In this document: piece after piece, positions 1 through 64,000 of the stretch | How positions within the stretch are numbered: position 1 is the stretch's first letter | Layout of the letters: each line of letters opens with the position of its first letter | NCBI GenBank assembly: GCA_032718865.1 | Contig: JALUTQ010000046.1 | Span: 1,922,001-1,986,000 of the forward strand | Origin: Tilletia caries | Lineage: Eukaryota > Basidiomycota > Exobasidiomycetes > Tilletiales > Tilletiaceae | Direction: 5' to 3' | DNA: 64,000 nucleotides | Program-made: the position numbers and the translations under genes | Notes under the pieces: generated by a model | What the model saw: the letters and a program-made list of their open reading frames with translations, nothing else | The model's database searches: none | Told to the model about the DNA's origin: nothing

Positions 1-430
1 ATTAACCATCCGACATTGTTGCGGTATTGACTCCAGTGCCATCCTGAAGCTCTCAACGGATGATGACGCCTGTTTTTATCCCCTGCGCGTATCTCGAAGA
101 TGCCTATTTTTCTCGGAATTCCGCACATTGCTGCGGAACTTTTTGCGGAATTCCGGCGGAGCGCACTCAAAATGTGGTCACGTGACCCTTCTTTTCGACT
201 ATCACGTGACCTCACAGCTCCGTCGGAACTCCGCGGAAATTCCGCCGGAATTTTCACACAATTTTGACGACTCCGCACTCCGCACTTTTGGCTAGTAGGC
301 CCAGGATTGGGCTCCGCCTCCGCACAAATTCCGGCGGAGTCCTCCAGGCGGACTCCGTGCTTTTTTAAGGTCAAAAATTTGTCAAAAGTGAGCTCCGCGC
401 TCCGCCTCCGGCGGAGCCCTCCGTCGGAGG
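1..430. repeat. CTCCG/CGGAG-rich low-complexity repeat tract
   Basis: No coding frame is visible. The tract is packed with variants of the words CTCCGC, GCGGAATTCC and TCCGGCGGAG on both strands, so many short stretches are inverted repeats of each other. Two TCACGTGAC palindromes flank a short spacer near 177-210. The tract ends where the DUF6589-like frame opens and may mark an insertion or truncation that removed the 5' part of that gene. It is not a TTAGGG-type telomere repeat. The tract probably continues to the left of the window. Confidence 0.5.
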
Positions 431-431
431 A

Positions 432-1647
432 GTGCGGAGTCCGCAAAACCCCAGCTCCGCGTCAACTCCGGGGACAACCTTAGTCGCCAACGCTCTCCGC
501 AAGCACCGGCAGCCTCCAGAAGAGAACGACGGCCAGCAAGACGAACCTGCACCGGCGCGACGAGCAGGTACACAGCGTCCCGAGGAGGCTGTTTGTCCTT
601 CGACAGGTCTTCAAGAATGCGAGCATCCAAAGGACGAGTTTGACGACCTCGACTACGAAACATTCATGCGAATCAGCGAGGAGGCCGTACGGAATATGAT
701 TGGGACAGGATCTTCCGACATGGTGGACGAGCATGAGCACCAAGACGACTTTGCCTTGCAAAGCAGGTTGATGCTCCTCGACATTGGTCTGTTCATCGAG
801 CTTCAGCACGCGATCAAGAACGGCGATCCAGGACGGATGCTGGTGGTCAACAAGCAGCTGGTTCCACGATTCCAGGCATCTGGCCAACACAACTACGTCG
901 CCGAACTGCTGGATATCCTTGTGACGATTCGCTACGAGCTACCTCCCCCTCTGCGTGCCGTCATGCTCTCAAGTTTCCTCGTCAATCCTAAGGGCAAGCC
1001 GGACACGTTCACTCCCATCGACCACGTTCAAGAAAAACTTCGTCTTCGAGCTCAAGAACTCGTGGCCTGTGGGAGGAACAACGAAGTCACTCCAGTACAA
1101 GAGTGTTATCGGCTCGCTGCTGGAGGTCCTTTCGAACTTGAAGATGGGCTTCTGGAAGGACTTGGGTATCAGTGGCCAAAACCAAGAGGATTCGGACAAG
1201 AAGAGGAACGCTACCATCGACTCTCTCCGGATCGACTTCGATCGTTATGCGGTCTTCGAATGGGATCAAGCGGGACGGAGCTGTGACACCTTCGAGGTAC
1301 TGCGCGGCGATACTGTCAAGGAAAAGAAGGACCGACTGAGGAAGCAGGGCAGGCCAGTCGGACGGGTTCGGCAGCTCAAGAACGTGGCCTGCGACATGTT
1401 CAAGACCGGTATGCTCGCACTCGAAGGCAAGACAAGTGCCACCGGCACGTTTCAGCGATGGGTCAGGCGTCGAGCAGCAGCGATGAACAAGGAGGGAGCC
1501 GCTTCCATCACGATTGACGATCAAGACGCTGTCGACATTCCTGACGACGATGACGACGACGTTGTCGATGGAGAACCTTTCGGTATCAGCGTTGTATCGG
1601 GTAACGTCGACGAGTTCGAGGAGCTGGGAGATGACAATGGAATCTAG
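432..1647 (+). pseudogene. DUF6589-like protein, C-terminal part, frameshifted
   Basis: The first frame (from 432) contains LVPRFQASGQHNYVAELLDI and LVNPKGKPDTFTPIDHVQEK. This is the pattern of the basidiomycete DUF6589 family: a conserved 'lived-in' helical region, then a WLVNPTGKP-like motif, then a D-x-VQE motif. After about 1030 the family-like sequence continues only in the +1 frame (FVFELKNSW, then GFWKDLGISGQ), ending in an Asp-rich tail and a stop at 1645-1647. The shift lies near an AAAAA run. Only the C-terminal portion of a normally much longer protein is present, because the upstream DNA is repeat. The gene is convergent with the RecQ-like helicase, with about 20 bp between stops. 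The function of DUF6589 proteins is unknown; in fungi they often accompany repeats. The family assignment comes from memory of the motif pattern. Confidence 0.55.
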
Positions 1648-1666
1648 TGCATTCCAAATACGCAGA

Positions 1667-4409
1667 CTACTTCTTCTTGGTCTGGACGGTCCTCTGTTTC
1701 CTCGAAGTAGCTCGAGCATACAGTCCAGCCATCCACATCTCTGCCCAGGTCTCTCCTTCCTCCGGCTTTCGTTGCTCGAGCCATGCCTTGGATGGGCATA
1801 CTTTGTTATCACCTGTAGAACCCCAAGGTGAGTATCATGAACGAGGTAGTGTGAAGGCACACAGCGCCATACTCACTTCGATGGCCTCTTCCTTCCACCG
1901 TACCAGCACCAGTTCTGCGGTTGATCTCCTTGCAGATCGTGCACTCGGAGACCTACGGCGGCAAAGGATTCTGATCAGATGGGCATTGTAGGAGAAGTCG
2001 CTGCTGCTGAAGGTATGTACTCACGGTTGTGTTGGATCCCGACGCTTCTGCCTGCTGAGCTTGCTGAACAGCTTGCTGCACGCGCAGTTGACGATCTCTC
2101 TCCGCACGCAGCATCCGCTCTGCTTCTCTCTTCTTGCGAATCTCCTCCGCCCTCTGCTGAGCCGCTCGCTGAACTTCTTCCCGCTCCTGCTCCCTCCTCT
2201 CCCGGTCTTCCCGCAGCAGATCCTCAACTACGACTTGGAGCTCCGGCAACACTTCCGACTTGAAGCGCATGTTGACGAACGAACTCAAACGTGAGTCGCC
2301 TTGCTCGATATTGTGGGCAATCGTCTTGAGGTTGCTGACGACGGATTCGATGGCTTGCATGCTCAGGAAGGCATCGATGCCCATTCTGCCTGCTCGGTTG
2401 GTTCCTTTCCATTTCGTTCGCCACTGCTCTGCCCGCCACTCCTCAAGGCGGACCTGCAAGGCCTTTTGAAGAGCCATTACTCCGGGGAGGGCGGGAATCA
2501 CTGGAGGCGGTGGAGGCTTTCGTTCGTAGGGAAGGTCGGGCAAGGGTTCAGGATTGCAGGTTGTGCAGCAACGCAGCTTTCGATCATCAGGTACGTGACG
2601 ACTGGAAGAGTATAGCTCGCTGTGCGTGGGTAACAGCTCTTTCTCCGGTTGCTGCAGATAATCGAGAACGAGCTGTCGGATGCATGCGGTACGGGCAAGC
2701 CCGTGAGCGGACAGTGCGAGGAGCTCGTCATCTACCATCTTGCGCGCCGCTGGCGCCTCCTTCTCGCCGGCTCGCATCACTGCTGCGTCTTTGGCCAAGG
2801 ACGGAAGGTCGTCCAGGTGCTGAGGGGCGGGCGGATCTTGAATGGGGAGAAGCTGTCCGGTTGTCGCGAGGGCCTTCTTCGTTTCCGGATCGATATGCGT
2901 CGGTTCGACAAAGCAGATCTCTTCCGCCTCGTCCGCAAAGTCCCTACCGGCTCGACCCGCACGCTGCCACCATGCCGAAACGCTGCCGAAAAGCTTGGGC
3001 TGGATCACCCTCTTGACCGGACGACAATCGGCGCCCATACCGAAGGCATCGGTACAGATCGCGATTAGAGTCTTTCCCGTCAAGATTCGAGAATGAACCA
3101 CTTCGAGGTGCTCTTCCGACATATCGGCGTGGTAGACATCAACGGCATCGTCGAAACCGGCGCGCACACACCACTCGTTGATGACGCGGTGCATTGATGT
3201 AGCTAAGTCCTTGTTGTTGATATAGATCAACGTGACAGGGAACTGACGCGTTCTTTCCTCTACAGATGCAGCTGAATCGACGCCGTGCCACAGTTCCGGC
3301 ATGACGGATAGGATATCGAGGAAGGACGCGGCCGGATAGCGCATCGGCAAGATCCGCAAGAACAGGTTCGGTCGATCGGTGCCCACATCGATGACAGATG
3401 GATTACGCAGGTTGAGTGTCGATTGGCAGGCCTCCCGTGCTTCTGGTGTCAATGTTGCTGACATGATCAGGACAGGGACCGACAGGTGTCTGCGTACTTG
3501 TCCAAGCTGGAGGAACTTCGGACGGAAGTCGCGACCCCACTGGTCGAGCGTGTGTGCCTCGTCGAAGATGAATGCGACGGCTCGTTGACGGAAACGATCA
3601 TTCCGCAAGACGATGTCGAGGAAATCGCCTTCAGTCGCGGTCTCGGCGGTCGTGAAGACGAGGCGATACTCGCCATCCCGGATGGATCGCAGGTGGGCTG
3701 GGCTCTTGTTGGTGCTGTCCGCGTAGGTTGCACGGTCCTTGAATCTGTTGAAGGAGGGAAGCATTTAGTGAGTTATGCGGCTCAAGATGATGTCAAGACT
3801 GAAGGGTTGGATCGCTAACCTTTCTGCCATCTCTGAGGTCAACGACTGCAGGGGCTCGATGATCACGATAACCCCGTCTGGGAGCAGGTGATCCAGATGC
3901 TCGAATGCTTGTCCTTTGCCGGTGGACGTCGGAGAAATGTAGATCGTATCGCGGCCCATTCGCACGCTGTCGGCTACCACAATTTGACTGGGTTTCGGAG
4001 GATGGTGAAGATCTGATCGGGCGAGGATGGCGATAGTCTCTGGGCACAGCTGTGGAGAGGGAGGATATCATAAGGGTTCATTGGGGAAAACGAGGAAGAA
4101 GCAGGAAGAAGATGTCAGTACTGTTCAGAATAAATGAAGATAAGTTCAGCATCGTCTCCATTCTCATCAATGGTTTACCTTCGCTCGCTTCGCCCATCTA
4201 GTTTCTTCATTCCCGCCCTCGTCTGCGCGCATTCGTTTCCCGAGACTGCCTTTAGGAATGATCGCGCTGCCGCTATGTGAAGTCCTCGATTGTTGCGGTC
4301 GTTGCTGTGCCTGTAATGGCATACATGCGCTCGAATTGGCTCGAAACGGGAATACATGAGCACCAAGAGATGCTCGAGACCTCCAGCTATACATTACCGT
4401 GCTCGGCAT
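1667..4409 (-). CDS. RecQ-like DEAH helicase (telomere/repeat-associated type), five exons
   Basis: Superfamily 2 helicase. Predicted minus-strand exons are 4409-4179, 4049-3820, 3744-2025, 1952-1877 and 1812-1667, and all four introns (129, 75, 72 and 64 bp) keep codon phase. Motifs in order: a Walker A region ISPTSTGKGQAFE in exon 2; then, in exon 3, DEAH (FIFDEAHTLDQWG), motif III (LIMSATL), motif V (CTDAFGMGADC) and motif VI (QRAGRAGRD). A Glu/Arg-rich coiled segment follows, then a C-terminal CxxC (ECTICKEI) and a further Cys. The residue after the P-loop Lys is Gly rather than the usual Ser/Thr, which may weaken Mg-ATP binding. The motif set matches RecQ-type helicases that fungi carry near telomeres and in repeats. 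No RQC or HRDC domain was recognised. The first exon and the start (4409) are the least certain parts. Confidence 0.75.
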
Positions 4410-5582
4410 CGTTCCTGTTGGTAGTAGTGGAGTATTTGAACTGTGTTGAGGAGGATAATGATGACGGGAAGGTCAAGGTCTGCGAACAGGTCAGCTAGCA
4501 CTCTGAGAGGGTCAGCTTTCATCCACCATAACTCGACAACCACTGATCAGAATGAGCTCAGACTTGGGCAGCATACGTTTGAGCACATGTATAATCTATT
4601 ACTGGAGTTTGAGGTCATTCTAGATTGGTCGTTGCAATCTCTAATGGGCACCTTTGGAGTGGGATCAGACTGCCTACGCGGACATCCAAGTGTTGACACT
4701 GGCAGCTTCCGGCATTTGCTTTTGCTGCCACGTGACACACGAGTGATCACCACACATGCTGGTGATCATCACATGTCCGCAACGGCTGTCTGAACTATGA
4801 GACTACTGACAGCTCCCAAGTCCCACTTTTGTTTCCTTTCTCATACAGCTAACATCTGCTACACTTCCGCTTATCTTCTTTGAGCCCTTTGCCTCTCGCG
4901 CCCAACACGACGCGTACCTAGATGTCGCTGCTTGCTCAATGCTCTCGTCTTCCTTGTCCTCCCCTTCTGCATTCCTCTCACAGGTCACAACGTCTACTTG
5001 CTTCTCTCCCTTTGCAGTTTGCCTTTCTTACACCGATCGCAGGGCCCTCCACAACTTCAAGGTATGTGTGCTCATCCACCTTCGGCTGCCGCAGATCTTC
5101 TCACTCACTCACTCACTCACTCACTTCTCGTTCACGTTGACAGACTCATCAACCAGGCTAGCCATGACCGGTGTTCTCCTGCAATCTCGAGCGAGCCGCT
5201 GTCGGTCCTCCGGCCTCCCACTTACACAGCACACTCGTTCTCACTTCTCGAGCCAGAAGAATGTCTTTCACCTATTCATTGTTGGCACTTGGCATAGCAT
5301 TTATCTGCAATCCACTTCATCGTTTTCAATGTCCAATATGCTGTCTGAAGGCTGAGAGTAAGGAGCAGAAGCAAGCTAGAAATGTACATAGGTAGACAGT
5401 GGTGGATTGCGGTCTATTTCGTCTAAGTTCTGTGTGGAAATGGCAGTCCGGGTCGCTCCTTGCAAGTGTGCTCAGGCGTGTTTGTGCACGCCGCGGCTTC
5501 TGGCCATTGAGCAATTCATTACGGCCGAGAGAGCATCACGTGAGCGACATTACAGCACACACACACGCCTGAGTTTCTGAGG
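4410..5582. other. Non-coding stretch left of the pogo-1 remnant
   Basis: No convincing coding exon is seen on either strand. The stretch is pyrimidine-rich on the plus strand between 4850 and 5300 and holds a (TCAC)n microsatellite of about six units at 5101-5125. The left end of the pogo-1 transposon should lie here, because the transposase reading continues into 5607-5583 on the minus strand, but no terminal inverted repeat or TA duplication could be matched by eye. Confidence 0.4.
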
Positions 5583-5607
5583 CTAGGTATCTGGCTGCAT
5601 TGCTTTA
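5583..5607 (-). pseudogene. pogo-1 transposase remnant, C-terminal side of the E1/E2 insertions
   Basis: Removing E1 and E2 and one copy of each target duplication joins this stretch to the pogo-1 transposase sequence that ends at 21316. The open frame then continues in phase for a few codons (VKAMQPDT) to a stop at 5583-5585. DDE_1 transposases typically continue at this point into a further helical segment, so the element was probably already damaged. This remnant is the main evidence that E1 inserted into pogo-1. Confidence 0.5.
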
Positions 5608-5858
5608 CACAGTAAAACGCAGGTCACGGCTGAGAGGCGGCATGGGCGGTTCAGACGCGGCAGAGACGCTGCAGCTCAGGAACGAAGTCTTGTCTGAAAA
5701 GTCTGAAAACAGAGTCTCGGCTCAGACGCGGTTCAGACGCGGTTCCATCAGGTTGCCCAGCATGACGTTCGAAGAACGAGAACTTGGAGAAATTTGAGGA
5801 TCTGCCCCGCTACCGGCTACACCCAGCGGCCCAGCACACTCATTCCTCCTCACTCGCC

Positions 5859-8800
5859 ATGAAGCGCAGAGATCAGCGCGTCCTCTGCTGGTGTCACGGC
5901 CGCTGCGCAAGGCAGGGGGACGAGTCCCGCACAATCACATCTCGTTCAAGAGACCGCCACATTGCGGCCGACAAGGACGAGGTCAGCCGCGCGAAGACTC
6001 TCGGGTACCCGCCAGCAAGAGCGCTTCTTCTTGCTCTACAGCGGAACGAGGGGCAGATTGCAGTGGAGGCGGAAGCGGAGCAGAGGGCGGCGGAGGAGAA
6101 GGAGGATCAGGAACAAGAGGAGGAGGAGGAGGACCAGCAGCAGCAGCAGTAGGAGGAGGAGGAGGAGGAGGAGGAGGAGGAGGAGGAGGAGGAGGAGGAG
6201 GAGGAGGAGGAAGCTTATGGCCAAAACCTCGGACCATCCTCAGATGACGGCTTCGGCAACGGTTTTCCCCTTGCCGACGATGTGGACATGTCTGGGAGCG
6301 AGGACGAAGGACAAGGAGGTGAGCCCGTCGCCTCAGATTTGCTGCTTTTTCCTTGGAGACAGTGCTCCGAGTGACGGCGACGATGACGAGGAGAGCGACG
6401 GCAATTTGGAACGGTATCGGGATCACAGCAATTCTGATAGCGACGGAGAAGAAGAGGGACGCGCAAGACAGCCAGCGGCAGCAGCCGGAGGAGCGAGAGA
6501 TCGATACACGCGCTCGACTTATGCGCAAGACCGCTTTAACGAGCTAGTAGACGATTACGATCCAGGTCCGATGCCCAGGCGACAGGGAAGAGGACTCCGA
6601 TTCCAAGACCTTACCCCCAGCGAGCAGGAAACGGTTCGACACCTTCAAACTTGGGTCGAGGTGGACGGGACGGAGCGGGTCTACAGCGGCTTCGCAAAAC
6701 GCTACAACGATCGAAATCCGACTATCAATATCCTCAGCAAGAAGCGGGCTCTGACTTTGGTGAAGTCAGTGACGGGCATCGAGCAGAACGAGCACGATAT
6801 GTGCGTCAACTCGTGCATTGCCTACGTCGGCCCGAACGCAGATTTGGATCATTGCCCACATGTGAGAGATGGAGAGGTTTGTGGCGAGCCTCGCTTTGAT
6901 CGAACCGGAAAGCCGCGGCGCAGATACATCACTCTTCCTCTCCTTCCCAGAATTCGCGCTCAGTTTCGATCTCAACAGACGAGCTCCTACCTTTTCGACC
7001 GCGGTCTACAGTCGAAGAACACGTTTGGAACAGCAGAACACGTCTTCCAGGACTGGCCAGACGGCGAGATCCACCAACACTTGCTTGAAACAGGTCTCTT
7101 TGACGACCCACGATATGACCTGTTCATGCTGAGCACGGACGGCGCGCAGATGTTGAACAAAGCAGACTCGGACGGTTGGATTGTTCTTCTCATTCCACTC
7201 AACACCCCGCTCTCCTCACGCTTCAAAAGGTCCAGCACATTTGTCAGCACCATCATTCCCGGTCCGAAGTCTCCAGGAGACATCGAGTCGTTTCTGTGGC
7301 CGATCATGCAGGAACTGGCACGCGCAGCTTTGGGGTACTGGATCTGGGACGAGGCGAAACAGGAATGGTTCTTGTGGCGGGCTTGCTTGGTTGCTGGGTG
7401 TGCCGATCAGCCAGGATCGACAAAGATCAATGGCATGACAGGATATCAGGGCTACTCGGGCTGCAAGACCTGCCTGATGGTAGCCAACTATCCTGCGAGC
7501 AGGCAGGTGGTCGGGTACTTCCCACTGCGTACGGTGGGTAAGTATGCGGAGGCGAGCTGGGGAAGGACGAGGCGGCAGCGCAACATCGACCGACCGGAGC
7601 TCTACGACCCCTTCAACCTCCCATTGCGCACCAACGAGTCGTTTGCCGAAGCCCTTCAGGAGCTCAGAGAGGCATTGACCGATGCAGAAAGCGCCGAAGT
7701 GCAGCGCAGGACTGGTATCGTACAATTGCCCTTGCTTGCCTTCTCTCCATGCTTCATTCACCCTTCTTTCTTCCCTCCCGACATCTTCCATCTTTTTCGG
7801 ATCCAACATCTCCTCCATCATCTGGACGACCCTCAACGAGAACTTGCCCGGCGACCCTTTCTCGTTCACGGTCGAGCAGGCATCCTTGTTCGGTCAGCTG
7901 GTCGAAGATGCAGGGATTGACCTCCCCAGTTGCTTCGCTGCTTCCGCTCCCCGAAACCCCTTCGAGCATGCAGCCAACTACAAGTTTCACGAGTGGTCAT
8001 CGATGACCTACTACTACCTGCTTCCTTTCTTGCTGTCCGTCGGAGCACCAATCGCGGTGGTAGAGATGATCGGCCATCTCGTCCAGGGCGTACGGCTGAC
8101 GATGTCCAACAACGGGGTATCCACCCGACAGCTTGCTTCCATTCAGGAACACTTCTCAGGATTTGTCCATGCTTGGGAGCGGCTCTTCGTGAGCGATGAT
8201 CTCTCCAGGATTCACCGGTCAAGGTATGTCTCCCTGCTCTCGCTCTGCTGCCATCGCATCTTCTTGGTTCTTGAATCAACAACTCACACAGCACACTTCC
8301 TTGCAGCATTTCCGTCCATCAATTGCTGCACGTTGCCACGTTCGTCTATTGGCACGGAAGCTTGCGGACCTCTTCTCAAGCGCGATGCGAACGGGAGATT
8401 GGGCTTGCCAAACGCTCCGTGCGTTCCAAGAAAGCTCCGTTCCCCAACATTGCCAACAACATCGTTCAGCGCGAACACATGCGTGTCGTCAGCATCATGA
8501 CCGAGAGCAACCTTGCTCCTCCTGGCGACGAAGAGAAGCGCATGACTTTGTCCGTGCGGCCCAATGACAACCATCGACCCAGTGAGGAGGTTGACGATAT
8601 CGTGATGCCGCTCCTTGAACGACTCGTCCGCGACCGTATCATCACCGTCGCAAACCCCTTTGCGCACCCGCGATGCAAGCTCACTCTACCTTCCGGCCAG
8701 TCAATTAGGGGAACGCAGATGGACGAGAACGCCAAGCGAAGGTGCTCTCGCTTTGCTGCATCAGGCGGAGTGTATGCTGAAGCATACTGTTTTGTTGTGA

Positions 8801-9054
8801 TCGGGAACGAAGAGGATGAACTGCCAACAAAGGTCATTTCACCCAATCAGGCCTATGCGCTGGCTCGAGAAATTGGCAACATCGAGACCACGTTGGGCAT
8901 CACTCGGGGATCGTGGACGGACCAGTGGGTTCTGGTTGATATCAAGGACATCGTAGAGCCCATCGGGATCCTCGAGCTGGACGATTATGTGTACATCTTG
9001 CGGAAACCAACGTGGTACGAGGACGAAGACGACGAGAAGGAGGACGCTTTTTGA
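5859..9054 (+). pseudogene. E1 Tnp2-type transposase, broken reading frame
   Basis: Transposase of the Tnp2 (Transposase_21) family, a DDE enzyme that cuts out and reinserts the element. The N-terminus has the Cys-rich start RVLCWCHGRCA followed by an Arg/His patch, then acidic low complexity. The core has MCVNSCIAYVG, a CPH...C zinc-like group, the hallmark FMLSTDGAQM (catalytic Asp region), STIIPGPKSPGDIESFLWP, and MTGYQGYSGCKTC. Breaks: an in-frame TAG at 6150-6152 between poly-Q and a long GGA (poly-E) run; a frame change between about 6319 and 6362, which may be an intron; and one extra T in the T run at 7793-7797. An intron at 8224-8306 leads to the last exon, which ends in an acidic tail at 9054. 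It is clearly homologous to the E2 transposase along its whole length. Confidence 0.8.
6151..6211 (+). repeat. (GGA)n trinucleotide run in the E1 transposase
   Basis: About twenty GGA/GAG units in a row, preceded by a short CAG run. In the transposase frame they would encode poly-Glu after poly-Gln. A TAG at 6150-6152 separates the two, apparently a CAG-to-TAG change. Length slippage here would shift nothing if it is in threes. Confidence 0.85.
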
Positions 9055-9981
9055 CAATGCTTGTGGGCTTGTGGCTGTGAGTACGCTTCGTCTTCTAGCG
9101 GATAGCCTTTGAAGTGTGTATTGTGATGCTGTTCTCTTCATCCTTGACCCACAGCAGCGAGCCACGAGCGGAAACCGTGGTTGCTTCACTCTTCTCCTTC
9201 TCTTGACTCAGCTCTCCCGCTACTTCGCTTTGCATCTCGATTGACCCGCCTTCTCGTCAACTGGACCATCACATCATCACTACTCATCAACATGCATCAG
9301 CAATCAGCGTAGCAGGAGTCCGTGAGTTGTACTGCTCTGCTCGTTGATCTCTGAACGTCTGAAGCATGTACTGACATTCCCGTCTTCTCCTCTCATCACG
9401 AACCAGCCCGCACCTTCGCATCAGCAGCAGTGAGTAGTGACCATCGTTATTGGTCAATGGTCATCCACATAACACATTGCACTCATGACTCAGGCTCGGA
9501 CAACCATCTCGACTCGCGACCCCCACGGCACCACGAGCTGTCCGCCATTCCCGACGACATCGAAGTCCAGGATACCCTCGTCATTGCATTCCGTCATCAT
9601 TTGCATCACCGCATACAGTCATACAGATCACTCCTTCCTGCGCTCGCTCCTTCCCTATTCCGGGTCTCGACCCGCATACATGCACCTCTCTCTGGTCTCC
9701 CATCCCTATAGCGTCCCCATTCCACCGCAGATCGTTCCTCATCGCTTCAGCGCGCTCCAGACTTCAAAGCCACAATCCAGCCATCGCATCGTACTCTTGT
9801 CTTTCGTCTTACTAGCCTGAGGTAGTCTGGTCACTGGTGATTGAGTTGTCACTTGTCCGGCATGCGAGTATGTGTTGAAAGTCGATCACATTACCGGCCC
9901 TTCCCTCTCCTAACCATCATCACTACCACCATAACTCCTTCCAAACACTCTCAAACTCACTCTCAACCTCACTCTTTCATC
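9055..9981. other. E1 spacer between transposase and second gene
   Basis: No coding exon is recognised in these 930 bp. The stretch is CAT/CACC-rich and presumably holds the transposase 3' UTR and the 5' region of the second gene. A few GTGAGT...CAG pairs could be UTR introns but cannot be phased. Confidence 0.4.
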
Positions 9982-12511
9982 ATGACAGGCTATCAATCGA
10001 TTTATCAAGGCGACGGCTTCCTGCCGGAACGCAGCTCGTCTCGCAGCCCTTACATACCCTCAATTCAGCACAATGAACATTTCGACCCTCATCGTCGCTC
10101 CCTTCCGACTCTGTTCTGGGGAGAGCACAACGTTGGCGACATCCCCCACCGCATCATCATCACTCATCCTCACATACAGTCGGTCATGGAACAGCTGAGT
10201 CGAACTTCGGAACGCGTCGCTACCTTGGAGGCCACGAATACAGACCTTGCCAGATCGAACTCTAGTCTCACTACTCTGCTTAACAAGCCTCAGAGCACGA
10301 TCAGCACTTCCAACGTCGACAAGGACTCCGGCGGCAGTGCAGCTGTGCTACATGGCGTTGATATGGCGATGATCCCATCTATTCCATTGGAGGAATTCCT
10401 GAACGCCGAGCTGATGATGTGGACGCAAGCTGATGCCCAGAAACTACACAAGAACCGCAAGTACGGCAAAGAGGAGATCACTCGCGATATGGACGGAAAT
10501 CCGATCGACGAGGACATGATAGACGAGATTGAAACAGCTGTACAAATCGCCGCGGCCGCGTTGGACGATATTGAGCTCCCCGCGTGGCTAAGGAACAAGC
10601 CACGCAACTACGAGCTCTACCGGACCCACTACCTCCGAGATCTCATCGTCATCTGTCAAGGACTGGAAAAAGCGGTTCCCCGTCCTCTCCTGGTGCACTC
10701 AGCACTACAAGGCGCTGTTCTGGATCCAGAAACATCTGAAGTCAAAGTGCGAGACGGTCTCGAGAGCCAAGCGGAATGCATTACCTGTCGAAGTTGCCAG
10801 CAAACGCAAACGAAACGAAGCCACAACAGAACCGGGCAACGCAATCGAATCTTCGGCACGACCGTCTCCAAGCAAGAAGCAGAACGCATCGGCTCGATCG
10901 TCTACTAATGCTGGGAAGGGAAAGCAAAATGCGAGGGAGAAGGGTACAGAGAGCGACGATTCGATGACAAGCGACGAGGAGGAGAAGGACTCCATCATCT
11001 TCCGAACAAAGGCCAATGCTTTGTTCACCAACAGTAAGTAGTACGCTTCAGACGATACCAACATGCATATATGCGTACCAGCGTACTCAGTACTCACAAC
11101 ATTCTTCGCCCACAGGCTCCCGAACCACTGCTCCCGCTCGTACAGATCCCAGTGTCTCTAACTTGGCTCGGACCGCAGCCCCTGCTTCTAGCAGTGCCTC
11201 ACGTCCCGTCGCTCGCTCTCTCAATGCTGTTGGTTCGAGTCGTACCACTCCACAGGCTTCTGCTTCTGGGACCGGTAACTTGAACCGTACGACCGCTCAA
11301 GGTCGGTATATCCTCAGGATTTGGCATACATTCAAGATCTCACATCGTCAAGCTGACCCTTCTCTTCTCTTCTACACAGGATTGCCTGCATCTCCACGTC
11401 GTGGTCTCACCATACCCACACGAACGTCTGCCGCTTTGGACCTCCTTGTTGATGCCGCTTCGAACCGCCTAGTGGCTCCAACTCGTTCTGCCGACTCAAG
11501 ACGTTCCGTGGACCCGCCAGCCTCCAGCACTCATTCCTCCCATGTGCGCCGGTCGTCGAGCGGAAGCCTGCCACTGCTGGCACTGTCGAAGTCCGGCAGC
11601 CCTACTGCAGATATGCGAGCCAGCGACGTCAGTAAGCTCACCCCCCCCAACAACCAAAACTCTGCTGTCTGCTCTACAAACCAAGTATTCCGCGCTGGAA
11701 GAGCGTCCATATGTGCTTGGGGCTTTGCATGTGTTGGAGAATGCCGAGGAATACGGCTTCGATCCCGAGCAAGACGGAGACGCGGGGTTCCTGGCTTGGC
11801 TGGCGTGTTTGGAAGGAGCAATCCCGGATCTTGAGGACCCGGACAAGAGCGGTATCTCGTTTGGCCACGACGAGATTGGCACGTGGAGGTATCACGATGC
11901 TCTCAAAGATCGCATCACCTTCGGATCGATTCGAAACGCTCGCCGCGTACTTTCAGCTGTGCTGCGCATCTGGGCGATTGCAAAGGAGGAGCGAGACAAT
12001 ACTGGATCCGGACCGCAGCCTCTGGTCAAGCTTCACATTCAAAAAATCAGCGAATGCATTGAAGCAGCATTCAAGACCGACTTCTCTTCTTCTCAGCCAC
12101 TCGCCTCTGAAACGCCTTCTCTCGCTGCCGACCGTCAAGCTACCAGTGCTACCGCCGAGTCGTCACGCGGCAGAGGAGCAGTGGAGCTGAAGAAAGGAAT
12201 TGTCACGGAGACAAGCTTGAAGGTCAGTTGTCATCTCATTCCACCATGTACATGCACAATTTACTGACTATGTTCTTACTTCTTTGTGACCCAAGAGTCT
12301 GGGCAAGGCTGCCCTCATCGAGATCCTCGGCCACGCCTCAAAGCCATTCGACAAGGTTGAGAGGAAAGAATCCCTCCTCGGCAAGATGGTAGCCGGCGTG
12401 GAGAACGGAACAATCGTTCTGACCGTCACCCAGGTGAAGTGCGCCAAAGCCGGCTTGCCCATCCCTGATGTCAAAGACATCAAGGGAACCAGGAAGGCTA
12501 AGACAACCTAG
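9982..12511 (+). pseudogene. E1 second gene: conserved partner protein of Tnp2 elements, frameshifted
   Basis: No known family was recognised. The start at 9982 (MTGYQSIYQ) follows an upstream CATC tract. The N-terminal half has a conserved region that continues after a frameshift near 10660 (the partner frame reads HYKALFWIQKHLKSK). A Ser/Thr-rich middle follows with introns after 11034 and about 11300. A second frameshift lies in a run of eight C at 11641-11648. The C-terminal core has SFGHDEIG and GSIRNARRVLSAVLRIWAI, and a last exon ends at 12511. The E2 element carries an intact-looking homologue (GFGHREIG, GSIKNALRLLSALLRIWAI) in the same relative place. The short final helical exon resembles a SAP-like DNA-binding fold, which is inference only. 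By position it resembles the second (TnpA-like) protein of plant CACTA elements. Confidence 0.6.
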
Positions 12512-12775
12512 GCCTTAGACCACGACGACTCACTCTCGCTGCCCGAGCCCCAATCGCAATCCCCGCATGCTTGCTCCTCCATTCTTGATTCTGCACACAC
12601 CGACCTTGAACGCTGGTCGCTGACATATCTCTCTTTTTCTTCTAATTTAGGCTGACGCCAGACGTTGACTTATTTGTTGATGACTGTTCTCTTCATGTTC
12701 AGCTCTCCTTGCTGACTCTCCCCTTCATTGATTACTGACGGTCTAACGCTACATTCCTCGCCAGCAGCATCTTCC
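12512..12775 (+). repeat. E1 internal repeat unit A, first copy
   Basis: The stretch around 12650-12760 (GACTGTTCTCTTCATGTTCAG, then CTCCTTGCTGACTCTC, TTACTGACGGTCTAAC) recurs with changes at about 15320-15415. It lies directly before the captured ubiquitin-conjugating exons, so copies of this unit bracket the captured DNA. Confidence 0.6.
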
Positions 12776-13636
12776 TCAACACCCCGCTCTGCTGGGACAT
12801 TGCCAAGGGACGAGTGGGAGGATATGGAGGTCGACGGCCTTGATAGTGGGGACAGCAGCGGCGACGACGAGGAAGATGGGTCCGATGATATGGACTTCAA
12901 TGTGAGAGGGACGGGGACGACGACGGTGCGGCACAGAACGCCTTCGTATCTGCATGGAGCACGAGCGCAGGGTCACAGTCGACGGCGGGATGCCGCACGT
13001 ACACTCGACGGGCGCGAACATGCCGGACGACGACGAGCGGTGGAGCCGGTTCGAGGTTTTGGACGAGGCTCCGACTGACCAGGCGTTCATCCGGGAGCCC
13101 TGGTCTACTTCGACCCAGGCGTTCTTCAGTCGGATACAGAAGGAGTTCAAGATTTTGCAGAATGCCCTGCCTGGTACGTTGGGGTTCTGGCGCAGTCGAT
13201 TACCTCTGCTAATGTCGAGGATCTCTCCGCTGGTGTACTTACTCCTTCCTGATGATCTCTGCAGACTCCATCTTGGTGCGAACGTATGGTGACCGTACCG
13301 ACTTGCTACGTGTGCTGATTATCGGAAGCGAAAACACGCCGTGCGTTTCTCTATCCGCGCCATCTGGTGTTTTGCCGATGGAAGAGCTGACCTGTTTGCT
13401 TTTGCGCATGCATTGCAGATACGAAGACGCGCCGTTTGTGATAGACTTCTGCCTCAAGCCGACCTACCCGCACGAACCACCACTCGCTCATTTCCACAGC
13501 TGGACGAACGTGAGTTCTGATTTGCAAGCATTTATCTATGTGAAGAAACTGACATGATCTGTGTCGATGACTCGATGTATCAGGGCAACGGGCGTGTCTC
13601 ACCCAATCTGTACGAGGAAGGCAAGGTATGCTGGTG
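12776..13636 (+). pseudogene. Captured UBE2O-like ubiquitin-conjugating (E2) enzyme fragment inside E1
   Basis: Spliced exons give RIQKEFKILQNALP, then DSILVRTYGDRTDLLRVLII, then YEDAPFVIDFCLKPTYPHEP with PLAHFHSW, then VSPNLYEEGKVC. This is the UBC fold of the large UBE2O/BIRC6-type enzymes, ending at the predicted active-site Cys of the KVC motif. The introns between these exons (after NALP, NTP and SWTN) have clean GT-AG ends and keep phase, so genomic DNA rather than cDNA was captured. Upstream are an acidic stretch and RWSRFEVLDEAPTD, also like UBE2O, with one frame change near 12930. No UBC sequence after the catalytic Cys was recognised. The fragment lies in the same orientation as the E1 genes. 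Without the second half of the domain it cannot be an active enzyme. Confidence 0.75.
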
Positions 13637-16600
13637 AGTGAGTATGTTGCTACTCACCCCTCTTCCCACCTTCTTCATCATGACCTCGTCTCTGTTCCTC
13701 TCCTCCTTCTTCTTCTCCAGGCTCCACTCTCCAGTCTCCAGCACGTCTTTCAATCATGGAACAGGTACGTATTTCATCACTCGTGACCAGATCGCGCGTC
13801 TGTAGTTCTGTGCTCCATGCTGACCCCGTTCCTCGTCCTCCGCGAGCTCGGAACACTGTTCATCAGTCCTGCACCCTTATGAGGGCTCTTCCATCCTTTT
13901 TCTCCTCCCTGACGGATGTTCCGTCCCTGATATATGCGCTCCACCATTTTCCGGCGGTTTCCGCAAGTCGCTGATGGCTAACCTTTCTTTCCTTTTTTGA
14001 TTCTTCCCGTTCCCATCGCTGACCCTGGATCCTTGTCGACTAGCTTGACGATCTTTTGCTTTACACCGCTACTGCTCACCTACTGCTCACAACGCTGACA
14101 GCTCTCTCACCCTTGCCTTCCATACCCACTTCTTCTTTGTTGTGAATTGTGATTGCAGATGTGATTTACTGTTGCTTGCGCACACTGATATTCTTGCTCT
14201 CAAGCGTCTCCGAGGCGCCCATCAACACTCCAGGCTCGAGATGGACATGGTTTCGGCATGCATGTTCATTCGTGGGTGAGTCCGAGTGTGGATTATGCCT
14301 TTCCCCTTTGACACCACTTCCCTCGACTGACGATTCGCCTTTAACATATGGACTCCTACTTTCCTGTCGCCCCTCAACTTGGATGAGTGTTAAAGCTCAT
14401 GAATCATGATACTACCCTTAACCACCTACTCATCGTGCCAGTCCTTCTTCTTTACAGTGCAGGCCCATACAGCATACATTGGTGGAGACAATCAGAGGAG
14501 CGTCACAGGTCACTGAACATGTGAGTGCATGCTAACATTTTTCTTCTCCGTCGTCTGTGCTCGCTGGGCGCTGACCTCCACTGATATTTCATTGGACTGC
14601 TACGATTGACGCTAGATGCTGATTGCTGACACTCTTAAGTTTCACCCTTTCATGAGCAGCTCAAGCTTGATTGTTCATGATCTCGGCTCCACTGGTATGG
14701 TCCAGAACGAAGCTCGGACGGCCGCAGTATCAGGGCCACAGCGACGTATCCACACTGCCATGCGAGGACTCGTCTGTCGTCATGCTGCCTCCGCTCCGAA
14801 GCATCAACCTCATCCCATGGGCTAGTGTCGCGCCGACGGGCGGATTCGACGATGCTGCTGGAGACGAGGACGAGAATGACTCCCTCATCTGCTCCTCCGA
14901 TCCGGAGAGCGAATCACGGCCGTCGGCCTTCTACCATTCGACAACGGCATCACACCACGCTGCTGTGGCTGGATGGGAAGAGACGAGTCGAAAAGTTCAC
15001 CAAGCTGCCACGTTCGAAACTAGGCCGTCCTCAGAGTCCTCGTTGCGATACGGATACACGTCGTCGTCGCCGAGATTGCATGCGAGGGTTACAGCCAGTA
15101 ACTAGTAAGTTCCTCGTCGCCCGTGCTGCCGGGAGTCGCAGTCGATGAAGCCGTCGTATCCGCCGCCCTCTCCTCATCATCTCCAGCAGCAACAGCAGCA
15201 ACAGCCCCTTCCGCCCCGCGTCTCTTACTTCCGGCCTCAGGTCACGTCTCGTCGTAGTCGTGACTCGTGCATCACGGCTGACTCCTCTCCCGTTATTCTC
15301 GTGTCCTTTGACCTTCTGATTTAGGCTGGCGCTGACATGTTGGTGCTAACTATTCTCTTCATGCTGAGCTCTCCTTGCTGACTCTCACCTCCATTGCTTA
15401 CTGACGGTCTAACACTCATCTCCCTTTGCTAACGATTATTCGCCTTCTTCATGAATCACTATTGACTGCCAAAGTGCCAACTTGCGCTTAACGGCTGACC
15501 CTTCCTCCCTCTTCAGCTCTCGTACCCTTCGGAAGGCTCGAATCGACTCACTCTCGTTCTCAACCCCCCTCCCCCCGACTCACAGAAAAAAGCTCATGAA
15601 GGTTAGGTGAGTAGATGAAGGCGGACAGCATACATCCGAAAACACCTCCTCCAGGGCCCAGGCAGCTGACACAAAATATCATCCTCGAACACCATATCAC
15701 TGCATTACGTTTGTAGATATCTGAATGTCTTACGCGACAAGCAGCCCAATCGTTCGTGAGTGCTTTATTGTGCGCTGGCCGCTGCCTTTACACTGCTGCT
15801 TTCTGCTCACTCCCCGTTGGCATTCCTTCAAACATCGACATTTCGACATTGAGGCCTTCCCCTCCACTTGCCGCAAGTCACAGGTTGTCGCCCCTCAAGT
15901 CTCAACTTGGATGAGTGTTAAAGCTCATGATACTAACCTCAACCACCTACTTATCGTGCCAGTCATTCTTCTTCACAGTGCAGGCCATGTACAGGTCACT
16001 GAACACGGAGTGCTAACATTTCCTTTCCCGTTCATCTCTGTCCCCGCTGGGCGCTGATCTCCATTGATACTTCATCTGCACTGTTACAATTGATATTGGA
16101 TGCTGACTGCTGACCCACTTAAGCGTCACTCTCTCATCAGCAGGTGAAGTTTGATTGACAGTGATGATTGATGCTCCTCTGTTCTCCAAGTTTCATCAAC
16201 AACAGCGCTCACACACTTCCTCCCTTTGCTTTCTTATTTTGCCTTACTCCTCTCATACTTACTTCTGAGTTCTGCAGCGTATAGGTCCTCCATCTCTCTG
16301 TCCATTGCTGGCCTGTGCATCAACGATGAAGGCACAACGTGACGATACAAGGTGATTGTCAGAGTGTATATGCTCAAGGCTCAGTGATTCTGATCGTCGT
16401 CTTGCTGACGCTATTATGCTCCTCCCTCTTCTCCTCGCAGTCTTCTCATTGTCATTCAGGTGACAGGTGTAGTACATATGCGCCATATCGCTGTCACTGA
16501 CTCATCCTCGTTTGCATTACAGATATCTGATCAGTGGGAGGTTGGAGATGGAAGCTGGATTGATGGGAGAGGTGCGACTGTGCGAGGTTGGGACTTGGGA

Positions 16601-16690
16601 GTGGGGGGGATGAGGAGGTGGCAGGCAGAGCAGGGGAGGTGGGAGAGGACTGCTGGAATACAAGACCGTGACCGAATCGTGAATGCAACG
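13637..16690. repeat. E1 right arm: non-coding with internal direct repeats
   Basis: About 3 kb without recognised genes. A segment at about 14371-14665 (containing CTCAACTTGGATGAGTGTTA) is repeated imperfectly in the same orientation at about 15899-16165. A second unit at about 15320-15415 repeats 12650-12760. An open stretch at 14825-15110 encodes an acidic Ser-rich peptide with no family I recognise. The 16690-16933 end is rich in CGCGTCTG/CAGACGCG words, the subterminal repeats of E1. Confidence 0.55.
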
Positions 16691-16942
16691 TGTCTGAGCC
16701 GCGCCTGAAGGGAAACCTGAGGAGCAGCTGTGTAAGATAATCAGTGATCGCTCCTCAATCGCGTCTGAACCGTGACTGAGCCGAGCGCTGGACGCGGTTG
16801 AGCGTCGAATTCCTGACCACCGCGCCTGTACCGCGTCCAAAGCACGGCCGAGTCACGGCTGGGCGGCAACCGAGCGGCGTCTGGCCCTCTCGCGTCTGTA
16901 CCGCGTCTCAGCCGCGGATCAGGGTTTACTGTGTGCTTTAAC

Positions 16943-19900
16943 CTCTGGAAATTTGGTTTGGCACCTTTTGGGCACCTGAGACGCACCAAGTGGCGCCTGA
17001 GACGCGCCAAAACTCCCTGAGCGTCTGAAGCGCGTGACTCGGCGCGCCTGTGACGCACTTCATCGGCGCCTTCGTCGAGTCGCCCAAATCTCAGAAGCGC
17101 CTCATCGGCGCCATCGTCGAGCTCACGAAGACCAACATTTCACTCACCACAAGTCGTCCAGCACAAGCGCCTGAAAGACGCCTCCAACGCACCACAACAG
17201 CAAACCGATCTTTCAACACTGCGCATTTTGGCGCCCCACCTCTCCCGCCCCTCGACCTCTTCGAGCTCCCACGGCCCAACCACCCACAACCATCCTCTCA
17301 GCCAGCATCGGACACCGATCAGAGGTGAGTGCTGTGACTTCTAAGATTAAAGATGCTGCAAGCTGTCAGCTGCTTTTTTGACGACTCGCCTCTCTTTCTC
17401 TATGCGCAGATGGACCAGCGCCGGCATCGAGATCGACCGGTCTCCTGCTGCTGTTTCGGGCGCTGTGCGGGACGGTCAGAGCGGCCCAAGAAGGTCATTG
17501 CGCGCACGAGGGACAAGCACCTTGCGGCCGACGAAGAGACTCTCATCAAGGCTCAAGAACGAGGGATCGCGCCGCCCCCCGAACTGGAGAGCGCCATCGA
17601 CAACAACCGCTGCTCCATCGTGGCCGAGGCAATCGAAGACTCCTCTTCCAGCTCCGAAGCTTCCGACTATAGCGAGGATCCTCCCCCCAGCAGCCTCAAC
17701 TCCTTCCAAGACCCTCGCCTCAACCGAGAAGGCCAGGACTCCGCTTCTCTTCAAGACAATCAGCAAGATCGTGACGATCCCTTCCCAGACGACTTGCAAG
17801 ACGACTTCGCCTTCTTCGACGACTTCGACTTCTTCGATCAGCCTCTTCAAGATCAAGCATCATCGACGGACAGCGACTTGGCTGAGGAGGATGTCGGCGA
17901 AGACGGCTTCGATGACGAAGAAGACGATTTCTTCGACGACGAGGAGATGGAGCGAGAGGTGGACCGGCTGGTCGAAGGCGAGCTATACCTACATGGGGGC
18001 GAAGAGGATGAAGAGCCGGAAGAGGGATGGGAAGGCAACGGCGGGAATCTTGAAGGAGAGCCACAGCAACACCCACACAGCCAGAGTCGACATGGGCAAG
18101 ATCTCTTCGATGCCCTCGCAGGAGACCATCGTCCTGGTGCTCGTCCGGACAACCCCCCCGACGCTGACAATTCAGCATTTGCTTTCCGGGAGCGGCTTAC
18201 TCCCAGCGAAGAGGCATCGGTGCGGCACCTTCGGACCTCACTGCGAACCACAGCAACGAAGCCCAATATCGAGAGTTCGGCAAGGATAAGGAGGCGATGA
18301 ACCCAGCAATCACCATCTACGGCCAAGCTAGAACAACCACGCTCATCAGAGCACTTACCCGACTTCGAGAGTACAGATGGGACATGTGCCCGGACTCTTG
18401 CATGGCCTTCATAGGCCCTCACGCGCACAAGACTCGCTGTACCGCCCACCGAAACGGCATACGATGCCGACAAGCAAGATACGATGACGCGGGGAAGCCG
18501 CGGCGGCAATTCACAACCTTTTCGATTCTTCCAAGAGTCCGAGCACGGTTCGCGTCTGGCAAGGGCTCGACTTATCTACACGATCTCGCCGAGTATTCCG
18601 ATGGGACGTGGGGCACTGAGGAGCATCGCTTCCGCGACTGGTCGTCGGCCTCCATTCACCGGACTTTATGAGCCAAGGGCCTCTTCGACGATCCGCGCCA
18701 CGATGCCTACATCCTCAGCGTCGACGGTGCTCAATTCATCGACAAGCGCGTCTCGAACGGCTGGATCGTCATGCTGACATCTCTCAACTCTACCCCTTCC
18801 GGACGTTTCCGCCACTCAGAGACCGTCATTCCCACTGTCATCCCTGGCCCCAACAATCCGGTCGACCTCGACTCGTTCTTATATCCAATCCTTCAGCAAT
18901 TTGCGCGCGCGGCGCGAGGACATTGGGTCTGGGACGGCGTAAGAGAGGAGTGGTTCCTTTGGAAGGCATGGCTTATAGCGGCAGCGGCGGATCAACCAGG
19001 GTCCTCCAAGATCAACCACATGACCGGACCGACAGGATTCTGCGGCTGCAAGACTTGTCACATGGAGGCGAACTACGCCTACGACGGCCAACATGTCGGC
19101 TACTTCCCTCTCACCACAGTCAACGGCGCAGCTCGGAGCAGAGATCGACCAAGAAGCTACGATCCGCGTAACCTTCCTCACCGCACCGACGACTCGTATG
19201 CGGAGGATCTAGCCGAGGTAGCTGGCACTCTTACAGCAGCAGAGCGCAGAGAGGCAAGGCGGGTCACAGGAGTCGGAGAACGACCTCTTCTTTGTTTCTC
19301 CCCGGCCTTCACAATGCCGACATTCTTTCCCCCGGACGTTTTCCACCTCTTCGGCTCTAACGTTCCTTCACTGCTGTGGAGCACGTTCACCAATCATCAA
19401 GACGGCGACCCCTTCACACTTTCGGAAGAGCAGCAAGAGCTCTTCGCATCCATGCTCGAATCCTCGGGCTCCGACTTGCCGACATCTTTCTCAGCCTCCA
19501 AGCCCCGAGACCCTTGCACCAACTCCAACTCGCACTACAAGATGTTCGAATGGAGTCTCGTAACCTATCTCTACTTGCCATCCTTCCTATATGCCATCGA
19601 TGCGCCTCTCCCGGTCGTCAAGATGGTCTGTGATCTAACAGAAGGAGTTCGATTGGCAATGTCCTCTGATGGAGTGCTCGCCCCGGACCTTCAAAACATG
19701 GAGGATCGCTTTGTGGACTTCGTGGAGGCATGGGAGCGTCTGTACGTTCGCCGGCAGCCACATCTCCTATCTCGGGCAACGTGAGTTAGCCTATCAACTT
19801 GCTTGCTTACCATCACCTACTGACTCTCAATATGCTCGGCCCTACAGTATCTCCATACACCAACTGCTTCACATCTCCGACTTCGTTTACGCTCACGGAA

Positions 19901-20236
19901 GCCCGCGGAACACCTCTCAAGCAAGATGTGAGCGTGAAGTGGGTCTACTCAAGCGTATGCTCCGATCGCACAAGCAGCCCTTCACCGGCATCATCAACCA
20001 CATCCGACAAAACGAGCACCTGCGACTACTCGACCTTCTTCTCGACGACGCAGAGGACAACGAAGACCGTCCGCCCTTGACTCTCAGCACCTCCATCAGC
20101 TCCAGGCACAGAGCCTTGACGCAGGTGGAGCAGAATATGGAGGTCCTTTTGATCGAGGGATTCCAAAGACAAGGCTTCATCCCAACTCCGCTTCCAGACT
20201 TCGTCCGCCGGGGAAAGATCAAGCTCAGTGCCAAGA
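16943..20236 (+). mobile_element. E2 left part: second Tnp2-type transposon, up to the inversion breakpoint
   Basis: Left end CTCTGGAAATTTGGTTTGG at 16943, preceded by CTTTAAC (16936-16942). The matching right end (CTCTAGAAATTTGGTTATG) now reads on the plus strand from 21317, preceded by GTTAAAG, the inverse of CTTTAAC. When the 20.3-25.8 kb segment is turned back, the two ends become a proper terminal inverted repeat pair with a 7-bp duplication. Subterminal DNA is packed with GGCGCCT/GCGCCTGAGACGC words. E2's terminal sequence differs from E1's although the transposases are homologous, so they are two related families. This part holds most of the E2 transposase gene. Confidence 0.75.
17410..20236 (+). 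pseudogene. E2 Tnp2-type transposase, N-terminal and core part
   Basis: Same family and layout as the E1 transposase. Cys-rich start SCCCFGRCAGR and KVIARTRDKHLAAD, a long acidic region with poly-Asp/Glu, then MCPDSCMAFIG, AYILSVDGAQFID, TVIPGPNNPVDLDSFLYP and MTGPTGFCGCKTC, then FFPPDVFHLFGSNVPSLLW. The start at 17410 directly follows an acceptor-like CAG, so a 5' UTR intron from 17323 is possible. Breaks: a 1-nt loss near 18235 (the family sequence moves from frame 1 to frame 0) and an in-frame TGA at 18669-18671, where E1 has a sense codon. An intron at 19781-19847 matches the E1 intron at the same place. The frame runs into MITE sequence after 20236. The true C-terminus lies on the other strand at 25708-25417. 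Confidence 0.8.
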
Positions 20237-20375
20237 AAAAAGCGCTCAAACTAGTAGTCACTATCTCAACTTTTCATAACTAAACTATACTTTGTCGGCC
20301 GGCTGAGACCTTCACTTTCACTTTCACTATACTTTGTCCGAAAAATTGCTCACTATCTTCACTTGCCGAGCTCTG
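20237..20375 (+). repeat. hAT-like MITE, truncated copy (left inversion breakpoint)
   Basis: These 139 bases are identical, in inverted orientation, to 25709-25847. The right edge is the element terminus (rc CAGAGCTCGGCAA), followed by TCTCAAAC at 20376-20383, the partner of the inverted GTTTGAGA at 26384-26391. The left edge has no terminus: homology starts in an A run inside the element, so about 535 bp of the MITE and a short piece of transposase code are missing on this side. Confidence 0.8.
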
Positions 20376-21316
20376 TCTCAAACACAATCAAAAAACACGG
20401 CATCCTTCCCAGTGACATTTGGAATGTTGATGAGATTGGATTTCGTGTCGGGGTGGGAGGAAGGCAGTGGATCGTCACCCTTTGCCCGTCGCGGGACGCA
20501 CACATTGCGAGCGAAACCTGCCGAGATTCAGTGACATGCATTGAGGCGGTCAGTGCGACGGGTCAACACATCGAGCCTCTCGTCATTCTCGCCGCAGCTC
20601 AACACTCGGAAGCCTGGGTCGACAATGACTTGGACGACGATACCCTCCTTGCCGTCTCTCCGAATGGGTACACCGACGATCTCATTGCCCTGAAATGGAT
20701 TAAACATTTGGGCGTTTCTAATGGCCGCCCCGGGGCGGCCCTCCAATTGAGCCCGCCCCCCCTAGCACCGCTGCTTTCCGAACCAAAAAAACCGCCCCGG
20801 TCTTCATAGCGTGATCACCAATCACCAACTACACTCTAACGTGTCGATATGCGAGCCGTGAGATAATTGAGACTTACGTAATGATCATGGGGGGGCAGAA
20901 ATTTTGAGGGGCATTGAAAGGTGGGGGGCGCGGGGGCGGGCTTAAGAACATTCTCCATACGTACCCGCCCCGGGGCGGCCAAAGGCTCCGAGCCGCCCCG
21001 GGGCGGCCATTAGAAAAGTCCTAAACATTTTGAGGAGAAGACGAAACGAATGACTAAAGGAGCGAAGCGCCTTCTCATCTTTGACGGGCATGGTTCACAT
21101 TGCACTCGGCAATTTCTGGCACACTGCGAGGCCAACAACATTCTGCCATTCAGCCTGCCGCCGCACTCATCTCATATCCTGCAGCCTCTCGATGTCGGTG
21201 TTTTCCAGCCGTATAAACACTGGCATAGGGAGGCAGTTGATGCAGCTACTCGTACCGGATGCACCAATTTCACGAGACGGAGTTCCTCGCAGCACTCCAC
21301 AGCATCCGGGTTAAAG
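20376..21316 (+). pseudogene. pogo-1 transposase, DDE catalytic part (inverted segment), interrupted by a MITE
   Basis: DDE_1 (pogo/Tigger/Fot1-like) transposase. After the TCTCAAAC duplication the frame reads TIKKHGILPSDIWNVDEIGF (first catalytic Asp in NVDE), VTCIEAVSATGQ, then ALKWIKH, where a 312-bp MITE interrupts. After the MITE it resumes at HFEEKTKRM with LLIFDGHGSHCTRQF (second catalytic Asp) and PPHSSHILQPLDVGVFQPYK. It stops at the E2 terminus at 21317. The N-terminal DNA-binding half lies on the minus strand at 26862-26384, and a small C-terminal remnant at 5607-5583. The original gene was on the minus strand and this part was turned by the inversion. It has no function as it stands. 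Confidence 0.8.
20710..21021. mobile_element. 312-bp Mutator-like MITE with 9-bp target duplication
   Basis: Flanked by TAAACATTT at 20701-20709 and 21022-21030. Terminal inverted repeats of about 31 bp begin GGGCGTTTCTAATGG (left) and GGACTTTTCTAATGG (right, inverted), differing at two positions. Each terminus contains the perfect 18-bp palindrome GGCCGCCCCGGGGCGGCC, and a further copy lies just inside the right end. The element has no coding capacity. Nine-base duplications and long terminal repeats are features of Mutator-like elements. Removing it restores the pogo-1 frame exactly (KWIKH into HFEEK). Confidence 0.8.
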
Positions 21317-21777
21317 CTCTAGAAATTTGGTTATGCACCATACGCGCACCTAACAGGCGCCTAAGAGGCACCTGTTTTTATACTAAGAAGTCTCTGGTGG
21401 AAGCGCGTCTCAAGCGCGTCTCAGGCGCCTCTGGACACAGATAGCGCCTCTGAGGCGCGTCCAATTCGCGCTTCAAAGGCGCCTCAACCGCGCCATCTGC
21501 ACACTACCAACGCGTCCTTCACAGGCGCTTCACAGGCGCTTCAAAGGCGCACTACATATCACATATAGGCATCGATAGAGCCACGGTGGCTAGTATGTCG
21601 ATTGAATCCAATGCCTCTACAATGTGATACCCTGGTCCTCCTCTCCATCTCTCCAACGCATCCAAGGGAATCCTCCTTCGCGCAGCAGCAGCAATAAGTA
21701 GTTCGAAGTTTGATCTGTGCAAATGTTCCGGTCAGTACTCGAAGCTCAGTGTCAACTTAGAAACCCACTCACCATCG

Positions 21778-24384
21778 CTAGTTGTCGTCCGCGTCGACCT
21801 TGTTCATCGCGGCGTAGAACTGGGCGGTGGTGATGGTGATCTTGTTGTTCTCGAAAGCCTTGAGGAGAATGTTGATGACGTCCTGCTTGTTTGCCCTGGA
21901 AGAGAAGTGGATGTCTCCCTGGCTGAGTAGTTCGCAAGCGGCCTTCTTGGTAAGTTTCTACAAACAGATGTAAGTGAGTGTATTTGTCAGTAAGCTGTCA
22001 ATCATAGAGCAGAGCAGATCCTCACCTTCAACGCATCTGCGGTCACGATTCCCTTGTTCAGGTTCTTCTTGACTCGGATCTGTCTCTTTGGTGCGGCGTC
22101 GGCCTCAGCCTGCTGAGAGTTGGATGCGGAAGCTTGCTGGTTGTTCGATGTGGAAGGAGTACTGGAGCTGCCCGTTGGGGCCTCGTTCCCGAGCGCGAAT
22201 GCTGACTTGATGAGCTCCGCGACCTGCTTGATGTGGTTGTGAACGAGTGGCTGAACCTCGCTAGTCGTATCCTTTGCAAGCTGTGACATCCCGATCGCCC
22301 ATATCCGCAGCAATGCAGACAGCAGACGGAGAGCATTTTTGATGCTTCCCCAAGCATTGATCCGCTTCAGGGTCGTCCGATAGTCAAAGCGGCCGATCTC
22401 TCTGTGGCCAAATCCCTGGCCAAGCTCGTCTTCGTCGTCGGTGTGATCCGGCGCGAGGTCCTCGATTCCTGAAAGCCAAACGTCGAACATCTTGTCCGCA
22501 GTCGCACGAGGTTCGTTACCGCAGCCGCACGAGGTCTCCAGCACCTCAAGAGCCTGCTCGACATCTGCACGCGGTGTGAGCGCAGCGAATCTCGAGGAAA
22601 GAGCGAGGCGGAGAGCAGCAACCGTGGGCACCTCGAGGCGCGAAGCATCTGCCTTCCGAAGAGCTGAGAGAGCAAGGAGCGAAGGACCGGCAGGTGCCTC
22701 CGCAGTCGATGTCGATTGGGCGAGAGGCTGAGGTGACGGAGCGGGCTCCTTTGCCATCAGCGTCGTCGAGCGATTGGGAAGCTTGAGGGATGCACCAACA
22801 TGGCGAGTCTTGAGCTGGGAAAGCACTATCAACAAGGCAAGCATGATCAGAAGTAAGAACAACAATCAACGCAAGCACGAGTATTGAAACTGACCCTTGG
22901 CAGCAGAGAGCTGGGGCGAAGAGGCGTCCTTCGTTCCAGAAGCGTCGGCATTGCTGTTTGAGATGTTCTTCAGCGGCGACGTGGAAGCTGGAGTGGCGAA
23001 ACCAAAAGGTATCAGACATTAGTACATTGAAGACCCCCTTCAAATTGCACACGTCGTGAAATTCGGAGCCTGTACCAGAGCCAAGGATCGTTGCATTATC
23101 AGCAGCTACGAAGGAATAAGAATGTCAGTGCATTTATACGTCCCAAACCGTACAGGAGAAGTCCGAAGACTCACCGCCAGAGGGAGTGTACGCGGCGATC
23201 TCCTCGTCGCTGTCGTCAATCAAGTCAGAAGCAGAGTAGCGCTGCTTGGCGATATCGTTCAACTTTTCGATGGGCGTCTTCATCTTCGGAGCATGCGATC
23301 GAGCCTCTGCAGATGGAAGGATGGATAATGGATCGTAAGCACTCAAGATCTCAGGGCAGGATGGAGACCTGATGTACTCACCGCGAGGCGGGTCGTCGTT
23401 CTCGCTGAAGTCGTCCTCATCGTCCTGGGAAGCAGATGCAGGCGCCTTCGCCTTTCCCTTCGCCTCCTTTGCTGATGTTTGGAGTTCCGGTGCTGTGTCA
23501 TGAGCCTTTCGTTTCTTGTTGCTCGAAGTAGAAGTGTGGGATGATGTTTGGCGTGTCGGAGCAGTGGCATTCGTCTTCCGGACCTTGCTGCTGGACGCCT
23601 GAGACGATGCCGGAAGTGACTGGTCTCCGTCGTTCTTGAGAGCTCTCGTCTTCTTAGACTTGAGCCACTTCCCATGCTTCTCGATCCACTTGAAGCTCTT
23701 GTAATGGTGTCGACCCCATGCGAGCTCCGGATGGTCGAGTTCAATGGCGTTGGCGATTTTGATGAGGGTAGTGATGTGGTTCTCTCGCCACCACGAGAAC
23801 TTTCGATAGTCGTCGCCCTTGAAGTCTTGCTCGTCTTCGGGGACGCGAAGCATCAGGTCGCAATGAAAGCGAACACTCCTCTCAATCGCGTCTGTTTGCT
23901 GCTTCGTAAGCACGTTGCCGTTTTCGTCCCGAGTGACAAAGGTCTTGCCGAATCCAGGGCATTCCTTCTTGGCATCTTCCTCGGTGAAGTACATCTTGTC
24001 CGGGTTGGGAAAGGTGGAGAAGTCTCGCTCGACCATCTCCTTCCTCCAAGCGGCCGAGCCCGGAGTTGCTTGGGGAGTCCAGGTTCCCGTGTTCGAAGAT
24101 CCCTGCTGAGCATGTTGGGGTTGCTGCGCATTCGTGGCTGGAGAGTGTGTTGCAACAGAAGCTGGCGAAGAGGCTGCTTCAGTCGGGCCTGGAGCGGGAG
24201 CAGGGGCGAAGGTTCCAGTCTCTGTGACTGGAGGAGCAGACAAAGTCGAAGCGAGCTCTGGATGGGCGGCAAGAAGGTTGTGGAGCATTTGAAGAGGGGT
24301 CATCCCCGAGCTCGCCGCCGCTGTTGAGCTCGTCGCGTTGTTGCCGAGCGAGTCGAGTCCAGGAAAGGGTGCTGGAGGCAGCAT
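21778..24384 (-). CDS. E2 second gene: conserved partner protein of Tnp2 elements
   Basis: Start MLPPAPFPGLDSL at 24384. A Pro/Ala/Thr-rich N-terminus is followed by a conserved region with DKMYFTEEDAKKECPGFGK and HHYKSFKWIEKHGKWLKSKK, and a Lys/Ser-rich linker with likely nuclear signals. The C-terminal core has DVWLSGIEDLAPDHTDDED, GFGHREIG and GSIKNALRLLSALLRIWAI, then a basic RIRVKK-like patch. The last intron is 21958-22025. The last exon (21957-21778) encodes KLTKKAACELLSQ and INILLKAFENNKITITTAQF, short helices like a SAP motif. At least four more introns lie between 23400 and 22800. Unlike the E1 homologue, no frameshift is needed. Function unknown; linkage to the transposase in both elements suggests a role in binding element ends or in regulation. 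Confidence 0.65.
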
Positions 24385-24733
24385 TGTAGTGTTGTTGTGG
24401 ATGTATGCGGGTGGATGTATGCGGTGTTGGGCCGGGTTGGGTCGGGTTGGGCAGAGTTTGGACCAGTCAATCGTGACTGAAAGGCAAAGGGACCAGAAAT
24501 CAGAATAACGGAGGGGAAACTATGAAATCGAGGAGAGCGTAGGGCTGGGATAGGTGTTGGAGTATACTCACGAGCAGTAAGGAGTGAGCCGAGGGTGGTT
24601 GAGTGGTGATGATGATTGGTGGTGGTGGACAGTGAGAGGAAAGATAGGGAAGGTGTGAGAGCATACAACCAGCTTCAAGCAGGCTCAGACAGCACAAACC
24701 ACGCCAATGAAAGCAAGCAGAACGTTTCGATTC

Positions 24734-25438
24734 TCAGCTCAGATCTGCGCAGCGAGCGAGCGTGACGGGCTCATCTATGAAGGAGAGAATGTGTAAGGAG
24801 AGCTCATACGGTAAGGCGGAGAGGAAGTCGACTTTGAGGTTGGGGGTGATGAGGCTCTGGAGATGGGCGAGTTCGCGTGCGGTGGAGAGGGGAATGAGCG
24901 CGGAGAGGAAGGCGAGTCGATCGGAGCGAGTGAGGGAGGGGAAGGTGTGAAGGAAGTGAGACTGGAGACTGTGCAACGTCCGCTCGTCCCGATCGGTATC
25001 CATGGAGATGAGGTCGGTTGCCGCGGCGATTCCGCTGAGCGACCCAATGACGGGCGTTAGCTTTGCGTCCTCCTGATGAGGCGGGGTGCTCGGCATCGCA
25101 GTGAACGAGTTGTCCAAGGCAGAGGAAGGGCCCGCGCCGGTTGCTGCGGCTGCGGCAGCTGCATCTGCGACGGCTGCCATGGCGCGTGCATGGGCGTGTG
25201 CCTGTGCGAGTCGGATTGCGTTTGCGGTGGGCTGTGGTGAGGGCGCGGGCGTGGGGGGTGAGATGGCGCGCGCGATGGCGGCTACGGATGCCTGCGACTG
25301 GTTCTGGTTGGCATTGCTACTCCCACCGCCGCCGCTTGTGCTGCTGTTGGGGAGATCTCCGGTGTTGGCGATGGTGATGCTGCTGCTGCTGGCGGCCGTG
25401 CTGACTGGGCGGGCGCTCAGACGTGTTCGGTAAGCCAT
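24734..25438 (-). pseudogene. Captured Cdc4-type F-box gene fragment inside E2
   Basis: The minus-strand frame begins MAYRTRLSARPVS, overlapping the last codons of the transposase in another frame. It runs through Ala/Ser/Gly-rich low complexity, then FLHTFPSLTRSDRLAFLSAL, STARELAHLQSLITPNLK and the F-box LPYELSLHILSFIDEP followed by VTLARCADLS, where a stop cuts it at 24734. This is the dimerisation helix plus F-box order of the Cdc4/Pop1-type SCF subunits that recruit Skp1. The WD40 propeller that should follow is absent. The fragment lies between the transposase and the second gene of E2, a place where E1 has only spacer, so it looks like host DNA picked up by the transposon. Whether it is expressed as a bare F-box peptide cannot be told. 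Confidence 0.7.
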
Positions 25439-25708
25439 GAGAGGTGCCGCAGGACGTAGATGTACCCAACTCACAGATCCCAATTGGTTCGATAATGGCT
25501 CGAACGTCCAGAATGCTGTAACGCTCTTGCCAACGCCCTCTGATGATTCCATCGGCTGCCACAACATCTTCCAAGATCCGGAATACCACGAAAGCCCGCC
25601 CGGCTTCCTCCTCTTCCTCGTCGTCGTCATCGTTCCCATCCCCTCCTTGGCCCGCATTCACCTCTCGTGGTCGTTCGTCGAAGCTGAGGAAGTACACGGC
25701 CTCACCGT
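25417..25708 (-). pseudogene. E2 transposase C-terminal part (inverted)
   Basis: On the minus strand just after the MITE edge the frame reads GEAVYFLSF, an acidic linker, FVVFRILEDVVAADGIIRG, YSILDVRAIIEPIGICEL and, one frame over, YIYVLRHLSWLTEHV before a stop at 25417. This matches the E1 transposase end (WVLVDIKDIVEPIGILEL, DYVYILRKPTWY). About 20 residues present in E1 are missing at the MITE junction. The frame change after GICEL is a further lesion. Confidence 0.75.
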
Positions 25709-26383
25709 CAGAGCTCGGCAAGTGAAGATAGTGAGCAATTTTTCGGACAAAGTATAGTGAAAGTGAAAGTGAAGGTCTCAGCCGGCCGACAAAGTATAGT
25801 TTAGTTATGAAAAGTTGAGATAGTGACTACTAGTTTGAGCGCTTTTTGCGACCGTGCCGGCCGCATAGTAGACCGCGGGTGTCCCTAATTTTTTTCATCA
25901 GAGCTCTGCCAAGTCACTAGGTAGTGAAGATAGTTGCAAAAGTTTCATAAAGTGATCTGAAATGAGGAGTCTCAGACAGATTTGGTCGCAGATCGTAGGT
26001 AAGTAAACGTATAGGGCTTCAAAAAGCATGACATTTACAAAAGCTAACCAGAAAATACCAGTAACTCATAATCCAATATCAAGACTACAAAGTCTTGATA
26101 GTAACTGGGTAGTAAACTATTAGTGACTTTCTTGACTGGATAGTTACTTACAAGTGACTACGTTAACTTGGCAGCACTACTAGTGATAGAAAGTGGCTCC
26201 AAGTTTAACATGTAGACAAACCTCACTATCTCCATACTTTCTTCACTTTCCCGGCCCGGCCAAAGTGAAAGTTCACTATCTTTTTTTCGACGGCTCAGAA
26301 GCCAAAGTATAGTGAAAGTTTCACTACTAGTTCTCACTTCCAAGTTACAAAGTATAGGAAGTGAACAAAGTTGCCGAGGCCTG
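25709..26383 (-). mobile_element. 675-bp hAT-like MITE, full-length copy (right inversion breakpoint)
   Basis: Ends CAGAGCTCGGCAA at 25709 and, inverted, CAGGCCTCGGCAA at 26383. The interior is AT-rich with many TCACTAT/ATAGTGA and ACTTTCAC words and no ORF. CAG-type termini and 8-bp duplications fit hAT elements. The flanks do not match each other (CTCACCGT left, GTTTGAGA right). GTTTGAGA instead pairs with TCTCAAAC at the left breakpoint, as expected if two separate insertions exchanged flanks. Confidence 0.75.
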
Positions 26384-26862
26384 GTTTGAGAGCTTGACGA
26401 AAAACCAGTGGACCGTGGTCCAGTCCAGCGTCATCCGCGACAGCTCTCGCGACTTTTGACGAACGTAGTGCAGCTCCTCATGTCGGTCGATGAAATTTTT
26501 CACCCAGTTCTTGCTGACAATGGGGACCTTTGAGGCGTCTCCTGTCCATGCTTCACGGAGTATTTGATTTGCCGAGGTCTCGATCAGCCCGGTACGCGCA
26601 GATATTTCTAGTGTGTCGAGGACACCAATCCAGGCCACGAGCGCGTTCTCCTGCGAGTCTGTGAGGAGCCGATTAGTCGACTCGGCGGCCGTGTTGATTT
26701 ACTCTTGCCTCCATGAAAGCGGCGCCAGATTCGCAGCCGGGCCACCTCATATTTCTTTGCAAGTGCTGCGAAATTCGGCTGCTTCCCGCTCAGAACCTGC
26801 GCCTTTGCTTCTTCCACCGCGCAGTCGACGGCTTCTTCCTCATTTTGGTACCGGTCGGACAT
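26384..26862 (-). pseudogene. pogo-1 transposase, N-terminal DNA-binding part
   Basis: Start MSDRYQNEEEAVDCAVEEAK at 26862, a psq-type helix-turn-helix region (NFAALAKKYEVARLRIWRRF), then after a 1-nt frame change near 26720 the partner frame TNRLLTDSQENALVAWIG, SANQILREAW and WVKNFIDRHEELHYVRQKSR. This is the bipartite HTH_psq plus CENP-B-type order before the DDE domain in pogo/Fot1 transposases. The frame ends at the hAT-like MITE. The catalytic half was carried away by the inversion and now starts at 20376 on the plus strand. No terminal inverted repeat of the element was found upstream. Confidence 0.75.
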
Positions 26863-27488
26863 TGGGTTTTGAAGATTGAATGCTGTAAATTGGTTGTCCG
26901 ATGAGATGGATGTATGTACAAGGAGCAGGAGGAAGAGTAGCAATGGACGCGTTGTGGATTTCGAGTTCTTTGAGCTTGGAGGCCCTCTCCTGTGGAGAGG
27001 GCTTTTTATGTGTCAGCACAAAAATTGGAACTACGTTCACCATCGTTGGGCCCGAGTAGCGATGGTTCCGACTGGCAGAGAAACTCTGCCCTCCTCGAAA
27101 TTCATCTCAGAGTGAAGGAGTACCCGTGCGCGCGGGTCTACACCGCCCAACTGACCGGTCCTCGTCGTCATGACGCGCATCAAGGCCGGAAGTGATAAAA
27201 GGAAACTAACCCTCCTCCATAGCAGCCGCCCTCCCTCACCACTGGTCGGCTGCGCGCGGCGACTATACTTCATGCTCGCGTTCATGCTCGAAAGTGAGCT
27301 CTTGGTATCTAATCTAATCTACGCGAGGTCGCAGCATGACATTCATTCATTCATTCGCGTGTGACTGAACCTTCGCTTCGATTCTGTGATCTGTCTCGCG
27401 CTCGCGCTCGACTTCGGCCTTCTCGAGCTCATCGCCAGCATCGACGCTCTGCCACGCATTCATTCATTCGATCGCGGTCTGATTTCCG
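26863..27488. other. Spacer between pogo-1 and the C1-THF synthase gene
   Basis: No gene is recognised. A GC-rich hairpin (GCCCTCTCC / GGAGAGGGC) sits near 26983-27002. The last 200 bp should contain the promoter and 5' UTR of the C1-THF synthase gene. A short (ATTC)n run lies at 27340-27355. Confidence 0.4.
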
Positions 27489-30400
27489 ATGCGATTGGCT
27501 GTGCGAGCATTCCGAAGAAGTCACACATCCATCAGCGCAAGAACAGCATCAGCACTTACTACCACTCCGCCTTTCCCACGCTCCGCCCTTTCCCCACCCC
27601 GTCCTCCGCACCGAGTCCCGCCGTCGGCATCTCGACTTGCCCTCTTCACCCCCGCCGTCCTTTCCCAGAGACGCACCATGGCATCAGCATCAGCATCAGC
27701 ATCAGCATCAGCATCAGCATCAGCTTCGGCAACGCTCATCGACGGCACCGCCATCGCAGCCGCCATCCGCAAGGACATCGCAGACCGCGTCGCCGCTTCC
27801 ACCGCAGCCACCGATGCCAACAGCAAGCCCCGCAGCCCGCATCTCTCCATCGTACAGGTCGGCGACAACCCGGCGTCGAGCACCTACATCCGAATGAAGA
27901 AGCTCGCCGCCGAACAGTGCAACATCCGACACACCCACGTCCAGCTCCCCGCCAACGCGCCCGAACACGCCATCGTCGCACGCGTCACCCAGCTCAACCT
28001 CGACCCAGACGTCGACGGTATCCTCGTCCAGTTGCCCCTCGGTCCTCACATCGGAGCGGAGGGAGAACGACGGGTGACGAGTGCCGTCTCGCCTGCCAAG
28101 GACGTCGATGGCTTCCATGCGCTTAACATCGGCCACCTCTCTTCCAAGGCTTCCAACCCGCTCTTCGTGCCCTGCACCCCCGCCGGCGTCGTCAAGCTGC
28201 TCGAGTCCGTCGGTCTGACTGACCTCGCCGGAAAGCACGCCGTCGTTCTCGGCCGGTCTGACATCGTCGGGAACCCCGTCACTTCCCTCCTCCGCGCGCG
28301 CAATGCTACTATCACCCAGTGTCACTCTAAGACGCCGCACGAAGACCTTCTCGCCAGCCTCGCCAAGGCCGACATCGTCGTCGCAGCCATCGGTCAACCC
28401 CAGTTCATCAAGGGCGACTGGATCAAGAAGGGCGCTGTCGTTATCGATGTGGGTACCAACTACATCGCCGACGCCTCTAAGAAGTCCGGCCAGCGTCTCG
28501 TCGGGGACGTCGACTTTGAATCCGTTTCGACTGTTGCATCGGCCATTACACCCGTGCCTGGCGGAGTCGGTCCCATGACCGTCGCCATGCTCATGCACAA
28601 CGTCTTCCTCTCCGCCGAGCGTACGGCGTCCAGCGCTACCCACGGACGCGGCACCGACCCGTCTCTCTCCGTCGGACGCGGCATCGTCACCCCGAACCCG
28701 ATCCAGCCGCTCGCCCAGGTGCCTGCGGACATCATCGTCGCCCGCTCTCAGACTCCCAAGCCGATCACCCATCTCGCAGCTGAGATCGGCGTCCTTCCCT
28801 CCGAGCTCGAGCCGTACGGAGAAACCAAGGCCAAGGTCGACCTCTCGCTCCTCTCCCGTCTGGCCCACCGCAAGAACGGCAAGTACATCGTCGTCGCCGG
28901 TATCACCCCGACCCCGCTCGGCGAGGGTAAGAGCACGACCACCATCGGTCTCGCCCAGGCTCTCGGCGCTCACCTCGGCAAGGCGGCCTTCGCGTGTGTG
29001 CGTCAGCCGTCCCAGGGTCCCACCTTCGGCATCAAGGGCGGCGCCGCAGGAGGAGGATACTCCCAAGTCATCCCCATGGAGGAGTTCAACCTGCATCTGA
29101 CGGGCGACAACCACGCGGTCTCGGCGGCGAACAACCTGCTCGCGGCCGGCATCGACGCGCGCATGTTCCACGAGGCCACCCAGAAGGACCTCGCGCTCTT
29201 TGACCGGCTCTGCCCGAAGAAGAAGGGCAAGCGCACTTTCGCGCCGGTCATGCTCAAGCGACTCGCCAAGCTCGGCCTCGAGCACAAGAGCGCCGATCCG
29301 GACTCGCTCACCGACGAGGAGAAGGGCAAATTCGCTCGGTTGGACATCGACCCTGAGACGCTCACCTGGAACCGGGTCGTGGATACGAACGACCGCTTCC
29401 TGCGCGCCATCACCGTCGGCCAGGCCCCGACGGAGAAGGGCCACGAGCGCAAGGCGGGCTTCGACATCGCCGTCGCGTCCGAATGTATGGCTGTCCTCGC
29501 CCTCGCGCGGGACCTGAAGGACATGCGCGAGCGACTCGGTCGGATGGTCGTCGGTACCAGCCGACGCGACGGCGAGCCTGTCACGGCTGACGACCTGGGC
29601 ATGGGCGGCGCGCTTACTGTGCTCATGAAGGACGCGATCAAGCCGAATCTGATGCAGACGATTGAGGGGACGCCTGTGTTTGTGCATGCGGGGCCGTTTG
29701 CGAATATCGCGCATGGGAACAGCTCGATACTTGCTGATGCGGTCGCGCTCAAGTTGGCTGGGTTGGAGGAGGGCGAGGGCCCGGAGCGGACGGGGTATGT
29801 CATTACCGAGGCTGGCTTTGGGGCTGATATCGGCATGGAGAAGTTCTGCAACATCAAGGTGAGTTCTGGAGGTTGTGAGGGCCCTGCGGCAATTGTCTAC
29901 ATGCTGAAGTAGGAACAAATTACCACTACTCAAGTGCCGCGAGAGCGGATTGGTACCCGACGCCGTCGTCCTCGTGGCCACGGTACGAGCGCTCAAGACG
30001 CACGGCGGCGGCCCACCCGTGACCCCCGGCAAGCCGCTGAACGAGATCTACCTGCAAGAAAACCTCGAGATCCTCGAGAAGGGCTGCGTCAACCTGGAGA
30101 AGCACATCAGTAACGCGAAGAAGTTCGGCCTCAAGGTCATCGTGGCGGTGAACCAGTTCAGCTCAGACACGCCAGCGGAGCTCGAACTCGTCTGCAAGCT
30201 CGCGCTCGCAGCGGGCGCCGATGCTGCGCGGCCTTGTAACCACTGGGCCCTGGGCGGCGCGGGCGCGGTCGACTTGGCCAAAGCGGTCATTGAGCAAATC
30301 GAGGGCAAGCCGAGCGAGTTCAAGTTCCTGTACGACCTCGATCTGCCCCTGTCGGCCAAGATCGAGACGATCGCGAAGGAGATGTACGGCGCGGCGGGGA

Positions 30401-30802
30401 TCGAGCTCTCCGAGCTTGCGAAGACGCAGCTGGAGCGGTACGAGCGGCAGGGTTTTGCGGGTCTGCCGGTTTGTATGGCGAAGACGCATTTGTCGCTGAG
30501 TCATGATCCGGAGTTGAAGGGCGCCCCCAGTGGGTTTACGGTCCCCATTCGGTTTGTGAAGTTGAGTGCGGGGGCGAAGTTTGTCGTTGCGCTTGTGGGT
30601 GCGATGCAGACGATGCCTGGTCTGTCGACGCGGCCGGGTGCTTATGATAGTGAGTTTGCTCTCTCTCCCCATGGAACAACCTGGGTTCTGCCCTGCGCCC
30701 CCCCCCCCCCCCTCGATAATCATTCGTGCTGACTGCCTATCTTTCTTGGTCTCCGCTACAGTCGACATTGACGAGAACGGAGAGGTACAAGGCCTGTTCT
30801 GA
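27489..30802 (+). CDS. ADE3/MIS1-like: Trifunctional C1-tetrahydrofolate synthase
   Basis: Fused methylenetetrahydrofolate dehydrogenase/cyclohydrolase plus formyltetrahydrofolate synthetase, supplying one-carbon units for purines, thymidylate and initiator fMet. Exons 27489-29858, 29935-30649 and 30762-30802 (introns 76 and 112 bp) keep phase and give 1041 residues. The N-terminal domain shows [32 protein letters not shown] and [15 protein letters not shown]. The synthetase domain shows the P-loop [12 protein letters not shown] and [20 protein letters not shown]. The first 63 residues are Arg/Ser/Ala-rich without acids, like a mitochondrial presequence. A second ATG at 27678 (ACCATGG) starts an (Ala-Ser)n stretch from a GCATCA repeat and would give a 978-residue cytosolic form. 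The second intron contains a long C run (about 30700). All key motifs are intact. Confidence 0.93.
27681..27726 (+). repeat. (GCATCA)n hexamer repeat after the second start codon
   Basis: About seven copies of GCATCA encode alternating Ala-Ser directly after the internal ATG of the C1-THF synthase. It lies between the presequence and the first conserved residues, where length change is tolerated. Confidence 0.85.
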
Positions 30803-30933
30803 GGGGAATCGCGGACGATTTCTCCTCCTACCTCCCGACTGACTTTGTCTGCCTCCTAACCACACATGCGTAATTCATCTACCCGCTTTCGTTAGAGCCC
30901 ACTCCCCTTACTCCCTCCAGCAATTACAGTATA

Positions 30934-31637
30934 CAATTTTCGCCAAATATGTCAGATTGCGAGGCCGGAACGAGAAGGGTTGCGAACGATGCTACGAGCG
31001 GGAAGGGGAAGAGAGCGAGGATACATGGGTAGCAGCTGGGAAGACAGACGTTGGTGAAGCAAATACGTTTGAATCGACTGATTACTGACGGACAAGGGGA
31101 TATGTACCGTATATGTCGTGGATGCAGATCGTGGGAGAAGACGTTTGCGTGCTACTAGAGGTATGGGATCGTTATCGATAGTCTGAGTAAAAAAATTGGT
31201 GAGTGGGTAGGGTATCTCGAGAGGGGCTCAGTTTCCTCAGCAGGAAGCAGCAGCCGCTCCGGCAAAGTGCTTGCGGGATCGACCCCGTATTGTCACAGGC
31301 GCCGAGTCGAGCGTGGCGAGGAGTGTGCCTAGACCGGCAGCAGCTGTCGGCTGCTCGCTCGTCTTGCTGTTGCCCACAGGCGCTGATGAGTTGTGCGCGC
31401 TGCTGCCAAAGCTGCTGCTCCCGGAGTACGAGGACAAGGACGAGGCTGAGGACCGTCTCCGCTTCTTGAGCGGCGGTGGTGGGGTGTCGCCCTTGCCATC
31501 GAAGAAGCCTTCGTCCTGCTCGGACGCCGCGTAGATGGAGATACCTGTTGGAGAGTTGAAGGACAGTAGTATCAGCCAAAAGAAACGTTCCTTTCGAGCG
31601 CTGGGCACATTGCCAAACTCACGGAGGAAGAAGTATT
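30934..31637 (-). pseudogene. Partial duplicate of the NDT80-like gene 3' end
   Basis: This block is nearly the same as 47828-48523, with scattered substitutions and small indels, including a GGGAAGGGGAAGAG insertion near 30995 and the loss of one ACAAGG unit. It holds the last exon of the NDT80-like gene (TPPPPLKKRRRSSASS, a basic nuclear-signal-like patch, then TIRGRSRKHFAGAAAASC) and its downstream flank. Similarity ends sharply after GTATT at 31637, next to the phosphatase gene. The DNA-binding domain is not included, so this is a non-functional piece. Confidence 0.85.
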
Positions 31638-31639
31638 AA

Positions 31640-32700
31640 TCAATTCCACAACTTGGATTTCGCTGGCCCTCTTTGCGCTCGAGACTGGGCGATGATGGAA
31701 AGGAAGCCCGTGACGGTATTTGTCCATTTCTGTGTTTGTACCTTGTTGAGGATGGTGAGGATGTGTGGATATGATTCATATAATCTGGTCTTGTCCGCCG
31801 CTGATGGTGGTGATCCTGCTCCGTGCTGTGCCATGATCTGCTCCTGTTTGATCCAGTGTGCCTGTTGTTGATCAAGGTCGGCCTTGGAGGGCGCCTGGTC
31901 GTCGTGCCAGTCGAGGCCCATACCTCGCTCGGTGACGTTGTGAGGCAGATGACCGAAGTTCCACTCGCGTTCGGATCCAGACTGGCGAGATGATCGCATG
32001 GTGCATTGAGGGTGTGAGCGAATGCGGTGGATGGGGTCGAGGTCTCCGATCCGCGTTCGAAAAGATGGAAGACGACGGTCGTACTGGCTGAGAGTGCAGG
32101 TACCCGCTCCGACGTGATAACCCACCGCATCCCCGCCTTCTGCCGTTCCCACGGCGCACCAGGTCCCTTGCAGACGAGAGCGCGTCCCATAGCGATGATA
32201 ATCGCCGCATGCGAAACCAGAAGGACCCGCCGTACCTCTGGAAACAGAAGTTCGCACTGCCGCTCGATCCAACGAAGGACCTGCGCCGCGCGGGCGTGGA
32301 GCTCAGGTACGTCCTCGCCCTCCGGGTGTGCATAGAGCACGTGCGGCCATGAAGTGCGTCGGGCGGGAAGTACGGTTCGAGTAAATCGCGCGTGGGTGGG
32401 TACGGGTGTATGCCGCCCGTCCCCTCTGGATCGCTGCTTGAGGCTTCGACGGGCGGGAACCACTCTGCGAGCCCGTTTCGAGGTGGATGGGAAGGGCGAG
32501 GGCCTTGGAGGTGGGGAGCGCGGTTTGGACGGTGTGGTAGTATGGGGATGAGAGGATGAGTTGGGGCCGTGATTCGGATGGGAGGGAGAGGAAGTGTGTT
32601 GCTAGTTCTGCGGCTTGGTCGAGGCCGTATGCTGTGAGAACGGGATCGCGTGGACGACCGAGCACGCCGAGGGTGACGTTTCCGTGCCAGTTCATGTTAT
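31640..32700 (-). pseudogene. Histidine phosphatase (phosphoglycerate-mutase-like) gene, frameshifted
   Basis: Sequence like the fungal branch of the histidine phosphatase superfamily (relatives of TFC7/tau55). The exon starts after a CTTCCTCAG acceptor at 32701 with NMNWHGNVTLG, GRPRDPVLTAYGLDQA, ILSSPYYHTVQTALPTS and LPIHLETG. The sequence then moves frame to NGLAEWFPPVEA and RDLLEPYFP, again to WPHVLYAHPEGEDVPELHA and RRVLLVSHAAIIIAMGRALV (second catalytic His), and again near 31990 to EWNFGHLPHNVTERGMGLDW. Three frame changes make it a pseudogene or point to sequence errors. The N-terminal RHG catalytic motif is not in this exon; a candidate first exon lies across two transposons at 41772-41739. 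Confidence 0.7.
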
Positions 32701-32731
32701 CTGAGGAAGAGAGAGACATAGGCAAAGAGAT

Positions 32732-32770
32732 AGAGAGGCAGAGAGGCAGAGAGGCAGAGAGAGAGAGCGA
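32732..32770. repeat. GAGAGGCA microsatellite
   Basis: Three to four tandem GCAGAGAG-type units followed by a GA run, located just upstream (minus strand) of the phosphatase exon acceptor, where on the coding strand it forms a C/T-rich tract that could serve as polypyrimidine tract. Confidence 0.7.
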
Positions 32771-32837
32771 TCAGCATTCAAGCGGGGGAAAAGCGGGAAA
32801 GCAGCGGATGGACAAGAGAAGTAATCGGTGCTGATTA

Positions 32838-35800
32838 CAGTCTGGGGTCAGTGAGTGAACAATTTTTGGGCCGAATTCACACTTCAACCTTCGAATAAAA
32901 CACGCACGTCACAATACAACTGTACTTGAGCACTTAGAGAGAGCTATGCATATGATAGGGATACACACTCCCCAAGTCTCTGTTTGCGAATTGATTGCCT
33001 TGGTGAGGAGCAACATCGTTTTGACCGGTCTGTACAAATGAGGTTTTGGAGGGGGGGTCAGTGAGTGAACAGTTTTTCGAGCAAAAAGATCTGGAAAAAA
33101 ATTGCGCACGAGCGCTCCACCCATTTTCGCTGCTCAAAAATTTTACGCGTCGCGTCCGTCGGTGCGGCAGGAGCCAGGAATTCACTCTGTTTTTAGAACT
33201 CTCGCTTTGTTTCAGACCCATCTCCACGCGCAAGGATCAAGATGACGAAAGGCTCGGACTCATCAGCCTCCGAAAGCGAAGGCGAGCGGCGCGTGCAGGA
33301 GGCCCTGCGCCTGCACAAGAAAAAAGGTTTGTCGCTTTCAGCCGCAGCAACAGAGGCAGGCGCGGTGTGGTCCACCGTCTTCAGGAGGCACAAAGGTGTT
33401 GTCTACAAGAAACGAGTTGTCCCTCCAGAGAAGCGCCTGTTGCTGGCAGAAGAGCTCGCAATGGTCTCCTTTATCAAACAGATGCACGCGACTGGCTGGC
33501 CTATTCGCAAAGCAGATGTTGCAGATGGCTATGCTCATGATCAGGAGGCGTTCGGCGGATGAGCCCAAACCTCTGGGTAATCGTTGGTTCAGGCGGTTCC
33601 GCAAGCGTCACCCCTGTCTAGACTTCAAGTTTATTGCGACTCTGTCTCGTGCCAGAACATTGGGTATGACAGTCTCACGGGGTTTAGGCCTCTTTGCTCT
33701 GGTGGGTAATTACAATGTGTTTTGGCTGTTTCCCCTCTTCTCTACTGCCAGGCTTGCTTGGGCAATGGCTGACTGATCTCTCACATCTTACTGAATAAAC
33801 ATTCTTTTTTTTTTCCTCCCCCTCTTCTCCCCCTCTTCTCCTCCTCTTCTCTCCCTTCTCCTCTGGTCGCGTCTCTTCTCTCTCCTGTTCTCTATGGTCA
33901 TACCTTGCAGGTTGAATTAGAACTTTTGGAATACGACCTGAAGAACACGGCTATGTTCACGATGGACGAGACAGGTGTGCAGATAGGCACGCCGTCAGTC
34001 GGGCAGCGATTTTTAGTGCCCGCGGGCGCGACTAAGACACTGCGTCCTGCGATCGTCGGTATGTGGTGGAAGACCCTGTTCTTTTAATTTAAGTGTTCAC
34101 TTCCGACCAAACGACCAGTCTGACAAAGGATTATTGTTGTTTATTGTTTCACAGATGGCAATCAGGAGACCGTGACGATTATCGAGTGCATCGGAGCGGA
34201 CGGCAGCGTTCTGCCTCCCCTGTATGTGTTCAAGGGCCGGACTCTTGACCTCGCCCCTATGGTCGACGAACGGCACGGCGGACGTGTCACAGCGTCAGAT
34301 ACGGGATGGACCAATACATCAATCACAATGGAGTGGTTCAGAGAGGTGTTCCTGCCTAACAGCGAGCGAATTGCGGGCAAAGGAGTGCATCGCCTCTTGA
34401 TCATGGTAAGTAGGGATCGGAATTCAAAATTTAGAGAGCATTACACATGTGACATGTGGATAAGCGCAGACCGCAGCTGACCCCATTGTCAAACCCAATA
34501 TTTTCTGTTGTTTATTTCTAGGACGGACACAAGTCACACTTTCCTCTCGAGCTGATCGAGCTCGCCGTCGAGAAAGACGTTTCCGTCATCTGCCTTCCTG
34601 CCCACACGACGCAGGCACTCTCTCCTTTGGACGTGTCGTGTTTCCGTCCCCTCAAGGAACGGTGGGCTGAGGAAATTCGTCAGGAGACGCTGCTGACCGG
34701 CTGTGTGAAACGCAGCGATGTGATTCGGTGAGAACAGAGAAAGCCATTATGCCAGCTGATGCAGGAATTTACCGAAAGCTCTAATCACTGCACTTATTGT
34801 TTCAGACTCTACGAAAACGCACGAGACAAGGCAATGACATCGGCTAATGCGATCAGTGGCTTCGCCAATACGGGCCTTTGGCCATTTACCGGGCTTAAAG
34901 CGATTCCGCCGTCGAAATTCGTCAAGGACGCACTGACAGACAAGGAGATGGACGAGCTCATCGAGGACCACAATGCGGATGACGAGGCGTTAGCAGACTT
35001 GTGGGCACTCGTCGATCAGCAGCGCACGGCCAAGGCCAAGGCCGTTCTGGTACAAGCGTCCAGAGAAATCGAGCGAATGCGGGCGTTAGAGCTAATGTTC
35101 GGTCATCTGTTTAAGCGTCAGCAAGATCACTTGGCGGCACTAAAGAAAAAAAAGCCCGCGACATTTCGGGTACACCTAGACGGAGCCGCCAAACTTTATA
35201 CTTCGGACGAATCAATTCGGATCATGAGGGAGGCGGAGCAGCAGAAGCAACAGGCAGAGGCAGAAAAACTAGCACGGGCGGAGGCCAGGGAGCAGGAAAG
35301 GGTAGAGAGGGAAGCCGCAAAGGAACGGGAAAAGGAGGAAAAGCAAAAAAGACGGGAACAACAGAAGGAGGACAGAGCAGCCAAAGAAAGGGAGAAGGAG
35401 GAGGCAGCGGCCGAGAGGCGCCGATTGATGGAGGAGAAGAGGGAGTTGAAGAGGCAGCAGGAGGAGGCAAAGGCCGCTGCGAAAGAGGCAAAGGCTGCTG
35501 CGAAGGCGCAGAAGGCGGCAAAAAAACAAGCGGCACTCAAGCGTAGCCGTGCTGTTGACAATGATGTTGTCGGAAACGATGGCGATGGCAGCGGCAGCGG
35601 TGGCAGTGTCTCCAAGAAGCAGAGAGTGGGAGGGTTGGTTGTCAGTGGTTGAAAAGTTTGGCTCAATTTTTGAATAGACGCATTTTCAGATGAAATTACC
35701 TTTTGGTGTCTCCTCCACACTCTCGCGTTCACCACCCAAATTCTCTCAGGAGCCCCTTACTGCAACCGCCACAGCTCCTCGAGAACACCTTGGATTTACT

Positions 35801-36124
35801 ATCTGACACCTGGAGCGTGTTCTTACTGAACCCTGATTTTGTAACCCTTAGAGCCGTATGGAATGTTTGCCGTGTCAGTTCTGCGTGGTTGGTGTGTGAA
35901 CTTTCTGTACAATTTTTCCAGTCTGTGAATCTAAGTAGTCCACGCCTTCGCAGCACCATAACTCTTCACACAGACCTTGAAACGGCCTCAAACTGGGCCA
36001 GTTTACTCATCACGTTATAACGATTATAACAAGCCTTTTTTTGAGCCGTGTAGCATTGTGTGGTGAGGAGTTGTGTGCGATTGTTCACTCACTGACCCCC
36101 TGTTCACTCACTGACCCCAGACTG
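32838..36124 (+). mobile_element. pogo-2: Fot1/pogo-like DNA transposon with TA duplication
   Basis: Termini CAGTCTGGGGTCAGTGAGTG at 32838 and its inverse ending at 36124, flanked by TA (32836-32837 and 36125-36126), the hallmark of Tc1/mariner/pogo elements. The inner part of the terminus, GGTCAGTGAGTGAACA, is repeated once more near 33054 on the left and directly beside the right terminus (36081-36098). One transposase gene fills the element. Two stretches flanking the gene (32880-33230 and 35660-36080) are non-coding. Confidence 0.88.
33242..35652 (+). pseudogene. pogo-2 DDE_1 transposase, one or two frame breaks
   Basis: Start MTKGSDSSASESEGERR. Psq-type helix-turn-helix (GLSLSAAATEAGAVWSTVF), then PPEKRLLLAEELAMVSFIK. 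A frame change occurs between about 33515 and 33550, after which the CENP-B-like DNA-binding segment PLGNRWFRRFRKRHPCLDF follows. After an intron ending at 33910: TAMFTMDETGVQIG (first Asp), an intron, TIIECIGADGSVLPPLYVFK, an intron, DGHKSHFPLELIELA (second Asp), AHTTQALSPLDVSCFRPLK, an intron, then SGFANTGLWPFTGLKAIPP. The C-terminal 130 residues are a Glu/Lys/Ala/Arg coiled coil ending in a basic SKKQRVG patch. The first intron does not keep phase as read, a second possible lesion. Catalytic motifs look intact. Confidence 0.8.
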
Positions 36125-36137
36125 TAGGAGTCAGTGG

Positions 36138-36367
36138 TGTCATAGTTTGGGGTCTGGCGGCTTCACCCGTCTGTCCAGTCTCGTTGGTTACTCCTTCTGT
36201 GCTCTGTGAAAAGTCTCTTCTCTCCTTCCATTTCTTTCTTGCAATCAACAACCATCTACTTCCATTTTGTCCGAGTGCACCCTCTCCCTCTCGCGTGCAC
36301 ACACAGCAACTCTACCACTCTCGGTGAGTAGTCGTGCGGCAGTCACAGCTGCCCTCGAATAGTGACA
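36138..36367 (+). repeat. 5' LTR of the copia element
   Basis: 230 bp with TGTCA/TGACA ends. It contains the retrotransposon promoter region, but no TATA box is obvious. Identical to the 3' LTR as read. Confidence 0.9.
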
Positions 36368-36562
36368 GGTTATGAGCCCATTACTCTGCTGTCGCCCGAG
36401 AGGGGGTGAGATTTCGGACACTTGGCTTACACACTCTTTTACTTCGTCTCTCCCTTCCGTCTTTCCTCTTCCTCGGCGCCATTACGAACTTCGGACTGAT
36501 CATCCGCCCACACACTTACGTTAATCACGACACTTACGACATATCAAGATCAATCCATCATC

Positions 36563-37983
36563 ATGGCAGACTCGTCCTTCAACCCCGTTCCCTCCGACGG
36601 CTCTTCTGCCGGCAAAAACCCCCCAGGTCCAGATCCGCGGAGTCTCTGCCTACGAAAGCGCTCTGAGGATGTTCACCATCGCTCATCGCACGAGGAAGCA
36701 GCAAGAGATTCGGGTGTCCAAGGCCCATGTCACCTTGCTCGAAGGCAAGAACAACTGGGAAGTTTGGCGCATGCGTCTGGCCACCATCCTCCAGCCCGTT
36801 GCCGGTGGTCGACTCTGGCATCTCATGCTCAACCACCCATCCACCACAGTTGAGGCCTACCGCCACATACTCGCACCGGAAGACGACAAGCCGGTCGACT
36901 TCGAAGAAGCGAACGCCATCCGCGGTTTCGATCTCGCTGACGTTGCCAATGCGATCAACCAGACCTTGACGGACCGCATAGCCGAGGACGTCAACCCTCC
37001 AAGCGAGGACTTCCTTATTCCTGCAGACGGACAGGTCATATGGAACAAGCTCGTCGACAAGTTCGCCTCTCAAGATATCGCCTCACTTCAGGAAGCCGAA
37101 GCCGAACTCTCGTCGTTCAAGCTCGGCAATCGGACAGCTGTAGAGGTCGGTCGCGATCTCCAAGGCATCTTCTCCCGCATCTTCAACGCCGGAGGAGGTG
37201 CAGTTCAAGAGCACCGCAAGATTGGCGCCGTGCTGAAGTGATACACGCAATCTCCCTTGATGAACGACACCAGGGCGGCCATCCAACAGACCTGGTCGAA
37301 CAAGCACGAATTTACCTTCGACGAGGTTGTAAAGCGGTTCGCTGCCGAAGAGGCGCTGTTGGGTGTGCACAGGCAGAGTGAGCCTGAAAGCTCGGACGGC
37401 GCTCAAGCATTGCGCATCCAGCACGGTTCCTCCATGCCTCAATCATCGTCGCAGAAACAGCCCTCACAGCAGCAACAGACCGGAGCAAACAGGCCCAACA
37501 ATGCGCGTCGCAACAAGGCTAAAACGGGCTCGAAGTGCAATTGGTGCAACATTGTCGGCCATATGGGCTCCGACTGCAGGAAGAGGCGTGATGGCCATCC
37601 CCCGCACCCTCAAAGCTACGCTGCCTCACAGGGATGGACCAATCAGCCACTGCATCAGCTCAATGCAGGTTACCCACAGCCTCAGCTTGTCCCTGCTCCT
37701 TACGCTGTCGGAGCGCGCGCGATGATGGTACACCCCGGCATGATGCACGCCACTGCCCTGCATGCTTCTCATTTCGGTGGTTACGACCACCCCGGCCCCT
37801 ACGTCTACCCTGCATACGCAGCGCCTGTCCCCTGCTCAGCCTCATCATGGCGGGTACACCATGCCCCCGCCGAGTCTCGCAAACCGCATCAGCGAATATC
37901 CGGTGAATACGACCCCGTCGCTCAGCCTGGTACAGCGACTCAGCGAGGCACCTGCAGACATTGTTTCGGGCCGTCCTTATTAG
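36563..37983 (+). pseudogene. Copia gag region, broken frames
   Basis: Gag starts MADSSFNPVPSDGSS at 36563. At an A5C6 run (36614-36626) the sequence moves to the frame holding HVTLLEGKNNWEVWRMRLA, the usual copia gag signature. An in-frame TGA sits at 37239-37241. The frame then continues through KHEFTFDEVVKRFAAEE to the zinc knuckle CNWCNIVGHMGSDC (CCHC), which packages RNA. A further frame change near the C run at 37826-37830 leads to a Pro-rich tail and a TAG at 37981-37983, before the protease. Whether any of these stops is a natural gag/pol boundary cannot be told from one copy. Confidence 0.8.
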
Positions 37984-40900
37984 GAACTCGCGGCCCTGTC
38001 TTCGGCATCGCTGCCTCGGCAAGGCCCAGATATAGGTGTTCCGTTGAAGTGGATCCTCGATTCGGGTGCCTCATCTCATATGACGCCCAACGGAGAACTC
38101 TTCTCGGACATTCAGCCGGACTCTACCACAGTCAAAACGGCCGATGGCAAGAGGCTGCGCGCTCGCGGGCGTGGCTCCATCACCCTCATTACGACCAATC
38201 CTACTTGGAACGAACTCATCCTTCACGACGTTTTGCATGTCCCCGAGCTGGATTGCAACTTGGTTTCGGTCGTCAAACTGAACCAAGACTACTTACGAGT
38301 CGAGTTTACCGAACAACTCGAAGCTTTGATCACGGACCCCTCCCAGCGAGACTTCACCATCTCAGCGACCTGGTCGTGGCAGTCCCAAGCGTATCTCCTC
38401 CCCGTTGTGGGATCCGTGGAGAGCGCATACGTTTCCGCCTTCGTCCTTCGTGACGATGAGCGCAGTGCGTCATCTGGAGCATCGGAGCTAGCTACTCCAA
38501 CTCCTTCTGACCAAGTGTTTCGGCTTTGGGTATTGTGGCACCCACGACTCGGCCATCTGGGCAATTCGTCGTTGCCTATCCTAGCCCAGAACAGCGTCGG
38601 ACTTCCCGCGTCGCTGATCAAGAGGAGCGCCACCGGGGCGTTCCAGTGCGAAATTTGTTCTCTCACGAACATCAAGAGGTTGCCGTTCTCCGCCTCCACC
38701 ACCAAGTCGACACGACCCCTCGAGCTCGTCCACGCCGACCTCACCGGGCGCGTGATCTGCAAGTCGTTGGGCGGTGCGGAGTATCTGGCGATTCTCGTGG
38801 ACGACTACACCCGCATGCTGTGGGTCCTCCCCCCTCGTTCAGAAATCCGACTTCGTCCTCCGCTTCATCGAGTGGCGCGACCAGGTAGTGCCCTACAAGG
38901 GTCCTGTTGCTTGCCTTCGCACGGACGGCGGCGGCGAATTCAACAACGCTGCTCTCCGAGCTGCACTCGCAGGAGCGCGCCATGAGCGATCATGCGCATA
39001 CACGTCTCAACAGAACGGTGTGGCGGAACGGTATGTAGGGATAGTCAAGTCGGTGATGCGGCCACTCCTCCATGGACGGCACCTGCCGTTGGAATACTGG
39101 GCCGAAGCAGCAGCGACGGCTGCCTACGTTCGCAATCGGTGCCCCAGTACTGCCAACGACGGCAAGACCACCTTCGAGCTCTGGCACGGAACCAAGCCCA
39201 ACCTCGCCGATCTCCGGGTCTTCGGCTGCTTGGCGTTCCCGATGCTGTCCACCAAGGCTCGAGAACACAGCCTTGCTGTGCGCTCTCGGCCAGGTGTGTT
39301 CATTGGTTACGATACGCTTCAAAAGGGATATCGAATTCACTTTCCGGACACCAAGGAACTGGTGGTCACCCGCAATGTCGATTTCCACGAAGACAAAGGT
39401 TACGATTTCTCCTCCCTCGTAGTCGCCGAGTCTGAGCCACCACTTCCCCCAGAAGTCGTCGTCAGCTCGGCTCCACGGCCTCCTGGCCTCCGGCCCCGCC
39501 TAGTTGTCATCGGCCCCAGGCAACCGGACCCTGCTCCGTCTGCTTCGGTCGACGTGGAACTGCCAGCAGCAGCAGCAGCACCTCCACCAGCAGCACCTCC
39601 ACCACTGCCACCGGTATCAGCACCGGCTCCGGGCCCGGCTCCAGCTGCTGCCCCAGCCGCTCCGTCAGGGGCGCCACGTTCCTCTGCCTCCGTCCCTTCC
39701 GCGTCGGTGGGAGCTCAGGCACCAGCAGCAGCGCCAGGCGCACGGCCTCGTCCTCCTCCCACAAGGCAGTACCAGACGCGCCAGCATACGAGCAGGATGG
39801 AGCAAGGACGGCAGCAGCGTGAAACGTCTCGCGCTGTGCTATCAATGTCCGACTCCTTCGCATCTGCCTTCCACGTCCAGCTCTCGGCTGACGGCATCGA
39901 ACTTGAGCCTAAGACACTCAAAGACGCCATGCGCCGATCGGATTGGGCGCAGTGGCTTCAAGCCATGCGCGAGGAGATGGAGTCACATTCGGAGATGGGT
40001 ACTTGGGTATTGGAGAAAGTTCCAGATGATAGGGAACTAGTGGGCAGTCGGTGGGTGTTTAAATTGAAGTTGGACTCCGAAGGCGCCGTCTCGAGGTACA
40101 AAGCTCGTTTGGTCGCTCAGGGGTTTAGCCAAATATTTGGGGTCAACTACAACGAAACCTATTCGCCGGTCACCCGCTTCGTCACCATTCGCACCCTGCT
40201 CGCCTTGGCCGCCTACTTCGGATGGCAAATCCACCAGCTGGATGTGGTCACTGTCTACCTCTACGGGAAACTGGAGACGCCCGTCTACATGCGACAGCCT
40301 CCCGGCTTCGAGCTGCCTGGTCAAGAGCATCTCTGCTGTCGGCTCATTCGTTCACTGTACGGACTCAAACAGTCCGGCAGGGAGTGGTACTTTACCCTCC
40401 GCGCGGCGCTTATCGAGCTCGGCTTCGAACAGTCAGCAGCAGACCCAGCTATCTTCATTTTTGGGCAAGGCACTTCCGCCATCATCGTCGCAGTCTACGT
40501 GGACGACGTTCTCGTCCTCGGAAGCAACACCGAGGAGATCGATGCAGTCAAGACTGCACTGGGCAAACGGTTCAAGATGAAGGATCAGGGGCAAATTGGG
40601 CACTTCCTGGGGATGAAGATCGAGCGCAGCGAAGATTCTCGGTCCTTTTTCATCTCTCAGTCAGCCTATATCCGATCGATGCTCGAACGATTCAACTACA
40701 AGGACATCAAGGCAGCGCCCAGAACCCTTGACCCCAAGCAGAGGCTTCAACCATACGACGGCAGTGCTTCGGATGAAGATCGTCGCCGCTTCCAAGCCAT
40801 GCTCGGTTGCCTCATGTGGCTCGCCCAGGCGTCGCGGTCCGACCTTTCGTATGCGGTCTCTACGTTAGCCAGGCACGCCTCGAACCCTGGTCCCCAACAC

Positions 40901-41452
40901 TTCGGGTGCATCAAGCGCACGATGCAATACTTGGCGGGCACAGTCGAATTCAAGCTCCACATCACCGCTAATTCAGACGAGGACATCGTCGCCTACTCCG
41001 ATGCCGACTTTGGTGGCGATTTCTCTGCCAAGTCGACTTCCGGGTGGTGTGTGTCTGTACACGGTGCCACAGTCGCTTGGGGCTCGAAATTACAAACCCT
41101 CGTCGCAGATTCTACTGCACAGGCAGAGCTCATCGCCGTCTGGCAAACTGCTCGGGAGGTTCTCGCCCTTCGACACTTCTTCGAAGACCTCGGCCTCCGC
41201 CAAATCAACGCGGGTTCCCCTACTGTCGTTCATTGCGACAATCAACCCGCCATCCACATTCTTTCCAACCCTGTCAGCAACGGCTTGACCAGGCACATGG
41301 AGCGCAAGTACTTGGCTACTCGCGAGCACCAAGAACGAGGCCTTGTGCATGTCACCTACATCAACACCAAGGTGAATCCAGCGGATATGTTCACGAAGGC
41401 CCTCATCCCAGCAACCTTCCAACAACATCGCTCAGCCATCGGCCTACGATAA
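37984..41452 (+). pseudogene. Copia pol region: protease, integrase, reverse transcriptase, RNase H
   Basis: Protease motif WILDSGASSHM near 38050, the pre-integrase zinc-like segment (LWHPRLGHLGNSSL, CEICSLTN), and integrase (HADLTG, DDYTRMLW, LRTDGGGEF). A frame change in the C6 run at about 38828-38833 lies inside the integrase. From there one long frame runs to 41452 with integrase C-terminal motifs, a Pro/Ala-rich linker, reverse transcriptase (YVDDVLVLG) and RNase H (YSDADFGGD, HCDNQPAIHI), ending 38 bp before the 3' LTR. Apart from the C-run break, the enzyme motifs are complete. Confidence 0.88.
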
Positions 41453-41490
41453 CAGTCACAACGATCACGACGACGGCCGAAGGGTGGGAG

Positions 41491-41720
41491 TGTCATAGTT
41501 TGGGGTCTGGCGGCTTCACCCGTCTGTCCAGTCTCGTTGGTTACTCCTTCTGTGCTCTGTGAAAAGTCTCTTCTCTCCTTCCATTTCTTTCTTGCAATCA
41601 ACAACCATCTACTTCCATTTTGTCCGAGTGCACCCTCTCCCTCTCGCGTGCACACACAGCAACTCTACCACTCTCGGTGAGTAGTCGTGCGGCAGTCACA
41701 GCTGCCCTCGAATAGTGACA
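41491..41720 (+). repeat. 3' LTR of the copia element
   Basis: 230 bp, same sequence as the 5' LTR, preceded by a purine tract and followed by the AGTGG duplication. Confidence 0.9.
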
Positions 41721-41738
41721 AGTGGAACCTGACCATAC

Positions 41739-41772
41739 CGTGCACGGTCGTGAAGGTGAAGCAAAGCAGCAT
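41739..41772 (-). other. Candidate first exon of the histidine phosphatase gene
   Basis: On the minus strand an ATG at 41772 opens 11 codons (MLLCFTFTTVH) plus one base before a GTATGG donor at 41738. Joined to the acceptor at 32701, the codon phase is kept and the His falls where the family has the RHG catalytic His, although the Arg and Gly are not conserved. If correct, pogo-2 and the copia element sit in an intron that was about 155 bp long. This is a hypothesis from phase and position only. Confidence 0.25.
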
Positions 41773-41852
41773 TCAGTCGAGAAGGACGAAGCGAGAGCTA
41801 CATAACGAGCCATGCGTTGTCTGAGTACCACCACAAGGACGAGTGAGATGAA

Positions 41853-44361
41853 TCAAGCACCATCGATCCGCCAATGAAGGACCTCCCACAAGGCCTCTCG
41901 AGCGTCTGTTTCGTCCACAACGTCTTGGTAATCCGGGGCCTCGGTAGGAAGGACCGCAAAGATATTCGCAGCGTCCATCTGAGCGCACGAGCAGCCCACG
42001 CTCCCGTCCTGGTCAGCGAGCCCGAAGAAAGGATTCTGCCCTGCAAAGACACGGAGAGGTGGCGGGTCCTCGAAGTTCTCTGGCAGCCGAAATGGCACGG
42101 AGCCGGGTGTAAGGGGTGCGATCCGTTGCGGTGCAAGGTCGAAGACGATGGGATATTCCTGGAAGGGAGAAAGCGGGAAGGGCAGAACGAGATCCAAAAA
42201 GTGGAATAAGTACTGGGACGCGGCACAGGGGGAAGAGGGGTCCACACACCTCAACAATGAATGCTCTTCCGTCCGCAACCGTCAGCGCAAATTGCATTCC
42301 TGAAATAGAAATAGGATCACGGTTCTTCCATTCGGTGTACTGGACCATCATGATAGGCGTCCGACAGTTCGACTCGCTGAGGGATGCAAAGTCGGGAATG
42401 ATAGCGAGCATGTTTTGTCCCAGGACTAAGAGCGCACCTGTGGCTTCGTCTGGATGAATGGCGACCCACTCCATGCGGCCGTCGTTGCGGTCGTGGTTTT
42501 CAACCTCGTCGGCAGTGATATCACGCAGTTGGATGATAGCCTTCGGATGATGTAGGAATGAAGTCAGATCTGATCAGAGACACACACGGATTGGTACGAG
42601 AAAGGTGATCTTACCGCATCGAGCTCGTCGTTAATGTGTCTCCTGTAAGATTGCAGATGCAGAGGGAGTGGGTGAGTGTGACTCCAGAGGGTCGTTTCGC
42701 TGACAGGAAGACCAATATCAGAATGTACTCACTCCGCCAGGAGCTGTTGCTCACAAAGCTCGAACGGTGGCGATTGGTGTTCCGTGTCTTCGAAAACGTC
42801 CTGAAGATCCAGCTTGTAGAAGCGGATCAGGCTGCGTGCGTCCGCCTGTCGAAGATGCGCGGCCATGCTCCACTTGGCCTGGCCCGTAGCACGGCCAAAA
42901 AGCATCACTGCTCCAAGAGACGTACCAACTGTGCCATGTGATAGAGGGAAGCGGGTCAGCCTTGGCATACAGTGAGTGGTCTGTGACGAGGTAAACACAA
43001 GACGTACCTAGGAACATATGCTGATCATCAAGTCAATGTAATTGACCTCCTGAAAGCCATGACGCGATGAGACGTCGATGGACATTAGCTGCCGCGGCTG
43101 TTCGGGATTGGAGAGGTCCCAGAAGAAGGCTGTGCCGGATTCGCCCATCGCGCAGAACACGGGCCATCTGAATCGAGAGGCATGCGAGCGCTGCGAGATG
43201 CGCAGAGTACTCCGACGTCGATAGAGGTCTCCGTTGCCTCCATCGGGAATCAGGCGTCTGTGTGCCCAGACCTGGGTCGTTTGAGTTGTAGAACGTCAGT
43301 CAACAGTAGTCACATGTCACAGAAGCATGTAGAACAAGTCAGCAGAATCGATAGCGACACTCACTCCGAACACTTCGAAGTCCTCGCCATCTGCTTCGTT
43401 AATCATAGAGCTGTCAAAGCATCAGAGACCGGTGTTCGAGTCGACCGCATACCGCAGATCACAGTCAGGGAACGGGATGACATACCTTCTCGAGTGTCGG
43501 AGATGACCAAAATGCCTCGCTCACCCTCCAAATGCTCGAACGCGTCTACTTGCCCTCCGCCCAGTTGCCACAGTACTTGATTCGTTTTGACGTCGAGGAC
43601 ATATAGACCCCCCTTCATCGTGGTAGCGATGAGAGTGCCTTCTTCCGGGCTATATGGCCAAGGTCGCAGAGTCAGAGAGAACAGGCACAGTCATGAGGCA
43701 GCAGCAGTACTCACTCAAGTTTGATGCTCCACGCCTGGTTACGTGCAAAACAGGTGAGATCTGGGAATGCTCAGACGCAATGAATCTCCGGGCTTTGGGC
43801 AACTCACATTCAGCTGACCCTCAGGAACGAGTAACGACGATCCGAATGAATTTCGAGATTGCCTGGATCTTGTGGATTTTAGAAAGATGCCGCGGTCGAT
43901 CGTCGTTTTCATCGTCGTTGTGGTCGTCGTCCAAGGCAGGACCGCGTCTTCCGCGCCAGCCGAGTAAGACCTGTTCCCACCGTACGCACAGCTGTCGAAA
44001 GCTCGTTAGATTCGCCAAATGATCGCTCGCACTCCACCTCATGAGGCTCGGAAGAGTTGCAAGGTCTTCTACCTGGACGGTCGCCGGACAGAGACAGAGC
44101 TGTTCGGTGGCGACTTTGCGCCAGATCAAATCGTTCGCGATCAATTGCCTCCATCCTTAAGGCCGGCCGATCAAACATTCAATATTTCAATGTCAGCCTC
44201 GGCACACGGCATTCGGCAAGGCTGGGAAGAGGGGAGTTGGCCTGTGAGGGAAACGCACCTTTGCAAATAGCAGTGCATCTGGTGAGGGAGGCGGGGTCGA
44301 GGAAGGCGAAGACCTCAATGACAAGCTCCGGAGGAAGGGCGGCGAGGATGTCGCACGGCAT
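41853..44361 (-). CDS. F-box protein with a propeller-like body, multi-exon
   Basis: Start MPCDILAALPPELVIEVFAF at 44361, an F-box (LPPELVIEVFAFLDPASLTRC) that would bind Skp1 in an SCF ubiquitin ligase. The second exon has LIANDLIWRKVATEQL. Later exons carry repeated beta-strand units: MKGGLYVLDVKTNQVLWQLG, GILVISDTREG, GTAFFWDLSNPEQPRQLMSI, VGTSLGAVMLFGRATGQAKW, GALLVLGQNMLAIIPDF, and ISGMQFALTVADGRAFIVEV, like degenerate WD40/propeller blades. The last exon ends HWRIDGA at 41853. Introns are short GT-AG, at least eight by eye, and were not all resolved. The substrate is unknown. The 3' end lies only about 130 bp from the copia insertion. Confidence 0.65.
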
Positions 44362-45002
44362 TCTTCTGAGGCGTGAGCGGAAAGGATGAACATAATGAAG
44401 ATTGTCAGCGGTCGACGACGACAGCCTTGGGGGAGAAGAAGGTCAGTGGGGGGTGGGGGGGGGGGGTGGGTCAGATATTGGCACACCTTCTCTTGCTGGT
44501 GGATTTGCCCTGGCTTCACACCCTGGCGCAACTTCAGTCACAGTCACGGATGGAGATGATGGTGGTGAGAAGCAGGCGCTACAGGCTAAACTCGATCAGT
44601 CCACATCCACTGACTCTGCCCTCTCTCGCTTGCCCCAACACCGGATACTCACCTCGTGAGGCGTGCGTCGACGTGGTGGTGGGAAAAAAGGATGCCTCAT
44701 CTCTTCGGAAGCTCCGCTTTCGCTCGTCCTTCCGACCACATCACACCAGACACCCATCCCCGCGCTTGAGCGCATCATCTTCGTAACATACAAGGACGGA
44801 GCTTGCTGACCCCGTCCAACCAAGGCTGCCTCAGTCGAGATTAATTGAGCTCGATGCGATCCCGCATCGCGCTGGTTTGTTGACGTCGGCTCATCAGATG
44901 TTTCCCCTTCTCCTCGAGCTTCAGGACCGCGATCATCTTTCCAGCCGTTACTCTCTTGACTCCTTCCTCTTCTTGAGTCCTCCTGAGTCCTAACAGCTAT
45001 CA
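44362..45002. promoter_or_regulatory. Divergent intergenic region between two F-box genes
   Basis: About 640 bp between the start of the minus-strand F-box/propeller gene and the plus-strand F-box copy, presumably holding both promoters. It includes a G-rich run (44448-44470). No specific site is recognised. Confidence 0.35.
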
Positions 45003-45769
45003 ATGACTCCTTCTTCTATAACGTCTTCGGTTCATTCAGGATTTGACCCATTGTCCTTGAGCCCTCGCCCTACAGCCGTCTTCCCACTTTTGAAATTTCC
45101 CATCGAGCTCGTCCGGTCTGTATTGCTCCGATGCGACTACTGGACGCTTCGCTCGCTGCGAGAGACGTGCACGACGGTCAAGCACCTGATCGACCAGAAT
45201 GGTTTCTTCGACAATCTCCTCTACCTCGATCGGCCTCTGACCAGCCCCGTCCTGACCCAAGCGGACATGGTCGAGATTGGTGCGTTGGCGCGTGCGAGGA
45301 CGGAGGAGGCGATCAAGAGCGATCCGACCTTCTACGATGCTGTGTACGAGTACATCGGCATCCGCCCGCTCGTCCAGGACGGTCTCTACTGGACGTCCCA
45401 CGAGTGGCCGATGGCGGTACGGCTCGACACTGGCTGGAGCTTGTACGAAGGTCCCGCACCTGCAGGCCGAATGCGCGACGAGGCCCGGCCGTGACGACGC
45501 TGGAGGTGATCTTTTGTCTCCGAGACGAACCCGGATCGGTAACCTCGACAGCTCGGATCCTGCCGAAAGGTCGACGAAATCTCAGCATTCCTGCCAAACT
45601 GGTCCTCATCAGGGACCTGGATCACCACCCATCGTTTGCGTCTCGAAAGAGTGGGGACGAACTCCTCCGCAACGAAGAGGATGATGACGATCTATGCTTT
45701 CTCCACGGCTTTCGCGATCAAGCAGGCTCCCCCGACTCGATATTTGCGAGGTTGGCTTGCTCGTGCTGA
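45003..45769 (+). pseudogene. F-box-like paralogue, decayed copy
   Basis: Start MTPSSITSSVHSGFDP at 45003. The F-box-like segment LLKFPIELVRSVLLRCDYWT with LRSLRETCTTVKHLID aligns with the intact copy at 46422 (LMKLVLLSCDYYSLKKIRGT). The homologous text then moves frame twice: VPHLQAECATRP near 45460 and AVTTLEVIFCLRDEP from 45490, where the intact copy has VPHIQNECATRP and VSELEVVLTSQL in one frame. A later part (VSKEWGRTP versus LSHEWDEFF) is in yet another frame. It looks like a degraded tandem duplicate. Confidence 0.65.
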
Positions 45770-46421
45770 TGTTCGACAAGTTCTTGGCCTGAAGCTGGCC
45801 TTGGGGCATGTAGGATGATGATATGACTGTGGAGTGTGGGTTAGTTGCTCTCGGCTGGGGATTGAGTGTCAGACTCGAGCGCATGAACGTCGGTTGCTCA
45901 TTCTTTCTCTATTCATTGTTCATTCCTTGAAGGCTCTCTCTCGCGAACCGCTATGGACTACATATGGACTTCATTCATATGGTCTACATAAATACGTTCC
46001 TCTCATTCTCATGAGGCTGACAGGCTGTGCAAAGGAACGATATATGCCTTCGACAGAAGTGAGGTGGACAGGCGAGAAGCACACATGCACTCCTGGGACC
46101 ATCCCAGATTTTTCTCCTTGGGAGACCAGTCATCCTGCACTTCTCAGTGCTCACGTAGCGATGCATCATCGAAGCTCAACAACTGAGACGTGTGCTTGTG
46201 ATCAAGAGGAGTGATAACTTCTTCGACGTGAAGAACAGTCTGCGGTCTGAATGAGGGGCCATCGAACGGCAATGTCTTGACGCTCCTCCTCCAGTCTTCG
46301 TGCTTGACATCCACCAGCTCACATCCCTCTTTCTTCTCTCAGCTTTGGGCTTTCTTCACTATCTCACGCACGCAACGCACAGCTGAAACCTCATCGCAGC
46401 ACCCAGATTCGTTCTCGCTAC
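45770..46421. other. Spacer between tandem F-box copies
   Basis: No gene is recognised in about 650 bp. The last 150 bp (CT-rich, CACGCACGC) should contain the promoter of the intact copy. Confidence 0.4.
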
Positions 46422-47261
46422 ATGACCACCGCGATGTCGACTCCAAATCCCTCTACTTCTGCTGCAGCTTCTTCGCCCCCTTTCCCTTTCACAGCACTCC
46501 CAACCCACCTCATGAAGTTGGTTCTGCTGAGCTGCGACTACTACAGCCTCAAGAAAATACGTGGAACATGCAAGCCGATGAAGAGGATGCTGGACAATGA
46601 CTCAGTGTTCGACGAGGCTCTGTTCCGTAATCGACCAGCTACGAACCGCTGCCTCACCACAGCCGATCAAAAGCAGATCAAAGGCCTCGCTCAGGCCAGA
46701 TTGGCCAGAGCATTCTTCACGGTTCATCCACTCGCTCCTAAGCCTGTCCGATGGAGGGAAGACCTCGGCCGACCGGTCAGCGCGTACCTCGACGTGCACC
46801 CAGCCATCAACCAGCTCTATTGGTCTTCCGAAAATTCCTGGGTTGAAGCTCGGCTCACCAACACCACCACGGTCGAAGACGTGCCTCACATCCAGAACGA
46901 GTGCGCTACACGTCCACCCGTCTCCGAGCTCGAGGTTGTCCTGACCTCCCAGCTGTCCGAACGTAACGTTCGCCTTCGCGTCGAGTTTGGCGGAGCGGAA
47001 TCGTTGAGGGGTGCACCCGCGCCGGCACCATCAGCTCCGCTCCTACCTGGGTGGCCATCGCCGCCTCAGCCGGTGCGAGTCAAGGACCTGATCAGCACGC
47101 TCGTCACCCTCTCGCACGAGTGGGACGAATTCTTCATGCCCGAAGATCCCAATCAGGATCCTGATGATGAGACGCTCTTTCGGGTGAATACTCCGCCGCA
47201 ACTCGAAATTCGGGACGACGGTCTGCTCGTGGTGACGTTTGATAGCTGCCTCGACTACTAG
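46422..47261 (+). CDS. F-box-like protein, intact copy
   Basis: Single-exon frame of 279 residues. After a Ser/Thr/Ala-rich start, FTALPTHLMKLVLLSCDYYS with LKKIRGTCKPMKRMLD forms an F-box-like helical segment, followed by an alpha/beta body with INQLYWSSENSWVEARL and VPHIQNECATRPPVSELEVV, a Pro/Ala linker, and a C-terminal strand region ending FDSCLDY. The body belongs to a lineage-type fungal family I cannot name. Another in-frame Met lies at residue 5. It is the undamaged paralogue of the 45003 copy. Role inferred: substrate adaptor of an SCF ligase. Confidence 0.6.
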   Translation: MTTAMSTPNPSTSAAASSPPFPFTALPTHLMKLVLLSCDYYSLKKIRGTCKPMKRMLDNDSVFDEALFRNRPATNRCLTTADQKQIKGLAQARLARAFFTVHPLAPKPVRWREDLGRPVSAYLDVHPAINQLYWSSENSWVEARLTNTTTVEDVPHIQNECATRPPVSELEVVLTSQLSERNVRLRVEFGGAESLRGAPAPAPSAPLLPGWPSPPQPVRVKDLISTLVTLSHEWDEFFMPEDPNQDPDDETLFRVNTPPQLEIRDDGLLVVTFDSCLDY

Positions 47262-47827
47262 ACAGATTGAATGCGGTAACGTGAGTTGTGTTTCTGCGCT
47301 GCTGGGCCCGTATCGAGGAAGAAACGTTCGCTCATGATAGATACTGCGTACGTTCTGTCTTCAAGGCGATTTTCTCTCCCAGCCAGCTCGCATACGGCAT
47401 GTCCCAGCACCCCTGGCGATGTGGATTGATACAGAACAGAATCGAACGATGATTTCACTCTTCCGGCGACGTGCCCATCCTCCCAAAAAAAACGTTCGAT
47501 CAAATACGACAACCGCATTTCTCACGTTCTCAGGCTACTTCCGATCAAACATGTTCGCCTAAGCTCTCAGGAAACGTTTCCCTTCACGTTATTCGACGAA
47601 GGCAAGGGCAAACAAAATCAAGCGATTGTACATAAACCCCCCACCTCCCATCTCCCTCTCTCTCTCATGTTCGAAAGAGATCACCATGACCATCCGATGA
47701 ACCCAAGCCAAGCAATAATGAATGCCACCGCGCAAGGATCGCCAGGCCAACACGCCCTCGGCTGCGCCCGCAGCCCACCAGAACGCATTCCTCAGCGGAA
47801 CACAGACGAGAGTGAGTCTCGCGCTCG
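47262..47827. other. Spacer 3' of the F-box gene
   Basis: Little can be supported. A short plus-strand frame at 47722-47967 (MPPRKDRQANTPSAAPAAHQ, later LALAYNFAKYVRLRGRN) has a protein-like composition, but its second half overlaps the duplicated NDT80 flank and the copy at 30.9 kb does not keep the frame. I would not call it a gene. Confidence 0.3.
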
Positions 47828-48117
47828 CCTACAATTTCGCCAAATATGTCAGATTGCGAGGCCGGAACGCCGAACGAGAAGGGTTGCGAACGATCGAGGA
47901 TACATGGGTAACAGCTGGGAAGACAGACGTTGGTGAAGCAAATACGTTTGAATCGACTGATTACTGACGGACAAGGGGATATGTACCGTATATGTCGTGG
48001 ATGCAGATCGTGGGAGAAGACATTTGCGTGCAACTAGAGGTATGGGATCGTTACTTATCGATAGTCTGAGTAAAAAGTGGTGAGTGGGTAGGGTATCTCG
48101 AGAGGGGCTCAGTTTCC

Positions 48118-50243
48118 TCAGCAGGAAGAAGCAGCCGCTCCGGCAAAGTGCTTGCGGGATCGACCCCGTATTGTCACAGGCGCCGAGTCGAGCGTGGCGA
48201 GGAGTGTGCCTAGACCGGCAGCAGCTGTCGGCTGGTCGCTCGTCTTGCTGTTGCACACAGGCGCTGATGAGTTGTGCGCGCTGCTGCCAAAGCTGCTGCT
48301 CCCGGAGTACGAGGACAAGGACAAGGACGAGGCTGAGGAGCGTCTCCGCTTCTTGAGCGGCGGTGGTGGGGTGTCGCCCTTGCCATCGAAGAAGCCTTCG
48401 TCCTGCTCCGACGCCGCACGGATGGAGATACCTGTTGGAGAGTTGAAGGACAGTAGTATTAGCCAAAAGAAACGTTCCTTTCGAGCGTTGGACACATTGC
48501 CGAACTCACGGAGGAAAAAGTATTGCTGCTCGCTCCGGTCGTCGTCCCCGAGTCGACCATTGTTCGTCGTGGCGCGCCGCTGTATGACGAGGAGACAGAG
48601 CAGAAAGTTTTGAGCAAAGTATGTGGGTATGTGTGCGAGAGAGAGAGAGAGGTGAGATCGATCAGTCATCGCCATCGAGAGTATCGAGACGACATTTACG
48701 AGGGCAACTCACGATCTGGATGCGCCGGAAACTTGCGAGCTGGTCCTCGACGGCTTTCTCACCATCATCGATGCCTAGAGAATGCTGCTGCTGGCTCCAT
48801 CGCCGACCCCGATGTCCCATTGCCGCTCCACAGTCTTGATCGAGACGGTGACGAAAAGAGGACGGGCCAGAAACGTTGACGAGGAGCGCCTGAGGTTGGA
48901 CCGACAGACGTTCACCGCGTTCTCGCTCAGGTCCGAACTGAACCAGGCTGACCTGGTCGCCTTTGTCCTTCGCACGTCTAGCGTTGGCACGGTTGCGGGG
49001 AACGTCGGCGTTGGTCGAAGGCGGACCTGCGACGTGAACGGTCAAGGTGACAAAGACGGGCAGCGTTCGGGTGGACGATACTTCGAGGCTGGATCGTTTG
49101 CGTGCTGTGGAAGGGCTCGATGGAGCGTTCTCCAGGCCATGGCTGTTGTCACGACTCGAGAGGTGTGCATGGACAAGGGCATCGACCTTGAGGTAGTTGC
49201 GTCGGTAGCATGTCCATTTGCCTGCAATCTTGGAGAAGCAGTCGCGCGAAGTGGCATCAATATCAAAGTTCACACTGAGATGGGTCGGTGGAGGTGAACA
49301 AAGTAGCTCAGTGAAGGTCATCGCGAAAGCTGAGGAACGTTTGTTTGTTTCCAATGACTCACGATTGGTTCCCGAGGACGTACTCTGCATGTTGCTGCGT
49401 CTCAGACGCAGCAAAGATGTTGTTCGCACTTCCTTGTGTAGCAGAAGCCGCCGTCAGACTCGAGAGCGTGGAGGTCGAAGAAAGTGGTGTGGTGTTCCTG
49501 AGAGCCAAGTCCCTCTGACCGACGTTGTTGGCAGATCGAACCCGACGTCCAATATGGCTCTGCGCTTGCATCGGCGTGCTACTGACGACGGACGAGGCCC
49601 GCACGGAGCCCTTGTCCCGGCATGCCTCGTTCTCGTAGAGCCTGGTCGACGCTAATGATGGACCTGCGATCGATTCGAAGTCCGTGATGCTCGTTGCACT
49701 TTCCCTACGAGCTCCAGGCCGGGCTTGGGATGGCACTTGGATCGCCACGGGCAGCAAAGTGGGGCTAGGTGGGACCAGTGGACTTGCCGGAGGGAACGCT
49801 CTGTAGGACAAAATTATTAGTCAAGCTGAGCTGCGGTTGAGGAAGGCACGAGTGCATCCGCTGCTCACCTTTCCAGACCCAAAAAGACAGGACGTCCTGT
49901 CGCCGATCCTGACGGCTTGAGCTGAGGCGAGGAAGGCAAGATTGGCCTGCTTGCAATCAAGAAGGTCAGGTTGTACGACGGCTTGCAAAGATACATCGTG
50001 GGCCAAGACTCACTGAGCAATCTTGAGCTTGTTGAGGGGCGTGGACAGTTGGGAGCTCGAGAAGATCTGGTTCGAAGCAGAGGGGAACCATTGACTGATC
50101 GATGGCAGGCGTGGTAGTTCTGACAACGGGCTTCGGACCGTACCCGACGTAGCAGTCGATCGCACTGCGGATGTAGACAAGGAACGATTGGATGAGAGGG
50201 GGAGAGAAGCTGAGGAGCGGGACGAAGAAGGAGAAGGCAGCAT
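48118..50243 (-). CDS. NDT80/PhoG-type (p53-like fold) transcription factor
   Basis: Start MLPSPSSSRSSASLPLSSNR at 50243, with Ser/Pro-rich N-terminal exons. The DNA-binding domain has the family signature IAGKWTCYRRNYLKVDA, then SSTRTLPVFVTLTVHVAG, KGDQVSLVQFGPERERGE, VTVSIKTVERQWDIGVG, FRRIQI and LLVIQRRATTNNGRLGDDDR. These follow the NDT80_PhoG domain order known from Ndt80 and the vib-1 type factors, which act in meiosis, starvation response or cell death. The C-terminal exon has a basic nuclear-signal-like PLKKRRRS and ends at 48118. Five or six introns are present; exon 1 ends at 50014. The 3' part of this gene, with its flank, is duplicated at 30934-31637. Confidence 0.75.
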
Positions 50244-50879
50244 GGTCAACACAGAGTCAGGCGGGGATTGCAAAGCGCGGAGGAGGTGAAGCTTTTGTCA
50301 AGCCTCCCATTCACCTCGAGCTCTTCGCATTTATACACATCTGGCATTTGAGATTTCCCCCACTGGCGCACGAGATCTCCAGAGGGCTTGCAACGAGGAC
50401 ACGTCAGAGCGGTATACGCTGGAAAGAAGTAGCGCCGCCCCTGGGGTCCTCTGTCCTGCAAGACGAGATGACGGATGGCTTGTTTCGCGGCAGTCACAGG
50501 CCGAGCGTGAGGGGTGGGGGGCCCTCTCAACCTGAACCCGGCAGATTCTGCTGGTATCACCGACGACCGAGGACAGCTGGGTGCCCTCCGCGCCGCGTTG
50601 CGTTGCTTGACGTCGTCCGAGCCCCCCCGCGCCGCAAGGGAGGGAAGGAAAGAAGCGAAACCAGTTATACACAGCGGCAGAGGCAATCTTGCAGCAAGGA
50701 AACTCTGAACGGCGACGTGGGAAACCGAGTCGATGAAGTCCAAAGCGCATAAGTGAAACGGACACGGCCGTGGGGACGAGTGGAAAACGGGCAGACGAAA
50801 GCAATCGGTGAGGGCTAGGGCCCTCGAGCGACCGCGCCATTACAGATTAGGACCCAGTGGGGAGTATTACCGGAGTCGC
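50244..50879. other. Spacer between the Skn7 3' end and the NDT80-like gene start
   Basis: 636 bp upstream of the NDT80-like start (minus strand), so it should hold its promoter and the Skn7 terminator. Open frames here have no conserved sequence. No known site is recognised. Confidence 0.4.
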
Positions 50880-53800
50880 CTATCCGGAGCCGATAGTTCG
50901 CTGGCGCTTTCTCGACCCGCCTGCGTTCTCCGATGCCCTTGGTAATATTGTTGAAGCGCCCGCATGCGCCGTCGCCGACGCCGACGCTGCCGCTTCAGCT
51001 TCGCCTCCTCTTGCTTCGCTGACATCCGTGTTGAATGCTGATGATGATGTTAACGCCGACAAAGGCGGGGGCGGATCCATCTTCTCCGATCGCCGCTTGC
51101 GCGCATTGGGGACCGGAGATGCCATGCCGGGTACCTGCGATGGCCGCCGAGCACCTCCTTGCCCCTCGCCCAGGGAAGCGCCCACAGCATGCGCAAGATT
51201 GCTTGTCATCTCGCCTTGACTCGAGTCCGTCACGCTGCCGGAAGCGATGAAGTTTTGCAGCATTGCTATGTACCTGGGCAGCGTGGGAACGAAGCGTTGA
51301 TTGGAGAGAATATCGAGAGAGATGCCAAGAGATCAGAATGAATGTTTTCGCGGACTAGGGAGGGAGGTCTCATGGGAACTCACTGTGAATCGGAGAAGCC
51401 AAGCGTCGCCAACGGGTTCATGCTCGCATCACCCTCCTCACCTTCACCTTCTCCTCCGCCTCCACCTCCGCCGCCGCTTCTGCCGGACGTACTTGTCGTC
51501 GTCAAATTGAGCTGATTGCCAGTCGAGGGTCCAGCATGGGCAGGCATCAGACCCACAAGCCCAGGGGTCAGACCTGCTGCGCTCGATATCATCGACTGCA
51601 AGGCACCCTCTGGCAGGGAAGGCAAGCCGAGTTGATGCGGGATTTGCTCCATTTGCGAGACCGTCTTGAGATGAATGAGATGTTTCTGTTCCAAAAGAAC
51701 AAATTTTAGCCGGACATCTCAAAAGGAGTCTAGGCACGCCAGAGCAAAGGCCCGGAACGGTGTCTGATCGCAACTCACCTCCAGCATGTTGAGTAAGCCC
51801 TCCTTCGTGAAAGGCTTTGGCAAGATGTCCGTCATGCCATTCTGCATGTATGTTAACAGCTCGTTGGGTTGCGAGTTGGAAGTCATTGAAATAATTGGCG
51901 TGCGTGGGTCAAATTGCCGAATAAGAGACGTCGCCGATACGCCGTCCAAGTTCGGCATTACAATATCCTGAACAGAGTGACCAGATCTCCGGTCAGATCG
52001 CGGTTTTCCAAGAACAATCAGCGAAGGCCGCGGGGGAAGAACCAACTCACCATCAACACCAAGTCATACTTCTCCAGGTTCATCTTGTTGACCGCGTTCA
52101 CTCCGTCCACGGCCACGTCGATCGCACACCCAAACACCTGCAAGAACTTGCTGCTCAGCTTGCGACACATCGCATCATCATCGACCAACAGCACCCGTGG
52201 CGGCACAGCCCAACCGGGGACGTACGTCGACCGTCGAATACGCAAGAGTGACGACCCGACGCCTCCGCTCCCATTGTTGGCCGGCGAGTGTGGGATCGTA
52301 GCGATGCTCGCTTCTGAATCGTGTGGTGAGCCGCCGGGCGGCAGAGGCGAGGCTGACCCGTTGCGTGGTGACCCGCTGCCACTTGGCATGATCGATGATC
52401 GTCGGTCCAGTTTGAGCATGCTCTCTGGCAAGTCTTCCAAGTTCGGAACTCGAAGCCCGCCGTCGCCCAGGCGACTCCCACCGGGCGATTCACCCCGGTC
52501 GTGCCGATGTGCACCAGCCGCCGCATCCTTCCCACCCTGCGGTTCCCCGTTCGACCCCCGCGGATGATCTTCATTCTCTCCATCTCGGCCGCCGCCACCG
52601 CCCGGCGCACTGAAGTGGGAAAAGTCATCCTGCGGGTTGTCCTCGCGAGGCTGCAGCGTGCCCACAGTAAAGACTCGCAAGCCAGCCGCCTCGAAGCTGT
52701 TCCCGAGCGGCCCAGCCCCAAAGCCACCGGTGGTGTTGAAGATCTCGCCCGCACCATCGTCGTTGAAGTGAGGAGGGTGGAGGTACATCCGCTGTGGGGG
52801 CGACGTCGCAGTGGAGCCGGTCGAGAAGCCATGCCGTCGCTGCGTGATCGTGCTTTCGGCATTGCCAGCCCCGTTCTCGCCGCCGCTCCCTTGTCCGACG
52901 GCGCCGGGCGTGTAGGCGTTCTCGGGTGACACAGCAGCCGATCCAGATCTAGGGGACCCCGACTGAGTCGTCCGCCCGGATGCGCTGTCCGTCCCTGAGC
53001 CAGAGGCGTGCCCGAGGTCATGGATAGAAGCTGCAGGCGTACCCGTACGGTTGTTCTGCATGTCTTGATGTGCGCTTTGGATTCGTCTCGTAATCTCGCT
53101 CATCTGGCTAAAACTGGCTCGGGCAACGTCGGCATAGGAGCCGATGTACTGGCGAGCTTCTTGCGGTCCGAGGAAGGGCCCGTCTGATGAGTTGAGGGTG
53201 TTTTGAGAACTGCTTGCGCCATCTTCCAGTTTAAGCGCAGGAGTCTTGGAGCGCTCTGTTGATACATGCACAGTTAACGTCTGTCAGTAACAACGTTCTG
53301 GGAGGATGAGTACCATCGAGCGAGAGACTCACCATTATCCATACTCATCAGGTACTGTATCAGATTCTGCATGAACTGATCTTGCTGTACCATATTCCGC
53401 TGGACGGTCAGCATCTCGCCTATGATGCCCTGGTACTGCCTCGTCAGTCCTTTGATGTGCCGGTCCATCTGCTCCTGGACAGCGGTGAGGGTGGCCACTT
53501 GACCCTTGAGCTCGGAGTAGCCCTCCGCAGCCTCTTTGGCCATTTCGGAGGGGTTCTCAGCGAGCGGCGGGCTGCCGTCTCGATCATCCCCGTTGCCTTT
53601 GCCCAGCTTCTTGCCCGTGGGTGGCTTTCTCTGCAGAAAGAACCGAATACGTGAGCACTGTGAGGCCGAGAATCGCATAAATGCTAAATATCTTGGACAT
53701 GCTCAATGCTCACCTTCACACTGTCCAGCAAATCTTCGCGGCCACGGACGAATTCGGGATGCTTGAACTCCCAGATCTGATCGCCGCTGGCGGAAATGTT

Positions 53801-54927
53801 GGCCATCGGATCCATGTCGTCACTTGCATTGGCATGTTTGATCTTGTGGAAGTCGTACTTGTTCAACTGTCGAACGAATGAGGCAAAATTGCTGTGTCTG
53901 AAGTGACGAGGTAGTACGTGCTTTGTGAAGTCGTTCATGTTCTGACGGCGGATGAAGCGGGAGTGTGTTAGCGCTTCTCAGAGAACAAAAATTCTGCCAT
54001 GGATTGAGGCACGCACCTTGACCACGAATGTTTCGCCCGTGGGGCCCCAGCTCACAATGGGCTCATAAAGCTCGTCATCGAGCATACTGTAGCATGAAGA
54101 AGAACTTTGAGTTTGAATCGAATGGAACCCGAGACAGTGGCTGTGGCCTGTCAAACTCACTTGAAAAGCTTTTTGACGAAGTCGCTGGCGCCCTTTGTAG
54201 GGATGGGCGGCAGCACAATGTTTCCCCCGGCAGATTGCCCCATGGCCATCTGATACGCCTCAGCAGACATCTGCCCGCCTCCATGATCTGGACCGGCCAT
54301 CCCAATTCCATAGCCATACTGATCGACAACACCACCGGAGCCGCCGCCGCCGCCGCCGCTGCCGCTTGCCGGTCTGAGCACGGCGTTTGGGTTGTGCATG
54401 GGTGGCATGGCGCCCGGTGGCGGGGGCATCATCAAGGCGTGCTGTGACTGGCCCTGGGATGGATGTGACGGGCCCGGAGCTGAGTTCGGGTGCAGCTGGT
54501 CGTACGGGCCGGGCCCAGGGACAGCGCTAGAAAAGTATCCTGCGGCGCCCATGTTGGCGTTTCCAGGCGTGCCAGGTCCGTATGGCCCGCCTGCCGTGAC
54601 CTGCGAATGCGAATGATGGAAATGGGGCGGCGTGGGCATGGGGTGGGGTCCTCCTTCCGGGGGTGCACGTTGCTGTGGATAAATTTGGTGATCACTGGGC
54701 GAGATTTGGTGTTGCATATGCAGGCCAGTCGGCCCTCCGTACAAAGACGACTGGGTAATCATGGTGTCGAAGGGAGGACCGGCGTGCTGTGCGCCGCCTC
54801 GTACGTTTGTGTAATTGTTGTGGATGTGATCGCCGGGCGTCGGTGGGGGATGCTGAGGATGAGGATGCATGTGTCGGTGCTGGGGAGGCATGTGATCGGG
54901 ATGGTGGGGCTGCTGTTGGGGCGGCAT
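50880..54927 (-). CDS. SKN7: Skn7-type transcription factor (HSF DNA-binding domain plus response-regulator receiver)
   Basis: Eight exons (54927-54161, 54086-54017, 53941-53714, 53630-53333, 53255-52051, 51967-51779, 51685-51384, 51273-50880) all join in phase and give 1150 residues. Order: a His/Pro/Gly-rich N-terminus; HSF domain at about 247-355 (SDFVKKLF, SWGPTGETFVV, HFRHSNFASFVRQLNKYDFH); coiled coil (LTAVQEQMDRHIKGLTRQYQ, MVQQDQFMQNLIQYLMSMDN); a long Ser/Gly linker; receiver (RVLLVDDDAMCRKL, DLVLMDIVMPN, IISMTSNS, DILPKPFTKEG); then a Gly/Glu tail. The predicted phospho-acceptor Asp is residue 857, the first codon of exon 6. It is the nuclear output of an Sln1/Ypd1-type phosphorelay for osmotic, cell-wall and oxidative stress. 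Much longer than yeast Skn7. The start is chosen as the first Met before the Gln/His-rich region; an upstream in-frame Met at 55125 is possible. Confidence 0.93.
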
Positions 54928-55883
54928 GGTTGTGCAGACCTGCGACGACGGCCGCGAGCGTATGGGAGGGGCGGGAGGCGAGGGCAGGGCAGGGCAGGGC
55001 AGGGCAGGGCAGTCAGCCGGGCGCGAAGCTTTGGAGGCGGTACCGAATGAGGTGCAAGGAGGCTGGGAGCCGACAGAGCGGAGTTGCCGGGATGCGCGAT
55101 GAGATCGGGCACAGCCAAGAGGCAAGAAGGTGTGCCTTTCACTTCTTATATGGGCGCGAGCGCGGACGGCCTGACCACTGCGGGCGCTGGAACCTGCAAG
55201 ACGAGGCGACGACGGCGCTGCCCGACGGTCGGAAGACGGATAGCTACGCGCTTAGGTGGTGCCGGACGTGTATACCAGACAGAGCCCCCCCCCCCAAGGT
55301 GTGCAGCTTTCCGATGGCACGATACGGAATTCGCCTTTCGGACTGCGTACGCCGAGCACGGTGCTCGGATGGGAATATGGTATGCGCTAGATGGCTGCTA
55401 TGTGCGCAGCGGCTACTTCTTGGAGGGCGTCAGAGGGGCGTGCGGTGGCAGTGGACGGTGGTGGTCAGAGCGATCGACGGTCGGCGAGGTCCGTCCGACC
55501 TTGGGCGGGGCTTTCATACGATCTCTCCTAGTCCACACTCTACTGGCAACTTTGACCTACATGCTGATGCTGTCTGACAAATCTTGCAGTCACTCCAGGA
55601 TATGTGAAGTAGAGTACAAAAGTGTTGACTGAAGAAGCAAAGAACAAAAGATGCGCCGAGGATGGGTACATGCGGTAGGTACATGCGTTGAGTGGGATCC
55701 TTCTCCTTCTGAATGGAAGCCTCGCAGACGACCATGCGTCTCAAGTCAGAGTAAGAATGTTCTGGAGTCAAGCACAAAGACATTTCACCTCGGGCGGTTG
55801 CCCGAGTCCAATCCCGGTCCAACCTTACTGCGAGGACGGATCAGTTGGCTCTGAAGGAGTACGCATCCGATATCTTCGGAGCT
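54928..55883. promoter_or_regulatory. Skn7 upstream region with AGGGC tandem repeat
   Basis: About 950 bp with no gene recognised, between the Skn7 start and the 3' end of the ankyrin gene. At 54981-55012 there are about six AGGGC units, which on the Skn7 strand read as a C-rich GCCCT repeat just upstream of the start. The repeat could be promoter or 5' UTR. The rest is GC-rich with a C run at 55287-55296. Confidence 0.45.
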
Positions 55884-56673
55884 TCAGTCGTCATCTGAAG
55901 GCGGGCCGTCATCCTCATCGTCATCATCTGCTTCGGCCAAGCAAATATGGTCAGAGTACCGTCGCAGGATCAAGATGAAGACACACACTCACCCTGTGCA
56001 ATGTCTCCCATGTCAATCCCCGCGGTGGCCTCGGCCTGTCGAAGCGTCTCTCGGAGCTTTGCTCCAGCAGGTGTCGAGGCACTGACGACGTCGGCTGGCT
56101 TGTCGCCTTCCTTGTTCGGCGTCCTTGAATCCGCACCGGCCTCAAGCAGTTGATCCACTGACAGTCCCAAGAGTAGGCGAGAGCAGAAAAGGGACAGAAT
56201 TCAGGCGGAATGGGATGAAGACCGAGCGGTTCAGTCGGTGACGCATACATGCATATGTTTAGCTGTGAACATGCAGAGAACTCACCAACCCACGCTCGCT
56301 CCTCCTCGTCCTCTATCCTCAGAGCCTCATGCAGGGGCGTGTTCCCCTCGAGCTTGTTCTGCATGTCGACATCGACTTCCTCCTCCAGCAGTGCGGGCAG
56401 CACGCTCGTCGAACCACTCGCCGCCGCGTAGTGCAGCGCCGTGTTTCCCAAACCATCGACAAAATTGACGTCAACCGATCCAGCTGGAAGGGCTAAGACC
56501 TCTTGAAGCATTTCGAGGTTGTCGGTGCGCGCTGCATACAGCAGGCGTTGATCTGCGGAATTTACGGGAATAACTTGTTCAGCGCATGGATAGTTCTGTC
56601 GGCGCGGGGCCTCGGTCCCCCCGGCGCGACGCAGAGATAACTCACTGGGGTTTGCGCCTTCTTCGTCAGCCAT
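55884..56673 (-). CDS. Small ankyrin-repeat protein
   Basis: Four exons: MADEEGANP (ATG at 56673); an ankyrin exon DQRLLYAARTDNLEMLQEVL, VDVNFVDGLGNTALHYAA, VDVDMQNKLEGNTPLHEALR; an exon with VDQLLEAGADSRTPNKEG and KLRETLRQAEATAGIDMGD; and a short acidic last exon (ADDDDEDDGPPSDD-like) ending at 55884. The consensus TALHYAA and TPLHEAL helices identify two to three ankyrin repeats. The size and acidic tail are like Yar1-type ribosome-assembly chaperones, but no specific orthology is claimed. It is divergently transcribed from SMC4 with about 250 bp between starts. Confidence 0.75.
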
Positions 56674-56925
56674 GCCGGTACGCGCTTCGCAGGTGGTCGA
56701 TGTCGAGATGGACGGACGTCGCACGGTGTCCCCGCAGATGAATGCCAGGCGGGCCAAGCTTGATGCTGTCGGACAGATTGCGGCTGGCGGCCCGAAGCGG
56801 TCCGAGATGAGACACGTGATAAAAGTGTTGTTCTCTCGACTCTCGGCTGTCGAGAGAAAGACGCGTCGCGCGCGTGTTGATCTTTTGACTGCACGACATC
56901 CATCACCTCGACCCAAAGAAAAAGG
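56674..56925. promoter_or_regulatory. Bidirectional promoter region of the ankyrin gene and SMC4
   Basis: 252 bp between the two ATGs. A 10-bp inverted repeat CTCTCGAC...GTCGAGAG lies at 56833-56853 (CTCTCGACTCTCGG / CTGTCGAGAG). An ACGCGTCGCGCGCGT stretch at about 56861-56876 contains ACGCGT, the core of the MluI cell-cycle box bound by MBF-type factors, which would suit an S-phase gene such as SMC4. Site function is inferred from the word only. Confidence 0.45.
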
Positions 56926-59900
56926 ATGCCGCCGCGAAGCACACGATCGTCTGCCGCATCCGCGTCCTCCTTGAAACGCGCCGCTGCGTCTCCGCCCCCG
57001 GCACCGGCCTCGAAACGCAGCAGGGCGTCCACCAGGGCCCGCGTTTCCACCTCCCGCGCACGGAGAGTGGTAGATGATAGCGAGGACGAGGATGAAGACG
57101 AGGACGAAGACGAAGACGACGACGATGAGGAAGATGATGATCAGGACGACGATGACGACGGCGAGGACGGTGAAGAAGAATACGCCGAACATGAAGGAGA
57201 GGAGGAGCAGGAGGAGGCCGGTCAAGCAAGTGTGCATGCAGACGTGAGCGGCGCAAGCGACGAAGTGGCAGTCGAGGACGAGATCGCAATTGCGCCGGAA
57301 GAGGGAAAGGGCAAGGGGAAAGGGAAAGGAAAGGCAAAAGAAGCTGAAGAGGAGGAGGACGAGGACGAGGACGTAGAAGAGGACGACTTCGACGATGTGC
57401 CAGTGGTTCAGAGCAAACGTCGACCTGCTCTCCTCTCCGCAACCGCATCGTCACCAGCAACCGAGCACCAGCGGCCAAGCAGCAGAGTCATGGAGGAGGA
57501 ATACTTCTCGGAGTCCGACTCCGAAGACGAGGACGAAATCGAGATGCTCGTCAAAGAAGCTCCCGGAAGTCAAAAGTCGCAGTCCGACAAGAAGGGCGCG
57601 TCCCAGACCGACGCGGGCTTCAAGCGTCGTCTCTTTTCCGAAAACGTACCTCCCAAGGAAGATGAGCAGGACATCTCTTTGTCCGAGAAGGGCAAGGAGA
57701 AGCTTCAGTCTTCTCCACGGCGAGAGGAGGACATCGACTACGAGGGTGACCATGATTTCGGATTCGAGACGCCCAGGGCAGGCGCCGTTGGTCTTCCCCC
57801 AGAAACTCCGGCCGGTGGGTCCTCATCACAAGGTCCGCGGGGAAGCATGGCTCCCACGCCCTCTTCCTCCATGAAGCCCGGAGCGAGCTCGGTTCCCGCA
57901 GCGCCAAAGACCCGTCTCGTCATCCACAAGATGGTCCTTAAAAACTTCAAGTCCTATGCGGGAGCGCAGGAAATTGGACCTTTCCACAAGTCCTTCTCTA
58001 GTGTCGTCGGACCTAATGGCTCGGGAAAGAGCAATGTCATTGACGCGCTGCTGTTCGTCTTTGGATGGCGCGCGAACAAGATGCGTCAGGGCAAGTTGAG
58101 CGAGCTCATTCATAACTCTGCCGGCAAAGAAGGGATCTCAAGCTGCAGTGTGGAAGTGTGGTTCCGCGAGATCATCGATCTGGTGAGTTCGTCTCGCGAC
58201 TTTTCTGAATCAATATCAGCAGAGCTAAATTCTTGTCAATCTGCAGCCGGGGCCGGACGCATTTAAAGTTGTGCCGAAGAGCAAGCTGGTCGTCGCTCGT
58301 ACAGCATTCCGCAACAACTCGTCCCAGTACATGCTCAACAATCGCAAGTCGACCTTCACCGAAGTCACAACCCTACTGCGCGGGCGCGGCATCGATCTCG
58401 ATCACAAGCGTTTCCTCATCCTTCAGGGTGAGGTAGAAAGTATCGCGCAGATGCCTCCGAAGGCGAAAACTGAGCACGAGGAAGGACTACTCGAATACCT
58501 CGAGGACATCATCGGTACGAGCGAATACAAGACGCCGATTGAGGAGGCGGTCAAACTTGTCGATGAGATCAACGAAAAGCGGGCAGAGAAGATGGGTCGC
58601 CTCAAGATTGTACAGAAAGAGAAGGAGTCTTTGGAGGTACGTGTTTACTGGTCCCATGTGTGACTTCGAATCATGCTGAGCGTTCTTTCTCCTGCTTTAG
58701 AACAAGAAACGGGAAGCGGAACAGTTCCTGCGCGATCAAAATGATCTCAGTCACCGACAGTCTGCGCTCTGGCAGGTCTACATGCTGGAGCTGCGAGATC
58801 ACATGTCCGTCGCCACCAAGGCCATCGAGAAGTACCGCAAACAGGTCGAAGAAGAGACGGCAAAGCACGCAGGTTCGAAGGCGGAGATCGAGAAGCTCGA
58901 GGCGCAGTACAAGGTCCTGGAAAAGGAGTTCGCTGCCGTCGCCAAGGAGGCAGACAAGGTACAAAAAGAAATGAGCAAAGTCGAGAAGGAGCGGCTGCAG
59001 GTTATTGAGATGCAGAAGCATCTGGATGGCAAGAAGAAGAAGCTTGCCAAAAGCATCAAAGATGTGAGTTACTGCTATTCTTCTAGGATAACGACCGCAT
59101 ACAGGAGACTTACAATTTGGCTTCGAATAGGATCAACTCGGATTGTCTACTGCGCGGACGACCGTCAAGGATAGTACGGAAGAGATGGATAAACTTCGCA
59201 AAGAGTTGTCCAAGCTGGAAGCCTCGCTGGAATCCGAGGAAGCCAAGCTTGAGCAGATCCGCGAAAGCTTGAAGGACAAGACTTCAGGCTTCAGTGCCGC
59301 CATCGAGCAGAAGCAGAAGGAGATGCAGCCGTGGATGTCCAAGATCGCAGACAAGGTTGCCGCCCGGGACGTTGCGCAGCAAGAGCGAGATTTGCTTGCT
59401 AGTCGCGAGGACGAAGCCAAGGCCGAGCGGGACGCCGCAGTCGGTGCTAAAGAGGAGCTTCTCTCCGAGATCGAGGACAAGAAGGAACAATTAAACGACT
59501 TGGTTCGGGAGAAGGGGAATTTCCAGCACAAGACGGCTGAGCACGATGCGGACATTCGCGAGATGCGCGCGAAGGAGGCCCAGATTCGAAGTAAGCTGAA
59601 TGCCGCTCGTGCGAAGGCGGAAGATGCCAAGTCGTCCGCTTCTGCCAACCGGTCTCGTGGCGAGGTCCTCAACAGTCTGGCGCGACAGGCAGAGCTCGGC
59701 ATGATTCGCGGCTTTCACGGCAGGCTGGGCAACCTTGGAGTCATTGACGACAGGTACGACGTCGCTGTCAGCACGGCGTGTGGTCAGTTGGACAACATTG
59801 TCGTCGACACCGTCACGGCCGGTCAGGCGTGCATCGAGCATCTGCGGAAGAACAACCTCGGCCGGGCCAACTTTATCTGTCTCGACAGTGTCAAGAAGGG

Positions 59901-62758
59901 CTTGAATTGGTCGGCTATTCAGACGCCTGAGCAGGTGCCACGCCTGTTCGACCTGATCCGCGTCAAAGATGAGCGATTTGCGGCTGCGTTCTACTTTGCG
60001 CTCAGGGACACCCTCGTCGCGCCGGACCTTGTCACTGCCAATCGGATCGCGTACGGCGCCAAGCGATGGCGCGTGGTCACTCTCGACGGACAGCTGATCG
60101 ATAAGAGCGGAACGATGTCCGGTGGTGGCAACCGGGTCGCTCGTGGCGGCATGAGCTCCAAATTTGCGGACGATGAGATGACGCCTGAGCAAGTTGCCCG
60201 GCTGAACAACGATCGAATGGCCCTTGAGGAAGAGCTCAGGTCGCACCTGCATGCCATTGGCCAGATTTCGGAGCTCTGGGAAAGCCAGAAGGATCGCTTT
60301 GCTGAGATGGACGTATCGATTGACAAGCTGAAGATGGACCTTGGCATCTCGAACAAGCGCATTCAGGAGGCTCAGAGGCGTATTGACGGGCTTTCGTGAG
60401 TCGACGTTGTATGGCAAACCCGCATATATGCGAGAGCTGACACTTCTTTTCATTATTTGCAGATCGCAAAAGGGTCTTGACGCTGCAGATGCCTCCCGAA
60501 TCAAGGAGCTCGACAAGCAACTAGCCAGCCACAACGCCGACATCGAGAAGCTCAAAAAAAAGACAGCGGCATTCGAGGAAGAGATCGAAGCTCTTCAGGA
60601 GAAGATCCTGGAGGTCGGCGGTCTGGAGCTTCGCACCCAACGCAGCAAGGTCACCGGCACAAAGGAGATGATCGACCTCAGCAACGAGAGAATAACGAAG
60701 GCCGAGGTTTCCAAGTTGAAGGCAGAGAAGGACATCACCAAGCTTGAAACCAGTCTGAAGCAGAACGAAGGCGCATTGGAGTCATTAGGCGACGAGCTTT
60801 CCGAGGTCCTGGACAAAATCAAGACGAAGGACGCAGCTATTGCGGAGGTTAAGGCCAAGGTGGACGAGGCCCAGAACGAGCTGGAGACCAAACAGGACCA
60901 GCGAGATGAGATCAAGGCCAACCTTGACGAAAACTCTGAGTCTGTAAACGCCTTCCGGTCTTTCGAGGTAAGTTGTCAAGCTCTCGCTGCAAAAATGAAA
61001 CTGTGCTGACCAGTCTGCTGATCTGAGAACAGATGGAGATGAAGCAAAAGATTGACGACCACGAACGATCGTTTGCGGACAACGAGAAGAAGCTCAAACA
61101 CTGGCAGGACAAGCTCGGGGCTCTATCGCTTCACGACATTGACGACGACGAAGAAGAGGGTGATGGAGAAGGCAGCGAGCATGGCGACGCCGACACGAGC
61201 AAAGCGGAATCTGGAGGTCGACCTGCAAAGAGGAAGGCATCGGCAGAAGATGATGGCGCCAGCGATGCCGAGAAGCCGCCTTCGGAGCTGCAGCAATACC
61301 CTGAAGACGAGTTACGCCAGTTCGACAAGGAACAGCTGAAGTCGGAAATTGTCGTCTACGAAGGTGAGTTTCTATAAGACAGCGTACCGTTCGATTTGCC
61401 GACTTCTGACTTGGTGCTGTTGAGATACACAGAAAGAGTTCAGAAAGGCGGGGCGAACATATCTGTGCTTCAAGAGTACAGGAAACGACAGAACGAGTTC
61501 CTCACGCGTGCCAAGGATCTCGAGGAGACGACGTCCCAACGTGATGCAGCCAAGCAAAAGCACGATGACCTGCGCAAGCAGCGGTTGGAGCAGTTCATGG
61601 CCGGCTTCTCGACCATCTCCTCGAAACTGAAGGAGATGTACCAGACCATCACGCTCGGTGGCAATGCCGAGCTCGAGCTGGTGGACAGCTTGGATCCGTT
61701 CAGCGAGGGGATCATCTTCAGTGTTATGCCACCCAAGAAGAGTTGGAAAAACATCAGCAACCTGAGTGGTGGGGAGAAGACGCTGAGTAGTTTGGCGCTC
61801 GTGTTTGCTTTGCACGCGTTTAAGCCTACGCCGCTCTATGTCATGTGAGTTTGCATTGTCGACTTGCCATTCGTGTGCTTGACCATTGTGATGCTGACTG
61901 TGTCTGACGTTTGCCTTGCAGGGACGAGATTGACGCTGCGCTAGACTTCCGAAACGTTTCGATTGTTGCCAACATCAGTGAGTTTGCTCTTACTGTGAGC
62001 CGCAGTGTGGATCGTGATCTCATCAGTTTGACTTCTGCCAACAGTCAAGGAAAGGACCAAGAATGCCCAGTTCGTTATCATTTCGCTTCGGAATAACATG
62101 TTCGAGCTCTCTTCTGTGAGTCTCACCCACTCGTCCGCCTGTGATGTCGAGGCTTGCACTGACCCGATTCCTTCCTTTCGTAGCGTCTCGTCGGGATCTA
62201 CAAGACGAACAACTGCACAAAGAGCAGTGAGTGTCACTGGTTCTCTTCAAAATTGCGTTGCCGTTTGCTGATCCGTGTGTTCTGTTCTCGCCTTTTCTAG
62301 TCTGCATCGACAATGGAGACATCAACACCATAGGTACAAACAAAGCCGCTCTGGCGTCCGTCGCCGGAAAGACGCCAGGATCATCCCGCCTCAGCACGCC
62401 CATGGCCAGTGTCGCGTCCAAAACGCCTCGTGTGGGCAGTATGGCTCCTATGCCTGCCGCAAGTCGAAACCTTGCTGGCCCCAGCTCCCGTCCCATGCTC
62501 GCGTCGGCAGCAGGTAGTCAGCTGAACAGGACTGTCTCGACTAACTCGGTTGCGTCGGCAGGCGGCGATGCTGCGTCCCAGTCCCAGTCTCAGTTTCAAT
62601 CACAGTCACAGGCGATGGGCCCACCTGCGACTGCGGCGCGGAAGATGACGACGAGCAACAGCCGTATGTTGGGCTTACCGCATACGCCACTCAACCTGGG
62701 CACAAGGGTTCCGAGCACCCCTTTCACAACGCGGTTAGCGACTGCTCGGGAGGAATAG
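56926..62758 (+). CDS. SMC4: SMC4, condensin ATPase subunit
   Basis: Eleven exons with ten introns of 64-77 bp (58183-58246, 58637-58700, 59064-59130, 60396-60462, 60968-61032, 61364-61432, 61845-61921, 61978-62044, 62116-62183, 62227-62300), all in phase, giving 1716 residues. An acidic N-terminal extension of about 330 residues (poly-Asp/Glu, poly-Lys/Gly) precedes LVIHKMVLKNFKSYAG, Walker A VVGPNGSGKSNVIDALLFVF, and the SMC4-like FRNNSSQYMLNNRKS and ILQGEVESIAQMPPKAK. Long coiled coils flank the hinge (MIRGFHGRLGNLGVIDDRYD, ACGQLDNIVVDT, GTMSGGGNRVARGG). The signature is NLSGGEKTLSSLALVFALH, and Walker B/D-loop YVMDEIDAALDFRNVSIVAN. A Ser/Gln/Pro-rich C-terminal tail of about 140 residues contains possible SP/TP sites. 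Works with SMC2 in mitotic chromosome compaction. Longer than yeast Smc4 because of both tails. Confidence 0.96.
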
Positions 62759-63172
62759 AGAGCCGCTGCGACATCCCACTGCTTCAAAGATTCTTGTCCC
62801 TGTCATCTTGACTTTCCGTTCGTGTATCATTCCCCTTTTTTCCTGATGTTCAGAGACTAATCTCCTATAACGCTTCTGCCTTAGCAATTCAGTATTCAGT
62901 ACGCACCGACTTCTTTCCGCGCGCCGCCCAGTGTGTTACTGCGTAGAACAGGTCGAATCAGAGGAGCGAGAGACAGATGTCAACCGTGTATCGAATTTCG
63001 TCTGGTTGCAAGGTCCAAGAATACAGAGACGAGGATCTGACAGCAACGGAGTACGATGTGGAGACGCGGTGCTGGGATGATCGAGAAGGGGAGCCGGCCG
63101 AAAAGGAGAACAAACGACGGATGCCCTTGGGAAACATGCCGCGCGGGCGGGAGGGGAAGGTCTGTGCCAGAT
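62759..63172. terminator. Convergent intergenic region after SMC4
   Basis: About 410 bp between convergent stops. It holds 3' UTRs of both genes; TTTCCGTTCG and pyrimidine stretches occur but no canonical AATAAA. No gene recognised. Confidence 0.35.
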
Positions 63173-64000
63173 TCAGGGCACCATGATGAACAGCCGATAC
63201 TTCTCCTCCATATTCTTGAGCGCCAGCACCCTCGCCCGCATCTCATCATCAAACTTGACCTCGTCCTGGTCCAATAGGCGCTCGATGCGAGCGGAGGGGA
63301 CCGAGGGTCCGTCGATGACGAGGTCGATGATGTTCGTCCCTCGCTGTGGACGGAACCGGAGTGTGCAGATTTGGGCTGAGGTGTTCTTGTCGTCGTCGTC
63401 CTTGGTGCTGCTGGGATTGAGGGCGGTTGAGTTTGTCATTGTTGTTGTTGTTGTTGTTCTGCCGTTTGCTGAGCGCCTCGTGGTTATCGTGTTGGAAGCC
63501 GCCGCCGCGTCTACGTCTACGTCCATAGCATCAGCAGACGTCGCTCCCTCTACCCCTTCCTTCGCCTTCCGCTGTCTCTTCTTCGGCGGGGCAATCTCGT
63601 CCTCATCTTTCCACTCTCCGTTCGCAGCGACTCCATTGACCAGTGTCCGGACCTTCCACCGCCACGAAACCCGCTGTTTCCTGTCCTCTTCGGCAGCCGT
63701 GCCAGAACCGTTAGGACCGACGAGCGCCGTCCCGGCTGCCGTGGTCGAGTGTCGCGCATGGTGCTTCGTCGTTACAGCGCTGGTGCGGAATCGGATGCGG
63801 ACTTCCTCGACGCCGGGGGGAAGCGTGATCGCGTGTTGATGGGTTACCCAGTTATCCACCAAAATGCGCAGATCTTTGCGGAACCTGTCGGTATCTCCTC
63901 CTCCTGCAGCGGTAGCAACTCCATTTCCATTCGTTGATGGAAGAATGTACTTCTTGTTGGACTCCTTCTTGCCGTTCTGATGGATTGCTGCAGCCAGGGT
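63173..64000 (-). CDS. Unknown protein, 5' part beyond the window
   Basis: One open frame on the minus strand from the right edge to the stop at 63173. It reads DRFRKDLRILVDNWVTHQHA, ITLPPGVEEVRIRF, RKQRVSWRWKVRTLVNGV, then a basic nuclear-signal-like PPKKRQRK, low-complexity Thr/Asp tracts from a (CAA/GTT)n run, ICTLRFRPQRGTNIIDLVID, RIERLLDQDEVKFDDEMRAR and KNMEEKYRLFIMVP at the end. No known domain is recognised. The beta-rich segments and basic patch suggest a nuclear protein. The N-terminus is missing because the window ends. Confidence 0.6.
   Translation of the reverse strand, partial: TLAAAIHQNGKKESNKKYILPSTNGNGVATAAGGGDTDRFRKDLRILVDNWVTHQHAITLPPGVEEVRIRFRTSAVTTKHHARHSTTAAGTALVGPNGSGTAAEEDRKQRVSWRWKVRTLVNGVAANGEWKDEDEIAPPKKRQRKAKEGVEGATSADAMDVDVDAAAASNTITTRRSANGRTTTTTTMTNSTALNPSSTKDDDDKNTSAQICTLRFRPQRGTNIIDLVIDGPSVPSARIERLLDQDEVKFDDEMRARVLALKNMEEKYRLFIMVP

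What the first reader, a model, noticed from the sequence alone, without database searches (positions are those of the whole stretch)
20237..26383. Inversion between two copies of a hAT-like MITE has reciprocally split two unrelated transposase genes
20237-20375 and 25709-25847 are identical over 139 bp in inverted orientation. Left of the first copy is the E2 transposase N-part, and right of it the pogo-1 catalytic part. At the second copy, minus strand, the flanks are the pogo-1 N-part and the E2 transposase C-part. Flipping the segment in between restores both genes, makes the E2 gene order the same as in E1, and pairs the E2 ends and their 7-bp duplication. The 8-bp duplication of the MITE (TCTCAAAC / GTTTGAGA) is also split across the two breakpoints. 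Several independent signs point to one event.
Basis: partly seen in the sequence, partly recalled or inferred. Interest (0 to 1): 0.9.

Follow-up and report, generated by a model that had tools for sequence, protein, structure and literature searches.

The report
Small transposon-flanked inversion in Tilletia caries
In the wheat bunt fungus, a 5.3-kb piece of a pile of nested jumping genes lies backwards between two copies of a small mobile element, an ordinary kind of rearrangement that can be read unusually clearly here.

Summary
The inversion is real. An 8-bp duplication (TCTCAAAC/GTTTGAGA) and a 7-bp one (CTTTAAC/GTTAAAG) are each split across the breakpoints. An E2 paralogue on C27 is co-linear and about 99% identical to both halves outside one patch. 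A pogo paralogue on C21 shows the empty MITE site. Pogo-1 pieces tile a C36 relative in order; only the middle piece is reversed relative to N- and C-parts.

Corrections: (1) The 139 bp is not the MITE but the right end of a 675-bp element; copy 2 (25709-26383) is complete, copy 1 lacks the left part. (2) Turning the segment back would restore neither gene: E2 lacks 84 bp at the break and pogo-1 carries further insertions. (3) The MITE had split pogo-1 before the inversion.

The genome matches Tilletia caries TC1_MSG, assembled from 317x nanopore reads, so misassembly is unlikely. Likeliest mechanism: ectopic recombination between inverted MITE copies; aberrant hAT transposition is a serious rival, and no uninverted allele of this locus was available. 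New instance of a known kind. The in silico flip was referred.

The parts
16936..16942 (+). E2 target-site duplication, left copy (CTTTAAC)
   Evidence: the C27 copy of E2 has its own 7-bp duplication (ACTCATG on both sides in E2 sense), so 7 bp is not peculiar to this copy
16943..20236 (+). E2 element (Tnp2-type), N-terminal half with left terminus
   Evidence: Pfam Transposase_21 E=1.1e-9; matches C27:748416-751590
20237..20375 (+). breakpoint 1: right 139 bp of the hAT-like MITE, left part absent
20376..20383 (+). MITE target-site duplication, right copy (TCTCAAAC)
   Evidence: single TCTCGAAC (one base different) at the empty site of the C21 pogo copy
20376..25708 (.). inverted segment: pogo-1 catalytic piece plus E2 C-terminal half
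20376..21316 (+). pogo-1 catalytic piece (DDE_1), reversed relative to the pogo-1 N- and C-parts
20707..21024 (.). another short repeat with 33-bp inverted ends (91%) nested in pogo-1; AAACATTT at both edges
21310..21316 (+). E2 target-site duplication, right copy, reversed (GTTAAAG)
21317..25708 (-). E2 element, C-terminal half with right terminus and further reading frames (one with an F-box-like match below its cut-off)
25709..26383 (-). breakpoint 2: complete 675-bp hAT-like MITE (ends CAGAGCTCGGCAAG / CAGGCCTCGGCAAC)
26384..26391 (+). MITE target-site duplication, left copy, reversed (GTTTGAGA)
26384..27056 (-). pogo-1 N-terminal part (HTH_Tnp_Tc5) and 5' terminal inverted repeat; TA at 27057-27058

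Best explanation
A Tc1/mariner-type pogo element (pogo-1) was hit by several insertions, among them a 675-bp hAT-like MITE (8-bp duplication TCTCAAAC) and, further 3', the Tnp2-type element E2 (7-bp duplication CTTTAAC). A second copy of the MITE sat in E2 in opposite orientation and had lost, or later lost, its left 536 bp together with 84 bp of E2. Homologous (ectopic) recombination between the two MITE copies turned round the 5.3 kb between them (20376-25708). Shown here: the inverted arrangement, the identity of the elements, both split duplications, the missing left part of copy 1 and the missing 84 bp. Inferred: that a MITE copy was in E2 before the inversion, and that homologous recombination was the agent. 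I put the inversion itself at about 0.95; the figure below is for the full mechanism.
For: 100% identical inverted 139-bp arms at both breakpoints. Copy 2's left 8-bp flank pairs with copy 1's right 8-bp flank, while neither copy has a matching pair of its own; 5 of 6 other copies fetched with long flanks have a flush 8-bp pair. E2's 7-bp duplication is likewise split. C27 holds an E2 copy in the uninverted order, both halves equally close: 98-100% in 300-bp windows except three windows of the N-half. C21 holds a pogo copy with N-part and catalytic part abutting at the empty MITE site. The pogo-1 pieces, each searched apart, tile the C36 relative L112 in order in their best frames (N 491-778, catalytic 788-1102 and 1106-1394, C 1410-1965); N and C read on the minus strand, the middle on plus. 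TA lies at both outer ends of pogo-1, about 31.7 kb apart. The MITE end next to E2-C is the exact family terminus, and the 8-mer beside it has A at position 7, as 19 of 34 other sites do.
Against: Two MITE copies are seldom identical over the 139 bp: 7 of 465 pairs, and 2 of 30 other copies equal copy 2 (8 of the 38 copies elsewhere were dropped because they did not align over all 139 bp). Conversion during recombination could explain the identity but is not shown. No site that separates the long from the short form (at my 60% threshold) lies inside the 139 bp, so chimerism of the two copies, the usual proof, cannot be tested. The left flank of the E2-resident MITE, where its own duplication should be, is gone. 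139 bp is a short tract for recombination if the truncation came first (recalled). No allele of this locus from another strain was available.
Confidence: 0.5

Rival explanations
1. Aberrant transposition: after replication, the left end of the MITE on one sister chromatid and the right end on the other acted as one hybrid element and inserted into E2, inverting the interval and leaving a MITE copy at each breakpoint; the left joint failed or was later deleted, losing 84 bp of E2 and 536 bp of the MITE.
For: Needs only one earlier MITE insertion. Predicts identical copies, as seen over all 139 bp. The MITE terminus joined to E2-C is exact, and the E2 8-mer ACGGTGAG has the A at position 7 that the family favours; its score is reached by 7.7% of random 8-mers. 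PMC2775673 (passages) says that copies are identical under hybrid element insertion and chimeric under ectopic recombination.
Against: The diagnostic left joint is gone. Gene conversion can also make copies identical. The target-site profile is weak. No hAT dimerisation-domain match was seen between paired ends of this family, being compared by eye only.
Confidence: 0.3
2. Non-homologous inversion by staggered breaks: nicks 139 nt apart in the pogo-1 MITE, filled in, give inverted duplicates; the break in E2 lost 84 bp.
For: Would explain in one event the identity, the missing left part of copy 1 and the E2 loss. Inversions from staggered breaks are described in the literature (introduction passage of PMC12368964).
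Against: One of the nicks would have to fall by chance exactly at the MITE terminus.
Confidence: 0.13
3. The assembly is wrong at the repeat and the uninverted order is the real one.
For: Inverted repeats are classic misassembly sites; no reads are held here.
Against: The genome matches TC1_MSG, made from 317x nanopore plus Illumina reads; 139 bp, or 675 bp, is short for such reads. Misjoining at a repeat would not by itself remove 84 bp of E2 or the left part of copy 1 (inference).
Confidence: 0.04
4. 20237-25847 is one 5.6-kb element with 139-bp terminal inverted repeats.
For: Identical inverted ends.
Against: The sequences just outside do not match each other; the interior is parts of two elements whose other parts lie outside it; the 139 bp is the end of a longer family present elsewhere.
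Confidence: 0.01

Closest known systems
Drosophila buzzatii inversion 2z3 made by Galileo copies (PMC2775673; abstract passage and further passages seen)
   Same: Two copies of a DNA transposon in opposite orientation at the breakpoints, with target-site duplications exchanged between them.
   Different: There a chromosomal inversion with both copies large and shown to be chimeric; here 5.3 kb inside a transposon nest in a fungus, one copy reduced to 139 bp, only one of the two MITE duplications readable, chimerism untestable.
Atlantic cod inversions with hAT-family MITEs at breakpoints (PMC12368964; abstract and introduction passages seen)
   Same: MITEs of a hAT family at inversion breakpoints.
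   Different: Tandem arrays at haplotype inversions in a fish; here single copies, with exact duplications readable.

Membership tests
inversion by ectopic recombination between transposon copies | homologous copies in opposite orientation at both breakpoints | tested here: met
   139 of 139 bp identical, inverted; copy 1 lacks the left 536 bp
inversion by ectopic recombination between transposon copies | target-site duplications exchanged between the two copies | tested here: inconclusive
   met for the pogo-1 duplication; the E2-side duplication cannot be seen because the left flank is missing
inversion by ectopic recombination between transposon copies | both copies chimeric | tested here: inconclusive
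   no site separating the two forms at my threshold within the 139 bp
inversion by ectopic recombination between transposon copies | uninverted order at the same locus in a relative | tested here: inconclusive
   shown for paralogues of each element, not for an allele; T. laevis P0002 stops before the junction
hAT-like MITE | 8-bp target-site duplication | tested here: met
   5 of 6 copies elsewhere fetched with long flanks; L008 has none
hAT-like MITE | short terminal inverted repeat beginning CAG | tested here: met
   CAGGCCTCGGCAAC / CAGAGCTCGGCAAG; that CAG is typical of hAT is recalled
hAT-like MITE | mobilised by a hAT transposase with the same ends | tested here: inconclusive
   74 PF05699 matches in the genome; none seen between paired ends listed, compared by eye
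pogo (Tc1/mariner) element | HTH_Tnp_Tc5 and DDE_1 domains, terminal inverted repeats, TA outside | tested here: met
   that TA marks this superfamily is recalled
Tnp2-type (Transposase_21) element | Transposase_21 domain | tested here: met
   38.3 bits, cut-off 28.6

The most novel reading that the evidence does not exclude
The inversion was made by hAT-type aberrant transposition, a hybrid of MITE ends from two sister chromatids inserting into a neighbouring element, so that a non-coding MITE mobilised in trans is itself an inversion-making device in a plant-pathogenic fungus.
Probability: 0.3. Interest if true: 0.45.

Novelty: new member of a known kind. Interest (0 to 1): 0.27.

Why it matters
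It is a small, cleanly readable case of a transposon-flanked inversion in a bunt fungus, in which target-site duplications show the order of events. It gives a pair of junctions with which to ask whether short MITE copies reshape Tilletia genomes, and whether recombination or aberrant transposition does it. It concerns transposon genes in a nest; no host gene was shown to be altered.

Tried and rejected
Tried without result: sister-strain proteins across the junctions. The search with the junction-1 frame gave 2 hits among 131 candidates: P0002 (T. laevis, 99% over 52% of the query), which stops before the junction, and P0011 (58%). The junction-2 frame gave none among 47 candidates. Chimerism of the MITE copies could not be tested: of 32 copies elsewhere aligned (7 long, 25 short; 6 of 38 dropped), 14 separating sites were found, all left of the 139 bp; one site inside (position 110) is T in 6 of 7 long and 11 of 25 short copies, and T in copy 2. 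The target-site profile is weak: only position 7 is informative, and left-out members score about zero at the median.

Considered and rejected: one 5.6-kb element with 139-bp ends (see rivals); E2 halves from two different copies (against it: split 7-bp duplication, and equal closeness of both halves to C27 apart from the patch at about 18443-19080).

Searches of print, by the words given: Tilletia with genome assembly and transposable elements, 21 papers held all terms; MITE, inversion breakpoints, ectopic recombination, 4; staggered breaks with inverted duplications, 4; Galileo, 7; hAT, fungus, inversion, 4. I saw listings for these and passages of four papers. The word 'inversion' does not occur in the held main text of PMC9172201 or PMC10684912.

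Full report
Source. The window lies at C40:1922001-1986000 of a 38.1-Mb genome in 40 held contigs. The best 11 of 17 protein hits to the E2 transposase bear Tilletia names. Two contig lengths, 1,798,756 (C36) and 2,689,501 (C7), equal the N50 and the largest contig published for Tilletia caries TC1_MSG, assembled from nanopore reads (317x) and polished with Illumina reads (PMC10684912, passages). The paper gives 46 contigs and 38.18 Mb, the held copy has 40 and 38.10. That T. indica, of the same genus, stands on control lists for plant pathogens is recalled; I therefore joined and mended nothing and compared every half apart.

The repeat. 20237-20375 and 25709-25847 are identical over 139 bp in inverted orientation. 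The genome search listed 40 places (40 of 49 candidates scored): these two and 38 elsewhere, all 38 of which I fetched. In 35 of the 38, and at copy 2, the similarity goes on leftwards beyond the 139 bp; in 3 (L032, L045, L046) it stops inside, by truncation or interruption; L046 has a matching left end about 2.6 kb away. The element at copy 2 is 25709-26383, 675 bp, with ends CAGGCCTCGGCAAC and CAGAGCTCGGCAAG. Of the six copies elsewhere with long flanks, one (L006) is of this long form (98.8%) and five are of a shorter form of roughly 570 bp; five of the six have a flush 8-bp duplication and one (L008) has not. So the family is a hAT-like MITE, but the 139 bp is only its right end.

The MITE duplication. 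Copy 2 has TCTCAAAC on its left and E2 sequence on its right; copy 1 has E2 sequence on its left and TCTCAAAC on its right. The pogo copy on C21 runs through this place without interruption, N-part (90%) and catalytic part (96%) overlapping by a single TCTCGAAC, one base different; beyond the point that corresponds to 20669 that copy no longer matches. The MITE therefore went into pogo-1, and its two flanks are now 6 kb apart on opposite strands.

E2. It begins at 16943 after CTTTAAC and ends at 21317 (reversed) after GTTAAAG; the C27 copy has its own 7-bp duplication, ACTCATG. Both halves match that one copy: the N-half at C27:748416-751590, the C-half in pieces at 742738-748331, C27 having about 0.44 and 0.72 kb extra within the C-half and lacking about 0.1 kb of the N-half. 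In 300-bp windows the identity is 98 to 100% in both halves except for three windows of the N-half (77.7, 79.3 and 96.7%). On C27, 84 bp lie between the points that correspond to 20236 and 25708, and 4 of the 11 named Tilletia proteins also align across this stretch at 35-44%. The window lacks them. Turning the segment back would restore the order, not the gene.

Pogo-1. Its 5' terminal repeat and N-part lie at 26384-27056 on the minus strand. Its C-part lies at about C40:1918124-1918766 and the outer part of its 3' terminal repeat at 1917374-1917469, left of the window, the C-part reading on the minus strand too. The pieces, searched apart, tile the C36 relative L112 in their best frames as N 491-778, catalytic 788-1102 and 1106-1394, C 1410-1811 and 1858-1965; weaker matches in other frames were also listed. 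Only the catalytic piece, 20376-21316, reads on plus. TA stands at both outer ends, about 31.7 kb apart. Among the insertions between them are E2, element F (right end at about 16933) and a second short element at 20707-21024. Pogo-1 was thus interrupted more than once, independently of the inversion.

Mechanism. Inverted copies with an exchanged duplication are the pattern used for Galileo inversions in Drosophila buzzatii (PMC2775673, passages). That paper separates ectopic recombination, which leaves chimeric copies, from hybrid element insertion, which leaves identical ones. Here the two copies are identical over all 139 bp. Among 31 copies complete over the 139 bp (copy 2 and 30 of the 38 elsewhere; one pair shares its flanks and is probably one duplicated insertion) 7 of 465 pairs are identical, and 2 of 30 equal copy 2. 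But the 14 sites that separate long from short forms all fall left of the 139 bp, so chimerism cannot be seen, and conversion could have made the copies alike. On the E2 side the exact MITE terminus stands beside ACGGTGAG, which has the A at position 7 found at 19 of 34 other sites; the profile is weak, and 7.7% of random 8-mers score as well. This speaks mildly for a transposase-made joint, whether an older MITE insertion or the inversion itself, and against random staggered breaks. I rank ectopic recombination first on precedent, aberrant transposition second, staggered breaks third; the first two are not separated by anything that I could test.

Limits. No reads and no sister-strain DNA at this locus were available. 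The near-identical sister protein P0002 of T. laevis stops before junction 1, and no protein across junction 2 was found. The age and frequency of the inversion are unknown. No gene outside the transposon nest was shown to be affected.

Noticed in passing
18443-19080: A patch of E2 of about 640 bp that is only about 79% identical to the C27 copy while most of the rest is about 99%; looks like gene conversion from another Tnp2-type element in one of the two copies. Neither version is clearly closer to the Tilletia relatives compared.
   Followed up: partly
14001-16933: Element F: copies on C36, C21 and C39 about 99% identical, others on C19 and C32 about 90-93%; the five compared end at the same point, right next to E2's left duplication. 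Its left end was not determined.
   Followed up: partly
20707-21024: A further short repeat family with 33-bp inverted ends and AAACATTT at both edges, inside the pogo-1 catalytic piece, with many matches in the genome.
   Followed up: partly
36137-41723: 234-bp direct repeats at 36137-36370 and 41490-41723, 99.6% identical, 5.35 kb apart: possibly the long terminal repeats of a young retroelement.
   Followed up: no
30932-31637 and 47830-48524: A 0.7-kb direct repeat, 91% identical.
   Followed up: no
L097 1501-2295 (C40, left of the window): The 3' terminal repeat of pogo-1 is itself interrupted: its outer and inner parts are about 0.65 kb apart with a 14-bp overlap.
   Followed up: no
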